Positions 1 through 64,000 of a stretch of 64,000 nt of DNA are shown one piece after another (the stretch's first letter is position 1; each line of letters begins with the position of its first letter). The position numbers and the translations under genes are program-made. Origin of the DNA: Aurantiochytrium sp. KH105 (lineage: Eukaryota; Sar; Bigyra; Thraustochytrida; Thraustochytriidae); NCBI GenBank assembly GCA_003116975.1, contig BGKB01000106.1, positions 164,920-228,919 of the forward strand, in the 5' to 3' direction. Under the pieces are notes generated by a model. That model worked only from the letters and a program-made list of their open reading frames with translations. It ran no database searches and had not been told where the DNA came from.

Positions 1-1912
1 TATCGGAAAAAACCCGGCAGGCACGCGCGACCTCTCCTCAGGCTTGTCTCGCTCCTGAAGCGCGCGTCACCCCGCGAGTCCAGGCGGTGCACCGAGGCCA
101 TGACGCGTCGACCGCAGGGCGCGGACCATTTGCCTGCTGCTCTGCTCTGGGTTGCATCGTCACTGATTCTCCTTATGTAGTAGTAGATTGGATGCGTGAG
201 TGACTGCGACGGCGAGTCCCGCGGGGCGACTGACAGACACACAGACAGACAGACAGAGGCTGACGCCGGTGCAAGAAAGGCGCCGCGGATCGCAGTCGAT
301 CTCGTCCCGGTCGGGCCCCGGTCGGGGCATGGTCGCACGCGCAGCGGTATCAGCTGCAGCGGCAAGGAGAAGGGCGGCAGATACGGGTCCGGCGCGTCGT
401 CGTTGCCGAATCCGATGGATCGATCGAGCGACTGCGAGCGATCGAGCGAATGACCGCATGAAAGAAAGATCGGTGGTCGATCATTGGCGATTGGATTGAC
501 ATGACAGTGAGCACGTGGGCAAGCGAGCGGCAGCGTGCGACTGCACGTGAGCGGCAGCAGCCGAAGAAGTGATCGACGACGACGATGCCAAGAAGATGGT
601 TCCTCTCAACGTGGACGAAGATAGGTGAAAAGTTGATGCTGTGCGTGTCTGGTGGACGAAAGGATGCTCCGAGAGAGATAGATGCTTCTGGGGTGGATGC
701 AGAGTGGCAGAAGGAAGCCCTTGGGGCGCAACTGCGTCGACGATGCGGGCTGCGGCTGCGACTGTAGTGACTGCCTGCAACTGCAGCTGCAGCCTATACA
801 CCTGCCTGATGAAAAATGGGTTAACTTTGCCTTCTTGGACGTGCGCCACGAACGGCTGCTCGCACCACGTATAATCGTGCTTGCTTTGCGTTGCTTGCCC
901 TCGTGAGACCGTTTATTAGCGAGCAAGCAAGCAAACTTGAAGCAGCAAGCATGAATTCCTTGCTGGTTTTTTCCCTTGAAAATACTTTTCTTTTCCTTTC
1001 CTCGTTCCTTCTTCTGCTGCTGCAGCTGCTGCTGTCGCCGCTACACTTCCATCGCACAACTGCACCGCCACTAATAACACTGCAAGTTAAAATAAAAAAA
1101 AGACTGAGCAAGAAGATGCGCGCGAAGATCGCGACATCACTCGAGGCACTGGGACAAGTTCTTTAACAAAGGCCCAGACGGCTCGAAGCAGCCGCACCAT
1201 TCATTTTCAAAATCATGCCTTTTCTCTCGGTTTATGACATCTGTAGCCGTCATAGGCCAGGCAGGAGCAGTAAAAGAAGCGAATGATCGGCAGCAAGCTA
1301 CAACTTTTCGAGGATAAAAAGAGGCAGTAGCCGCAAATGACCTGCAAAAAATTGCATAGATTCATGGCTTCATCGTCCCCCAAAAGAAGAAGAATTTTCA
1401 TTTATGGTTGGTCGGGTCGGGTCTTGTCCCCGTCGCGATCCGTCTTGTGCTGCAAGCGGCGCCAAGAGCACAGACTATGGATCTGCTTTTTCGATGCAAA
1501 CGGGCACACGGCATCGCATAAAAAATTAGGTATGAAAACATTCTCTTCCCGGGCACTGACCCTGAGACGAAATGGAATGGACCTCGCTCAAACTCACCAT
1601 CATCCATCCGCCACGAAGATGCAGCTGGAGCTAGCAAGTACAAGCTGCAGGCATTGTGCGCGCGCTTTGACCTGACAGCAAAAACAAAAAAACAACTGCG
1701 CAGTAGGCGGGCCGTCCCCAGCCACACCTAGTGCATGCGTAAATGATCGCGCGAGCGTGAAGAAATCTGGAAGCTGCGCTTCGATTTCGCAATCAGCGCG
1801 GCCAAAAAGAAAAAAAAAACGCAGCTCACTGTCAGCCAAAGCCTGCAAATTGCATCGACCTATTCAGCCAAAAAATCCGGGCTGCGCCTCTATAAAGCTT
1901 GAACCGCGAGCG

Positions 1913-1944
<32 letters not shown>

Positions 1945-2545
1945 CAGCTGCAGCCACAGCCACAGCGGATCCCGCTCTTGGCAGCACCACGCACAGCCAC
2001 AACCCGGGCCCGGCAAAGAAAAGTGTGATCGTTCCACAAGTTCGTTCTTGGCTTTGGAAAATGGGTTGTTCGAATTCACCCAGCGTCCAGGAGACGAGGG
2101 TGTCATGAGGCAGTTTATTGCCCGAAGAATCCATCTCCATACCGCAGCAGACGAACGCTCATCGGCGCGCGTGCCGCATTTTGCATGGATGGCCGGCGCG
2201 TGCATGCACACCCATCCAGCCACTACTGTGTGCACGCATTATTGACTTGCCGCGGCGCAATAGCCGACTTGCGCAAGGGCTTCCTCGACCTCTGCTGCTG
2301 CTGCTTCTAGTCGAGCATAGTACGCACGCACGCTCGCCCGCCCGCTGGCACGTAGTAAACACGCGCCTGGAGCGGCTGCTGCCCGAGCAGTCAACACAAC
2401 ACGCCCGGCCAGACCCGTATACCTAGCAAAGGTTACGCGGCAGGAGCGATCGGCACACGCTGCGTTAGTTTCCGCACGCTCGGACAAGCCAGGCGCGCGC
2501 ATTGACGCGAGAGCTCGACAAAGCGCTCGTGCGCAAAAAGAGACC
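1..2545. other. Intergenic or contig-end region, no supported gene
   Basis: No reading frame here has a recognisable domain, a convincing start or sustained coding character; the open frames are short, overlapping and Arg/Ser-rich. Visible features are a CAGA run at about 232-257, an AGCC tetranucleotide run at 1913-1944 and an A-rich stretch at about 1808-1818. The last part should hold the promoter and 5' leader of the channel gene starting at 2546. Confidence 0.6.
1913..1944. repeat. AGCC tetranucleotide microsatellite
   Basis: Eight uninterrupted AGCC units are read directly. It lies in non-coding DNA upstream of the first ion-channel gene. Confidence 0.95.
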
Positions 2546-4431
2546 ATGCCTCTCGGCGATGAGGTCTTCGAAGGTACGTGACCACCTCACGGGCGAGCGG
2601 GCGGGGCGAGGGGCATCTTGACCTGCTCGAAACAGCTCGAGCTCGAGATTATGAGGCCGCGACTCATCCACTGACTCGCTGACTGACTGATTGACGAACG
2701 CAATGGCGGCTGCACGATCTCACAGAGGGCGACAGCGAATGGGTCAAGTTCTGGAGATCACGCCTGGAAGAGCCCGTGGTGGCCGAGGCCCGCTTCGACT
2801 TTATCAATATTCGCGACATCAACATCAACAACAGCACCTTTAAATCGAAGCTCCTCGTCTACATTCGCGTGAACATGGAAGATCTCGGCATCTCCAACAC
2901 GGACCGCATTCCTCGACCTCGCAACCAGCACTATCTCATCGATGGCAGCAAGAAAATCTCGCAGTGGACGCCGTGGCTCCAGTTCCTTGGCGAAGTCTCC
3001 AAGCACTCCGAGTGGGTTCGTGAAAAGAATGGCAAGCTCACCTATGCCTACGAGTGGGACGGCGTCTTCCCGCTGGGCGAGCGCGGTGCTTGGTTCCCCT
3101 TTGACTTTCACGAGCTCAATGTAGCCATCACGAGCAATTGGGACGACTCCAAGTTCATTCTCGCGCCCTGGGCTGACTCCAAGCTCCGCCGCTCCGTGTG
3201 GAGCGAGGAGTGTGCTGTTGCTGCCCTCGAAAACGAGGTCACCATCGTCGATAGCGGGTGCTCGCGCGTGCGCGACGAAGAGGTCATCCTCGTCCTTCGC
3301 AACCGCTTCAAGTGGAATAGCACGCCACGCCTCACGTTTGGATCCTCTCGTGGTTTCACGGATTTGCGCTACAGTCAGGCCACGGCTTCTGTTCTTGTCG
3401 ATCGCCGCGCCACCTTTGTCCAGCACATCATTTACGAGCTCCTTCGTCCCTTTCTGCTGGCCGTTCTCGCGCCTCTCTCAGTTTTGTTCTTTGAGGACGC
3501 TGCCACTCGTCTGAACTACTGTGTTACCCTTCTCGTCGCCATGAGTCTTGCGTTTCTGCGCAGCACTGGCGATCGCGTTACCTTTTGCGACTACTACAAG
3601 TTGGGCATGTTTNCTTGGTTCCCCTTTGACTTTCACGAGCTCAATGTAGCCATCACGAGCAATTGGGACGACTCCAAGTTCATTCTCGCGCCCTGGGCTG
3701 ACTCCAAGCTCCGCCGCTCCGTGTGGAGCGAGGAGTGTGCTGTTGCTGCCCTCGAAAACGAGGTCACCATCGTCGATAGCGGGTGCTCGCGCGTGCGCGA
3801 CGAAGAGGTCATCCTCGTCCTTCGCAACCGCTTCAAGTGGAATAGCACGCCACGCCTCACGTTTGGATCCTCTCGTGGTTTCACGGATTTGCGCTACAGT
3901 CAGGCCACGGCTTCTGTTCTTGTCGATCGCCGCGCCACCTTTGTCCAGCACATCATTTACGAGCTCCTTCGTCCCTTTCTGCTGGCCGTTCTCGCGCCTC
4001 TCTCAGTTTTGTTCTTTGAGGACGCTGCCACTCGTCTGAACTACTGTGTTACCCTTCTCGTCGCCATGAGTCTTGCGTTTCTGCGCAGCACTGGCGATCG
4101 CGTTACCTTTTCCGACTACTACAAGTTGGGCATGTTTCTTTACGCCGCGATCGCTCTTGTACTTTCCTCCTTTGACAACATCATCAAGGACCTCAACAAC
4201 ATCAATGTTCAGCTCAGCGCTTGGGTGGTCTTTCTCGTTTTTCACGCGCTATACTACGCTGCCTACCTCAAGTACACCTGGGAGTCCCGATCCACGCACA
4301 AGCAATACAGGACAAAGGTCAAGACGTACGAGGCTGTCACCAACAAGCTCCAGAAAGACGTCGATAACCACTTTGCCAGTATCGTTGCGGTCAGTATTCA
4401 GCAACCGGATAGCGACGATAAAGACGAGTAG
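2546..4431 (+). CDS. Pentameric ligand-gated ion channel homologue (copy 1), two exons, with internal assembly duplication
   Basis: Likely a subunit of a Cys-loop/Pro-loop (pLGIC) channel, which opens an ion pore when ligand binds. Exon 1 is 2546-2573 (MPLGDEVFE plus one base), the intron is 2574-2725 (GTACGT donor, CACAG acceptor) and exon 2 is 2726-4431. The extracellular beta-sandwich shows a WTPW segment and the family hallmark FPFD in AWFPFDFHEL. Four hydrophobic helices follow: TM1 beginning YELLRPFLL, a TM2 with RLNYCVTLLVA, TM3 after FSDYYKLGMF, and TM4 beginning SAWVVFLVF. The loop Cys pair is absent, as in prokaryotic and protist members. No signal peptide is visible, which is odd. 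As printed it encodes 577 aa, because 3089-3612 is repeated at 3614-4137 around an N; without the duplicate it would be 402 aa, close to its neighbour at 391 aa. Confidence 0.75.
3089..4137. repeat. 524-bp direct duplication around a single N (assembly artefact)
   Basis: Bases 3089-3612 reappear at 3614-4137, offset 525, separated by one N at 3613. I found one difference, G at 3587 versus C at 4112 (Cys versus Ser codon), close to the end of the first copy. The N keeps the frame, so the protein appears to repeat half its ligand domain and TM1-TM3. Two overlapping contig ends left unmerged by a scaffolder would produce exactly this. Confidence 0.9.
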
Positions 4432-4985
4432 GCTGTCTAGCCTTATGGCGGTATGCAATTCATTTGTTCTTCTTCTCCTGTCACTCTTGTTGATTTCTTT
4501 CCCTGTCATCGCTAGAAAAGTGGGCTTCCGGCCGCTTGCGCTTGGCGACGCATAACCACAGCTAATCATGCCATGTTTAGGGAGTGACAACGCCAATGAG
4601 TGCATCTCCGACATGGACAACTTCTTGCCCAACCTAGTAGAAGCGTTCTCTTTTTCAAAACTATAGGTGACTATGGACCCGGCCGAATCGCCACGTTGCT
4701 AACCCCTCGACTGGGCTCTCTCTATTGGAACCCGAGAAACTACGAGTCAATTTACGGGAACCCTTTTACGCATGATGTCATGCGTGCTAAAATCGAGCGG
4801 ACGCCACAAAACCACATGAGCAGCGCCTACTCGACGTGAAGCCTGCCCATCCGCTCCAACGCCCGTCCGCCCAGCTGGCCGCCCGCTCGCTCGCTCGCCC
4901 AGATCCCCAAACCTGTTGACGGCTGCGCGCTTGGACGTCCAGACACGCTCGAACGATAATGGGAAGGAGCAAACGAAGTGAAACG
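4432..4985. other. Spacer between the tandem channel genes
   Basis: This 554-bp stretch should contain the 3' end of copy 1 and the promoter and leader of copy 2. Open frames in it are short and unrelated to known families. No RNA gene or mobile element is apparent. Confidence 0.6.
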
Positions 4986-6324
4986 ATGCAGCTCAGCGAC
5001 GAGGTCTTCGAAGGTACGTGACCCCTGACGGGGGCGGGCGGCCAGGCGGCCCAGGCGAGCCAGGCGGCCGGGCACCTTGACGTGCTCGAGACAGCTCAAG
5101 CTCGAGATTAAAAGACCGCGACTGACTCGCTGACTGACTGATTGACGAACGCAATGGCGGCTGTGCGATCTCACAGAGGGCGACAGCGAATGGGTCAAGT
5201 TCTGGAGATCACGCCTGGAAGAGCCCGTTGTGGCCGAAACCCGCTTCGACTTTGCCAACATCTACGACATCGACATCAACAGTCGCACTTTCAAGTCCAA
5301 GCTTCTCGTCTACGTTCGCGTGAACATGGGAGATCTTGGCATCTCCTTCTCGGACCGCATCCCTCGGCCTCGCAACCAGCACTATCTCATCCATGGCAGC
5401 AAGAAAATCTCGCAGTGGACGCCTTGGATCGTATTTCGAGGCAAGGTATTGGAGCACTCCGAGTGGGTTCGTGAGAAGAATGGCAAGCTCACCTATGCCT
5501 ACGAGTGGGACGGCGTCTTCCCGCTGGGCGAGCGCGGTGCCTGGTTCCCCTTTGACTTTCACGAGCTCAATGTAGCCATCACGAGCAATTGGGACGACTC
5601 CAAGTTCATTCTCGCGCCCTGGGCTGACTCCAAGCTCCGCCGCTCCGTGTGGAGCGAGGAGTGTGCTATTGTTGCCTTCGAATCCGGGGTCACCCTCGTC
5701 GACAGCGAGTGCGCGCGCGTGCGCGACGAAGAGGTCATCCTCGTCCTCGGCAACCGTTTCAAATGGGGTGGCACACCGCGTCTCGTCTTTCGTTCGTCGC
5801 GTGAATTTGCACAGGATCTTCTTTGCAGTCGGGCGACGGCTACTGTAATCATTGCTCGCCGCCCTTCCATTGATCAGCACGTCATCTACGAGCTCCTTTG
5901 GCCCCTGATGCTTGCAATCCTCGCGCCACTTTCCATGTTGATCTCTGAGGATGCCGCCGCACGTCTCAGCTACTGTGTTGCTTTGCTCGTCGCCATGAGT
6001 CTCTCGTTTTTGCGCAGCACGACCACTCGCGTCACCTTTTCCGACTTCTACAAGCTTGCAATGTTCTTATTCGTCTGCATCACTCTTCTTTTTTCCTCCT
6101 TTGACAAGATTTTTAACAGCATTGACGTGCAGCGCAGCGCCTGGATCATCTTTATCGTCATCCACATTCTCTTTTACGCTGCATACCTCAGGTACATTTG
6201 GAAGTCTCGATCCACGCACAGGCAATACACAACAAAGGTCAAGACGTACGAGGCTGTCACCAAGAAGCTCCAAGAAGACGTCGAGAACCGCTTCAGCCAA
6301 GTCGTTGCAGTCAGCATTAAATAA
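4986..6324 (+). CDS. Pentameric ligand-gated ion channel homologue (copy 2), two exons
   Basis: Tandem paralogue of the gene just upstream and the cleaner guide to its structure. Exon 1 is 4986-5013 (MQLSDEVFE plus one base), the intron is 5014-5176 (GTACGT donor, CACAG acceptor) and exon 2 is 5177-6324, giving 391 aa. It has the same beta-sandwich, FPFD Pro-loop motif and four helices, then a charged tail. The Cys-loop cysteines and a signal peptide are again missing. Both the first exon and much of the intron match copy 1, so the duplication included the promoter-proximal region. Within the ligand domain one block is almost identical to copy 1 while flanking parts have diverged, suggesting gene conversion. 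Whether it forms homo- or heteropentamers, and which ligand it binds, cannot be read from the sequence. Confidence 0.78.
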
Positions 6325-6691
6325 CCGGACAGCGACCACGATCAAGACAGTAGGCCCTACAGCCAGGACTTGGATGAGATAAAAGAAAGAATTGGATCCT
6401 CGTCTTCTCTTTTTTTGCACGATTTCCTACTACGTAGATCTTGCGCCCATCCAGCCATGATGAGCATTCACTTTCCGTAACGATCGCCCCAAGGCTTATT
6501 CCATTCAGGGGGCAGTAAGTCACTCTTGCTTGCAAACTGGCTCAATCGCCGGGACACCTCGCGGCACCTCAGCGCGCGGCGTGGAAAAAAAATTGCTTCG
6601 TTTTTTTTTTCCACCTCAAAAAGAAACAACGACTCCGTTGCAAGCAAGTCTCGTCGAGAGAACCTCGAGACCTTCCACAAAACCCAATGGG
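6325..6691. other. Spacer before the hydrolase gene
   Basis: The 367-bp stretch contains a T-rich run at about 6600-6611. The hydrolase frame stays open back to a TTG near 6530, but that part is low complexity and more likely 5' leader than coding. Confidence 0.55.
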
Positions 6692-8323
6692 ATGGGGGTT
6701 CGCACGCGGAGACAAACTGCGAGCGCAGTCAAGCGTGAGGAGGACAGCAACGGTGACGCGGTCAGCGACCACGCTGAGAAAGAATCTTCGCGCTCGAAGG
6801 ACCGGGACGGCGCGAACTCGAACAGGTTCGAGAACCATGACAAAGACGAGCAACTCGTCGAGACGGCGCGCGAGCGCGCCTGTCAGGTGATTCGAGAGGC
6901 GCACGAGACCAAACGCAGTACTTTCCATCGTCTCTTTCTCAAGCATCAGCCGCCAAAGCCAGTCGCCTGGGCCCTCTGCGTGGTTGCCCTTCCTGTTCTC
7001 CTTGTCGTCGGTCTTGTACTTCTCTTGTGCCGATTACTAATGCGCATCGAAGCGCTCGCAAAGTTCTTCAGTGACATCATTCCTGTGGCCATGCACGAAA
7101 CCTTTCACGTTTTCCCCAATCTCGAGTCCATTACCCTGCAAGAGTTTCTCATGCGTCATGGCACGGAAAAGGCCAATGACGAGTCCAAGGGCACTGCTTG
7201 CAGCAGTGCCGCTCCTCTCGGCGCGAAGCCAGTCGAGACTGCAAATCTGAACTGGGCTTATCCCTGGCAGCCCGATGTTCGCATGTACTGGTTCGGGCTC
7301 GGCCGCGTCTGTGGTGCTGGGCCGGACTGCGAATACTTTGACGCAAGTAAACCCACCATCATTTATGTGCACGGCTGGCAGCCGGGCGTTACCGAGCGAG
7401 GATTTCGCGAAACGATCAACTGGGTCAATCCGCCAGGTACCACCTCGTCGCTACCAGACACGCAGGTCGTCGACCTATGGGTCGCTCGCGGATACAACGT
7501 TGGCGTCTTTTACTGGAACCAGCTCGCCGATGAACCAACTGTCTCCGAGGCCGAGCGCAAGATCTACAACGCCACGGACGGTACCCGCTTGCGCTGGCGC
7601 CGTCGCAATGCCGATGGATCAACGATGTTTGTCGATCATGCGGGGCTCTTTGACACTGATCACTGTGTTGCCGACATGCTTGTCAAGTCTTACCTCGCCC
7701 ATTTTCCCCCAAGGTCAACAGCACACTATGGCGCCGTACACATTCTCGGTCATTCGCTCGGAGCCCAGCTCACGCTCGAGTTTCTGCGTCGGTTGCTGCT
7801 GGGGCAGACCTCGTATTATGGCACGGCAAAAGCCAGTCCAATCTGCTACCCGGAGCGGCTGACTCTCGTTGATCCGTTCTTCACCTCGGACTGCAAGTCG
7901 TATGGCCCTTTGGATGGCTTGCGACCTTCACAGCGAGCCACTGAAAACTTGCACCTCGTGCGCGAGGCTCTTCCGAAGCTACTCGTGGAGACGTACGAGA
8001 CATCGCTCATTGGCGCTGGCGCGCTCGGGGATTCGTGCCCGCGTCTCAAGCGACATTCAGTCTACCACGTCATCGATATTGAGCAGATCCCGTGGACCGA
8101 CGTTAGTCTTCGCCATTGTGCCGCGCCTTTTGTATATTTCTGCAGTATACTTCGCAAAGACGCCGAGCAGTGGCGGCCCAATCTCTTTAATGCTGCAGTG
8201 CCCTACGCAGATTTGCTCGAAAAGATGCCACCGCATGCCACCCATGAAGGCCCTCTGCACGATCATCTCCGTCCTGGCCAGGCGCTCTTGGCGTCCGCGT
8301 CGCTTCTCGTCGCGCCCCAATAA
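6692..8323 (+). CDS. Membrane-anchored alpha/beta-hydrolase, lipase-like
   Basis: Predicted serine hydrolase, probably a lipase or esterase, of 543 aa. The start at 6692 is the first ATG in a frame that is open further upstream. The N-terminus is charged and probably disordered. One strong hydrophobic helix follows at about residues 90-115 (VAWALCVVALPVLLVVGLVL), so this looks like a single-pass membrane protein. The catalytic domain shows PTIIYVHGWQPG, typical of the strand and oxyanion region, and the nucleophile elbow GHSLGAQ with Ser355. Candidate acid and His residues (LTLVDPFF and the C-terminal third) are plausible but not proven. The substrate is unknown; pancreatic-type or DAG-type lipases are the nearest named relatives I can suggest. 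It converges on the methyltransferase gene at 8985. Confidence 0.75.
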   Translation: MGVRTRRQTASAVKREEDSNGDAVSDHAEKESSRSKDRDGANSNRFENHDKDEQLVETARERACQVIREAHETKRSTFHRLFLKHQPPKPVAWALCVVALPVLLVVGLVLLLCRLLMRIEALAKFFSDIIPVAMHETFHVFPNLESITLQEFLMRHGTEKANDESKGTACSSAAPLGAKPVETANLNWAYPWQPDVRMYWFGLGRVCGAGPDCEYFDASKPTIIYVHGWQPGVTERGFRETINWVNPPGTTSSLPDTQVVDLWVARGYNVGVFYWNQLADEPTVSEAERKIYNATDGTRLRWRRRNADGSTMFVDHAGLFDTDHCVADMLVKSYLAHFPPRSTAHYGAVHILGHSLGAQLTLEFLRRLLLGQTSYYGTAKASPICYPERLTLVDPFFTSDCKSYGPLDGLRPSQRATENLHLVREALPKLLVETYETSLIGAGALGDSCPRLKRHSVYHVIDIEQIPWTDVSLRHCAAPFVYFCSILRKDAEQWRPNLFNAAVPYADLLEKMPPHATHEGPLHDHLRPGQALLASASLLVAPQ

Positions 8324-8984
8324 GGTCATCAAGCGCATGTATTCGCGTGTGAGAGAGAGAGAGCCGAGAAGCAGTTTACACAATGGAGGCCAACGAGCGA
8401 AAGTGAGTGGTATTGTGCGCGAAGGAAGATGCATTTCACATTGATTCTGCATTTTCGGCGTTCGCAAGGTGAGGTCGCGCAAGAAAATGCGCGTTCGATT
8501 CTACAAATTCAAAACTCTCGCCACCCAGTTGCTAGCAACAAGGAGTCCGTGTGAAGATCAACGAACCACTACAGAGACACCAGTAAGTACGTCTGAACAG
8601 CAAGCCAAGAGCCGGAAAATAGAGACAAATGTAGAAAGAGCAAATTTGATATGTTGATGGCAGCGCAAAGGAGGAGACGACTTTCGTCGGCCTCCAGCCC
8701 CTGGAAAAAGCTGCGCAATATCCCACCTACTTTGACAATCCCATAGATGTGATAATCATCATGATGCATGGGAAACGTCTGATGTGTATAACAGAGAGAG
8801 AAGGAGAGAGAAATGAAGATTTTGATGTATGCGTGTTGTGCATCACCAAACCAACAAATGGCAGGGCGCGTAGACGCGCGTGACGTCGAGACTTTCCGAC
8901 TTACGAAAAAATACGAAGAAGTCGCGCTGGGAACTTTTCTATCTTTTCTTTTTCCTTTTGACCATAAAGGTGGCCGCAAACAGT
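8324..8984. other. Convergent 3' intergenic region
   Basis: This 661-bp gap separates two genes that end towards each other. It is less GC-rich than the flanking coding DNA. I see short open frames only and no family match. Confidence 0.6.
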
Positions 8985-9512
8985 TCATGCCTCCCAATAA
9001 AACATGGAGGAGGTGTACAGGATGGTCTCAATAAGAGGCAGGTAGTACCAGTCCGGGCAGTCGTTCCAGCTGAAGATGAACATGCCCCAAACTGTTAGGA
9101 TGGCGCCGAGGTATTGTGGGTGAGAAAAGTGGCTGTAGGGAAACTTGGTGCACCAGGGAATGTTGCGACCAAAGCACGAGCCGTAGCAGACGCCGTCGAT
9201 GCCGATCCGGTACCAAACCATGGCGTTGAGAATTTGACCAAAAATAAGAATCGGGGCGCCAATAAGAAACTGCGTCCAGCTGAGCGAGGGCAGCGTGGTG
9301 CCGTAGTGCGTGTAATACCATGTGCTAAAGACGTACATTTGCACGAGCTTGAAGGCGCGCACAAAGTTAAAGATCATCTCGGGCTCCTTTTGCTTCATGC
9401 CCACCATCTGCGCAGCCTTGGCCACGGTCTGTGGCTTCTTCCAAACGACGCCGTACGCGAGTCGCTCCATCGAGAGGAGCACAGCAAAGCTCGCGTAGTC
9501 CATGGTGGCCAT
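8985..9512 (-). CDS. Phospholipid N-methyltransferase (PEMT/OPI3 class)
   Basis: Likely catalyses the SAM-dependent methylation of phosphatidylethanolamine derivatives to phosphatidylcholine in the ER membrane. The 175-aa protein has the small size of class II PEMT enzymes and three or four hydrophobic segments. Diagnostic text is the loop IPWCTKFPYSHFSHPQYLG followed by a hydrophobic helix, matching the conserved FPY...(D/H)PQYxG region of this family. A second in-frame ATG at 9503 sits in the context GCCACCATGG, the textbook optimal eukaryotic context, so the true start may be there, giving 172 aa. The stop is TGA at 8985-8987. It is transcribed away from the long gene at 11875. Confidence 0.85.
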   Translation of the reverse strand: MATMDYASFAVLLSMERLAYGVVWKKPQTVAKAAQMVGMKQKEPEMIFNFVRAFKLVQMYVFSTWYYTHYGTTLPSLSWTQFLIGAPILIFGQILNAMVWYRIGIDGVCYGSCFGRNIPWCTKFPYSHFSHPQYLGAILTVWGMFIFSWNDCPDWYYLPLIETILYTSSMFYWEA

Positions 9513-10184
9513 TCTCGTTTCTCCCTCTAAGCGTCCTCTTGCTCTTGTCTGTCTACGTGCTCGAGTGCGCTGCACTGCACTGTGTCCACTTTGCCTGTCC
9601 CTGTTCTTCCGCTACCGCCGATCGATCGCTCGAGCGGCTTCCAGGTCCTCGTCACAACGGGCCTCGGGCTCCGCGCCGCTCGCTCTGTGCTGCCTCGAGA
9701 AGCTGGCGACCTCGCGCGGCTGGGCGTGACGCGACGACCCTCGGCAATGTGGATCGTTTGCTGCTTTGCCTCTTTGTCTCAAGCCGCAATCGATTGGGCG
9801 ATCGAGCGATCGTCGTTTGTTGTCTGCTTCGCTTGTTTGTTTGGACTCTGCATCGTGGATTCCGTGCTTGCCGCGCCTGGGTGCGGACGTGCGGGCTACC
9901 CCCTTGGGCGGCGGCCCCTCTGCGGCGCCAGAGGGGCGAGCCCCGTGGCGGCGCGAGGGGGGTGGGGGGCACGCAGGGCGCGCCGGCCGGAGACCTGCAT
10001 GAGCGCCCTCTTCTTGAGCGCACCGCCGCGTATCGCCGCGCATCCCGCGCATTCATTTATCCAAATCATTCATTACTTGGCAGCGGACGCCGCCGCCGCC
10101 GCCGCACGTCTCGATCGAGGTCGCGGCAGGAGCGGAGGCCTTGCCGGCGCAGGGAAGCGGCGCCGGCACCCGGGATGCGCTTGA

Positions 10185-10217
10185 GCCGAGCGAATCTTGG
10201 CGAAAGATTCGCTCGGC
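10185..10217. repeat. Perfect 14-bp inverted repeat with 5-nt loop
   Basis: The arm GCCGAGCGAATCTT at 10185-10198 is followed by the loop GGCGA and then by its exact reverse complement at 10204-10217. The function is unknown. It could be a transcribed hairpin, a cruciform or a regulatory-factor site. Confidence 0.9.
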
Positions 10218-11720
10218 CCAGGTGTGCGTTACGCTGCTTCCGACAGGACAGGCTGACTGTAGTAAGCTGCAGCTGCTGCATTTCCAGAGTCCGAACCCGG
10301 ATGGTCGCCGTTGCAGTGGCAGGCGAGACCTCGCTTGGACTCCAGGCCTCGGTCGCGGCGCGCAAAATCTTGCGACGGAGACGAGACCGCCGGCCGCGGA
10401 GGATGGCGCCGCGATGCGACGCTGGTCGGTGCGCCCAGGGCGGCAAGAATGATGGGAGAGCGCAGATGCCAGTGTGCCCTGCTCGCCGCTAGGACACGCG
10501 TAGGCGCTTCTTCCGGGTCCATCTAGCGAAACAAGAAGATCGTCGCGTGTCGCGTCGATCCCCAGGTAAGTAAGATAGATGCGCTCTCCGGCTGAATGGC
10601 GGCTGGACGGGCCGGTCGGTAGCAAACGGACAGGACCTCAGCTACTCGTAGCGCAGCGAGGCAGGAGAAGTTGCGCTTTCGTTGTCAATGGTAGTAGTGG
10701 TCGCGTGACCTGGATCGCTTCTTTGGCGCGACGAGGCCGAGGACGAGAAGCTTTCTTTGATGAGTTGGTTAGTAGTAAGAGGGAGAAAAAGAGGGCCAGG
10801 GTTTACCGGTCAGCTGAGGCCTAGATGCGATCGCAGCGGTGAAGGACTGGCAAAGCTGTATAGCTTGCTGCACTGCGTGCGGGGTGGAGTAGGCCTTGGT
10901 GGTGATCGGGACTAGGAGATGAGACAAGAGAGATCGATCGCAACAAGAACGGCATAATTAGGAGTAAAAAATGCAAAGAGCTCTGCTGCTGACCGGAGAA
11001 GGAAGCTTGCGTTCGCAGTCAGTCACCAATTAGACAAGCCTTGGTATCCATCCCGAATGGAGTTGACCTCGCTGATGATGGAGTCGACTCATAATCATCA
11101 AGAGGAAGCAGCAGCTGCAGCAGCATCAGTCAGTTTGCCCGTTTGCTAATCTGCTGCGAGAGAAAAGTGCGTTTTGCCCACCTAACCCATCCCTGCCCTG
11201 TCGACGCAGCGTGACGGCAGGATTAGGCCTCGCGTAACGCCAAACCTAGCGTGCGTTCAACCAAGATTCGCGTGGCTGTGGGCCTGCGAGATGCGCTGGC
11301 CGCTGCGATCGAGCAGGACACACACTGATCACTAGATACAAAGAGACCTAAATAGCGAGACCCTCGCACAGAAAGGACCTATAAAAATGGCTACGAGCTG
11401 AGCCGTGCAGTGTAGTATCTGGTACTAGTAGTATGTTAGTACCACGATCTCCCTCTTGCCAGAGAGCCATTACATCCATCCTCAGCTCGAAGCCTTCGAT
11501 GAGTTCCCCAGTCGCAAGTCGGGGAAGGTATACAGCTACCCAAGCAGCTGCTGCAGCTGGCTCGCCCAGCAGATGCAGGCACACCGCGAATCAAAGGAGC
11601 TTGGAGAGCCCGATGGACGCATGGGAACCATGGCCAGTTCCTCCGCACGTGCACACCACCATACCTACGATTTTCACGCCAGGGCCCACCTCTAAGCAAG
11701 TCCTACGTTTCGCCTAGCCA

Positions 11721-11734
11721 GGGGGGGGGGGGGG
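11721..11734. repeat. Poly-G run of 14
   Basis: Read directly. It lies about 140 bp upstream of the start codon at 11875, a possible G-quadruplex-prone leader or promoter element and a spot prone to sequencing errors. Confidence 0.9.
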
Positions 11735-11874
11735 CTTGCGCCTAGCTTCGAGTAATGGGAAGCGAGTGAGACAAGCCAGCGGCGATGCACAGCAGCACCA
11801 AACTGGTTTTTCAGGTCGACGACGATTTTTGATCAGAGTGGCCTGCACCAAAACTCGAGCGCAAGCCAGCCAAG

Positions 11875-14800
11875 ATGGGCACAGGCGCGAGCTCGCAGCG
11901 CAAGGCGCTTGCAAAGGGAGCGTTGCCCGCCGAGCAAGAACGCAAGGTCCAAGACCTACTGGTCGCGCGGCGCGAGCGCGACACCGATGTTCTCTTCTTG
12001 GCCGTGGGCTACGCCAGCACCTCGAGCGAGCAGACCAAGCTGAACAAGGGCAAGAGCCTCGTGGTCGTGAACTGCTACCGCGTCTATCTGTTCAGAGGGT
12101 CCTGGACGACAAAGTTTAAAGTCACATGGAGCGTCCCCGTGGTCCATATTGCGAAAATTGCCATCCTTGGCGATAGTGATGGCGATGGTGCAAAGGGATC
12201 CAAAAAGGTAGACGCCTTTCGCGTACGCCTCACACTCATCAATGGCAGCTCGCAAGACCTCCTTGTGAGCGACCCAGAAGGCTTTGCTCGATCCGTGCAA
12301 ACGGCGCACGCCATGGCTTCGTATGGCGTGCCTTGGGCCTTTGTCATGCCCCCTCAGCTGGAATCGCCCAGACCCATCATTCCTGGGGCCATCCCCGTAA
12401 TTGATGTTCCTCCTTTCCTCGCGCTCTTTCGCATTTACGCCAATATAATTTCTGGAAGCGGCGTCTTGGCGCAACAAGTCCTCGATGCTGGCGCCACCCC
12501 AATTACCACTCCCGACGACGGCCTCGGGCCGATTTCGATGCGCCTGTCTCCCACCGAGCGTCTGGGCGGCGACACAGCATGGCAGCCCGCTACCGCCGTG
12601 GTGATTCAGGCGCTCACCGCTCTATCCCTGGCGGCCACCTATGACGCATCTGTGAAGAAGGTGAGCCTGAACGGTCTTGACGATGCGCTGCTGAAGCAGA
12701 ACCCAGACTTTAGACTTGCCATTTGGGAGCTCCTGCGCTGGAATGTTGGTATCGAAGCGCTCGAGCTTTGCCAAATAGAATGCGAACCCGCATTCTGGTC
12801 AGTTCTCTCGCAGGCTCTCCTCGCAAACCCACGGCCGAGCATGGGTGTGCATTTCATGCTCGATCGCTGCAACGTCGACTCGAGCTCCGGCCTTGCACTT
12901 GCCATGCAACGCGCATATTACTTTGCCTCCCCGCTTTCGCTGCGTGTGCACCAGTTTCTAAAGGCAGGCCAGGAGAATGTGGACCCAAATGGCGAGGGAG
13001 CAAGCTGGATCTTTGAGATTTTCAACGGTGACTATCTTCCCTCACTCGACGCCACGCGTCCGCTACCGCTTCCATATCTGGGCATGTTGCAAGAATTGGA
13101 TCTTACGGGGACTCTCATTCCCGTCGCTAGCTTCGAAGCCGCCAACGCCTCCCTCTCGGGCTGTGCGTCGCTGCGCAAGCTCGTCCTTGCTGGATCCCTT
13201 CAGGAACTCGCCTCGCAGGGCCTCGTGGAAGACCTTCTCAAGGCGCTCCCCGCCAGTCCTCTTGCAACCCTTGACCTGAGCGACAACAGCAATCTTTTTG
13301 CGGTCCCCGGCTCTCGTTTTGTTGATGCTCTTGCCGACTTTGTCTACAACCGCCTCGGCTCGCTGGTCAGTATCGTGTTGACGTCAACCAACATTAGCGG
13401 CAATGAGCTCCTCGCCCTCTGCAAGGTGCTCTGCGACGACGACCAAGATGCGCTTGCTCTGCGCCGCAAAAAATTCGCAGCCACGCGCCGTCTGGTTCCT
13501 GCCGTGCAGTGGACGCGCGAGCTCATTGCGCAAGCAGCCATCACGCTTTGCGTCGGCTCCAACGAGTCATTGACCAATATTCTTGAAGCAGAATCAATGC
13601 CAAAGCTTCCCATTGGATTTTCGCTCGTTGCGAACAACCTGACCTGGAGTCGACTCGCGCAAAAGTCCATCCTCCAGTCGTTGCACACTACCGAGAGCGC
13701 GACTTTGGACTTCTCCCTCGATGAGGCCAATGCGCAATTCGACCTTCACGTCGTTGCAACGGACTATTCGCATTTGCAGGCATTTCCGCACATGGACCCA
13801 CTTCTCTACCGGGGCGGCGTTTACGCTGCTCAGGCCACTGGCCAACCCTCTGCTGCCCTCCCAGGGGGAATGAGCATCTTTGCGCTCGCCAGCAACATTG
13901 TCGACAGAATTCCGTACTCTATTATCCAGCAAATTGACGTTTGGTCCAGGACTGACATCGAGACGCAAGTCTTGGACAGCGAGCCAGAGCGTGAGCTCTG
14001 CCAACTCGTTGGAGATACGGCTCTATCCTGCGAACACCTATGGAAATTGAGTTTGCGTAACTGGCGTCTAGGACCCATGGCCTCTGCATTCTTTGAGGAG
14101 GGTATCGCACTTAACAAGACACTTCTCTCCCTCGACATTACAGGCAACTACATTGGAGACCGGGGCGCCGAGGCCCTCGGCCGAGCGCTACGCACCAATC
14201 GCACGCTCGTGTCGCTGCACATGGATGACAACCACGTCGGCCTCGATGGCTGGAAGGCCATCCGAGGGGCGCTCTATGGCAATCGTAAGATCGCGGAGTT
14301 CACGTATCCAGCAAAGGACGTAGCCCGGCGCAACGAACGGCTCAATCAGCAAATTGCTCTTGGCGACGAGATTTACAAGGTCGGCAAGCTCGATATCAAG
14401 AGAACCTATAATTCCTATTCCTTGAAACCGCGAAGCGTCGAGGTCATCAAGTATGGCAAGAAGCTCCGCCGCCATGCTATTGCGCACGCCCAAAAGATTC
14501 AAGATACTCTGGCCCAAATTCTTGCCGCTGTGGCCGACAACGCCAATGGGTGGGGTGACAAATTCGCTCCAAAGCAAGACAAGCAGCGTGCCAAGGCCCA
14601 GGACCGCATCGTCTCCAAGGTCGCACGAAAGCAAGCCAAGCTTCTTGCCAAGATGACCCGCCTTCTGAGCAAGTCCGCCGTAAAGGGTCGACGCAATAAG
14701 CGAAGCAATCCGTACGTACCCTCGGCGATTGATCCTCTGCGCCGCGGCCCCATCCTCTCCACTGATCCCGTCTACGACTACGATGACTACCTGGGTGAGA

Positions 14801-16809
14801 CGTATCCCAACGATGTGAACAGACTGCTTCCCTATCGTTATCGTGGCAGGCGACGTCGCTATATCAATCGTGCACCCTCCCACCACGATGGGCACGTGAA
14901 TGGTGGCAATGATGGCAGGGACAGCGACAGCGACAGCAGCGATGACCACGATGATCATGTCGACCATGTCAACGATAATGATCGCGAAAATGAGGGGGGT
15001 CGCTCTACGAGTGAGCAACAGGACTCGGGACGAGACCGCGAAGTCGCAACGGCGGAAACAGCCGCGGCCGCCATTCTCGCGCTCGGCGCGGCCGCATTTC
15101 TTGCCGCAAACCTCGACCAGCTGCAAGCCCAGGCAGCGATGCTTGACCCTTCTGTGCAGGCGCAAATGAACGAGCTCATTGATGAGGGTCGAGAAACTAC
15201 CGAGCTGTTGAATGAAAATACTGCCCTGTGGGGCCCCGGAGCTGCCGAGGCGACGGCCGACGCCCTTGATGATGCTGTCGATTCACCGGATATGAGTGGA
15301 CTCGACCTCGATGGAGATGCCGGAGCGGATAATGACGATGACAACGATGATGATGATGACATGGACGATGTCGAAATGTACGCTGGGGCTGGGCCGGATC
15401 AACGGGATGGTGACTTCCGTGCACCTCCGCGCGCCCCTCGCGTGCTGAGCGGATCACAAGGCCCCATCTTGTATGCAGCGGCCCGGGGTACAGTCGAATA
15501 TGCTGTGCAAGGGTCCGATTGCTCGGCCGAGAGAGATCTCGAGCGATTGCGCACCGAGTTCACAGACTGGTTTGCTGAGCAGGAGCGTCTCTTTGCTCAG
15601 GTCGACGCGGACCTCAAGCAGGCATCAGCGCGTGCAAAGGTCGAAGCTTTTTTGAGCCTTGGGCAGTTCTGGAAGACTCCCTCTTCGTACTCGTCACAAA
15701 TCTTGTGGACGCCTTCGAGTGAGCAAAGACAGAGTGACCAACGCGACTGGTGTGTGCTTTGCACGCAATTGAGCGCAGACCGTTGGCCGCGTTTCGAGCG
15801 GCTTGCGCGATCTTGGAACGGAGCTCTCAGCGCCGCCGTTTACCTTCCCGACGACAACGACGAGACTGCCATTCCCGTCGCCGCACGTTTGCGGGCGAGC
15901 TGCGCAGCACTCGTCAAGGCACAACCGCGCCTTCGTCTCCACGTGGTCCTTGTCACGCCATCAACCCTTCAAACGTGGTATCCCATCAACATGCTGCGCA
16001 ATGCAGCCCTCATTGGAGCGCGCTCCACGTTTGGGCCTGTTGCCACGCATGTTTTTCTGCTTGATGTCGACTTTATGGTGGACCACATGCTTGCGGATCG
16101 CCTTCGCGACGACGAGGATCTCCGCACCCATGTGCGCGAGGCACGAAACACGGCCTTTGTCGTTCCGGCGTTTGAGAACGTCCAGGAAGAACTTCATAAG
16201 GGTCCGTTTGCGTGCTTGGACACGAGAGACGTGCGCGCAAGTTTTGCCAATGGACGTACAGCTGGGTTTCACGTGGAGAACTTTCCTAAGGGACATGCGC
16301 CGACGAACTTTGTTCGCTGGGCCGACGCACAAGAGCACCACTTGCGCATGTCATACGCGGTGAGTTACGAGGATTGCTTTGAGCCATATGTCATTGTTCG
16401 CGTGGAAGACGTTCCCCTTTACGACGAGCGTTTTACTGGCTATGGCATGAACAAGATCAGCCACTTGTTTTCGCTGTCGCGACGTGTATCCAGGTTTCGA
16501 GTGCTCTTTGACCATTGCGTTGTGGCCGATCCTCACCCGCGCAGCGACGAGTGGGCACGAACATCCTCGACAAGCGATCGTTTGGCTTATCTCAAGGCAC
16601 TCTACATTAGTTTCAAGCGCACTGGAGGTCGCAAGATTGTCGTCTCGGCCACCACAACCACCGCCATGGCTCGCTTGGACGCTGAGCAGCGTAAAAAGAC
16701 CTGCACCCCTGAAGACTATCCGGAGAATCTGCTGCGTACGGGTCACGAGGCGAGCGACATGCAATCTACCAATGACGCCCCGTCATGGGTCGCGATGGAT
16801 CTCAAGTAG
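11875..16809 (+). CDS. PH-like / LRR / GT49 (LARGE-type) glycosyltransferase fusion, 1644 aa
   Basis: A single uninterrupted frame joining modules normally found in different compartments. Residues about 25-150 resemble the PH-like module of CARMIL proteins (VVNCYRVYLF, then a WSVPVVHIAKI strand). Residues about 175-830 contain LRRs, the clearest being LWKLSLRN and LLSLDITGNYIGDRGAEALG. A basic stretch (850-960), an acidic disordered linker (1000-1160) and an Ala-rich hydrophobic segment at about 1061-1084 follow. From about 1290 the sequence matches GT49 enzymes: YPINMLRNAA, HVFLLDVDF with the metal-binding DxD at D1397/D1399, AFVVPAFE, EPYVIVR, PLYDERFTGYGMNK and a late His. LARGE and B4GAT1 use this fold to add GlcA or Xyl in the Golgi. 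If the Ala-rich segment spans the membrane, the layout is type II, with PH/LRR cytosolic and the enzyme luminal. The acceptor is unknown. Confidence 0.75.
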   Translation: MGTGASSQRKALAKGALPAEQERKVQDLLVARRERDTDVLFLAVGYASTSSEQTKLNKGKSLVVVNCYRVYLFRGSWTTKFKVTWSVPVVHIAKIAILGDSDGDGAKGSKKVDAFRVRLTLINGSSQDLLVSDPEGFARSVQTAHAMASYGVPWAFVMPPQLESPRPIIPGAIPVIDVPPFLALFRIYANIISGSGVLAQQVLDAGATPITTPDDGLGPISMRLSPTERLGGDTAWQPATAVVIQALTALSLAATYDASVKKVSLNGLDDALLKQNPDFRLAIWELLRWNVGIEALELCQIECEPAFWSVLSQALLANPRPSMGVHFMLDRCNVDSSSGLALAMQRAYYFASPLSLRVHQFLKAGQENVDPNGEGASWIFEIFNGDYLPSLDATRPLPLPYLGMLQELDLTGTLIPVASFEAANASLSGCASLRKLVLAGSLQELASQGLVEDLLKALPASPLATLDLSDNSNLFAVPGSRFVDALADFVYNRLGSLVSIVLTSTNISGNELLALCKVLCDDDQDALALRRKKFAATRRLVPAVQWTRELIAQAAITLCVGSNESLTNILEAESMPKLPIGFSLVANNLTWSRLAQKSILQSLHTTESATLDFSLDEANAQFDLHVVATDYSHLQAFPHMDPLLYRGGVYAAQATGQPSAALPGGMSIFALASNIVDRIPYSIIQQIDVWSRTDIETQVLDSEPERELCQLVGDTALSCEHLWKLSLRNWRLGPMASAFFEEGIALNKTLLSLDITGNYIGDRGAEALGRALRTNRTLVSLHMDDNHVGLDGWKAIRGALYGNRKIAEFTYPAKDVARRNERLNQQIALGDEIYKVGKLDIKRTYNSYSLKPRSVEVIKYGKKLRRHAIAHAQKIQDTLAQILAAVADNANGWGDKFAPKQDKQRAKAQDRIVSKVARKQAKLLAKMTRLLSKSAVKGRRNKRSNPYVPSAIDPLRRGPILSTDPVYDYDDYLGETYPNDVNRLLPYRYRGRRRRYINRAPSHHDGHVNGGNDGRDSDSDSSDDHDDHVDHVNDNDRENEGGRSTSEQQDSGRDREVATAETAAAAILALGAAAFLAANLDQLQAQAAMLDPSVQAQMNELIDEGRETTELLNENTALWGPGAAEATADALDDAVDSPDMSGLDLDGDAGADNDDDNDDDDDMDDVEMYAGAGPDQRDGDFRAPPRAPRVLSGSQGPILYAAARGTVEYAVQGSDCSAERDLERLRTEFTDWFAEQERLFAQVDADLKQASARAKVEAFLSLGQFWKTPSSYSSQILWTPSSEQRQSDQRDWCVLCTQLSADRWPRFERLARSWNGALSAAVYLPDDNDETAIPVAARLRASCAALVKAQPRLRLHVVLVTPSTLQTWYPINMLRNAALIGARSTFGPVATHVFLLDVDFMVDHMLADRLRDDEDLRTHVREARNTAFVVPAFENVQEELHKGPFACLDTRDVRASFANGRTAGFHVENFPKGHAPTNFVRWADAQEHHLRMSYAVSYEDCFEPYVIVRVEDVPLYDERFTGYGMNKISHLFSLSRRVSRFRVLFDHCVVADPHPRSDEWARTSSTSDRLAYLKALYISFKRTGGRKIVVSATTTTAMARLDAEQRKKTCTPEDYPENLLRTGHEASDMQSTNDAPSWVAMDLK

Positions 16810-17120
16810 AAGTTTGATGATAGCTAGGAAGAGAAGAGAGAGAAAAGAGACTGAGTTTGGTTTTCTTTCGCTCGAAGGCCTGCGACCCCTACATTCTTGA
16901 GTTGGCCACAAGAAGACTCAATCGAAAGATTCGCAGCTCCCATTGTGTTCTTCTCCTTTCTTTTCTTTTCTTTTCTTTTTTCCAAAGCTTTGAAAAAACA
17001 AAAAGAAGAAGAAAAAAAACGGATCAATTCCCTTGGGCGTGCTTGCTGTGAGCAGCTTGACGTGCTATTGCTGTGAGCAGCGAGTGGATCGTAGATTGCA
17101 AAGTAGTCGCACGACACACA
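16810..17120. other. Short intergenic spacer
   Basis: About 310 bp between two plus-strand genes, with a TTTTC-type run at about 16957-16980 and A-rich DNA near 17000-17020. The ankyrin frame is open back to a GTG at 17073, but the first ATG is at 17121. Confidence 0.6.
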
Positions 17121-17894
17121 ATGGACCAGCTCGTGTACCATGCTGTTGCCACGGGCAACCTCGGGCAGGTCCTGGAGCTCGTAGCGGAGAAAAACTCGTG
17201 GAGTTGGACGCCCCGTCACGAAAAGGTCGAAACACAACGCTTGGGCGATGTTGTAGACCTTGGTAAAGGTCATGGTCCCAATGAGACGACCTTACTGCAC
17301 GTATGCAGCGCCAAAAGCCACGTCCGTACCGCCAAGGTTCTGCTTGATATGCTCGCGGGAAGCACAGACGCCGCTACGCGACGACGCATTGTCAATAAGC
17401 GAGAATGCAGCAAGATTGGTGGGTATACGCCACTTCATTTGGCTTGCCTCAGCAAGTGCACGACCGCCGCAGACATGGCGGAGCTCTTGATACAGTATGG
17501 TGCCGATCCTGACGTAAAGGACGCCAATTGCTCCTTTACGGCACTCCATCTTGCCGTGCGCTCACATGCCTTTGAGGTTGCTCGAGTGCTTGTGCGTGCT
17601 GGCGCCGACTTGTTAGCGCGTGACAAGTTTGGCAACAACCCAGCTTTTTGGCTCAAAGAACTTTACCCCGACGCTACCAGTTCAATGCGAGACTTGCTTG
17701 GTCCGCCGAAATCAGCAAGCATCGAGGAAAAGTTCTTCGCCTTACACCGGGATCGAACGGCACGAGGACTCCCGACAAACACTCTACCAGCAGCAAATCC
17801 GATGGCTGCACCGCGGTACAAAGCCTTTGTCAAGGCCAAGGGAAAAGGAGGAAAAGCCGGAAGCAAAAAGAAAAAGACGAAGAAAAAGAAATAA
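17121..17894 (+). CDS. Ankyrin-repeat protein with lysine-rich tail
   Basis: A 257-aa protein made mainly of ankyrin repeats, which bind partner proteins and give no enzymatic clue. Repeats are visible at TTLLHVCSAKSH, GYTPLHLACLS with LLIQYGADPDVKD, and TALHLAVRSHAFEVARVLVRAGADL, so at least three full units plus degenerate edges. The last 20-25 residues are almost all Lys/Gly (KGKGGKAGSKKKKTKKKK), which could act as a nuclear or nucleolar signal or bind RNA. The start is the ATG at 17121 (MDQLVYHAV), because the upstream open frame begins only at a GTG. It converges on the uniporter gene. Confidence 0.85.
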   Translation: MDQLVYHAVATGNLGQVLELVAEKNSWSWTPRHEKVETQRLGDVVDLGKGHGPNETTLLHVCSAKSHVRTAKVLLDMLAGSTDAATRRRIVNKRECSKIGGYTPLHLACLSKCTTAADMAELLIQYGADPDVKDANCSFTALHLAVRSHAFEVARVLVRAGADLLARDKFGNNPAFWLKELYPDATSSMRDLLGPPKSASIEEKFFALHRDRTARGLPTNTLPAANPMAAPRYKAFVKAKGKGGKAGSKKKKTKKKK

Positions 17895-18203
17895 GATTCG
17901 TTGCGTGACACGGCTCTTGCATTTTGATATAGATAAGCACCGATTCGATATGTCTTTATAAGTACACGCGGCGCCCTCATGTCAAATTTGCATCGATTCA
18001 AGCCCTGACAGCATGGATGTCAGTCCGTCAGCGCCGTCGCCCTCGTACGCTGGGGGGAGCAATTGACTTTCGCGAGATTCAGATGGGCGCCAAGCAGCAC
18101 TTTGCCAGCTTGAAACATTTTCCTCTACCAGCACGGAAGCAAGCAAGCAAGCAAGCAAGTACAACCTCACATGGTCGTTCTCTTGCCATGGTGAGCGTTT
18201 TGC
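17895..18203. other. Convergent 3' spacer
   Basis: Roughly 309 bp between two genes ending towards each other. It holds a short CAAG run at about 18137-18158 and nothing else recognisable. Confidence 0.6.
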
Positions 18204-19691
18204 TCACGGGTGCTCGTTTGGTTTTCCGGGGCCGTTAAGATCTTTTGCGGCTTCCGCGGCATTTTGCACATCCTCATCAGAAAGTGAGGCAAAGATGCGC
18301 TCGTTCTCCTCGATCGCGGCTGCAGACCAGAGCGAGCGCGGTGGCTGCAGGACGACAAGCTGGCGCTCAAACTTGAGCGCAAGCGATTGAAGCTCTGTGT
18401 AGCGCGAGATGTCAAATCCATTGCGCACGTAGAGCTTGGTGGCCCTTCGCTGGGTAAGGAGTGCCGCGAGTGCCGGATAGGAATACTCGATCTTGTGATA
18501 TTGAAAGAAGACAAGTCCGAGGATGGCCGTGCCAAAGGTGATAAAGTAGGTGATGGGTTCCATGACGTCCCAGCCGAAGCGAGAGAAAAAGGTGAGCTTG
18601 GCAATGACGGCCGCTTGGGAAAGAAGATAAAGGAGGCAAACTGTGAGCACGCGCTTGGTGTGGCGCGCAGCCTGGGCGTCGAGAGGACGTTTCTCACGCT
18701 CCATGGAGGCTAGCTCGACAAGCGTGTCGTGGAGTCGCTCCTGTTTGTGTTCAATGACGTCAGCTGTGCGTCCCTCGGGCTGCAGCGTAAGACGATATCG
18801 CATACCATTGATGGAGACGTGCAGGCCCTCATTTTCGTCGGCCATGGCGCTAAATTGCTGGACCGAGAGCGGGATTTCAACATTAAGCGCACTTGGTTCC
18901 TGGAACTCGAGACCTGCCTCTGCCAGCGACTTTTTGCGCAAGAAAGCTTCCCATTCCGCGTTGCTGACACGCCCATCGCCATCGGTGTCGGCAAGAAGAA
19001 ACTCTTGAAAATCCATCTCTGATCTGCTTTTCAAATGTGCAAATCGTCTTGAGAAGAGATCGTGTGCGCCGCCGGACTTGTTCTCCTCGTCCATGCGTTC
19101 GAGCATGCGCATGATGCGCAAGCGTGAGTCAAGGCTCAAGCCCTTCTTTTTACGGGCACCATTTTCCTCGAGAAAACGGTCCTGGATGGACAGGTGAAGG
19201 GGCTTTGAGTTGTTGATGCCAAACCTCCCATCCTTGCCCGATTGCGGCGCCGCTGCGTCCGCGGCAGCAGAGGCTACGGACGTGGATGTGGCCGGGTCAA
19301 ATGACGGGGGTGGCGACCCCGAAGTCGTACCTCTCGTCGAAGAAGACGTCGACGACGACGGTGACGGTGGAGATGGAGATGAAGAGGATGACGAGGAGGA
19401 TGAGGAGGAAGAGAATGAACGTGCTGTACCGGCAAAAGGCACGCTCTGTTTGTAAGTCTTGCCGTTTCCAGAGACTCGTCTGCAGCGAAGTTCCTCCCCC
19501 TCGCGTCGCGGGCCAACGACTGGCACTTGACGGTCCCTACGCCTACGCTTTCTGCATGCGCCGCCTGCCCTGGCCCCGGGCCACGCGTCCTCGCTCGCTA
19601 CGACGACCAGTGCTCGTGCGAGGCTGACAGCCGGCGTTGGCGTTGCTGGGCCCAGCGGCCTCAATGCCGCGCGCGTCCAGGCGCTCAGCAT
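18204..19691 (-). CDS. MCU: Mitochondrial calcium uniporter (MCU) with built-in EF-hand
   Basis: Pore-forming subunit of the channel that brings Ca2+ into the mitochondrial matrix. The start at 19691 is chosen because MLSAWTRAALRPLGPATPTP is a typical matrix-targeting peptide; the frame extends upstream without a better ATG context. The signature selectivity motif is WDVMEP at residues 374-379, between two membrane helices (VLTVCLLYLLSQAAVIAKL and ITYFITFGTAILGLVFFQYH) and followed by a coiled-coil-like matrix tail. A canonical EF-hand loop, DTDGDGRVSNAE, occupies residues 235-246, just before the region that aligns with MCU. Animal uniporters get Ca2+ sensing from separate MICU proteins, so a cis EF-hand is unusual. 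A long Ser-rich segment links the targeting peptide to the EF-hand. Length is 495 aa against about 350 for human MCU. Confidence 0.88.
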   Translation of the reverse strand: MLSAWTRAALRPLGPATPTPAVSLARALVVVASEDAWPGARAGGACRKRRRRDRQVPVVGPRREGEELRCRRVSGNGKTYKQSVPFAGTARSFSSSSSSSSSSSSPSPPSPSSSTSSSTRGTTSGSPPPSFDPATSTSVASAAADAAAPQSGKDGRFGINNSKPLHLSIQDRFLEENGARKKKGLSLDSRLRIMRMLERMDEENKSGGAHDLFSRRFAHLKSRSEMDFQEFLLADTDGDGRVSNAEWEAFLRKKSLAEAGLEFQEPSALNVEIPLSVQQFSAMADENEGLHVSINGMRYRLTLQPEGRTADVIEHKQERLHDTLVELASMEREKRPLDAQAARHTKRVLTVCLLYLLSQAAVIAKLTFFSRFGWDVMEPITYFITFGTAILGLVFFQYHKIEYSYPALAALLTQRRATKLYVRNGFDISRYTELQSLALKFERQLVVLQPPRSLWSAAAIEENERIFASLSDEDVQNAAEAAKDLNGPGKPNEHP

Positions 19692-19747
19692 GTCTGTTCT
19701 CCGCGGGCGGGCGCCTGCCGCACGCGCTCCGCGGCACCCAGAGCCGT

Positions 19748-19778
<31 letters not shown>

Positions 19779-20882
19779 CCTGTCTGCAGGCGTGCTGCGC
19801 GGGTCCTCGCGAGCCTCGCGCTGCGGCGCCCCGCTGCACACGCGCGCGCAGGGAGTTGGTTATTGCTTGCTTTCGCGCTTTCTTTCTTTCTTTCTTTCAA
19901 GTTGGGCCCCGGGAAACAAGGCGAGCGAAGGAGGAGGAGAAGGAGGAGGAGGAGGAGAAGAAGAAGAAGAAGAAGAAGTCGTTCACGTTATTATGGAAGT
20001 CACTCACGGTCAGTCAGTGGCACAAGCGCACGTTGCGTTGCATCATGATCGCACCATGGATGGCTTTAGTGCCCGTGGCGTACGTAGCGAAGTGCCATGG
20101 CTGCTCGGCATTGCATTACACTTCTCTGCGTTGCATTGCATCGCATTGCATTGCAGCCATTGCACTTACTACTGTGAGTTTGGGTAGGTTAGGTGCGGTG
20201 CAGTGCAGTGCAGTGCAGCGCAGTGCAGCGCGGCACAGCGCGGTCGAGGGAAGGGGAGCGCGCGGCACGGAAGGGGCTGCAGATGACATTTCGCACGCCT
20301 GCGCGCTTGGACGACGAGGAAGGCGGCAACGGCGACGATTTTTCTTCACTGTCAGTTTGCTTGCGCAAGCCCATGATTTTGTGAAACGTGCAACTGCGCG
20401 GGCGAGGAAAAGAGGTCGGGCAGGCGGGCGATGATGGCGTCGACGTTGCAAATTGACAGACGTAGGGCGCGTGGCTGGGATATCTTGTCTCGCGGATGCG
20501 TCATCAGCATGAGTTCTGGATCCGCTCGGTATTGCGCGAACGAAGGAGAGGAAGGGAGGAAGATCTTTGGCAGAGAGAGGAGAGAGAAAAGGGCCCAAGG
20601 CTGCGAGCATCCTTTTTCAAGTCTTGTGGGCAAAAAAGTTTGGGCAAGGCTGCGCGCAAGAGAAATTTCTCGAGATGGCATTGAAATTGGATGAACACGG
20701 GACCATGAAGTGAAATGAAAAAGCAAGAAGCAGAAAATGGCAGCGAGAGACAATCTTACTTTTATTTACGATAATAATAAAACCAAGTGAGTTGTTCCAC
20801 GAATAAAGATGAGCAACCCATGCAAACAAACTAGGTTCGGGTGATAAAGTTGCTTTGGAGCACAGTGTGCGCCGTCGACTGA
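19692..20882. other. Intergenic region rich in short repeats
   Basis: This contains a CTGC run (19747-19776), a TTTC run (about 19884-19899), GAG/GAA purine runs (about 19929-19978), GCATT-type pentamers (about 20110-20160) and CAGTG/CAGCG pentamers (about 20198-20235). No reading frame has a recognisable family. It should contain the promoter of the uniporter and the 3' end of the next minus-strand gene. Confidence 0.6.
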
Positions 20883-21461
20883 CTATTCCTTGCGCTTGCT
20901 GGGGTCCGTGGGCAGATACTGGATCTTGACGTTGAGAAGGGCGACCTCCTCGACAAGGATAATGATGGGCAGGGGCACCATCATGACCTCGAAGAACAGA
21001 CACGAGCTCAGCACCAGACCATAGAGGAGAGCGAAGATCCTGATGCGAATGTTCATGCCCGGAAGGTACGTAATGATGACGAGCGCGGCGCACATGAGGT
21101 AGGCAAACTCATCGGCCTCTTCGTAGCCCATATCGCGCAGGAACATGATGGCGATGACACTGCCGAGTGCCGTGATGGCGAGACCGCATTCTCCCAGAGG
21201 GGCCTCCTTGCGGAGATAGAGCGAAACGATGTACATGACCTGCTGCGGCACGAAGACGGCGAGCAGGTGCATCTGGTGCGTGGGGTCAAACTCCGGAACA
21301 ATGCTCGCGGCCGCGAGCACGGAGGAGACCGCGGTCCATGCCGATCCGATGCCAATGCTTGTCTGGTGCGGCATGAGCAGATGCTCCATGCCGATCTTGC
21401 GCAGGCCGATAAAGGTCACCATCGTCAGGGCGACGAGCACGGCGCCGATGGGGACGTCCAT
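20883..21461 (-). CDS. Polytopic membrane protein of unknown function
   Basis: A 192-aa protein I do not recognise. It has six or seven hydrophobic helices, for example IGAVLVALTMVTFIGL near the N-terminus, FVPQQVMYIVSLYL in the middle and a long C-terminal hydrophobic stretch. It ends with a charged tail (YLPTDPSKRKE). The start is the ATG at 21461 (MDVPIGAV); the frame runs on to 21944, but that part is Pro/Arg-rich low complexity and looks like leader. Good hydrophobic periodicity and clean codon use make a real gene likely. It is divergent from the hydratase gene. Confidence 0.7.
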   Translation of the reverse strand: MDVPIGAVLVALTMVTFIGLRKIGMEHLLMPHQTSIGIGSAWTAVSSVLAAASIVPEFDPTHQMHLLAVFVPQQVMYIVSLYLRKEAPLGECGLAITALGSVIAIMFLRDMGYEEADEFAYLMCAALVIITYLPGMNIRIRIFALLYGLVLSSCLFFEVMMVPLPIIILVEEVALLNVKIQYLPTDPSKRKE

Positions 21462-22631
21462 GATGTCGATGTTGGCGCGTGCGTGCTCCTCCTCCGGGGC
21501 GGTCGACGTGGAGAGCGCGGGCGCGAGGGCGCGCGGTCGAGGCGGGCGGTCGAGGCGAGCGCGCGGTGAAGGCGAGCGGGCGGGCGGGCGGGCGGGCGGG
21601 CGGGGGCGAGGTCTAGGCGGGCAGCAAGGCACGAGACCGCGAAAAGATGCAGCTTTGGCCTTTATTTGACCCGCCTTGTTCTGGAAGGGCGGATTCGTTG
21701 CAGTGTGCACACCCGCCTCTACATGAAAATAGCAGTCTCCCCATGTTGAACTGGCATCCCGCGCTCCTTCTCGCGTGCGCGCGAGTGCTCTCGACCCACC
21801 CTCTTGCTCGCGTACGCGTATCCGTAGCCTTTCCAGGTTTATAGCAAAAAAATGTTCACTCGCTCGCCAGGTTTTTAGTAGGCCTAGTAGGTAATACAGT
21901 TGGGCAATGTCGAGGCTCGCCGCAGGTGCTAGCAAACGTTGCACTTACATCTGCTGCAGCTGATCAAATGTCTACAAAATGTGGGCAAGAAAACTTTGCC
22001 CTGCACGCTCGCATGCCATGCCATGCCATGCCATGCCATGCCTTCAAGTTGATGACGTCCTGCCTCCGCGCGCCCGTCCGCGTCCCTCCCTGGCCAGCCC
22101 GCTACGCCCCATCCCATCGCCTCGTCGCGTCCCTGCAAGTAAGCGATCCGTGTCCGCCCCGGGCCGGGTCTCTTTTCTTTCTTCGCCTGGGCAGGATCCC
22201 TCCCATCCGTCGCCCGTCTCTCGCTGCGTCCGCGGCAGTCCTCCGAGGTCTGCTCGCCGCGCGTCAGGTCGCCGCTGCTGTGCTGCTGCCGCTGCTGGCG
22301 ACGGCCTCCGCGCACGCAAGCTGGGTTGTTGCGCATGCTGGCGAAGGTGGCGGGCGAATGACAGCGCGATCGAAAGCGATTACAGGCCGCTCGCCAAGTG
22401 CACGTTCGCGCGGCGCGCAAGTGGAGCAAAGGCCGCCGGCAAGTGCGGCTGCGCTCTGTACTGCGTGGCTGGAGGACTTGGGCTACGCCAAGCTTGGATC
22501 CGGCCACTGGGACTCGAGCGCAGCAGACCTGCAAGCTGGACGAGCAGGAGCACGAGCACGAGCACGTGAGCGCGAGCAGCAGCAGAGCAGAGCAGACGCC
22601 GCGCCGAGACAAGCGGAAAGGACCAGGCAAG
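21462..22631. other. Divergent promoter region
   Basis: About 1.2 kb between a minus-strand and a plus-strand start codon. A CATGC pentamer run occupies about 22012-22043 and a GGGC-rich run about 21578-21606. No gene is supported inside it. Confidence 0.6.
22013..22042. repeat. ATGCC pentanucleotide microsatellite
   Basis: Six units are read directly, in the intergenic region upstream of the hydratase gene. Confidence 0.9.
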
Positions 22632-23804
22632 ATGGGCGAGGAGGAGATCGTCGAGACGGAGCCCTTCCTCAACAAGTGGACTGAGCAAAAGGTCGCGTAC
22701 GTGTAGAGAGAGCCTGGCATTCATGGAGAAGTCCTACGTGCGGAGCGGAGGAGAGGCAAGGGCGACGCGGCGCGGGGCAGCGAGAGGGAGAGAGAGGAAG
22801 AGCACGCGAGACTGAGATCGCGAGCACGGTTACGTTGCGAGATTGTGTCTCGTTCGCGCGAGGCGCAAAGAGAATCGCGTTTTTGCGCGTTATCAAGAAG
22901 GTAGAATGAACAAGACGGACTGACTGCGTATTATCTGTGAACTTGTGTTGTTGCCATTGACTTACGAAGGTACAACCAGCGCGATCTCCTGCTGTACGCC
23001 GTGGGCATCGGCTGCGACGAGCTCAACTTTACGTACGAGCACGATGAGGACTTTGAGGCGTTCCCGCTGTACCCGATCGTGCTCGGCTTCAAGGGCACGG
23101 ACCAAGACGTTGTCTCCTTCCCGTCCGAGGCCATGTCGGAGGGCCCGCCGATGCCGCCCCTCCCGGGCATCAAGGTCGGTCTTGACGGTGAGCGCTACAT
23201 TGAGAAGCTCGCCCCTCTCGACCCGGAGGGCGCCGAGCTTACGTGCAAGGCCCGCATCATTGGCGTGCACAAGCGCGGCAGCGGCGCCTCGGTGGAGCGT
23301 GAGGACCTGATCCAGGACGCCAACGGAAAGACCATTTACCGGATTGTGAGCGGGTCCTTTCTCGTGGGCGCCAAGAACTTTAAGGACTCTGGCGAGACCA
23401 ACTCGGAAAAGGTGGACGTCCCCAAGCGCGCTCCGGACGCCTCGCTCGAGATGCCGACGACCGAGACGCAGGCGCACGTCTACCGTCTGAGCGGTGACTA
23501 CAACCCGCTGCACATTGACCCGTCGTTCGCCCAAATGTCTGGCTTCAAGAAGCCCATTCTCCACGGTCTTTGCTCGCTTGGCATCACCACGCGCGCCGTC
23601 ATTCAGCAGTACTGCGATGGCAAGGCCGAGAAGTTCCGCTCCATCAAGGCTCGCTTCGCCAAGCCGGTGCTCCCCGGCGATACCCTCGTCGTCGAGATGT
23701 GGAAGGAGGGCAACAAGGTCATTGTTCAGACCAAGAACAAGACGACTGGCGATGTCTGCATCAACAATGCCTACGTCATGCTCAACCCGGACGCCAAGCT
23801 CTAA
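22632..23804 (+). CDS. ECH2: Peroxisomal 2-enoyl-CoA hydratase (MaoC/hydratase-2 family), two exons
   Basis: Hydrates trans-2-enoyl-CoA to (R)-3-hydroxyacyl-CoA, the reaction of the hydratase-2 part of peroxisomal MFE-2 and of plant ECH2. Exon 1 is 22632-22696, the intron 22697-22969 (GTACGTG donor) and exon 2 22970-23804. Splicing restores the conserved VAYNQRDLLLYAVGIGCDEL, which confirms the model. The 299-aa protein has the double hot-dog layout. The active-site motif lies in GDYNPLHIDP, with Asp198 and His203, followed by GFKKPILHGLC. The C-terminus ends in AKL, a valid type 1 peroxisomal targeting signal. It fits beta-oxidation or handling of (R)-hydroxyacyl-CoAs in an oil-storing organism. 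Confidence 0.9.
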
Positions 23805-24865
23805 ATTGCATTTTTTCCCCTCTCCTAACATTTCGAGCCAACGGGAGCACGCATGCTTTCTTGTTTTCCGACACTCTTTTCTTTATTCAACACCCCACTC
23901 ACTTCAGAGAACCAATTTTATAAAATTCTTACCTCCGCGAAAATTTTTCGAAACGGCATACGTCTAGGCTCGTGCGTGTGCGGACGCAAAACTCAAACGG
24001 AGCAAATGCGTGAAGCTTGCGTAGTGGTTCGATGCAATCGGACACAAACGCGCCTAGTTCAAACAAATACATTTCTTTAATCTGTGTTGCTGCGATTTTT
24101 TTCGAAACGAATGATATTACACGAGACTTGTGCGTGTGCGTGTGCGTGTGCGGGCACCAAATGTATACGGCAGAAATGCGTGAAGCTTGCGTAGGTCCAA
24201 TACATTCCGACAAGCACGTCAGGCTCGCACAGTTCATGCAAATCTATTTTTGTTTGGATGAGGCTCTCGTGCAAGTGCATTTCTACCTATATGCGTATGC
24301 GGCCAAGAAAGCGTTACAATGCCCTGAATGCAAGTTCCTCCTTCCTATCGTCAGCAAGAGTGTTGCGAAGAGAATCTTGCCGTGAGTGTAGAAACGTGTT
24401 CTGCAGAAGATGATTTTGCGTGTGTGTGTCCACAACGATGGGTTCCTTGTTTTCCGTTTGAACAAAAAAGATTGCGGCGAGATTTTCAAGCTGCAAGAGC
24501 TTCTATCGTCTTTATTTGCCCCTTAATTTGATGCGAGGATGCCAGTCTACGTACAAATATGTTAACGTTCTTGTTCTCTTTCATTAACCAAACAATTAGA
24601 CCTTGAAAAGAAAGGAATGGAGCAAAAGCTTGGACCCGTACATTTTACAGAATTTGACTTGACCGGGGGGTGATTGGGGGACCATTGGCCGACTGCGGCG
24701 AGCTTTTTATCTCTTTTCCCCTTTTTCTTTTCTTCTTTTTCTCGTGGAGATGAAAACGGGCAATTGCGATGGGAGCACTCTCGCTACGCAAACAAAGGCT
24801 TTACTCGCTCTTGCTGCGTTTACGATCGCCCCCGCAAAGGACAAAGACGGGGAGGTCTGCGCGCG
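23805..24865. other. Convergent intergenic region with a diverged tandem duplication
   Basis: Low-GC DNA relative to its surroundings. Two diverged copies of about 160 bp are seen at roughly 23938-24090 and 24099-24260. Both have TTTTTCGAAACG, a GTGCGTGTGCG-type run and ATGCGTGAAGCTTGCGTAG (the last offset by 170 bp). No coding frame is credible. Confidence 0.6.
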
Positions 24866-25165
24866 CTATGGCATATTTGGAGCGTCGGAGGCTGCATTGC
24901 CCCCGAGGCCGGCGTCCTCAATACCGCCTCCCCCACTGGCATGGCCGTTCGCATGGCCCAGCCCAGCCAGCTGCTTGGAGCGCAGCTCTCTTCGTCGCGC
25001 GTTGATTTCGTCGAGCTTCTTTTGCTGTCTGGCGCGCAGGGCCACGGCCTGCTCCTTGCGGACCTCGATGCCGTCCTTCCACTGCTTGTACCCCACATAC
25101 GAGCCCAAAACGCCGGCGGCCGTGAAGGCGACCCAGCCCCAGCCCACGGACTTGGGCGTGTTCAT
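24866..25165 (-). CDS. Small single-pass membrane protein
   Basis: A 99-aa protein starting at the ATG at 25165 (MNTPKSVGWGW). One hydrophobic helix covers about residues 8-26 (WGWVAFTAAGVLGSYVGYKQW). A highly charged, probably helical stretch rich in Arg/Lys/Glu (residues 28-68) and a Gly-rich disordered tail follow. This is the shape of small mitochondrial inner-membrane or respiratory accessory proteins, but I recognise no family, so the location is only a guess. The frame continues upstream into simple-sequence DNA that is not credible as protein. Confidence 0.6.
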   Translation of the reverse strand: MNTPKSVGWGWVAFTAAGVLGSYVGYKQWKDGIEVRKEQAVALRARQQKKLDEINARRRELRSKQLAGLGHANGHASGGGGIEDAGLGGNAASDAPNMP

Positions 25166-25284
25166 CCTGGCGCCGCCGCGGCCAGGGCGTGCCCTCGCGC
25201 CCGCCCCGGCGCGCGGCCTCCCTCGCGCGCGCGCGCGTCTGCGCGCTGCTCTCGCGCGCGCGTCTCTGCGTCTGCGTCGCGCGG

Positions 25285-25323
<39 letters not shown>

Positions 25324-25879
25324 AATGCGGCAGAATGACTGACTGACTGACTGACTGGGCGAGCGAATGAGCGCCTGCGGCGCCCTCCGCCGCTCCCGCT
25401 CCCTCCCTCCCTCCCTCGCCCGCTCTCGCCGCGCGCGCTCCCTCCCGCGCCGCCGCCCTCCGCGCCCGCGCCGCGCCGCCTCGCGTCCGCTCGCCGCGCG
25501 GTGCAGCGCGGTGCAGCGGGGCCGCGTGTTTCAGGTTCTGAACGAGCCTGCTCCCGCTGCGCAGGCGCTCTGTCTGACATAGGCTAGTCTTCTTTCTTTC
25601 TAGCAGCGGCAGGGCGCCCAGACGTCGGAGACGGAAAGGAAAGGTGAACTTGCAACCAAGACGGCCAGGGGAGCAAGCACGCGACTGCGACGCGAGCGAG
25701 CAGCGCCTGGCTGGCAGCCTGACGGAAATGCAACCCAAGACGACGGCTCGCCTCGCCTCGAGCGAGCAACAGCAAGGGCCCGGCCGAAGCCGACCTGCGT
25801 CTCGAGAGCGAAGCGAGCGACGGCTGCGTTGCGTCGCAGGCGGCGAAGAGGCCGCGGAGGAAAGCGAGCAAGCAAGCAG

Positions 25880-25947
<68 letters not shown>

Positions 25948-26703
25948 GAAACACCCGGCCGCGCGAGCAGGCGAGGGCCGAGGCGAGGCGAGGCGAGAGT
26001 CGCGCGCGACCGCCGCGCGCAGCGGGCTCGGGCGGGGCGGCGGCGCGGGAGAGGCGAGCGCCGCGGGGAAGCAAGGGCGCCTGGAGGCGAGGCAGGGGCG
26101 AGCGAGGGAGCGAGGACGGGCCCGCGCAGCGCGAGGGGGACGCAGGCCAGGCCGCGAACAGACTGGTTCTTCGCGGGAGCAGGAACCAGGTCCCTTTTCC
26201 GTGGGGCCTGGATGGACGCGCCGGTGGGCCTGGGCAGATTGCGGCGCGGCGCGGCGGCCTGGCAGGAGGATGTGGCTCGCATTCGCACGTGACAGGCAGG
26301 CAGGCAGACAGACAGACAGACAGACAGACAGGCAGACAGACAGACAGTGAGGCGAGCAATGAGCGCTGCAGGGAAGATGGCGCGCAGCAAGCAGGCTCGA
26401 AAAGAAGGAAACAGGGGGGATCAAAAGTGGATGTGCCTGACGTCAGCATTTCTCGGGTGAGCATACGTATAGTACGTAGCTACTAGGGGCGTACGTACGT
26501 ACGTATGTATACGTGCGTTGGGGATGGTCGCAAGCTGGCTGCTGCGTTTTGTCGTCAAAGAAGAAGACAGACCACTGGTGATGAATGATCGTCATCATCC
26601 AAGAATCCAACTTGCAGAATGACATCAACAACAACTTCATCTTCATCATACGTCGTCAGCATCACTCAGACTTTCACAGGTGATTGGGAAAGAAAAACAA
26701 AAC
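25166..26703. other. Microsatellite-rich intergenic region
   Basis: Contains GGCA (about 25282-25321), CTGA (about 25338-25357), AAGC (about 25866-25946) and CAGG/CAGA (about 26293-26347) runs, plus CTCCCT and GCGAGG runs. The open frames of 200-500 codons here translate these repeats into poly-QASK or LACL peptides and are not genes. Confidence 0.65.
25866..25946. repeat. AAGC tetranucleotide microsatellite, about 80 bp
   Basis: About twenty units with one interruption near the start, the longest simple repeat in the window. Confidence 0.92.
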
Positions 26704-29700
26704 TTAATAATAGCGACTAGAACGCGGCGAGACTGACCCGGGCGTGCGTGGAGATGGTCGCCCCGAAGGCGTTGGCGAGGTAGAAGATACTCGGGAACGC
26801 GGCGAGGAAGCCCGCGAGGCAGATCGCGGAGAACTCGCAAGACCGGGACTATCGACCTCTGATACAATGTGCCACTTGGGCTCGCGTCTGGGTTGCTTGT
26901 TCTGGGGCACGAGCTCAAGAGCAGGGAGTGGATCAGCCATAATGACGCCTGCAGGTGTGGCACCCACATGTCGATAGGCCTGATCAAAGATGGGCTTGAC
27001 GTAGGGCCACTGCCCCCCTGCCGTGGCCTCCTGCGTGGGACAAGGACTGTCGCACATTTCGCACGTGAGACGATTTGCACGCGATTGCTTGTAGAAACAC
27101 ACCGGGCAGTCCCAACGATCTTTCGGAGCAGCCGGGGCCGGATCAAACGATGACCCTGGCTTGAGCACGCTCCGAAGACGCACGTTCGCGGCAGTCTCCT
27201 CATTCTCTAAATTGTCACAGATCGGTGCGATAACGCCCCCGCCACAAGCCTGTGCCATGGCACGCTGGAGATGCTTAAACTTGCGCTGTTGCTGCACGGT
27301 AGCCTGTGTGCTGAGCCAAGCCTCGACATTCTGTGGATTCCACACCTCGTCACGGTCCAATCGCTTCGCCGGAGCACCGCCGTGCGCTCCGCCTGCAATC
27401 GCCGCAAGCCGACCCTGGTACCGCGCACCGGCTCGCGCCAGCGTCGAGAGACAAAAGTCGCGATACCGCACGCTCGACCCGTCGGCAAAGAGATCCGCCA
27501 AGGCAGAGATCTCGGCATCTCCAAAGGGCATTTCGAGATCACGGCAGCCGCGGTAAAAGGCGTGCCTTGGCAAAGCGCCCACGGGCCGACGACGTCCCTC
27601 GAGCACCTCAAAGGCTGCGACGGGATCCACTTGGTCTCGCTGCAGCGCATCCAAATGGCGCCCTGCGCGGACCTCGAGGTCCTCAATTTCGGTGCCATCG
27701 TACTCGATGAAGCGAGAGAACTCAAAATAGTCCACAGCACCACTACCGTTGGTGTCAAAACGTTGCAGCAAGAGCTCGAGCTCATTCTCAGAGAGCGCAA
27801 GGCCAAGACGGTCGCAAGCCTGCTGGAAATCGCGTCGCGAGACCTTGCCGTGACCCCCGGCATCGAAAAGCGCAAAGGCCTTTTTCAAGTCAACGGGACC
27901 GCCTCTGCTACGACTCGCGACGCCGCGCACCTTGTCACGAACCTTGGCCTCTAGCGCAAGCATTTCGATCTCCGACGGAGCGCAAAGCTCGCAAAAAGCC
28001 TGGTAGTCGACGCGCCCGTTGCGAGCGGGATCAAAACGATCCATGAGCCGACGCACTTCTCGGTTGCTCAAGCGGCGACCAGGAGGCAGGAGCTGATCCA
28101 GGCACTTGCGGAATTCGCGACGGCTCAATTGACCGTCGCCGTTGGCGTCTGCCTGAGCAAAATTTTCCTCGAGACGCGTGCCCATGCGCGCCTGCTCACG
28201 CAGCTCCTCCTTGACCCGTACGACCAATTCGTCGACGTCTACGTCTCTGAGTTCCACGAGGGCGGCGAGCTCGCTGACGTCAATTCGACCGCTTTGATCA
28301 TGATCAAAGTGCTCAATCACGGTTTGAAGCTCGCCTGGCGTGAGCTCCAAGCCACCCAAAAGCCGTGGAAGAGCGCGCGCCAGCACCGTTGCCGACACCT
28401 TACCATCACCGTCGTGATCGAGACGAGCAAGCTCATCGTCAAGGTCGTGACCGTCTGCAAAGCCTTCGGCTCGAACTGCATTCCGGATCTTCGTTTCAAC
28501 CTCTTCGTACGTGGGCATTCGCGTCCCATCGTGGCCATCGACACCGACCTCGAATTCCGATGCCGTCATTGCCCCCCCGTGCTGTGCGTCCCTGGGCTGT
28601 AGCAGATGGGCAAAAAAATGCTCGTAATTGACGCGCTGCCCACCGTCGCGCAATGCAGCCATGACATGTGCCACGGCGCGCAGTTTCGCAGGGGGCAGAG
28701 AGCAATCACAAGCTCGCAATACACGTCCCAAATCGCGAAGTCGAATGCACCCAGAGCCGTCCTGGTCGTAGCGCCTCGCAGCGGTTTCCCAAGCGAATTT
28801 ACCCCTGAGTACAGCTTCTTTAACGCAGCGTGCCACATAGTCTCTGGCGAGATCCGCCTCGGCTGCCGTTTCGGGATCGTCGAAATCGTTTTCATCCGTC
28901 TCGTCCGTGGGACGGTGGCGACCGCGTGGCGAGGCTCCATGGCCCGCAGCGAAAACAAGATTGCACAGCTCCTTGCTCGTGCGAACGGCCATATCGTTCC
29001 AATCGCGACGCGAAAGCGCGGGAAGACCGGCATCTTGAAGCATTTCGTTGACATCTGCCCGCGACAGTCGACCATCTGGGTTGCAGTACTCGTGAAGGGC
29101 GCGCATGAGCCGGGCTGGTGCTCTGTACTCGCGACGGATCACGGGAACTGCTGCGGGCAGGTCTTGGTCATCCAGGCCATCGCTGTCGCTGCCAAAAAAG
29201 CTCCCGGCACCGTCTTCAATGTCGTCCCCGTCGTCACTTTGCATGCGACGGCGTCGGCGGCGACTTTGACGACCTCTGCGTCGGTCGCTTTGAGGCGACT
29301 GACTGGGGCTGAAGTCGCCAAAGCGTCCGTCACTGTCATCGCCGGATCCTCCTCGACGCACCCCCTGCCGCCGCGCGTGGTCCACCCAGGCAAGGAGCGC
29401 TTCGTAGTCGATGGCGTCGCGCGTGGTCTCCGCGACAAAAGCCCGCGCGAGTCCGCGCGCCTCGCGCGAAGAAACGCCAAGGCGGCGAACGGCCTGCACA
29501 AAGGCGGACTCGATGACAAGACCTGTGCCGCGCGCGTCGAGCTCGTGCATGGCCTGCTGCAAGGCGCGGCCTTGGGCCACGAGGGTGGCCCGCAGACGAT
29601 GTGGGACGCGCAGCTGCGGGGAAACAAGAGCCGTGCGCGCTGCGCCGGGAACGCCACGCGCGAGAAAGCGCGCAAAGTGACGTTTGCGCACGAGACCAGC

Positions 29701-32700
29701 GTTGGCAATGTCCATGCGGCGAAAGACTTGCTGGAATTGAGCTGCAGAAAGCTGGACCTCTTGCGGGACAAGTCCGAGGCGCCGAAGACCGGTCTCGAGA
29801 CCATCAAGGGCAAAGCCTCGGGCAAGAGGACTAGCGCTGCCGCGTGTGTGGCTTTCCTCTTGCTCGTGGTCTGTACAGAACTTGGCAAAGAGCTGGTCCA
29901 CAGAGTGATGGTTGACAAGGTGGAGCTTGCGCAGCGCAGAGAAGACGTAGAGGACGCGCGCGTCGTCGAGCTTTCGCTCCTCTTCATCAAGAAGAGCGTC
30001 GCGCGCGGCGCGGCGCGCACGGTCGGCGCTCTCGATAAAGTGCAAAAATTCCTCGAGGTCGACGGCGCCGTCACCATCCTGATCGAACCGCTGGACAATC
30101 TGGTTGACCTCTTTGGCGCTGAGTTGAATGCGCTGCCCGTCGACTTCAAGAGCTTTGAGGCCCGCGGCAAAGTTTGCTCTGGAGAGACGGCCGTTGCCCT
30201 CGGCATCGAGTTGGCGGAAGAACCGACGCGTTTCGACCTTGAGCGCGGCATCGACGATGCGATTGAGCACCGCGTCCAAGTATGTTGATGATGTGCAAAA
30301 ATCAATGAGTTTTGTGCGCGAGGTCCCAGTACGGAGCAGGAGCATGGCGATCTCCTTGTCTGAGAGCGAGAGCTTGAACTCTTTGGACAGGACCTGGCGC
30401 ACGCGATCTCGCGAGAGACGGTCCTTGTCACGGCCTCCAAGCAAGGCATCGCAGGCTTTACCCATGTCAAGATCGGGCCCAGCGAGACTCCGCGCAAATG
30501 CCCGTAGCTTGCGTGCCGCCACCTCGACGTTGACAAAGGTTTTTGCGGCGGGGTCGCTAGGGGACGCGAGCCCTTCATCGTCGCTCGCATTGTTGGCCGC
30601 GCGTAGAGTGCGGATGGTGCGCCACAGTGCATCCGTAAGGTCTTTGGCATCGACGAGACCGACGCCATGTTTGTCAAATCGGCCCATGAGAGCCTTGAAA
30701 TCCTCGGCCGAAAGACGGACACCAACGCGTTTGAGGGCGCGCGCGAGGTCTTTGGGGGAAATGGACGACATGACGGACGCGGAGGCGGACGAGGTTGCGC
30801 TGCGGCGACGGATATTGCGCTGCGGCGCGGCAACATTCTTGGCAGTGGATGTTGCGAGCCAACGACGAAGTGCGGTACGGGAGTCAATGTCGTGCTTGCG
30901 CTGCGCAGTGGCCACGGTGCGTAAGATGCGTTGCACTTGCGCCGGGTTGAAGGCGATGAAGTCGACAAATTCTTCGCGGTCGATGCGTCCGTCCCGGTTG
31001 ATGTCGAGCAGGTCGACGACCTGTTCCATGTCTCGGGCCTCGAGACCGAGCTTGAGATCGCGTGCGATAAGTCGATAAAAGTGTTTGCGCGGAAGCCAGC
31101 CTCTGTCGCGGCGGTCGTAGCGGTCCCAGAGCGCTTCAACATCGATGGCATTGTCGGCTGCAAGGCGACGCAATTTGGAGCGGACGATACGAGCGAGCTG
31201 TGCGTACGGTCCTTCGTCTTGCTGAAAGTGGTCCTTGAGGTACCAGAGGAAGACTTGGGCGCCGCGGTTTCCTGCGTTGAGGTCACCGTCGACGCGTTTG
31301 AAGCCGCGGCAGGGCGGCGTCCACAGTTGGCTCGAAAGGTCGCGTTTGCGTCCTGCTGTGACGGCGAGATCCAAGATGGGATTAGTATCTTTGGCGTTAC
31401 GACGGACCCAGAGATATTGTCTACGCGCAAACCACGCGCCTTGGCTCGTGCTGTAGGGCTCTACACATTGGTATCCTAGTGCGAGCAGGGTGGCGTCCTT
31501 GTTGGATCGCGAAAGTGTGATATCAGTGACGCGGGCGCGCATGAAGGCTTCCTCGTCTGCAAAGGCAGACGTATTAGCGCGGCGGACAAAAAGGTGCAGA
31601 CGATGACCTCTGCCGCCGCCATTTAGACTTGAGACTAGTCGCGTGAAGCCTTGTGAGAAGAGAGCCTCTTCCTGGTCTTTGCGCTTCTTGGAGGAGCCGA
31701 GAATCGCAAGTCGAAGGTCGACGACGACGGCGTCATTTTTTTCGTTGTCAACTTGACCGTCATCTGCTTTCGACTCTTCCTCGCCTTGGCCGTGCATGTT
31801 GTTATCGTCGTTACCGTCGTCTTCGTCCGAGGTTTCTTGTGCGTCGTCTTCATCGTCGGCGCTTCCATCGGAGACGTTGCTTTTGTTTTTCGTGGTGATT
31901 TTTGCTTTGCGCGTTTGGGAACGCTGCGTGTTACGGTTTGCGGGAGGTTCAAGAAAGAGCTGAAAGTCTGAGATGTCGATGAAGCCCTTGCCGTGGTGAT
32001 CGAGGAATCCCATGAGACCTTGGCGCTCGCCATCGGTCATGACCTCTGCGCCGACTTTGACTTGTTGCACAAGAGCCTTGAAGTCTTGGGGATAGATGGC
32101 GTTGTGCTTTGCGTTGCAATAGCGCGCAAAGAGGTTTACAGAGGAGCCATCGCAGTCGTCGCGTAGACGTTTGAGGAGTGCGGTGCGGAGCTTGCGCGCC
32201 GTGGCGGCGATGGTGGCGCGGTCGAGCGAGACGAAGCTGACGAATTCATCGTAGGATACTTGTCCATTGTGGTCTGCGTCGGCGTGCATGCGTTTGAGAA
32301 GGGTTGCGGCGTCCTCGGATGCAACATCGCGTCCACCAAGAACGGCGACGAGGAGCTGTCGGAATTCTTCTGCGTTAATGAAGCCTTTTCGAGCCTTGTC
32401 TAGGCTCTCGAAGCGCACTTTGATAAGCCGCATGACATCGTCGCCGGTGTGAGCCTGCTCGCGCAGAGTCTTGCATACTTCTGTCGCGAGCGCCTCGCTT
32501 GGTGTTTGATGCTGTTGTACGGCATGACTGGCATCGCTTTGCGAGGAGGCCTCTGAGTTTGGGCTTGAGAGGGGCGTGCTCGCCTCGTCGTCGCTGCTGC
32601 TGCCGTCGTCCTCGGTGCTCGGACTCGGGCTCGCGGAGACTTGCTCGTCCTCCTCGTCCTCCTCTTCCTCTCCGTCGTCGTCCTCGCTGGTGAGCGAGAG

Positions 32701-32751
32701 CGGACCTGCGCTGTAGGCTGCGTCCGAGCCCGCGCGCGTCCGTCGCAGCAT
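26704..32751 (-). CDS. Giant EF-hand protein with C-terminal RanBP2-type zinc finger
   Basis: An approximately 2015-aa protein starting at the ATG at 32751 (MLRRTRAG); the frame reaches a GTG at 32826 but no better start exists. An acidic disordered N-terminus is followed by about 20 EF-hand-like units in pairs. Near-canonical loops include DADHNGQVSYDE, DINRDGRIDREE, DQDGDGAVDLEE, DHDQSGRIDVSE, DANGDGQLSRRE and DTNGSGAVDYFE; others, such as LDHHGKGFID, have lost ligands and are probably structural. The pattern recalls EFCAB6-type multi-EF proteins. At residues about 1880-1903, WDCPVC...CEMC fits the RanBP2 zinc finger (W-x-C-x2-C-x10-N-x5-C-x2-C), which binds RNA or ubiquitin in other proteins. 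The tail is Ser/Pro/Arg-rich. Its role is unknown; a large Ca2+-buffering or cytoskeletal scaffold is plausible. Confidence 0.82.
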   Translation of the reverse strand: MLRRTRAGSDAAYSAGPLSLTSEDDDGEEEEDEEDEQVSASPSPSTEDDGSSSDDEASTPLSSPNSEASSQSDASHAVQQHQTPSEALATEVCKTLREQAHTGDDVMRLIKVRFESLDKARKGFINAEEFRQLLVAVLGGRDVASEDAATLLKRMHADADHNGQVSYDEFVSFVSLDRATIAATARKLRTALLKRLRDDCDGSSVNLFARYCNAKHNAIYPQDFKALVQQVKVGAEVMTDGERQGLMGFLDHHGKGFIDISDFQLFLEPPANRNTQRSQTRKAKITTKNKSNVSDGSADDEDDAQETSDEDDGNDDNNMHGQGEEESKADDGQVDNEKNDAVVVDLRLAILGSSKKRKDQEEALFSQGFTRLVSSLNGGGRGHRLHLFVRRANTSAFADEEAFMRARVTDITLSRSNKDATLLALGYQCVEPYSTSQGAWFARRQYLWVRRNAKDTNPILDLAVTAGRKRDLSSQLWTPPCRGFKRVDGDLNAGNRGAQVFLWYLKDHFQQDEGPYAQLARIVRSKLRRLAADNAIDVEALWDRYDRRDRGWLPRKHFYRLIARDLKLGLEARDMEQVVDLLDINRDGRIDREEFVDFIAFNPAQVQRILRTVATAQRKHDIDSRTALRRWLATSTAKNVAAPQRNIRRRSATSSASASVMSSISPKDLARALKRVGVRLSAEDFKALMGRFDKHGVGLVDAKDLTDALWRTIRTLRAANNASDDEGLASPSDPAAKTFVNVEVAARKLRAFARSLAGPDLDMGKACDALLGGRDKDRLSRDRVRQVLSKEFKLSLSDKEIAMLLLRTGTSRTKLIDFCTSSTYLDAVLNRIVDAALKVETRRFFRQLDAEGNGRLSRANFAAGLKALEVDGQRIQLSAKEVNQIVQRFDQDGDGAVDLEEFLHFIESADRARRAARDALLDEEERKLDDARVLYVFSALRKLHLVNHHSVDQLFAKFCTDHEQEESHTRGSASPLARGFALDGLETGLRRLGLVPQEVQLSAAQFQQVFRRMDIANAGLVRKRHFARFLARGVPGAARTALVSPQLRVPHRLRATLVAQGRALQQAMHELDARGTGLVIESAFVQAVRRLGVSSREARGLARAFVAETTRDAIDYEALLAWVDHARRQGVRRGGSGDDSDGRFGDFSPSQSPQSDRRRGRQSRRRRRRMQSDDGDDIEDGAGSFFGSDSDGLDDQDLPAAVPVIRREYRAPARLMRALHEYCNPDGRLSRADVNEMLQDAGLPALSRRDWNDMAVRTSKELCNLVFAAGHGASPRGRHRPTDETDENDFDDPETAAEADLARDYVARCVKEAVLRGKFAWETAARRYDQDGSGCIRLRDLGRVLRACDCSLPPAKLRAVAHVMAALRDGGQRVNYEHFFAHLLQPRDAQHGGAMTASEFEVGVDGHDGTRMPTYEEVETKIRNAVRAEGFADGHDLDDELARLDHDGDGKVSATVLARALPRLLGGLELTPGELQTVIEHFDHDQSGRIDVSELAALVELRDVDVDELVVRVKEELREQARMGTRLEENFAQADANGDGQLSRREFRKCLDQLLPPGRRLSNREVRRLMDRFDPARNGRVDYQAFCELCAPSEIEMLALEAKVRDKVRGVASRSRGGPVDLKKAFALFDAGGHGKVSRRDFQQACDRLGLALSENELELLLQRFDTNGSGAVDYFEFSRFIEYDGTEIEDLEVRAGRHLDALQRDQVDPVAAFEVLEGRRRPVGALPRHAFYRGCRDLEMPFGDAEISALADLFADGSSVRYRDFCLSTLARAGARYQGRLAAIAGGAHGGAPAKRLDRDEVWNPQNVEAWLSTQATVQQQRKFKHLQRAMAQACGGGVIAPICDNLENEETAANVRLRSVLKPGSSFDPAPAAPKDRWDCPVCFYKQSRANRLTCEMCDSPCPTQEATAGGQWPYVKPIFDQAYRHVGATPAGVIMADPLPALELVPQNKQPRREPKWHIVSEVDSPGLASSPRSASRASSPRSRVSSTSPTPSGRPSPRTPGSVSPRSSRYY

Positions 32752-35545
32752 GGCTGCTTGCTTTCGTTTGTGCTCGCAAGCTGGGCTCGAGCCTCGCTCG
32801 CCATGACGTGACAGGGTGCTTGTCACTCACCTTTATATTTTTTCGGCATCGTAACGGTCATCTCCCCGTGTTCCCTCCGTTGCTTGGACTTGAAAGAAAA
32901 AAGTTTTTATCCTAAAAAAAAAAAAGGGGGGGGGGAGCCCGGTGCGGCGCTACGGCTTCGAGTTCTTGTTTCTTGTTCCAAGCAATGATCACAAGCCATG
33001 AAAAGTTGTGAGGATACTAGCCTCGTTGTAACTTTTGTGCAAGAAGATGAATGACAAGGCAGAGAGAGGGCGACAGATAAGAACGAACAGGGGCTTTTAC
33101 CATGGCAAGCAAGCAAGGATGGCAAGCCTACAAACTTGCCGCCGCTGCCGCGATCGTCTCCTCTGCTTCCCTTCTCCCGCTCCCGTTGGGGAAGCTAACT
33201 AACTACCTTCTGGTTCGCGTCGCGCTTGCAAGGCTGACTCTCGATTTGGCCATGAGGGGGCAGAAGAAGGTATTCGTTCCAGCACGCGCAGAGTGAAGAA
33301 AGTATCCTCCTGAATTGTCCAGTCGTCCCGCTCTGGCTGCACGAGCGCCATGCTGCAACGACAATGGCCCAAGCCGGGCGCGCAGAAGAGGGGCGCCCGG
33401 CTGCGCAGCTCCGAGCACCCCGCCCCTTCCTGGTCTTGGCGAACGCAAGCTTTCACGCTGCTGCTCTACCCCGCACGAGAGCTCTTGACGGGCAAGGCAA
33501 GGCATGGGACGGGAGGCATTGTTCGGGATCATGACGGATAGCATGCTCGCATCGCTTGCTCGGTCCAGGCACGAAGAGGAGGAATCATGAATGCGCGGCG
33601 CGTGATCCTTTTCGGATTCAGGGTCCCGAACAACTCGGGCCACGCCGCCAGAGACTGACAGTGAATAACTCTTGACAAGATGCACTCGCTGCGCGGCGCG
33701 CGTACGACAGTCGTGCGTGCGGCGCGGGCAGCGTGTCTGGGCGCGGTCGTGATCGCCCTTCGCTGATCCCTGCCTCGGCTGACCGCGAGCGGAGCAGAGC
33801 AGAGCAGCAGCAGCTGCAGCTACAGCCCCCGGCATCATGCGCGCACGGTGAGAACGCACGGTCCCAGTCTCGCCATGATGAAAAGCAGCATAAAGCAAGC
33901 TGTATCGAAGGCGACGCGACCAGATGCCAGATGCGAACGCGCAACTGTGCAGGAGGGGCCTGAGTGGGGCCTGAGCAGGGTCGCGGCGGGGGGCAGCGCG
34001 GGCGGAGTGGCGGCACCGGGGAAAAGCGAGCGGGCGGAGGGCGGACGGGATCTCGACCGGCTGCGGGCCAGATGGTAGCTGGGCGCTGTGGCGGACGTGC
34101 GGGTAGGGGGACAGACTACGGGAGTCCACGCAGAGAGGTGCAGCGTGCTCCTCGCGTGGCCTCCCGCAATTGCGACACCTGACTGCGTTTGATTGTTCAT
34201 TCATTCGTTCAATCATTCTCTGTCGCAATCAGTCGTACATTCATTCATTCATTCACCATTCAATCGTTCAATCGTTCATTCATTCGTTCACTGTGGCCTG
34301 AACACTGATCAGGAAAGCAAGCAAGGAAAGTATGCATGCGTCAGCGATGATTGCATGCGGCTATCTATACGCATACCGCCAAAATCCATTCGAGGCGCCA
34401 ATCCAAAATCCACTCCAGACGCCATTTGAAGCCGTTGCCGATTGTTTGTGCACTGCTGTTGTTCGCGGGGGCAACGACTCATGATTCACCATGGCAGGCC
34501 AGCACCGCAACGGTTTCTTTCCTTTCCAATTCTGCCAAGAAGGCCCTCAAGAAGGCTTTCCTACTCGAGTTGTGGATCTTGATCATCGAGGTACATACCT
34601 GCTTGAGGCGCTCATTTGTAATGTCCTGCGTCTTCTTTGGCTTAGAATGCACCTCTTCTTTGGCCTTTCCGAAAAAAATAAGCTCAAGCTCGAGTTCACC
34701 TCTTTTTTGGTGGCCGCCTTGAGCAGACTCGTCCTTTCCAGCTTCTTAATCTCTCTTGCGCTTGAAGGATGGTGCAATCGGTAGTTGCTGTTGATCGAAT
34801 AAGACTGCTCTTGCTCTTTGCTTCTCAAACACCACTTGCCTCGATCGATCAGCCTCGCTCTCGTCGTCCACAAGAGACAATCGGCAAGCGAGTTCGGAGG
34901 AGACGTCGGTCTCATCATCATCTTCTGCTCTTCTGCCTGCAGCTGGCTGCTGCTGCATGCTGCTGCTGCTCCTGCTTCTCGCCATGCCCTGCGACCTGAT
35001 GTGAATCGAATCTCAACGTCCTCCAGGCCGTCCTGCCGGAGAATCTTGTGCTGCGGCAGGCCTGAGGGGCCGAAAGAACTCGGCGCAGAGGCGGCTCGAC
35101 CTCTCCTCTACTCGTCTCCTCTTTTCTCCTCTCGGCTGCGGCGGAGCCTTGCTCGGCCGATCGACAGGCCGGGCGGGATGCACGACAGAGGCCGAGGGCG
35201 CGGAACTGCGAAGGCACTGATGGTGCGAGGCGCAGGCGGCAGCCAGGCCGCGGAGGCGGGCGGCGGGAGAGTCAGGCTGGAGAAAAGCGAGAGGAAGATG
35301 CGCGGCGGCGGGAAGGAAGCTAGCGCGGCGCGCGGGAAGGCGTGCACGGAAGAAGGATCAGTAGCCACGAACGGAGCGGACGGAGCGGGACAGGGAGAAT
35401 TTTGAGCTAACCGACGAACTGCGATTTGGTTGGACGGTCTGTGGAAAGGTATTCATTCGTTCATGCATGCTAAAGGATACATCCATTCGGGTTGTTGGTT
35501 GCCTGCACATGCCGTTCGTTTGTTGGTTCATTCGCTGTGTCGTGT

Positions 35546-35573
35546 GACTGACTGACTGACTGACTGACTGACT
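35546..35573. repeat. ACTG tetranucleotide microsatellite
   Basis: Seven ACTG units are read directly in the long divergent region. Confidence 0.9.
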
Positions 35574-38127
35574 GCGACTGCCTGACGCGAGGGAAGCGCG
35601 AGGTGAGACGAGCTGAGCGGAGGCGGGACTGGGACCTCCTCGCCTCGTCCCTCTGGCCCGGCGAGGCCTGTCTCTGCCAGGAACGAGCGGGCGAGATGCC
35701 TCGACGGTCGCGCAGACGCGGCGAAGCGGAGCGGAGACGCAGTCGGGGCGAAGCGAAGCGCAAGTGGCAGTGGCTGCGGCTTTGGGCAGGGAGCGTATTT
35801 TCTGCCTGTGTGGCCGACTGACTGAGCTAGCCAGCTTGTTGTTTGTCTCGTCGGTTGATTGATTTTCTGCGCGAGTGTCGTTGGTTACCAGCCAGCCAGA
35901 TGCGGTGGCGGAAGGGAGGGAAGCGAGGGAGGGAGGGAGGGAGGGAGGAAGAAGAGCAGCAGCAGCGGCGGGCGCTGCGCTGAGTGCGTGGCCCGAGCCG
36001 CCAAGCGAGATGGAAATGGACGGTCGCCAGGGCCAGCTGGCCTGGCACGAGAGGGGAGGGAGCTTGAAAGGAAAGTGAAAGAACGGAAAGTGAAAAGAAA
36101 ATGAAAAGAAAGAAAGTCCAACGGGCCTGGCGTCTCCAACCTGCCACTCACTCACTGCCAGGTGGACTGGCGCGGGTGGCCCGCTTGCCTCGCGCTTGCC
36201 TCGCGCTTGCCTCGCGCTTGCCTGCTGCTCCTGTTGCTGCTGCTGCGTGTCCGCGCGCGAGGCCGCGAGGCCGCGAGCGCAAGACACAGGGCCCCGGCCC
36301 TGCCCGATCCAGCCCAGCCGAGCGCCGAGCAGAGCAGCTGCAGACCAGAGCGGCGCTGGCTTGCGCCGAGGATGGGGGGGGCAGGCGGGGAGACGAGGGG
36401 GTGTGCGACGAGACCATCCTGCTGCCTGCCTGAACGTACGTGTCCAGCAGGCGGGCGACCCGGCGACCCGCCCGGCGTGGCGTGGCGGGTGGCATGGCCG
36501 CCGCCGAGGGGAAGGGAGGGAGGGAAGGAGGGAGGGAGGGAGGGCCGGCCAGGCTGGCCGCGAGCCGCTGCCGCTCCGCGCGCTTCGCGTCCTCGGTCCC
36601 TCGGTCCCTCCCTGGCTGCCTGCCTGCCGGCGTCTCGCGCGAAGCGAGAGTTCATGCAAGGCGCCGGCGCGCGAGGCTGCGAAGACACTGCAGTGGCGGT
36701 CACTCTGGCTGGTGGGCGAGGCGGCCACGCGCGCGGCGACCCGGGCTGCCCCTCGCGTCCCCTCCCTCGCCTCGAGCTCGGGCGGCGTTGGGAGGATAGG
36801 ATAGAACAGAGGAGGGGCGGTGGTTTCTTTTTTCTTTCTTTCTTTCTTTCTTTCTTTTCGAGTCCTCCTGAAAACCAACGACTCGGGCGGGGCTGGCAGG
36901 CTGCGGCGCCAGGAAGGCCGGCGACACGCGACCGCGACCGTCGCTTCGCTGCCGCCGCAGCCGAAAAATTCGCGCGCCCGCAGGGGGAAGGGGGGGGGGA
37001 GGGAGGACGGGCGAGCACAGTAGACGAGTAAGAAATAGATCGCGCCGTGGAGCTTCTTAGATTGGTTGATAGACCGATCGATTGTGAGAGGCGAGGCTGA
37101 CCGCGGAGTCGTAATAAAGAGGACGAGAAAGGAAGAAAAAAGGAATAAAGAAAGAAAGCACAGTCATTTGAAAAGCAAACAGCAATCGTCGCCCCGGCGA
37201 CGAGAGCGAGGATTGCGGAGCAGAGCAGAGCAGCGCAGCGCAGCGCAGTGCAGAGCGGATCGAGCGCGGCCTGAGCTCGTTGTCTGTGCGCGTCCACGCG
37301 TAGCGCCTGCAGAAGAAGAAGCGCGGCTACGGCACACGGGAACAGCGCCATGGAGGCTCAAGGTACGTGCAAGATGGAGAATGGAATGGACGAGTGAACG
37401 AGGTCACCGGTCCTCGTGCCCTTTCCCCGCCTCCAGCGCGCGGGAGGCAGGCAAGGGGAGCAAGAGGCGAGGCGAGGCGAAGACGCGGGCGGAGAGACTA
37501 GCGCACGCGATTCTACGGCCAGTCTGCGAGCGGAGCGCGCCGCGCCCTTCGCAGATTCATGGCCCCTGGCCGTGGCCTAGACAAAGTTACCGCCCCTGCT
37601 TTTTGCGTTCCTGCTCCGCGAGGCTTCGTGGTGGACATCAATCAAGCAATCAAGCAGGCAGGCAAGGAGAGAAGGAGAGTAGGAGGGGGTGGGGATTGCG
37701 TACATCGAGGTACGATAAGCGGCGCGGGCCCGACCCGTACAAGGGTCGGTCGCCATCTTGGGTTCCTCTCTTTCTTTCTCCGGCGTTGTGTTTTATCAAT
37801 CTGGCCAGGGTGTGTGCAGTGATGAGAGAGCAGCTCATGATGCGCGCGATGATGGAGGGGCCTCCGCGCCGCGCGAAGGAATGCGTGCGTGAATGCGTGC
37901 GTGCTTGGCGGCGCGTACCGCAGCGCGGGGTAACTGCACGATACGCGCCATCGCGTCCGTAACAGCCAAGTCTCGAGTCGCTAGGAGGGAGGGAGGGAGG
38001 GAGTGAGAGAAAAGACCGGTAGATGCATGGTAATAGCCAGAGAAAGACGGTGGTTGGCGCGGTAAACGATACTTGGCGCTCTCAAGCGGGTCGTCATCGT
38101 CGCAAAGCTAAGCTAAGCTACGCTGCG

Positions 38128-38155
38128 ATGCAATGCAATGCAATGCAATGCAATG
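38128..38155. repeat. GCAAT pentanucleotide microsatellite
   Basis: Tandem GCAAT units flanked by degenerate versions (GCGAT, GTGAT). Similar pentamers occur near 20110-20160. Confidence 0.88.
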
Positions 38156-39249
38156 CGATGTGATGCGAGGTGATGCAATGTGATGGGATACGCGTCGCTG
38201 CCTGCCTGCCTGCCTGTCTGCCTGCGCTGGACGGCCAACGGCCCCGGCCCGGCGGCCGCCACTCCTTCCCTCCCGCACGCGCGCACGCTCGCAGCCGTTT
38301 GGTCTGGTTCTGCGCCGTGCTGCGCCTCGGCGTTGGGCGCCGCGCCCCTGCGCCGCGCTTCCCGGCGAAGGCCTGGGCGCCGCGCCTCGCCTCGCCACGC
38401 CGCGTTGTCGAGGCGGGCGGGGCGTCCCGGCGGAGAGGCGGGGGTCGCGTGCCGGACGGCGCCGCGGCCGCGCGAGCGCAGCCCGTGACAGCGTAATTCG
38501 GCCGCGGCGAGGCGCGCGCGAGGGGGAGAAAGAGGGGCGTGAGCTCGACCCTGCGGAGTTCGCAGGCGCCGCGCCGCCTATTTTCTCCTTTCCTTTCTTA
38601 TTCCCCTTTTTCCCGCTCTGACACTCTCGATCACGGTGGCGCTCCTTCCTTTCTTCCTTCCTTTCTTCCTTCCTTGTTTCTCTCTCTCTAATGGCCCCCT
38701 CTCTCTGGCTGTCTCTCTGTCTCTCTGACTCTCTTTGGGAAGGGAGGAGAGCAAGCAGGAGCCGGCCGGCCGCCGAGAGAGGGGAGGAAGGGGGGAGAGA
38801 GGAAGGGCGGCGAAAGGCGGCGGGAACGAGGAGGAAAAAGGAGAGGGAGGGAGGGAGGCGCAGCGCAGCGCAGTGCCGCGCGGGCGAGCGAGAGGCAAAG
38901 CAGAATCAGGCGTCGAGACCGCCACGAGTGAGTCGAGGCGAACAGAGCAGAGCAGAGCAGAGCAGAGCAGCGAGCGCGCGCGCGAGAGAGAGCGAGCGAG
39001 GCCGGGAGCGAGAAGAGCTGGAGGTGTGCCGGCGCCGGCTAGCTGAGCTAGCTGGCCGCCCTCACATTTAAGTGCGAGCGAGGCGACGCCAAAGACGGAG
39101 TTTTGGTTGGCCTTTCTTTCGCCTTGGCCACACGAGAGAGAGCAGCGAAAGACTGACGTAGACGCGGACCCAACCAACCAACCAAACAAACAAACAAACA
39201 AACAAACACAGCAAAGGAGGTCGAGGCCAAAGAGGTCGAAGAAGAAAAG

Positions 39250-41580
39250 ATGAACTCGCAATATGGTGCGTCGCAGCAGACGGTGGTCCGCAAGCAGGCG
39301 AGCAAGATGGAGGCCGCCAAGGCCGTCCGCAACCGCAAGGTCGACCCCGAAGTCGAGACCATGCGCGGAGCCGCACCCGAAATGGACCTGCCCACCCAGC
39401 GCGCAAGCGCCATCTTCAGCAGCCCCGAAACCGAGACGCCAGACGTGCGTCTCCCCACCGAGACGTACGGCGACTTTATGGGCGAGACCCCGCTCGTGGA
39501 ACTCACCCAGCTCGTGCGGTCCTTCAAAAACCCCAACGTGCGCGTCTTCGCCAAGGTCGAGTACTTTAACCCAAGTCTCTCCATCAAGGACCGCATCGTC
39601 ATGAACATCTTCAACGAAGCAGAGGCCGACGGCCGATTAAAACCCGGCATGACCGTCGTCGCCGCCTCGAGCGGCAACACTGGCGCCTCGTGCGCCATGG
39701 TCTGCGCCATGCGCGGCTACCCGTGCATCATCACAACCTCGCCCAAGTGCAGCGCAGAAAAGATGAATGCCATCCGCGCTTACGGCGCCAAGCTCGTCGT
39801 CTCGCCCCCCGGCGCCAAGGAGGGCTCTCCGGACCACTACATGGAAATCGCGCGCCTCCTCGCCGAGGAAAACGCCGAAAAGTACTTTGACGTCAACCAA
39901 TACGACACCCAGTCCAACCCGGCTGGACATTACAAGACGCTTGGCCCCGAACTCATTGAGCAGACCAGCGGCAGCATCACCCACTTTGTCGCCGCCGGCA
40001 GCACCGGCGGCACCATCAGCGGCGTCGGGCGCTGCCTCAAGGAGCGCAAGCCCGACGTCAAGGTTGTCCTCGCCGACCCGGTGGGCTCCGTCTTTACAAA
40101 CTACTTTCGCACCGGCAAGCTCGGCACGCCGGGCAAGTTCCTCGTTGAGGGCGTGGGCAAGGGCTCAATACCCGGCGCCATGGACATGGGCCTCATCGAC
40201 GAGGTCTTTCCCGTCTCGGACGAGCAGGCCTTTAGCATGTGCCACGCGCTCGCCCGCACCGAGGGCATCTGCGCCGGCGGCTCGGCCGGTCTCAACGTCT
40301 TTGCCGCTCTCGAGCTCGCCGCAAATTGCGAGGACGACGCCGTCATTTGTACTGTCATGCCCGACTGCGGGCCCAAAAACCTCAGCAAGGTCTACAACGA
40401 GGCCTGGCTCGAGGAAAACGGCCTCAAGTGCTCGCCCGACCAGGTCGCCGTGTGCCGCAACCCGGGCACGCCACCCGTCTCTCCCGAGGCGCGCCTGCGT
40501 CTCGCCGACGAGGGCCTCCTCCCTGAGAACGCGAGCTCGTTCTCGGTGGCCAAGGCCACCCGCCAGATCGCAGGCTGCGATGCCTGCCTGTACAAGGACT
40601 TGGTCGGCTCCACGCCGCTCATTGACATCACCTCGGTCGCCGGCAAGCTCGGCCACCCGGACACCCGCATCTACGCCAAGGTGGAGTACTTTAACCCCTC
40701 TTTTAGCATCAAGGACCGTATGGTCGCCTACGTGCTCGACAAGGCCGAGCGCGAGGGCCGTCTCCGCCCCGGCATGACCGTCGTCGCCGCCTCGAGCGGT
40801 AATACGGGCGCATCATGTGCCATGATGTGCGCCATGCGCGGCTACCCGTGCATCATCACCACGTCGCCCAAGTGCTCGCAGGAAAAAATCCAGAACATTC
40901 GCGCCTACGGTGCCGAGCTCCGCATCTCCCCCTCGGGCGTGGCCGAGAGCGACCCGCGCTCTTACATGAGCATGGCCGCCGCTCTTGCGCGCGACGAGCC
41001 GGAAAAGTACTACGACTTTGATCAGTACAACATTAAGGAGAACGCCGAGGCATACTACTACGGTCTCGGTCCCGAGATTTACGAGCAGACCAAGGGCCGC
41101 GTCACGGCCTTTGTCGCTGGCGGCAGCACCGGCGGCACCGTCTCCGGCACGGGCCGCTTCCTCAAGGAGCAGAACTCGGAGATCCGCGCCATTCTCGCCG
41201 ATCCCAAGGGTTCTGTCTTTGCTGGCTTTTTCAAGACGGGCTCATGTCCCGCCCCAGAAAAGTTCCTCATTGAGGGTGTCGGCAAGCAAAATATCCCTGG
41301 CTCCTTTGACACCTCTGTGGTTGACGAAGTCATTACACGGACGGACCAGGAGGCTGTCGACATGTGCCACAAGCTCAGCCGCACCACGGGAGCATGTGGC
41401 GGCGGTTCTTCGGGCCTCAACGTGGCTGCTGCCGTTCACTACGCCGAGGAGAGCGTAAATCCTGAGGTCATTGTTACCGTGCTCTGCGACCTTGGTGCAA
41501 AATACCTGTCCAAGATCTACAACCCGGAATGGCTCCAGGAGAATGGTCTCGTCGCACCACCCACCCCGGACGTGGTCTAA
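39250..41580 (+). CDS. Tandem-domain cysteine synthase / cystathionine beta-synthase family PLP enzyme
   Basis: A 776-aa protein with two complete fold-type II PLP domains in one chain. Domain 1 covers about residues 75-385 and domain 2 about 450-765. Each has the Schiff-base lysine in SIKDR (K113 and K488), the substrate loop SSGNTGAS and a phosphate-binding GSTGGT loop. They share long identical stretches, so they arose by internal duplication. Family members make cysteine from O-acetylserine and sulfide, or cystathionine from serine and homocysteine. I cannot tell which from sequence, and no CBS regulatory domain or haem motif is present. These enzymes normally dimerise, so this may be a covalent pseudo-dimer. 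The N-terminal 70 residues lack a clear targeting peptide. The ATG at 39250 follows a purine-rich leader. Confidence 0.88.
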   Translation: MNSQYGASQQTVVRKQASKMEAAKAVRNRKVDPEVETMRGAAPEMDLPTQRASAIFSSPETETPDVRLPTETYGDFMGETPLVELTQLVRSFKNPNVRVFAKVEYFNPSLSIKDRIVMNIFNEAEADGRLKPGMTVVAASSGNTGASCAMVCAMRGYPCIITTSPKCSAEKMNAIRAYGAKLVVSPPGAKEGSPDHYMEIARLLAEENAEKYFDVNQYDTQSNPAGHYKTLGPELIEQTSGSITHFVAAGSTGGTISGVGRCLKERKPDVKVVLADPVGSVFTNYFRTGKLGTPGKFLVEGVGKGSIPGAMDMGLIDEVFPVSDEQAFSMCHALARTEGICAGGSAGLNVFAALELAANCEDDAVICTVMPDCGPKNLSKVYNEAWLEENGLKCSPDQVAVCRNPGTPPVSPEARLRLADEGLLPENASSFSVAKATRQIAGCDACLYKDLVGSTPLIDITSVAGKLGHPDTRIYAKVEYFNPSFSIKDRMVAYVLDKAEREGRLRPGMTVVAASSGNTGASCAMMCAMRGYPCIITTSPKCSQEKIQNIRAYGAELRISPSGVAESDPRSYMSMAAALARDEPEKYYDFDQYNIKENAEAYYYGLGPEIYEQTKGRVTAFVAGGSTGGTVSGTGRFLKEQNSEIRAILADPKGSVFAGFFKTGSCPAPEKFLIEGVGKQNIPGSFDTSVVDEVITRTDQEAVDMCHKLSRTTGACGGGSSGLNVAAAVHYAEESVNPEVIVTVLCDLGAKYLSKIYNPEWLQENGLVAPPTPDVV

Positions 41581-42125
41581 GACGACGACGACGACGGTGA
41601 TGACGAAACATTGTCCCTTTTTTTTTGCCTTGCTGCTCTTCCGCCCTCCCATTTTTCCTCTCCTCTTCCATCCATCCATCACAAACAAACTTAGGCTTAG
41701 CCCTCTGTCACTCGTAAAGCTTTTTTATATATGTCTCGTGCCACCTATGGTGGTGCGATGCTTTTGCGTTTCTTCTCTCTCTCTCACTTTCTCTTTCTTT
41801 TCTGTTTTGCATGGGCTTACGTGTGTGTGCGGGGCGCGTGAGACTGTGATGAAGGAGCGCAATTCTCAACTCAAAATTCGGACACATCTCCTCCTGGCAG
41901 TGTCGCCACTGACGAGCGCTACTCAGATAGATGATCCTATTCTGGTGGTGGACAAAGTGAAAAAAAACGTTCTTTTTTGTTGTTGTTGACAATCAGACGG
42001 AGTGGGTAGTAAAAGTACGGTCAAAGGCACCGGAGAGACGGAACGATCAAAAGAGGAGGAGGAAAAAAAAAGGCAATCCACACCATCGGCACCGGCACCA
42101 GTCAAAAGGGCTGCGAGCGCGACTC
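41581..42125. other. Convergent 3' intergenic region
   Basis: About 545 bp, T-rich on the plus strand with CTTTCT-type and T runs. No gene is seen. Confidence 0.65.
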
Positions 42126-43832
42126 TTACATGACAGTGCAGCCAGCAGTGGCGACAGTGCGCACAAAACCGGCGAGCAGGGCAATTTTGTTCGTATACGC
42201 GGAACGAGCCCGGAAATCATGGTCACGGATGCGGTTTGTATGTTCGTCGGCCATGTTGTTAAAGATGCGCTTCATCTCACGACGCTTACGAGCCTCGCGA
42301 CCAACGAGCTCGAGCTGATAAATCTTTTCGTCGCGGTTTCGAATCAGCTGCGCCGCAACGGAACGCATCGTAGCCTCGTCCTCGCGCAAAAAGGTCAGAT
42401 CCTCGGTGACGATGCGCGTGGAGCCGCGATCGAGCGTATCGAGTGCCTTTTCGCGGTAAAACCTGTAAAGCACGCTAATGTGCGGGTCGAGCGCGCCCTC
42501 TTCGCGATCCTCCTGCTGAATGCCGTCGAGGTTGTACATGAAGAGGATACGAGCTTCGAAAAAGGCCAAAAAGGTGCCCATCTTGGAGAAGGCGCCGCCG
42601 TCCATCTCGTTGGCGAGCGCACCAATCACGTACTGGCAAAAGCTCCGGTACATTTCCTCGTAGCTGGGTGGCTCCTCGTCGATTTCCTCTTCGGTCTCGG
42701 CACGCTTCCAGCGGCGAACCCAGTCTCGCAAGGGTTTGTTCCACTCGACCTGGACAGCGTTGGTGTTCCACTTGGTGAAGACGAGAAAGCACGAGCGGCG
42801 CAGCTCGGAGAATAGTTCCATGAGAGTGAGCTGGTTCGCCATCATGGCCGGCGTGGTGCGCGAGTTGACGTCGAAACTGATGAGAATGTTGTTGATGATA
42901 CCCATTTGCAACACACTTTCCGTAGCGACCATGATTTGCGAAAGAAGTTCGGTGTCTGAGACGCTCGTATCAGCGCCGAGGCCCTGCGTGTCGATATACG
43001 AGACAAAGTGGTCCTGATCAAGCTTGGCATCGCGCAAGACGGTCCCGCGGGTGCCTTGTGCCTGCGCACCACTCACGAGACAGGCCTGGGAGTCGAGCAA
43101 GGTGTTGAGACTCGAGCTCTTGCCGCTGCCGCTGGTGCCGACGATCAAAAGGTTGTAGCGTAGCTCGCGGCCGTGCTCGCGCTCGCGGATACTGTTGTGC
43201 TCGGCTTCAAGCTGTACCTTGTGGAGCTCCATGGTAAGAAGGTCCTTGGCGCGCTCGTCAAGGTCGCCGCTGCTGGTGTCGGCGAGACGGCGTTCGATTT
43301 CGCGGGCGCGCGCGTCGAGCTCGGCGCGCATTTTGGCAATGTGCTCGAGCTCCTCGCGCTCGGCGCGCTCCTCGGGCGACATATCGTCGCTGGGCGGAGG
43401 CACGTCAACGTTCTCGGACAAGGCCTCGGCCTCTTCGGCGTCGGCGGCCAGCTCGGCGTCAATTTCGTCCATGCGGTCGGCAAGTTTAAAAATGCCAAAG
43501 TAGTCAACCTCGCGACGCAGCGTGGTCCATTCGGGAGAGCCTGCTTCGGGAAAGTCTGCATCGCCATCGCGCAAATAGTTGAGAATGACGGCGAACTGCG
43601 AGCCATCGCGGTCAAAGAAGAATCGCCCCTCGGCGTCACGGCCAACCCTGCTCTCGGACTCATGGTCTGCAAAGAGTTGCTCCAGCCGTGAGCCCTCGGC
43701 GCTGAGAAGGGTGCCCCGGGTCGTCATGAAGACGTGCCCGCCCACGTTCAGTTCCACGACATCGTCCCCGTTCGCCTCGGCGAGCTTGCTCTTGCTCCTG
43801 GTCTTGCCCAGGCTCAGGAGACCCTTGCGCAT
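42126..43832 (-). CDS. BTB(T1)-AIG1/GIMAP-like GTPase fusion with CaaX box
   Basis: A 568-aa protein starting at the ATG at 43832 (MRKGLLSLG); the frame extends upstream only to a GTG. Residues about 22-115 form a KCTD-type BTB/T1 domain (VELNVGGHVFMTTRGTLL, FFFDRDGSQFAVILNYLRDG), which oligomerises and often recruits cullin-3. A Glu/Arg-rich coiled coil follows. The GTPase has a P-loop GTSGSGKSS at 232-240, a DTQGL Walker B/G3 and TKWN in place of (N/T)KxD at G4. The nearest relatives appear to be AIG1/Toc34/septin-like TRAFAC GTPases. The chain ends CTVM, a CaaX box expected to be farnesylated, so the protein should sit on a membrane. No single known family combines these parts. It is divergent from the kinase gene at 44782. 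Confidence 0.8.
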   Translation of the reverse strand: MRKGLLSLGKTRSKSKLAEANGDDVVELNVGGHVFMTTRGTLLSAEGSRLEQLFADHESESRVGRDAEGRFFFDRDGSQFAVILNYLRDGDADFPEAGSPEWTTLRREVDYFGIFKLADRMDEIDAELAADAEEAEALSENVDVPPPSDDMSPEERAEREELEHIAKMRAELDARAREIERRLADTSSGDLDERAKDLLTMELHKVQLEAEHNSIREREHGRELRYNLLIVGTSGSGKSSSLNTLLDSQACLVSGAQAQGTRGTVLRDAKLDQDHFVSYIDTQGLGADTSVSDTELLSQIMVATESVLQMGIINNILISFDVNSRTTPAMMANQLTLMELFSELRRSCFLVFTKWNTNAVQVEWNKPLRDWVRRWKRAETEEEIDEEPPSYEEMYRSFCQYVIGALANEMDGGAFSKMGTFLAFFEARILFMYNLDGIQQEDREEGALDPHISVLYRFYREKALDTLDRGSTRIVTEDLTFLREDEATMRSVAAQLIRNRDEKIYQLELVGREARKRREMKRIFNNMADEHTNRIRDHDFRARSAYTNKIALLAGFVRTVATAGCTVM

Positions 43833-44781
43833 TCTCTTTTCGCGAGTCCTCGTCCCTCTCCGCGGCAAAGTGCGGCGCGACGCAGCCGCAGCGCACGGGG
43901 TGCCGCCTGCGTCCCGCTTGCCGCCGCTCGCCTCGCCCGCCTCGCGCGCCACGGCCCCCGCGCGTGCACCACGTATGTTTGTTTGTTCGTCGGCCTGGTT
44001 GTTGGTTTGCACCCCGCGCTGAGTCTCCGGCTGGCTCCGCTGATCCTGCTTTGCTTTTTGTTCTGATCAATTTCTGCTCCTCTGGTTGCCTAGTTGGCTG
44101 TTAAGAGGGGCCTAGCCAGGGATAGGGCAGCGAGTACCTCGAATCGGAGCTCGATCGAGACTGGCGCTTCCTTGCGCACCCCGGTCCATGGAGATCGGTC
44201 GAGCAGCAGCAGCAGCAGCAGCAGTAGTAGCAGCAGCAGCAGTAGCAGCATCACGCCCGCCGTGCCCATGAGCTCGCAGGAGCCAGACGGCGGAGCAGCT
44301 AGCTGTCGTACTGTTGCCACTGCTGTTGCTGTTGTTGCTCTGAGACTGGAGCGAGGGAAATAAGTTAGGCCAGTGAAAAGAAAGAAAGAAGCAAGCACGA
44401 GCGACAGCAAGTAGGAATTGAAGGTCCGTCCAGCCCAGTCGCGGCGCCTTTCCACTCACTGGTCACCACCACCAAAGGTCACAGGTCTGCCACATGCCAT
44501 GATGAACGGAAACGCCGTCAGCCACACCAGCGCAGGCAGCAGCAGCCCACCCACTGCCAGCCGCATCGGTCACAGTCAGCAGCAGTTGAAAGCACGTGTG
44601 CGTGCACGTGCGGCCCCTTTCTCGCGCCTCATAACAATCAGCGTTCATGCATGCTTGTTCAAAGAAAATAAGGGGGGGGGAAACTTTTGCCAGCAAGTGT
44701 GCTGATGATGAAAAGAGACTTGCAGTTCCTTTCGATCATCGAGCGAGGGAGGGGAAGCGCGAGGAGCGCGGGCGCCTGCGC
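43833..44781. other. Divergent promoter region with AGC repeats
   Basis: About 950 bp between two divergent start codons. An imperfect AGC/AGT trinucleotide run lies at about 44200-44250. No independent gene is supported. Confidence 0.6.
44200..44250. repeat. AGC/AGT trinucleotide repeat
   Basis: About seventeen triplets, mostly AGC with a few AGT, between two divergent genes. Confidence 0.88.
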
Positions 44782-46086
44782 ATGACGGAGCCGAGCGAGG
44801 CCGAGCTCGCAGAGGCCGTGGCGGCCGCGGTCGCTGGGCGCGAGGACCTGGAGTCCGACGCCGCGGCGCTGACGAGGGCCATCGCGGACGACCACTTTTT
44901 GTGGAAAGTACGCACGCAGCGCGTGCAGGCGGTGCTGGACGCCCGCGCGGCGGCCAAGGTCCCGCCGCGCAAGGTCCCGGACGAGCTCTTCGTCTTGGAC
45001 TGGGCCAACGCCTCGCCAGGCAATGTCCTTGCGCCCCTGCGCGCGGACGCTTTCCGCGTTGAGGGCGTGCACCACGCACAGGGCGGCCTCGGGTCTCTTG
45101 GTTGCTTTCTCGTCAAGCTCGCGGACCTGAACGGCGGCGGCGGCGGCGGCGGCGCCAGCGGCGGCGTTGTGGTCCTCAAGCAAAAGCCTGTGCTCGGCGT
45201 CACACACGAGTTCGTCGCCCATGGCCTCCTCCGCCAGCTCGGCGTGTCTGTGCCGTCAATGCGCGTTTTGGGCCAGACAGAGTTGGACCAACTCATTTTC
45301 GAGCTCCGCGACGCACCCGTCACGGCACACGGGACCTGCGACGAGATCCACGCGCCTCGATTTCGCGAGGCAGGGGCCGTGCTGATGTCCTTTGAGCCGG
45401 GCCGTAATCTCGAAGAGGAGCCACTCAAGGGACGGCGTGCTGGGGCCCTCGACGCGCTGGACTGGAGGTGCCTTGGCGCCGTTCTCGTCGCGGATGCTAT
45501 CTTTAACAATAGCGACCGTGTGCCGTCCATTTGGCGTTCCGAGGGAAATGCCGGTAACCTCATTGTCGACGAGCGCCGTCCCGCGGGCCAACGTATCGTG
45601 GCTATCGACCAAACGGTTAGCGTGATCATGAACGAAGCCAACCGTCTCAAGTACTTTGTTCGCGTCGGCGATCTGCTCTCTGTAGCAAGTATGAAGCGCG
45701 TTGATGAATTCTTTGATCTCGAGGGCGCTTTGGGCTCAGACGCCGCAGCCGCCGCAATCCTCTCGATCCGTGAAGGCGCCAGCGAAGCGATTATGCGGCT
45801 CAACGACAATGCGGAGGCTTTGGTATCGAGCGCCATCGAAGAGGCTGTTGCTGAGGCAAAGGAGGATACCTTTGACGCGCGCGCCGTCAAGGACTTTCTT
45901 TTGCAGGCCATTTCGGCGCTTCCCGAGGTCGATCTGCGCGACGCCCACCCGGAGCAGGACGAAGAAGAAGGTCTCTTGCAATACATTTTGAGCTTTTGCA
46001 GCTCGACTGCCGACGACGAGGCTGATTCCGAGGCTGTGGGTGTAGGCTCGACGGCCATTGAGTCTCGGTCCGCCTGGTGGTCATAA
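44782..46086 (+). CDS. Actin-fragmin-kinase-like protein
   Basis: A 434-aa protein with the atypical protein-kinase fold of actin-fragmin kinase, known from Physarum, where it phosphorylates actin in the actin-fragmin complex. The ATG at 44782 (MTEPSEAEL) is preferred; the frame is open back to an ATG at 44647, but that part is low complexity. A short helical N-terminus is followed by VVVLKQKPVLGVTHEF, a plausible ATP-lysine strand with the helix after it. The catalytic region has FNNSDRVPSIWR (NNSDR at about 242-246), GNAGNLIV and IVAIDQ with a likely metal-binding Asp276, in the order expected for this family. The C-terminal 130 residues are helical and acidic. The substrate here is unknown. 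Confidence 0.7.
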   Translation: MTEPSEAELAEAVAAAVAGREDLESDAAALTRAIADDHFLWKVRTQRVQAVLDARAAAKVPPRKVPDELFVLDWANASPGNVLAPLRADAFRVEGVHHAQGGLGSLGCFLVKLADLNGGGGGGGASGGVVVLKQKPVLGVTHEFVAHGLLRQLGVSVPSMRVLGQTELDQLIFELRDAPVTAHGTCDEIHAPRFREAGAVLMSFEPGRNLEEEPLKGRRAGALDALDWRCLGAVLVADAIFNNSDRVPSIWRSEGNAGNLIVDERRPAGQRIVAIDQTVSVIMNEANRLKYFVRVGDLLSVASMKRVDEFFDLEGALGSDAAAAAILSIREGASEAIMRLNDNAEALVSSAIEEAVAEAKEDTFDARAVKDFLLQAISALPEVDLRDAHPEQDEEEGLLQYILSFCSSTADDEADSEAVGVGSTAIESRSAWWS

Positions 46087-46701
46087 AGAAAAGGAGGAAT
46101 AGAAGGAGAAAATCGTCTTCTTGTATCGGCCCGCGGCCATGACAATTACGGAGTCCATGAGAACGTTGGCGCCAGGCCCTTTCTTTTGCTTTTGAGTGGT
46201 GGGTGCTCTAGCGGGTGAGGCCCTAAGCGGCCAATGTGTCCAATCCGCGCACAGCATTTGGCGGACGAGGGGGGGGGGGGGGGAAGTGGCGTGCTTTCAT
46301 GATAACTTTTAACCAAAATCTGACGAGTAGGTAGTGAGCACATTCCATCCTGTTTGCTGGGGGCCAGACGTCCACGGAAATGGGACCTTGGTAGATGGTT
46401 TTTGTGATTGTGCAATCTTTTGTACTTTCCGCTCAATTGAGGTAGATGCGGTAAGAAATCGCTGGCATCAGTACGGCTGGCTGGTGCATCGTTTGAATGC
46501 TACGTGCAATCGAAATTGTGGTAAATATTATGCACCATATTCGGCGTGAGGACGTCCATCATGAGTCGCAAATTTTAGTTTTTGTTTGTTGTTTCTAACG
46601 CTGCCGAAGCTGCAAGCTTTGACGTCGAGAAAGACAAGAGAAACGATAATACGAAAACTTGGGCTCCGAAAAAGGGTAAAATAATGACAGGACGAAAGAA
46701 T
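46087..46701. other. Convergent 3' intergenic region
   Basis: About 615 bp, with a run of 15 G at 46269-46283. No gene is seen. Confidence 0.65.
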
Positions 46702-47913
46702 TCAAAAGGCCGGGTTCATGATCTGGCGGCAAAGCGGCTTTTGGCAGGTAAGACACTTCATCTTGTACTGAGGCGAGTAATTCTGCTTGGCGTCGAGATG
46801 ATTCTTAACAACGTCAGCGAGAGCATTGCAAAATGTCTCGGAGCCGTTGAGACCTTCGGTGAAGCGAAAGTCGGCGATGCCCGCCTTTTCGGCATCCTCG
46901 GCGTACTCCATGCCGATTTCGAAAAGAGTCTCGATGTGGTCCGAAGTAAAGGCAACGGGAACGACGAGGACAGACTTGTGGCCACGCTTGCCCAGGTTCT
47001 TGAGGACCGACTCCGTACTTGGCACCATCCAAGGAAGAAAACCAACCTTGCTCTGCCACGCGAGCACGTGCTTGTTGACGGTGCGCAAGCCAGGAATCTT
47101 GCCCTCGCCGACGACCTTGGTGTCGAGGCGCTCCATGACGGCCTTGACGCTAGCAGCAATTTCGTTGACGTAATGATCACCTTTTTCCACTACCTTCATG
47201 GGCACCGAGTGTGCGCTAAAGACAATGACAACGTTCTTGCGGGTCTTTTCGTTGAACTCGAGAAGGCGCTCCGTGATTCGCTCAGTGACGGCTTCCAGAA
47301 ACCCCTCATGAAGGGGCCAGCGGTCGATAATGCTCCAGCGAAAGTCGTCTTGCAGCCCGAGGCGGCGCGTCTCGCGCCAGAGCTCGTTCATGCTCGAGCC
47401 GCTCGTGGTGCATGACCACTGGGGGAACTGTGAAAAGGCAATGGCATGCTCGACGCCGTCCCTCTTCATCTCTTCCAAGGCGACGTCTGTGAGCGGAGAA
47501 GCGTAGCGAAAGGCCGTGTAGGCCTTGTGCGGCGCACTCTCGGGACGAATTTCGTCTAGAATGGCCGCCATGCGCTTGCCCTGGTACTCGGTCCACTTGC
47601 GAATGGGGCTACCGCCAATCTCCTCGTATTGCTTTTCTACCTTGGGGGTCCGCATGCGCGCCACCACCGTACCGAAGATCTCTTGCATCTGGCCGCCGCC
47701 CAGGTCAATGATATCTGTGTCCCGGAACAGACGATTCAGGAACGGCCCGGTCTCCTCGGGCTTCGACGGCCCGCCCATGTTAAGCATGAGGATCCCGGTC
47801 TTGACCTTTTTCGCAGGCTCTTCGCCACTGCCGTTCGCCGCCGTCGCCGCTGCCGCCAGTCCGCGCGCGCCCTGCGTGCGGAGCAGCAGTCGCGAGCTTC
47901 GCAGCGCCATCAT
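46702..47913 (-). CDS. FECH: Ferrochelatase, mitochondrial, [2Fe-2S] type
   Basis: Inserts Fe2+ into protoporphyrin IX, the last step of haem synthesis. The 403-aa length and start at 47913 (MMALRSSRLLLRTQG) fit a matrix-targeted enzyme. The family opening is ILMLNMGGP. The catalytic His lies in FSAHSVP and the acidic metal-path residue in TSDHIETLFEIGMEYA. Cluster ligands match the human enzyme: an internal Cys in QWSCTTSGSS and a C-terminal C-x2-C-x4-C in CLTCQKPLC, so a [2Fe-2S] cluster is expected, unlike plant and most bacterial forms. The stop is TGA at 46702-46704. It is divergent from the protease gene across 1.8 kb. Confidence 0.95.
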   Translation of the reverse strand: MMALRSSRLLLRTQGARGLAAAATAANGSGEEPAKKVKTGILMLNMGGPSKPEETGPFLNRLFRDTDIIDLGGGQMQEIFGTVVARMRTPKVEKQYEEIGGSPIRKWTEYQGKRMAAILDEIRPESAPHKAYTAFRYASPLTDVALEEMKRDGVEHAIAFSQFPQWSCTTSGSSMNELWRETRRLGLQDDFRWSIIDRWPLHEGFLEAVTERITERLLEFNEKTRKNVVIVFSAHSVPMKVVEKGDHYVNEIAASVKAVMERLDTKVVGEGKIPGLRTVNKHVLAWQSKVGFLPWMVPSTESVLKNLGKRGHKSVLVVPVAFTSDHIETLFEIGMEYAEDAEKAGIADFRFTEGLNGSETFCNALADVVKNHLDAKQNYSPQYKMKCLTCQKPLCRQIMNPAF

Positions 47914-49375
47914 GCTTGCTCGCTCTCTCTATCCTTGCCGCCGACTTGACTGTGACCGGCCGCGCGGGGGCTGCCGGCCGGCCGACTGGCTGGCTGGCGT
48001 GCGTGCGTGCGGGCTGGCTGGCGGGCGGGCGGGCGGGTTGGTCGGCTGCCGGTCCGCGTCCGTGGCCGGGATGGCCTGGCACGCCCTTGCGCCCTTGCGT
48101 GCTCTTCGTTTGGCTTGGCGCTCTGCTCTGCTCTGCTCTGCTCTGCTCTCTGCTCTGCTTTCCTTGTTCGGGATTGGAGCGGAAGGGTCGTTCGTTGCCT
48201 CTTCTTGCCAGCGGAGACTCGCGAGATCAAAGAGTCTGCGGACAGAGGACGCGCAGAGCAAGCAAGGGACGGCAGAGCAGGCGGAGGGCGCAGAGAGCGC
48301 AGCGAGCGGTCACGGCGCGGCGAGCTATCGCAGCTGCCAGGGGCCGGCCGTCTCCGCGCAGCGCAGCGCAACGTGGCGGCGCGCAAACCTCGAACCCCTC
48401 CCTTCCCATGCGCCCTCGCCGCGGCGTGCGACGGCTGCCGCCTCGCCTCGCCAGAGCTTCGGCGCGTTGCGCAGTCCGCGGGGCCGGGCACAGCGGTCGA
48501 TGGTCGATGGTGTGGAGGGACGAAAGCAGCGGCGTCTGCGATTGACACTCGACCGTCCCGTGGCGGCACCGGCCAGTGCAGACAGCAGCTGCGCGTGCAG
48601 AGATGTCATCGACAGACACCAGCCAGCCAGCCAGTCTGGCTGCGTAGTGAGAGATCAGTATACGGCGAAGTCTGAGTCCAATCCGAGGGTGGATAGCTGG
48701 ATGAGTGGCATGCAGCCGCAGACTGGGCCCCGCGCTCTTACTCATTTGTCCATGTCGCCACTTGATTGTTTCTGTGGTGGGCCTTCGTTTCTACCGGCCG
48801 GCCGCAGGTCAGCATGGTTGGCTGGCCGGCTTTCCTCCACGCGTCCGTCACCGTTTGGGCTGCAGCGCATACTTGTCGATGAGGCCTGCTGCAGAGTTGG
48901 AACAAGTTCGGCGCTCGTCGTCGGCTCGTACTCGATATGTGGGCCCGTGCATGCTGGGCTGCTCGTATGTCGAAGACGCCTTTCTACGTTGAACGGAAAA
49001 GGCCTGCCTCCGACACTATCGTCTTTCGCACATTTCCTTGCTGCTGGAAATACGTAGTAGTTTGCTGTAGCCAGTGCCAGAGCAACTCGCTTCCGTTGGC
49101 GGCACGGCTTTTTGACCACTGAGAGCGGGCCTCTTGTGTAAACAGTGGCAGTGTGGCCAGCAACGTCTGTGTCTGCGACAGCGGCACCAACAATGAATGT
49201 AAGAAAAGTATCCAGCCCCCTGCACCACTGCAACCTGCTGCAGCTGCAGCTGCCACTGCTGCTGACTGTTCAAGTCTCTCCCTGTTACTATTAATGTCAG
49301 TTGCCAAGCGTGGCTGCGCGATCCTATCCACCTCACCCCCCCAACTCCACTATCACCAGCCAGAGCCTTTGACCT

Positions 49376-49420
<45 letters not shown>

Positions 49421-49723
49421 CGGCAGCTGCGGCAGGAGACACAATTTCAAGTACGTATAGCAAAGTGTGCAGTGAGTAAAACTTCCGACTTGCCTTTATG
49501 GCGGCAAGTGCTGCTTGACTGGTAGTGGCCGGCTGTCTGTCTGGCTGGCCATGGCTGGCCGGCATCAGAGGCTGCGTCCAGCGATAGCCAGATCACAGCG
49601 GCCAAGCAGCCAGGCGCAGGGATCGCTCGCTCGCCATCGGTGGTGGGCGGCGGCGGCAAATCCGATTCATGCCCGCGAGCGCTAGAGGGAGAGAGCGCTA
49701 GAGGGAGAGAACAAGCTCAGCTC
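47914..49723. other. Divergent intergenic region
   Basis: About 1.8 kb with GCGTG and GGCGG runs near 48000-48040, CTCTG pentamers at about 48117-48160 and an AGC run at 49377-49419. Large overlapping frames on both strands lack domain content. Confidence 0.6.
49377..49419. repeat. AGC trinucleotide repeat, 14 units
   Basis: Uninterrupted AGC triplets are read directly, about 300 bp upstream of the protease start codon. Confidence 0.93.
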
Positions 49724-51037
49724 ATGGTGGTGAAGGCCGCACAGTGGACAGCCATCGCGGCTGTCGCAGTGCTGTGCGCCACCCAGACGACGGAGGTTTG
49801 CTGCGCAACAGATGATGATGCCGTACAAAGCGTGACATCACCACTTTGGGGCAATATCGTCAATGGCGAGGCTGCTAGCGAGGCGCCCTCGTGGATGGTG
49901 TCTCTGCAGGGCGCAAAGTCCGGCCACTTTTGCGGCGGGTCTCTTATTGATCCCAGCTGGGTCCTCACAGCCGCCCACTGCTTGCCTGGTGGCGCGGTAC
50001 CAGGGCGCATGGTGCTCGGTGCGAGAGATCTCAATGACGAGAGCGCCCCAGCTCAAGTCCGAGACGTGGGCAGCGAAAGTGATCGAAAATTCACCACCTA
50101 TGTGCACCCCGACTTTGCAGGAACTGCAGGCAAGAACGACATCGCCCTTGTACACGTAACACCGCCGTTCCAAGTCACATCGGACGACATCATGATTCTA
50201 AATGCTGACGCCGCCGCTGAAGATGCAGAGTCTAATCTTTGGCCGACGGTGACGGGCTGGGGCACCATCAAATTTGGATCCAGCGAAATGGAAACGGAGC
50301 TACGCGCCGCAGACATACCCCTCGTGCCCATTCAAGACTGTCGTAGCCTCTATGGAAGTACGCTTGTCCTCGACTCTAACCTGTGCGCTGCAGGGGGCGA
50401 CACGAGCGCCTGTCAAGGCGATAGTGGCAGTCCCCTTTTTCGTACGCGAGACGATGATCGCGCTGTGCAGCTTGGCATTGTTGCCTGGGGTCACGGGTGC
50501 GGCTGGGTGGGTTACTACGGCGTCTATGTCAAGGTGCGCTCGTTTCGGTCGTTTATATTGGAACACGTACCCAATGCGATCTTTTCTGACGATGTTGATG
50601 ACGATGACGATGACGACGATGATGGAACTGATACGGCGCTGAAACTATACCAAAACCAGGATGATGCTTGCCGAAAGCTCTCGCGTCGCCGCTGTAAAAA
50701 CCGAGTCAATCGCGCGACCTGCCACTATGCGGGCAAGCGCTGCCGGGCGCACCCAATCGAGGGCATGCCGGTCTCCACATTCTGCGCAGTGATGAGCATA
50801 AGTCGCAGCTGGTGCTCTCTCGATCGCTTCGCGCAAAACTGCTACTGGGACAGCGGAATTTGCTCTGCGATTCAAACGCCAAGCCCAACACCAATGCCAA
50901 CCATGAGTCCAACAATTGGGAGTTGCAAAAAATACAAGTCAGACCGTCAAGCTTGCGAGGCGGATTGGTCGTGTCAGTGGAATGGAAACAGCTTCCGACC
51001 CATTCGACGACGCTGCTCGCGCCGAGCAGGACTTTGA
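49724..51037 (+). CDS. Secreted chymotrypsin-fold (S1) serine protease with Cys-rich tail
   Basis: A 437-aa secreted protease. The start at 49724 gives a signal peptide (MVVKAAQWTAIAAVAVLCAT); the mature domain begins near IVNGEAAS, the usual activation site. The catalytic triad is His85 in LTAAHC, Asp139 in NDIALVHV and Ser234 in GDSGSP. The residue at the trypsin-189 position appears to be Ser, six before the nucleophile, which argues against strict trypsin specificity. After the protease domain comes an Asp-only run, then a Cys-rich stretch with two similar segments (ACRKLSRRRCKN..., SCKKYKSDRQACEAD...) separated by a Pro/Thr/Ser linker. Such tails often bind polysaccharide or other proteins. 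The C-terminus is slightly uncertain: another frame remains open to 51128 with plausible protein text. Confidence 0.88.
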   Translation: MVVKAAQWTAIAAVAVLCATQTTEVCCATDDDAVQSVTSPLWGNIVNGEAASEAPSWMVSLQGAKSGHFCGGSLIDPSWVLTAAHCLPGGAVPGRMVLGARDLNDESAPAQVRDVGSESDRKFTTYVHPDFAGTAGKNDIALVHVTPPFQVTSDDIMILNADAAAEDAESNLWPTVTGWGTIKFGSSEMETELRAADIPLVPIQDCRSLYGSTLVLDSNLCAAGGDTSACQGDSGSPLFRTRDDDRAVQLGIVAWGHGCGWVGYYGVYVKVRSFRSFILEHVPNAIFSDDVDDDDDDDDDGTDTALKLYQNQDDACRKLSRRRCKNRVNRATCHYAGKRCRAHPIEGMPVSTFCAVMSISRSWCSLDRFAQNCYWDSGICSAIQTPSPTPMPTMSPTIGSCKKYKSDRQACEADWSCQWNGNSFRPIRRRCSRRAGL

Positions 51038-51598
51038 ATACAAGCACGTCGATTCTCGAGAAGTTGCTCACCGGGCCTCCATTCATTTATTCGTCAAACA
51101 AATTCAAAAGTTGTGCACCGGCAGGTAAGGGGAGTTGCTGCGCCAATGCAAGGAACCAGAATGACCCTGGGAGAACCTGCGCAAGGCATCTCGTCTCATT
51201 TGATCGTTACAAAGCTTTTACGAGGACTCTGCGTTACTTTTGCGAGCACCCTCGCAATGTGAAGGATAAATTTGCAAGATCGTATTGACGAGGCCTTTTT
51301 GCCGTCGAGCCTGTCAGATTGACGCGGATAAGAAAATAGAATACAGCTTTGACAAGATCACGACCCTAGTGTCCCGGTAAAACTGCCCGTTTCGCGTACC
51401 GGCAAGCAATGTCTTTTTCTTACCACCCTCTTTTCCGATGAGAATCTCACCCGAACCTTGCAGTGAATTATACTTTGTAAAGATGAAAGTTTTGATTCGA
51501 CTCACTCTAATTTTCTGATTTTCCCTCAATCCTCTTTCGTTTCGAGGATCTGGACTCGGCTGCATTGAATGCCGGCGCATTTTGGCTTCCCCTCCTCT
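51038..51598. other. Convergent 3' intergenic region
   Basis: About 560 bp with lower GC. A frame running to 51288 contains several Cys codons (GKGSCCANARNQ) and might be an alternative end of the protease, but I see no splice sites that join it convincingly. Confidence 0.5.
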
Positions 51599-54500
51599 CT
51601 ACAGGTGAAAATTCTCGCCGACGATATCCGGAGTGAGCAGCGGCTGCAGCAGATTACGCACTTTGCTGCGTGTCTCTTGATCTTCGATTTTGCCCGACAT
51701 GTACTGACGCAGACGCTGCGCGCGGATGCGGGCCCATGCTTGGCGCACAATGGCAATGTCGCTAAAGTATGGATCCGCATCCTCGTCGTCGGGCTTTTCC
51801 GGGCAGTTGGCCACGTGAAAATGACAAACGTCTGCATTGTCGCCCGCGTCATGCAAACACCATGCGCAGAAGCGGCACGGACACTTGCTGCACTTGAGCG
51901 CACAGCAGCCCTCAAAGTCATCAAACGTCGTGAAGCAGCGGGGGCATGCCAGGTTTAAAACCTCATTTTCGATGGCGCGAAGGTGCCCCTGTGTCGTGGT
52001 GTCCAGGCCATGCTCGCGGAGCAGCGAGTCGACGCGAAGCTGCACCTGTCGATCCTGCTCGGCCGCCGCATCTCGCTCAAAGTGCTCGCGCACAATGACG
52101 AGCAAGGCCGCAAAGTCCTCATCCGGTACGGCAGTTGCAAGGGTTCGTCCTGGGATCAAGAGCTCGCAGTCCAGGGAGACACAGCACATACTTCCGTCGC
52201 GCAGCACCTTGACGTGGGCGTCGGGCTTGGTCGCGGCGCGCACCGACTGACTCAGGCAATCTCTGCAGGTAAAATGGCCATCGGCGCAAGACACTCCCTT
52301 TGTCAGGGGAAAGATGTCGAGACAAATTGTGCACGAGTCCACGGGGACGGGCTGGACCTGAAAGGCCTCGTGATGCATGGATTGCAGCGCAGAGGGGCGT
52401 TGATCTGGATTTGCTGAGCACAGCGCGGTAATGAGCGCTTGAAGAGGCCCGTTTGGGGCCGCAAGTCCATCAAAGAGCTCCGCGAGTACAACTCCTACAG
52501 AGAACATGTCCACTGCAGACCCGACCTTGCTGATGTTGCCCTGGCGTAGCTCAGGTGCAAGGTACTTGATGGTGGTTTGCAAAGGCTGCGTCATGGTCAC
52601 GTCGAGGGCTTGCACGCCATCAAAGTCCCCGAGCACGGGCGAGAGACCGGGCGCGAGAAAGACGTTCTCGGGCTTGACGTCGCAGTGGATTAGGTCTCGA
52701 GAATGCAAATCATGAAGACCCGAAAGAAGGCCAATGGCAATATGTCTGCGCGTCGCCACGTCTGCATGCGGGTTGTCGCGGATCCAGGCGGCAAGGTCGC
52801 CGCCTGGATAGTACGGCATAAGGATGCACCCGTGCCGGCCGTCCTCCCAAAAGGCTCCCTGGATGCGAACAATGTAGGCCGAATGAATCTTGACGAGCGC
52901 AGCGACTTGGCGATAAAAGCGGCCATTCCATTCGTCGTTGCCCACATGAAAGGATTTAAGAACCAAGTCCCGACCATCGGGGGCCCGCACACGAAGCACG
53001 GTCTTGCCAGGCTTGAAGGCCAGCTCGGCGAGAACCTTGAAGTCCTTGCGCTTGGCGTTGGTCAGCCAGAGCCCCATCTTGGATAACTCCTGCGGGACTT
53101 GATCTGCCATGCCGACGCTCTTGAGCCACTTTTGGTCCTGAAGCAGCTCCGGATAGTGTGCCTCTGCGTGTTGCAACACTCGCGCGCGCTCCTTGCGGAG
53201 CTCGCTGTCGAGCTTGTAGATGCTTTCGACCTGCGCGAGCTCTTTCTCAAGAGCAGGAACCGCGATTTGAGCCTGCGCATCGCCGTCATTTGCATCCTCG
53301 CGGGCAAACTTGAGATCCTGCTCCAGACGCTCCCGCTTGCGCGAGATTTTGCGGATCTCAGCGACAATCTTTGTGACACGCGCCGTGTTCAACTTGTGAC
53401 GTCCACGCGCAAGATGCGCGAGAAACGATCTGAGACGGTTGTCCTGGGTTTCCAAACGCGAGACCTCATTTGCGATGGTGCGCGTGTAAAAGGAGACGGC
53501 AAAGCCGAATGCGCGCTGTATCTCCTTGAAGGGAGCGTCGTCCAATCGATCGGCTTTGAGCAGAGTGTCGAATTCTGCTTTGAAAGCTTGTCGCACGATT
53601 TCGAATTCCCTCGTGAGCTCCTGAATCTTTTCGGGATGCCGCAACGACAAGAAGACGGACGGCTGGACGCCAAAGCGCCGCGTGCTCTCCTCGAGCGCAT
53701 CAAGGGCTGCAGTCGTGCGCTCATGCGCAGCGCTCGCGTCGTGTCGAGCCTCCCACGCCTCGAGGGCTTTGCGTGCAGCTTGTGCTGCCTGCTGCACCTC
53801 TGCAAAGGGGACTTGGGATGTTGCGACCATTTCAAGAGTGGTCTGCCCAAGGGAGTCGCTCGCTTCGGAGGATTCGCGTAAGATGTCCTGCCACAGCTTG
53901 AGACAGGTGTCCACCACTTTTTCGGGCTCATGGCGCTCGCGTAGCAACTTGAGCTGGTCTTGCACGTTACCGGAGAGCGTCTTTCGAAGATATGCCACCA
54001 GGTTGCGTCGAGCTGTGTCACGCTCTGAGGCTATGGCTGCGTCGGATACAACAGCCTTTTGCAGCTCCGTAAAGTTTTGGACAAACTTGCAGGCCTGAGC
54101 CTGCTTGTGGGCAAAGTCCTCAAGCACCGCGAGCGGATTCTTGCGGGAAAGCTGCTCGGCCAAAACCTTGTGCAGCATCGGGTGAAGCACGGGCTTGTCT
54201 TTGCCGCGCAACGTGCGTGCAAAAGATACCTTGGCAGCAAGCGCCTCGACCTTGGTCGTCTGATCGGGGTATGCAAACGTTTGCAAGAGCACCTGACACT
54301 CCTTGACAGAGACGAGGCCCATCTCTCGAAGAAGAGCGGGCGTGAGAGCTCGGGCGTCTTTGGCGGTTCGCACGCCTTTGTCAAAGAGCGTGACGATGAC
54401 CGCTCTCGAGTCGGTCGTCTTGAGCTGCACGAGAGGCAGTGGCTGTACGAACGAAAGAAAGGCCGCAAGATCTGGGCACTCCCGCGAGATGGCGTGGGCG

Positions 54501-56069
54501 CGCGCCTGATCAATGCCAAGTCTCTCGCTGGACAGACCTGTGCCATGCTCGAAGAGAAGCTTGGCCAAGACTAGGCTTTTGGTATCATCATTGGCCTCGC
54601 AAGCGTGAAAGAGAGCTGTTTTGCCCATGCTGTCGCGGGCATCGGCCCGCACGCCGCCAGAGAGGAGTCTTTTTGCAGCAGGAATGTCGAAGCTTCTGCA
54701 CGCCTTCATGAGCGGAGTAAGGCGCTTTGCGTACAGCTTTTGATTGCGCTGGAGCGCGGCTTTCAGCTGAGGGGTATTGATGTCCAGACTGTGCGGTTGA
54801 CGCGAGAGTAAGTGAGTCGTGTGCTGGCGCCATCGCCCTTTAGTTGACAGTAACTTACACCAGAGTCTGCAGCGTGCTGTTCTTTGCAAGTACGTCTGTC
54901 AGCGCCACGGTTCCGTCCTGGCTGATCTTGTTACTCTGGAGACTGCGTGCACGATTAGGTGAGTTGCTTGTTGCCTGTGGGGTTATGCATGCTTGGTGTA
55001 ACCTACTTGAGCGTATGCAGCGTGACGTTTCGCGAGAGCGCGGTTGCTAAAGGCGTGGCGCCTTCGTCAGCAATGGCGTTCTCAGAAAGGCTATGTTATT
55101 GAATTTTAATTGGCATGTCAGTCGATCTCTTGCTCGGGCACAGGGTAAAAAATGAATCGGCGATCACTTACTCGAGCGTCTGCACAGACTTGTTCCTTGC
55201 GAGGCCGATTGCCAGCCCCGCGGCACCCTCGTCGCCAATTCTGTTGCGTGCGAGGCTGTATTTGGAAGTATATGCAACGTCATTTTGGAACGGTTCGTAT
55301 TTCTTGTGAGTTGCGTGGTTTTTGTTGCAAGGAGAAGGGCCCTTTGGGAACTTACGAAAGCGTCGATAGCGACTTGTTGCTCATGAGAGCGTTTGCCAGC
55401 GCCTTGGCGCCCACGTCCCCGATATCGTTGCAGGACAGACTACGCAAGCTCTTGTCAGTTTTCCGTGCGCGCCCGGTGCAGGTAGACCTTGCGGCTTTAT
55501 TATTAGTATGGAAGTAGCTTCCAAGAACGGACGAATCGAGACCAGTCTCGATCCTTCAGCCCTTGATGTCTTGTCCAAACTGATTAACCAGCAGGCTCGA
55601 GGCTCAATCTCTACCCCGTTTCTGTACTGTAAACTTACGAAAGCGACTCTAGGGTCTTGTGACCCGCAAGGACTTTGGCCAAGGCAGAGACGCCCACAGG
55701 GCCGATCTCTGTGCATGACAGACTATGTGTGTGCGAATGATTAACATTACGCGTTGATTGTCAGTGAGCGATTGCGGTGGGGTCGCTTTTCTCTTGATGT
55801 TACGTACTCGAGCGTCTTTAGCGACTCGTTTGCGGCGAGCGCGCCCGCGAGTGTCGTGGCACCCTTGTCGCCAATCTTGTTGCTCCCAAGACTGTGTGTT
55901 CATTGGTTTTTGATGTCAGCGTGGAAAGCATGATGGCAAGCGCATCGGTTAGTGACAAGTGCATATCTGGCACGGCTCGAGTTCGCTCGTTCACCTACTT
56001 GATTTCCGTCTCGCCCCGGGTCAGGGCTTTAGTGGCCCTTGCGACAGGGTCCTCACCTGAAGGCTCCAT
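51599..56069 (-). CDS. LRR-ankyrin-coiled coil-kinase-RING/RING2 protein (copy A), eight exons, complete
   Basis: The exons, in gene order, are 55999-56069, 55808-55891, 55639-55722, 55356-55439, 55172-55255, 55007-55090, 54859-54942 and 51599-54788, encoding 1254 aa. Exon 1 gives MEPSGEDPVARATKALTRGE. The next six exons are each 84 nt in phase 2 and each encode one ribonuclease-inhibitor-type LRR (for example LARNRIGDEGAAGLA). The last exon holds two ankyrin repeats (about 213-275), a long helical region with coiled coils, and a kinase-like domain (about 780-1000) with K803, HCDVKPEN (D895), DFD at 913-915 in place of DFG, and YLAPE. It ends with a RING from C1011 (CTICLD, CADGHFTCRDC) and a RING2-like module CPRC...FEGCCALKC with candidate catalytic C1153. 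No Gly-rich loop is obvious. It may be a receptor-like ubiquitin ligase. Confidence 0.85.
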
Positions 56070-57030
56070 CCGTTTTGAATCGAGGTTTTCGAAAAAAAGC
56101 TCTTGTTGGTTTGAATTTTCCAGCCGTCAAGTCTTGAGCTTGAGCTAAGAGCCGAGAAGCAAGACGAGCCGAGCGCGTCAGAGTTCGTTCACCTCTTCTT
56201 CCTTCGCGAGCTGCAGCGAAGCAGCTTGCTCTTGATGAGCGCGCGCGAGAGGAGACCTAGCTCAGGCCTTGTTCGAGAAAACGACCAAGTCGGCACGGAA
56301 CCCAAGGCAGACGAAAGGGCACGAAGGCAACCACCCCGCCCGTTTTCGTTGCAGCAGTTGCGAGACGCAGCGAGGTCGAACAAGACGCAGCGGAGTCGAG
56401 CGAGGTGCAGCGAGACGCAGCGAAGTCGAACGAGACGCGAGACAGCGTTGCGCGTTTGCGGAGCGTTGCTGGCAACGTCGCGTCTTGGCCCACCTTTTCA
56501 GAACTTTTCAACGCTTGACTGTTTCCGCCAGTGACTCCAGTACATTTGGTGGGCCAGAAAGTGAAAGAGACGTCAGTGCCGAGTAGAAGGTTGTCTGGCG
56601 ACGGTTGCCGACGTGAAGGCTGGACGTTATCGGCCAAGTCCCCAGCGCTAACTCCCGGTGGCCCAACGCACGTACGTTTGCGGCTGGGGCAGTCGTAACA
56701 ACGTCCGAGTATCTTCTTTCTTGGGTCATCTTAGCAAGCTCGTCGGTTGGAGGCGGATGGCTGGATACGTTCGGCCCAGTCACTCCGGGACAATTTCATG
56801 AAGGCCGATCGTGCGTTGCAAGCTGGCGCAGAACTTTCCTCGTCTTTTGAGGTTCGCGCGTCCACCTCATCATCGACCTTATGCCTTTGCGTTTGCGCTT
56901 GATGCGCTGGCAGCGCGGCCTCTTTGCCGTTTTCAATTTTGGCGCATGGAAGCAGAGAGCAGTCTAAGCGAAGAATGAATGAATGGCTGATAAACAGTGA
57001 GTCATCCGATGGCTGCAAGGTCAGGCATGC

Positions 57031-57284
57031 ACTTTTATCGAGATGAGCAAAGGATGATTCGACCCCCCCTTTGTGGCTCGTTGATTGCTGCCAAGATCAA
57101 GGTTGCTCTCCCCCTTGAGAAGAGACCCGGGGATGCGAAACAACCAGCACACCAAGAACTTTTATCGAGATGAGCATAGGATCATTCGACCCCCCTTTGT
57201 GGCTCGTTGATTGCTGCCAAGATCAAGGTGGCTCTCCCCCTTGAGAAGAGACCCGGGGATGCGAAACAACCAGCACCCCAAGCG
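57031..57284. repeat. Tandem duplication, two 127-bp units
   Basis: Units 57031-57157 and 57158-57284 each begin ACTTTTATCGAGATGAGCA and differ at only a few positions, including a C-run length. It looks recent. No function is evident. Confidence 0.9.
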
Positions 57285-57596
57285 TTGAAGAGGCCTCGTT
57301 TGCGTTGCAGCGGCGGTTTTACCTCTGGGTCTCTCGGCAATGCAATCGAAACGTAACGTTCAGAAAGACGCTTGACCAAGAACAAGGCGTCCTTGTCTGC
57401 TTTGGGGCGCTGAAACCAGGTTCACATTTATCCGAATCGCCAAGTGTAGGTTTGGATAGATTGATGGCATCGGAATGTATTTGCTCAAGCTTAAGCATCA
57501 CTCGCGCTGATCATGACTTTTAGTGTCTTTGCTTCCCTCGACAACCTGTGTTGCGTGCAGGACCACGCAAGGCCGTGTATTCTGATTTTCCGCAGG

Positions 57597-57637
57597 GCGA
57601 ATGAGACGAGGAGTTGCCCACGTGGTCTAATCAAATG
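57597..57637. repeat. Dispersed repeat, first copy
   Basis: GCGAATGAGACGAGGAGTTG is followed by 21 further matching bases; the 41-bp segment recurs at 59614-59654 with four mismatches, in the same orientation. Confidence 0.85.
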
Positions 57638-59613
57638 CATGATGACTTCGGAGGCTGGTCATCACCTTGCAGACGGTGACTTTCGTCGCGATCTTGGCAA
57701 TGCTACAAGGGTGGCGCACGACACATGGGTGAACGACGCTGCCATTGCGTAGACTGAGGCCAACGCAAGGTGGTCGTAAATTTTGATCTGCACTAAAACG
57801 CCGCTCTATCAACGCGAGAAAAGAGATACACATACTCATTCACTCGCTTGACGATTAATTGGCAACGTGTCAGTGCAAAACATGTAGCTTGGTTCGGCAG
57901 AAAGGAAAGTCTGCTCTTTTAGCGCTCAAGAGGCTTGGGACCATGTGTACACGCCATTGGTTTGGCTTGGGCCTCCGCTCGTTTCGACTCAACTCCTTTA
58001 GCCGGCCCGAAAAGGAGCATATTCAAAGCGTGCTCAAGTTGCGTGCTCAAGTTCGATCAAAACCCGAATACCGAAACCATGGGCGTCAATTTCACCAACG
58101 ATTTCCCAGCGATCATGGAGAGTTCTTACAAGGTTGTACTGGGTGTACATTGAACGCAAGGATAGCTGGGATCAAGCAGCGAGGTGACTGCGTAAGAACA
58201 CCGTTCGGCACGGGTCGGCTCAGGGCCCTTTGCCGGTCGCCGACCCGGGACAGGTTTTATATTAAGATATGGCGCGCGCAAGCGGCGCGCGCAAGAGTCG
58301 ACGCAACCGTGCAGCAAATCTTGTTCTCAGAATCAAGGGCGCGCTTTCGGCAAAAAGATTGTGCAAAAAAACGCACTTTAGACAGTGGCAAGTCTGCCGC
58401 AGTCGAAGGTGAAGGAACTTTCGTCTTTTTTTCGTCGCTCATCACAATGACTTTGAGTTGTGGAGATGAGACACTATCTGAAGAGACGGTGCCGCCCTTG
58501 CTCGCTTGCTCTCCGCGGCGGCGACTCGGAAGAAGCTTACTCAAGCGCCGTCACGTTCACTTGCTGATAAAAGTTCACGCAATGTGGCGCCGCGCGCAGT
58601 CGCGTTCTTGCTGCTCGTGGAGCGCGCGTCCGCGACTACAGGCGACAGTTGGACGGGCGGCTTCGGGTTCTACTCTGCTGCGCAAGACACCGCCCGGCCG
58701 GATCGACGCGCGTTTGCAGCTGCACCTGCCAGACGACGAGATGGGTTCCCACTTACTGCCTGATGCCCTGCTGCGTTCGACTTGCGAAGTAGCTCATAAT
58801 TTGCGTTGCGCAGAATGCGTTGCGCGGACAAAGCACCTGACAGTGAGCGCAAGAAGTTCGTTTTGCAGCCTGACTGACAGTGGGGGAAAGTAAATAAGCG
58901 CGACTGAGAGCACGTGCGCTTTCAGTTGTCCGCGTGCGGCGTGCGGCGTGCGGCGCATTTGAAAAAGGTGAATCGTTGGCGTGTGTCCCGAGAATGTGCG
59001 CGCGCGCAGCACGTCACCTACAGTAGATGGACATTCTCTTTTTCACGTCACTTCCAACGTGTTCAACGTCGTGTGAAGAGGGAAGCCCGAGCAAGCATGC
59101 GCGCACGAGAGCAGCTAGACAACCGTGGCCATGGCCTCAAGCAAAAACTGCCCAAATCTGTCAGCAGCAGGCCCGAGCTTTAAGCAGAAACGCAAATTCT
59201 ATTCAACGAAAATATTCGACCTTTGCCGTAACCACGATCATTCTCAGCAAAAGGGCTGTCCAGTCTTACGTTTGAATGATATCTCAATACTGCCGCACCA
59301 ACTTTGGCCATCCCAACTTCCTCTCAGCTCTAGCTTCCATGCCTTTGCACGTATCGCAAGTCCTCAACGTCGTCAGGAAACTCGCAGAGGTCATTGAAAA
59401 ATGCCGAGGCACTCGGTCTCTACGCCAAAAAGTCTTGTCAAAGTTTTACAGCCCAAGCTCGGCGGGACGAACACCTCCATCCAAAAGATACTCGTGTTTT
59501 TTTTATTTATAAAAGATAAAAATGGAAGAAAAAAAGAACATTCAACACCGGGACTTCGCGTGCAGTCCCCTATCACACTACTAACCCGGCCCTACGTGAC
59601 TTTTCTGCTCAGT

Positions 59614-59654
59614 GCGAATGAGATGAGGAGTTGCCCACGTGGTATGATCGAATG
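59614..59654. repeat. Dispersed repeat, second copy
   Basis: Partner of the 57597-57637 copy, about 200 bp beyond the 3' end of the copy B receptor-like gene. The repeat may be part of a larger decayed element. Confidence 0.85.
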
Positions 59655-59857
59655 TGAAAGAATTGAGAGTTTTGGTCTTATATATTACTAGTTCAAAGTT
59701 GGCCACTTTCCATAAAAGTATGATCGTTGCGAAGCCGTGCGGCGGCGGCGCCGGGCAATCGCATGAATCCTTATGTAATAGTTGTCAGAAAACGTCTGGC
59801 CCCTCGAGAAGACGTAAGTCGAACATGAGAAGCAAAGCGAAAACTGGTAACTATGTT

Positions 59858-62800
59858 TTAGGAAAAAGTAAAATTGTCGCCGACAATGTCCGGCGTGAGG
59901 AGAGAACGCAACTTGTTCTCAACGCTGGCACGAACACCTGGGTCGTCGATTTTCTCTGCCATGTAGCGACGAAGACGCTGCACTCGAAGCCGAGCCCAAG
60001 CTTGTTTTACAACAGCAAAATCGCTAAAGAATGGGTCTTTTTCGCCAGCAGGCTTTGACGCGCATCTTGCCACGTGCTGATGGCAAGCGTCTGCGTCATT
60101 GCCTGCATCTTGCAAGCACCACGCGCAAAAGTAGCATGAGCAAGCGCCACATTTGAGAGCACAGCAGCCATCAAAGTCAGCAAAGACTGTCGAGCAACGC
60201 GGGCACGACATGGCGAGGACCTCATCTTGAATGTCGCGAATGTGATTCTGCGTCGTCTGGTCCAACTCATGTTCGCGAAGTGCTGCGTCGACGCGATCAC
60301 GGAACTGACGCTCTTGTTCGGCTGCGGCGTCTCGCTCAAATTGCGCGCGCACAATGGCGAGTAGAGCTGAAAGATTTCCGTCTGGAACCGCGGATGCAAT
60401 GGCTCGTCCAGAAACAAGGAGTTCACAGTCGGGCGCGACACAGCATACGCTTCCATCTCGTAGTACCTTGACGTGCGAGTGAGCCTCAATGGCAGCGCGC
60501 ACCGACCTGCTCAGGCACTCTATACACGCAAAGTGGCCATCAGCGCAAGAAACGCCTCCACTGACTGGATACACGTCGAGACAAATAACACATGAGGCCT
60601 TCTTCATAGGCTCGGCCTGAAAGGCTTCGTGATGCAAGGCCTCAAGCGCAGTGGGTCGCTGTGTTGGATCAGCAGATTGGAGAGACGAAAGGAGGGCTTG
60701 AATTGCGTCAGACACCTCTGAGCCGTCAAAGAGTTCCGCGAGCACCACACCCACAGAAAACATGTCCACGGCAGGCTCGACCTTGTCGACATTTCCGTTG
60801 CGGAGTTCTGGCGCCATGTACTTGATGATGGTGGCCTGCATCGGCTGCGTCATGGTCACATTGTGCGTCTGCACGCCGTCAAAGTCGCCCAGCACCGGTG
60901 ACAGACCCTTTGCGAGAAAGACGTTTTCTGGCTTGACATTGCAGTGCACGAAGCCTCGCGAATGCAGATCGTGGAGGCCAGAAAGGAGGCCAATGGCAAT
61001 GCGCAGACGAATTGCCATGTCTGCGTGCGAATGATCGCGAATCCACGTGGCGAGGTCGCCACCCGGATAAAACGGCATCAGAATGCAGCCCTCACGTGCA
61101 TCCTGCATAAAGGCGCCCTGAATCTGGACAATGTAGGCCGATTGAATCTGGGCAAGTGCCGCAACTTGATGGTAAAAGCGACTGCTCCACGCCTCGCTGG
61201 CGAGATGAAAGGCCTTGAGCACGAGATCGCGGCCATCGGGGCCACGTACTTTTTGCACAGACTTGCCAGGCTTGGACGCAAGCTCCTTGAGAGTGACAAA
61301 GTGCTCGCGACGTGCCGTCGTCCGCCATAAGGTCAGCTTGGACAGCTCCAACGGTGCTCCGCCGTTGCCCAAACCCAGCCGCTTCAGCCACTCTTGATCC
61401 CGGAGCAGCTCAGGGTAGTGCTCTTCTGCATGACGCAACAAGCGAGCTCGCTTCTTGCGCAGCTCGCTGTCGAGTTTGTCAACACTTCCGGTTTGAGCGA
61501 GCTCTTGCTCCAGGTCAGCGATTCTCGCTTGAGCTTCCTCGTCACCTCCTCTGGCATCCTCGCGGGCGTCGTCGAGTTCGAAAGCAAGACGCTTAAGCTT
61601 TCTCGTCTTGTTTCTGAGACTCTTGAGAAGAATCTCTGCATCTTCGGTGTTTGGCTCAGTGAGTCCAGACGTGAGGCGCGAGAGCAAATGCCCAAGGACC
61701 TCAACGCGCGAGACCACGCTCGAAATCGTACGAGTGTAAAACGAGAACATGCAGGCCAACGCACGTCGCACTTCGTCGAGCGGGGCATCTGCCATGGGAT
61801 CGCCTTTCTTCAAGACGTTGAGCTCCGCAATAAAAGCTTGGTGCACATCCTGAAGTTCCAAAACCAACTCCTGTGATCTCTCGGGATAAGTCAGCGTCTC
61901 GAAGAATGTAGACTGAATGCCAAGGCGCTTCGTGCTCTCTTCTAGTGCGTTGAGAGCTGCAGTGGTGCGTTCGCGTGCAGCAATCGCATCATGGCGAGCC
62001 TCCCACGCCTTGATGGCCTCCATCATGGTTCGAGTTGCCTCCTGTACTTGTCCAAAGGTCACTAGCTCCGCTGCATCGTCGATATTTTCTGCTTCGCCCA
62101 GGATATCTCGCCAGAGCTTGCGACAAGTGTTGGCCACGTCGTTTGCATCATCTTCCAGCTCCTGAAGCTTGGTTTCTGAAAATATTGCGAGAGTCTCTCG
62201 AATACACGTGAAAAGGTTGCGCCGCACCTGGTTCCGTTCAAGGATCTTTTCTGGGTCTGCCTTGACGGCTTCCTGCAGTGTGGTGAGCGCTTGCTCTTTC
62301 TCAGGTACAGCTACTTGCTGCGAGTCAAAGTCTGCCACAATGGCACTCGGATTTTCGCGTGAGAGCTGCTCGGCAAAGAAATCGCGCAGCATTGGATGGA
62401 GTTCAGCCTTTTCCTCGCTACGCTTTGCCCGGGCATTGGAAAGCTCCGCGGCAATAATCTTGAGCTTGCTCGTTTGCCCAGGACCTACAAACACTTGCAG
62501 CAACGCACGGCGGTCTTGCAAGTTTGCTATCCCCAGTTTCTCAAGCTGAGCGGAAGTGAGACTGCGAATCTTCTTCAATGTCCGCACGCCCTGCTCGTAA
62601 AGCTTGACAACCATCTCTCGCAGTGCGTTGGTTTGCAGCTGCGCTAACGGTAACGAGTGTATGAAGGAGAGAAAGGGGGACAGCTTCGTGCGGTGACGGC
62701 GGTAAAAGCCCGGATTGACCTTCATTATTCCAAGGGACTCGCTCGAGAGACCTGCGCTGTGCTTGAAAAGAAGCTTGGCTACAATAAGAGCATTGTTCTC

Positions 62801-64000
62801 ATCCCTGGCTTTGCAGGCGTAGAACAGCGCTGTTTGGCCAAAAATGTCCCGCGCGTCGATTTGAGTCCCGCCAATGATCAGCTTTTCTGCCTCCAAGATG
62901 TCCTCGTTCTTGCACGCCTGCATAAGAGGCGTCTGACTCTGTTCGTACAGAGCTCGATTGCGGTCGAGAACGGCTTTGAGAGCAGGATTGTTGAGGGCGA
63001 TGCTGTAATTTCAAAATGTCAGAAGGAATATTATGCGGTCTGTGGGTCCTCTTTGGGACTTACCCGAGCTTTTGCAATGTTTTGTTTTCTGCGAGTGCGT
63101 TCGCCAGCGCCGTGGTGTCCTCGTCGTCGATATGGCCCCCCTGAAGACTGCGCTCGCCATAAGATGAGGCGCCAAGATGAACGAAATCACGCCAAGGATT
63201 GCATTTCGTCGCATCCCATGTGAGCAGGCGTGTGCGAGATCTGGTCAGCTCTTGTTGCTTGCTTCTTGGGCTTCTGGCCCCACTTTCACTTTGTCGCAAT
63301 GACTTACAGTAGCGTCTGTAGCGACTCATTGTTCGCAAGTGCGTTCGCCAGCGCTGTGGCGCCCTCGTCGCCGATATTGTTCCACCCAAGACTGCGCTTG
63401 TCATGACATGAGACGCCAAGATGAACGAAATCGCACCAGGGGTTACAAGCCGTCGCATCCCGTGCGTGCGTGCGTGCGTGCGTACGTGAGTTGTGGTCAG
63501 CTGTTGTTGCTTCTTGGGCTTCTGGTCTCACTTTCACTCTGTCGCAATGACTTACCCGAGCGTATGCAGCGACACGTTCTTTACGAGTGCGTTTGCTAGC
63601 GCCGTCACGCCCTCGTCGCCGATCTCGTTGTGCGAAAGACTGCGCTGGTCATAACATGAGACACCAACATGAACGAAATCGCGCCAAGGGTTGCGTTCCG
63701 TCGCATCCCATGCGTGCGTGCGTACGTGAGTCGTGGTCAGCTCTTGTTGCTTCTTGGGCTTCTGGCCCACTTTCACTTTGTTGCAATGACTTACTCTAGC
63801 GTCTGCAGCGACTCGTTGTTCGCGAGTGCGTTCGCCAGCACCGTAGCGCCCTCATCGCCGATCTTGTTGCCGTCAAGACTGCGCTCATCATAACATGGGA
63901 CGCCAAGATGAACGAAATCGCGCCAAGAGTTGCATTCCGTCGCATCCCATGCGTGCGTGTGCGTATGTGAGTTGTGGTCAGCTCTTGTTGCTTCTTGGGC
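59858..64000 (-). CDS. LRR-ankyrin-coiled coil-kinase-RING/RING2 protein (copy B), 5' end outside window
   Basis: Paralogue of copy A in the same orientation. Visible exons are 63795-63878, 63556-63639, 63308-63391, 63064-63147 and 59858-63002; more LRR exons must lie beyond 64000. Each LRR exon is 84 nt, phase 2 (for example LQGGHIDDEDTTALANALA). The last exon encodes 1047 aa with two ankyrin repeats, a helical region, a kinase-like domain, a RING (CVICLD, CADGHFACIEC) and the RING2-like CPRC...DGCCALKC. The catalytic-loop Asp is replaced by Asn (HCNVKPEN, codon 60938-60940) and DFG is again DFD, so this copy is probably a pseudokinase. The αC Glu position looks like Gln in both copies. The introns between LRR exons are nearly identical. 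Confidence 0.83.
63064..63878 (-). repeat. Tandem array of 84-nt LRR exons with near-identical introns
   Basis: Four exons (63064-63147, 63308-63391, 63556-63639, 63795-63878) are separated by introns of 155-164 bp that share long identical blocks, such as GTCAGCTCTTGTTGCTTCTT. The period is about 240-248 bp. The copying unit is exon plus intron, which keeps the frame and adds exactly one 28-residue LRR. The array continues past the window end. Confidence 0.92.

Follow-up and report, generated by a model that had tools for sequence, protein, structure and literature searches.

Two neighbouring genes near the end of the 64,000-nucleotide stretch of Aurantiochytrium sp. KH105 DNA analysed here (the window) raise the question of what kind of protein would unite leucine-rich repeats (LRRs), ankyrin repeats, a kinase-like domain and two zinc-binding modules, and what its output might be. 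An earlier note on this DNA had read the pair as tandem duplicates encoding an intracellular receptor with a RING/RING2 E3-like end. The features on which our analysis is based are the following.

55999..56069, minus strand: gene 1 exon 1, with ATG at 56069, peptide MEPSGEDPVARATKALTRGETEI and phase 2 at the exon end
54859..55891, minus strand: six LRR exons of gene 1, 84 nt each, phase 2 (LRR_6 E 1.3e-35)
55891-55808, 55722-55639 and 55439-55356, minus strand: gene 1 LRR exons 1-3
55255-55172, 55090-55007 and 54942-54859, minus strand: gene 1 LRR exons 4-6
51599..54788, minus strand: gene 1 core exon, stop codon 51599-51601
52366..53101, minus strand: gene 1 kinase-like domain (query stretch; Pkinase E 5.4e-27; PDB kinases down to E 2e-15)
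51602..52399, minus strand: gene 1 C-terminal stretch with RING1-like and Rcat-like modules (conservation, PDB profile match, RING2 alignment)
63064..63878, minus strand: four LRR exons of gene 2 inside the window (LRR_6 E 1.7e-19)
63878-63795, 63639-63556, 63391-63308 and 63147-63064, minus strand: the individual gene 2 LRR exons
59858..63002, minus strand: gene 2 core exon, stop codon 59858-59860
59861..60637, minus strand: gene 2 C-terminal stretch with RING1-like and Rcat-like modules (conservation, spacing, PDB profile match)

In both genes, the core exon runs from an ankyrin pair through a helical region and the kinase-like domain to a RING1-like module, a linker read as helical by eye and an Rcat-like module. 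Both long exons and the LRR exons proposed earlier are real and lie on the minus strand, and the joined exons of gene 1 encode 1254 aa without an internal stop. The gene 1 allele, C115:15471-18695, is 98% identical across P0001 residues 25-1099, and a candidate first exon located 5' of the LRR cassettes at C87, MSDEDELNRAIETIENGATEIEY, resembles gene 1 exon 1 by eye. No hydrophobic stretch is evident by eye at the N-terminus of gene 1. The 5' end of gene 2 is outside the window, where the assembly consists of N for ~6.15 kb from the first base past it. A Pfam check of the proposed domains supported the LRRs, the kinase-like domain and the ankyrin pair (Ank_2 E 1.4e-6 in gene 1 and 9.8e-6, barely inside the cut-off, in gene 2), but the zinc modules stayed below the cut-offs.

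The kinase-like domain itself is well supported (Pkinase E 7e-26 in gene 2), but the phosphorylation output that had been attached to it is not, for the domain looks degenerate. Gene 1 carries the motifs HCDVKPEN and GDFDGV, and gene 2 has HCN where HRD is expected. Across the family, the beta-3 Lys is kept in 31/31 members and the DFG Asp, within a DFD motif, in 37/37. The HxD Asp is present in 29/37 and replaced by Asn in 8/37, gene 2 among them; the alpha-C Glu position, placed via a MEK alignment, is Gln in all 37, and the GxGxxG glycine loop is absent from the domain. In other words, two elements of the active-kinase motif set, the alpha-C Glu and GxGxxG, are missing, and the HRD Asp is partly lost. 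Because of the HxN variants, the invariant Gln and the missing glycine loop, phosphorylation as an output is doubtful, and ubiquitination appears the more likely one.

Since the zinc modules reach no Pfam cut-off, either in the window genes or in 22 members, their assignment rests on conservation, a match to RNF216 and an alignment to RING2. At E<=10, zf-RING_2 matches 19/22 members (best 0.011), IBR_1 14/22 (best 0.028) and zf-RING_14 8/22 (best 0.011), and unrelated families score alike (CheR_N 13/22, best 0.016; DEK_C 9/22, best 0.049). A SAM-domain match after the ankyrin pair (13/22 members, best E 0.0045) also falls short of the cut-off. Of the 28-30 members having each position, 27-30 retain the RING1 and Rcat Cys/His, and the eight RING1 zinc ligands are conserved without exception in the 29-30 members where these positions are present. 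The RING1-like module ends in C-x4-C, and the Rcat spacing of the window genes, C-x2-C-x9-C*-x4-C-x2-C-x4-C-x2-C, is the same as in the host genome's own RBRs, with two extra residues in L037. The Rcat-like module aligns with the RING2, not the IBR, of the host's canonical RBRs over 38 gap-free columns at 32% identity (P 3.5e-4; hhalign probability 37%), and the RING1-like module aligns with their RING1, with gaps, at 19% identity (P 1.1e-3); hhalign probabilities for the zinc-module alignments were 21-37%. A profile search against PDB sequences matched the RING1 of RNF216 at E 0.001. The lowest E in that search, 0.00057 (0.15-0.24 for single stretches), belonged to RNF4, an ordinary RING, aligned with the Rcat part, where unrelated chains such as eS27 (0.088) and ADF (0.19) also outscored HOIP (0.24). 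A two-sequence structure model, with a mean pLDDT of 37.5, was too poor to be informative. There is no IBR between the modules; in both window genes, 73 Cys-free residues separate the last RING1 ligand from the first Rcat ligand. The RING/RING2 assignment therefore survives through the conserved Cys/His, RNF216 and the host RING2 alignment, but since the IBR is missing and profile scores are weak, the modules are, judging from their sequences, RBR-like and not a canonical RBR.

The missing IBR, the weak profile scores and the degenerate kinase motifs would also suit a scaffold with inactive kinase and E3 folds, whose zinc modules have just a structural or protein-binding role. In the available text of two RBR studies, the catalytic Cys is not a zinc ligand and a His stands two residues further on (HHARI H359, parkin H433) (PMC3305615, PMC3772753). 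The family has Ala at this +2 position, where RBRs have the catalytic-site His, which again favours a scaffold. Nonetheless, we regard such a scaffold as unlikely. The presumed catalytic Cys (HHARI C357 position; first Cys of a CC pair), which in RBRs binds no zinc, is kept in 28/29 members, and RNF216, the best RING1 match, is active as a ligase and also lacks His at +2 in a printed alignment. Moreover, dN/dS (13 sequences) is 0.20 in Rcat. Elsewhere in the core it is 0.21 in the kinase, 0.27 in RING1 and 0.60 in the ankyrin pair, so that purifying selection acts on the kinase as well as on RING1 and Rcat.

As in exon-cassette LRRs, each repeat of 28 residues, a format we take to be of the ribonuclease-inhibitor type, is encoded by one symmetric 84-nt phase-2 exon, and diversity is found at the LxxNxI positions. 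Positions 2, 3 and 5 of this motif, which from the LRR pattern probably lie on the concave side, differ in 84% of comparisons, as against 21% for other LRR positions and 11% for flanking introns; further cassette comparisons show a similar trend in the most variable positions. Overall, LRR exons diverge about twofold faster than their own introns (distance 0.206 vs 0.114 over 1102/1326 cassette pairs, which are non-independent and leave out gene 1 and pairs with very unequal intron length). It is possible that introns do not give a good neutral reference here. Framework pS (0.320) exceeds the intron distance (0.123), and at the three variable positions pS (0.577) is as high as pN (0.573), so that conversion or intron constraint may add to the contrast. 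Taken with the three nearly identical tandem cassettes of L024, the diversifying LRRs fit the repeat turnover and immune-type locus suggested earlier.

The family is found at no fewer than 47 places of the diploid host assembly (44 from one search and 3 more from another). The LRR array is the putative sensor of the window genes, but it is not a fixed part of the architecture: 10/37 members bear an ankyrin array instead of LRR exons on the same core, encoded in one long frame, and these members occupy two separate positions in the tree built from the cores. The idea that the window pair arose by recent tandem duplication is contradicted, since gene 2 shares 56% identity with gene 1 but up to 92% with genes located on different contigs. 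Synteny between the window and the C115 haplotype, which carries the gene 1 allele, ends at window position 59684, adjoining gene 2. In the C15/C6 pair, the 3' flanks are 88% and the cores 83% identical; a proposed allele of L019 (C49) on C90 was rejected, no similarity being found. Two PfaD-type PUFA-synthase loci also lie on paired contigs of this genome, a thraustochytrid trait that agrees with the stramenopile origin suggested earlier. Outside the host, no relatives were confirmed in viral contigs; of 199 prokaryotic matches, the 80 retained are confined to query residues 603-865, and their extent and identity suggest ordinary kinases.

High copy number and strong diversity are also what one would look for in genes serving self/non-self (mating, fusion) or symbiont recognition rather than defence, with the same LRR-E3 design, and the haplotypes do differ in content, both at the gene 2 position (C106 vs C115) and in the C15/C6 pair. 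We consider such a role distinctly improbable, as the sequence holds no pointer to mating or fusion and the diversification of dozens of paralogues within one genome is no less to be expected of a set of pathogen sensors.

Genome placement bears on a still less flattering possibility, a decaying amplification with little function, driven by repeats (assembly and subtelomeric). Among the 39 places on contigs of known extent, 26 lie no more than 20 kb from a contig end, compared with 7/27 control kinases on contigs of known length; each of these 26 has its 5' side toward that end. In addition, some members are broken or shortened (L025 with 4 stops, L024 with 1 stop, L027 and L029 without zinc modules). 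A subtelomeric location is suggestive only, since contigs may break at family repeats; the patterns TTAGGG and TTTAGGG had no match in the genome in a search that skips simple repeats. Decay is very hard to reconcile with dN/dS of 0.2-0.3 in the kinase and zinc modules and with an open frame of >1000 aa, its match free of stops, at 38/44 places.

That the LRR exons and the long exon are separate neighbouring genes is scarcely credible, given that in the splice check (22 of 25 LRR-type members) the first Met of the matched core frame came no earlier than residue 23-30 in 22/22 and stop codons interrupted the LRR-to-core frame, if left unspliced, also in 22/22, and that the last intron is short with a GTAAGT donor (57-68 nt in 19/22; a doubtful, script-chosen acceptor in the other three). 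The missing early Met and the stops in the unspliced frame make it very probable that a single transcript contains both LRR and core exons. The proposal that one protein unites the LRRs with the ankyrin pair, the helical part, the kinase-like domain and the RING1/Rcat-like modules is thus upheld by frame, intron and start-codon evidence.

How does such a protein compare with known systems? Plant and animal NLRs are intracellular, join an LRR sensor to a signalling part, and are expanded and diversifying. The family shares the LRR sensor on a signalling part, the expansion and the diversification, and presumably the location, but it is without the NB-ARC/NACHT switch, its output would be an E3 ligase, and its repeat sensor is N-terminal, whereas the NLR criterion is a C-terminal one. 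Pfam finds no NB-ARC or NACHT in either window core or among 25 of the 39 families matched by 22 members, and the whole host genome yields only 2 NB-ARC matches (E 8.1e-5 and 2.7e-4). LRRK2 combines ankyrin, LRR and kinase, and LRSAM1 combines LRR, SAM and RING; to our knowledge, neither joins a kinase with RING/Rcat, and neither is a multigene hypervariable family. With RBR E3s (HHARI, parkin, HOIP, RNF216), as far as their published descriptions go, the family shares the C-x4-C end of RING1 and the RING2/Rcat spacing (PMC3305615, PMC3772753), but it departs from them in the missing IBR, the Ala for the catalytic-site His and the fusion to kinase-like and repeat-sensor parts. Arabidopsis KEG likewise has a RING E3, a kinase and ankyrin repeats, which bind substrate, in one polypeptide, but its order, RING-kinase-ankyrin-HERC2, is the reverse, and as described in the text available it has no LRRs, Rcat or hypervariable family (PMC11020294). 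Another stramenopile family, the brown-algal LRR-ROC-COR (ROCO) candidate immune receptors, is described as having one phase-2 exon per LRR, tandem cassettes and diversifying concave-face sites, as here; its exons, however, are 72 bp for 23-residue LRRs instead of 84 nt for 28 residues, and its output is a Roc-COR GTPase instead of kinase-like and RING1/Rcat modules (PMC11378527). The sensor here, unlike that of brown-algal ROCO, can also be an ankyrin array, and neither window core has a Pfam match to Roc or COR. True ROCO genes are present elsewhere in the host genome, and its LRR-ROCO-TIR gene uses the same 84-nt cassette format. Full-text searches, judged by titles and abstract openings among the matches listed, did not find the same architecture described, and the term RING is absent from the main text, as available, of the P. 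infestans kinome paper (PMC3019232).

Most likely, then, these genes represent an NLR-like class of intracellular receptors linked directly to an E3 ligase, and we cautiously lean toward a lineage-expanded family of repeat-sensor receptors with E3-like output. The sequence itself shows the exon cassettes, the variation concentrated at the concave-face positions, the constraint on the core, the conservation of the zinc and catalytic-Cys positions, the exchange of sensors on one core and the large copy number. On this basis, the hypervariable N-terminal LRR or ankyrin array would bind diverse, probably non-self, proteins by its concave face, and binding of these putative ligands would be relayed via the ankyrin/helical region to the kinase-like domain. 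Acting mainly as a regulatory switch inside the cell, this domain might expose or activate the C-terminal RING1-linker-Rcat module, which would bind zinc and an E2. Ubiquitin would then move from the E2 to the conserved CC pair, where the first Cys would accept it, and from there either to the ligand held by the sensor or to a signalling partner. More tentatively, the family may be an immune-receptor class without a nucleotide-binding switch, in which LRR or ankyrin sensors placed on a kinase-like/IBR-less RBR-derived ligase turn recognition into ubiquitination, and in which cassettes that outpace their introns could recombine or be alternatively spliced.

Little is known about the immune receptors of single-celled eukaryotes, and thraustochytrids are both hosts of viruses and grown for oils. 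If the proposed reading is true, the design that couples a repeat sensor to a signalling module arose again with another switch and another output, and the loss of the IBR from a module that in other respects resembles an RBR would offer a way to test whether the IBR is needed.

The two genes share one layout, in which LRR exons precede a long core exon that runs from an ankyrin pair through a helical region and a kinase-like domain to RING1-like and Rcat-like zinc modules:

Gene 1, minus strand: ATG at 56069, 71-nt exon 1, six LRR exons, long exon to 51599
Gene 2, minus strand: four 84-nt LRR exons within the window, long exon 63002-59858

The joined reading frame of gene 1 is 1254 aa long with zero internal stops, and its six LRR exons are each exactly 84 nt. 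The 5' part of gene 2 lies outside the window, where the assembly reads N for ~6.15 kb starting at the first base after it. Each LRR exon found both begins and ends in phase 2, so cassettes could be gained, lost or skipped with the frame kept. The usual repeat, LxxNxIGDEGATALANALANNESLQTL plus one split codon, has 28 residues, which we take to be the ribonuclease-inhibitor type. Of the family's 25 LRR-type members, 22 were checked for splicing and start codons. The last intron is 57-68 nt in 19 of them (in the other three the script chose a doubtful acceptor); in all 22 the unspliced frame contains stops and the matched core frame has no Met before residue 23-30. For these reasons we regard the LRR exons and the core exon as parts of a single predicted gene. 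A relative on contig C87 (L017) has ten LRR cassettes and a candidate first exon resembling, by eye, that of gene 1.

The domain assignments of the earlier note held in Pfam for the LRRs (LRR_6, E 1.3e-35 in gene 1 and 1.7e-19 in gene 2), the ankyrin pair (Ank_2, E 1.4e-6 and 9.8e-6 in the two cores, the second just under the cut-off) and the kinase (Pkinase, E 5.4e-27 and 7e-26), but not for the C-terminal zinc modules, which reached no Pfam cut-off and were matched equally well by the unrelated CheR_N and DEK_C. A SAM-like stretch in the helical region was seen in 13/22 members (best E 0.0045, under the Pfam cut-off), this set being 31 members less nine that were near-copies, broken or truncated; the Pfam scan of the zinc modules and the PDB profile search below used the same 22. 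Cysteine and histidine conservation was counted over 31 aligned members, two of them without zinc modules. None of the eight RING1 ligands is replaced in the 29-30 members that cover its position. In Rcat, C939 is kept in 28/28, C950, C957 and C976 each in 29/29, C936, C949, C954, C962, C965 and H979 each in 28/29, and H977 and C983 each in 27/29; much of the deviation comes from one broken member (L025). A profile search of PDB sequences matched RING1 of RNF216 (E 0.001, profile positions 16-74). For the second module RNF31/HOIP gave E 0.24; RNF4, an ordinary RING, scored better (0.00057), and the unrelated chains eS27 (0.088) and ADF (0.19) ranked between them.

A PF01485 search of the same genome gave two canonical RBR genes in each haplotype. 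With hhalign (34 family rows against a two-sequence template, probabilities 21-37%), the family Rcat aligned gap-free with their RING2 (38 columns, P 3.5e-4, 32% identity), and the RING1 modules aligned with gaps (P 1.1e-3, 19% identity). The spacing C-x2-C-x9-C-x4-C-x2-C-x4-C-x2-C is common to the window genes and both RBRs; the Rcat spacing of one member, L037, is longer by two residues. RING1, IBR and RING2 are the defining parts of an RBR (PMC3305615); unlike canonical RBRs, the family proteins have no IBR.

The kinase fold is probably degenerate, with a regulatory role, judging from its motifs. Among 37 members, the HxD Asp is present in 29 and replaced by Asn in eight, including gene 2; the DFG Asp is kept in all 37 (as DFD), Gln takes the place of the alpha-C Glu in every one, and the glycine loop is mostly KPGKSV. 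The beta-3 Lys is kept in 31/31 counted. The eight Asn members sit in one ten-member tree group with two Asp members inside. Among solved structures, the domain comes closest to a MAP kinase kinase-like protein, MEK1/2, StkP and IRAK4.

With the two cores as queries, the family was found in 47 places of the genome (76 Mb, 367 contigs), 44 plus three from a further search. The assembly is probably diploid, judging from four strong PfaD matches that fall on two contig pairs and many kinase pairs that score equally; the 47 places are a lower bound and include both haplotypes. PfaD-type PUFA synthase genes, when they occur in a eukaryote, suggest a thraustochytrid. Among the 37 aligned, 25 have at least one upstream LRR exon, 10 have an ankyrin array and two were assigned neither. 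Nine ankyrin-type members group together in the core tree; C15:895777 instead sits with LRR-type L028 and L033. Two kinds of sensor have thus been fitted to one core. Compared with gene 2, the member at C15:895777-899181 (L132, L138) is 74% identical in its C-terminal half and 48% in its N-terminal half, which suggests recombination; with an ankyrin array and a C-terminal half that groups with LRR-type members, it is a possible recombinant. Other ankyrin-type members show a similar but weaker contrast between halves. Two ankyrin-type loci, L035 (G000:C15:342056) and G000:C6:502332, are 88% identical in the 3' flanks and 83% in the cores, and are possibly divergent alleles of one place.

Variation in the repeats is concentrated on the putative binding face. 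Over 94 cassettes (100 less the six of gene 1), positions 2, 3 and 5 of LxxNxI, taken as the concave face, have entropies of 3.78, 3.36 and 2.59 bits, and structural positions such as 1, 4, 6 and 14 have 0-0.32 bits; positions 8 and 20 are variable too (2.02 and 1.97 bits). At positions 2, 3 and 5 pN is 0.573 versus 0.125 at other LRR positions, and pS 0.577 versus 0.320. Pooled dN/dS at these three positions is therefore ~1, and introns, with a mean distance of 0.123 against the pS of 0.320, diverge less than synonymous sites do. Diversification is argued first from the contrast with the framework and second from that with introns. In 74 cassettes with a downstream intron (2701 pairs), positions 2, 3 and 5 differ in 64-86% of comparisons at intron distances up to ~0.16 and in 75-78% beyond; the framework differs in 4-10%, and its third codon positions in 4-18%. 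Where the introns on both sides could be aligned (52 cassettes, 1102/1326 pairs), 20.6% of exon sites and 11.4% of intron sites differ. The pairs in these comparisons are non-independent. Three near-identical cassettes in L024 show fresh tandem duplication, bearing out the repeat turnover proposed earlier. Opposite to the LRR sensor, the core is constrained: in 13 close members dN/dS is 0.21 for the kinase, 0.27 for RING1, 0.26 for the linker, 0.20 for Rcat and 0.23 for the tail, with 0.27-0.53 in the helical region, 0.45 in the SAM-like stretch and 0.60 in the ankyrin pair.

An allele of gene 1 lies on contig C115 (98% identity, residues 25-1099). Within C115 6500-15500, the stretch compared, the sequence matches window 54797-59684 at 93-95% and the match ends 174 bases before the gene 2 stop codon; core searches of the genome gave no other family match on C115. 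Gene 2 thus appears to be missing from this haplotype, unless assembled elsewhere. Near the break is an open frame like the ankyrin-type linker (by eye). Among the 39 places on contigs of known length, 26 lie within 20 kb of a contig end, with the 5' side facing the end in 26/26; assembly breaks or a subtelomeric position could both explain this.

Past the N run adjoining the window, a translated fragment like the helical linker by eye suggests a third copy in the cluster (L009, G000:C106, ~235.0 kb). A 126-base tandem duplication (57031-57282, 96% matches) lies between genes 1 and 2. The window also holds a trypsin-family protease frame adjoining gene 1 on the opposite strand (49526-51037, E 3.1e-42), a 2040-aa frame rich in EF-hand matches (26704-32826, EF-hand_7 E 1.4e-74) and a 1658-aa frame with Glyco_transf_49 (1.6e-37) and LRR_6 (9.8e-7) at 11833-16809. 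Elsewhere, L143 (G000:C90:2500-9500) has at 2100-6073 three 84-nt phase-2 LRR exons (by script), followed by an 889-aa frame that carries Roc (1.7e-16), COR-A (1.4e-10) and TIR_2 (6.4e-15), a predicted LRR-ROCO-TIR gene in the same cassette format as the window genes; a second TIR frame starts the locus. In the genome as a whole, ROCO genes look strongly expanded (124 COR-A matches, 116 above cut-off) and NB-ARC genes nearly absent (just two matches, both weak).

The nearest published parallel we found for the sensor is the brown-algal ROCO family (PMC11378527), with positively selected concave sites and phase-2 LRR exons of 72 bp, whereas those here are 84 nt. For kinase plus E3 in one chain it is plant KEG (PMC11020294). 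Full-text searches on RBRs, protist NLRs and thraustochytrid repeat proteins listed no paper whose title or abstract opening describes a repeat sensor combined with a kinase-like domain and RING1/Rcat. On the tested features the family fell outside NLR, ROCO and canonical RBR. The comparisons show a putative binding face that is diversified, a constrained core, exchangeable sensors and a conserved ligase-like Cys pattern. The repeat array would bind ligands, the kinase-like part would relay and Rcat would transfer ubiquitin, and we rate the family as a putative repeat-sensor receptor carrying a new output module.
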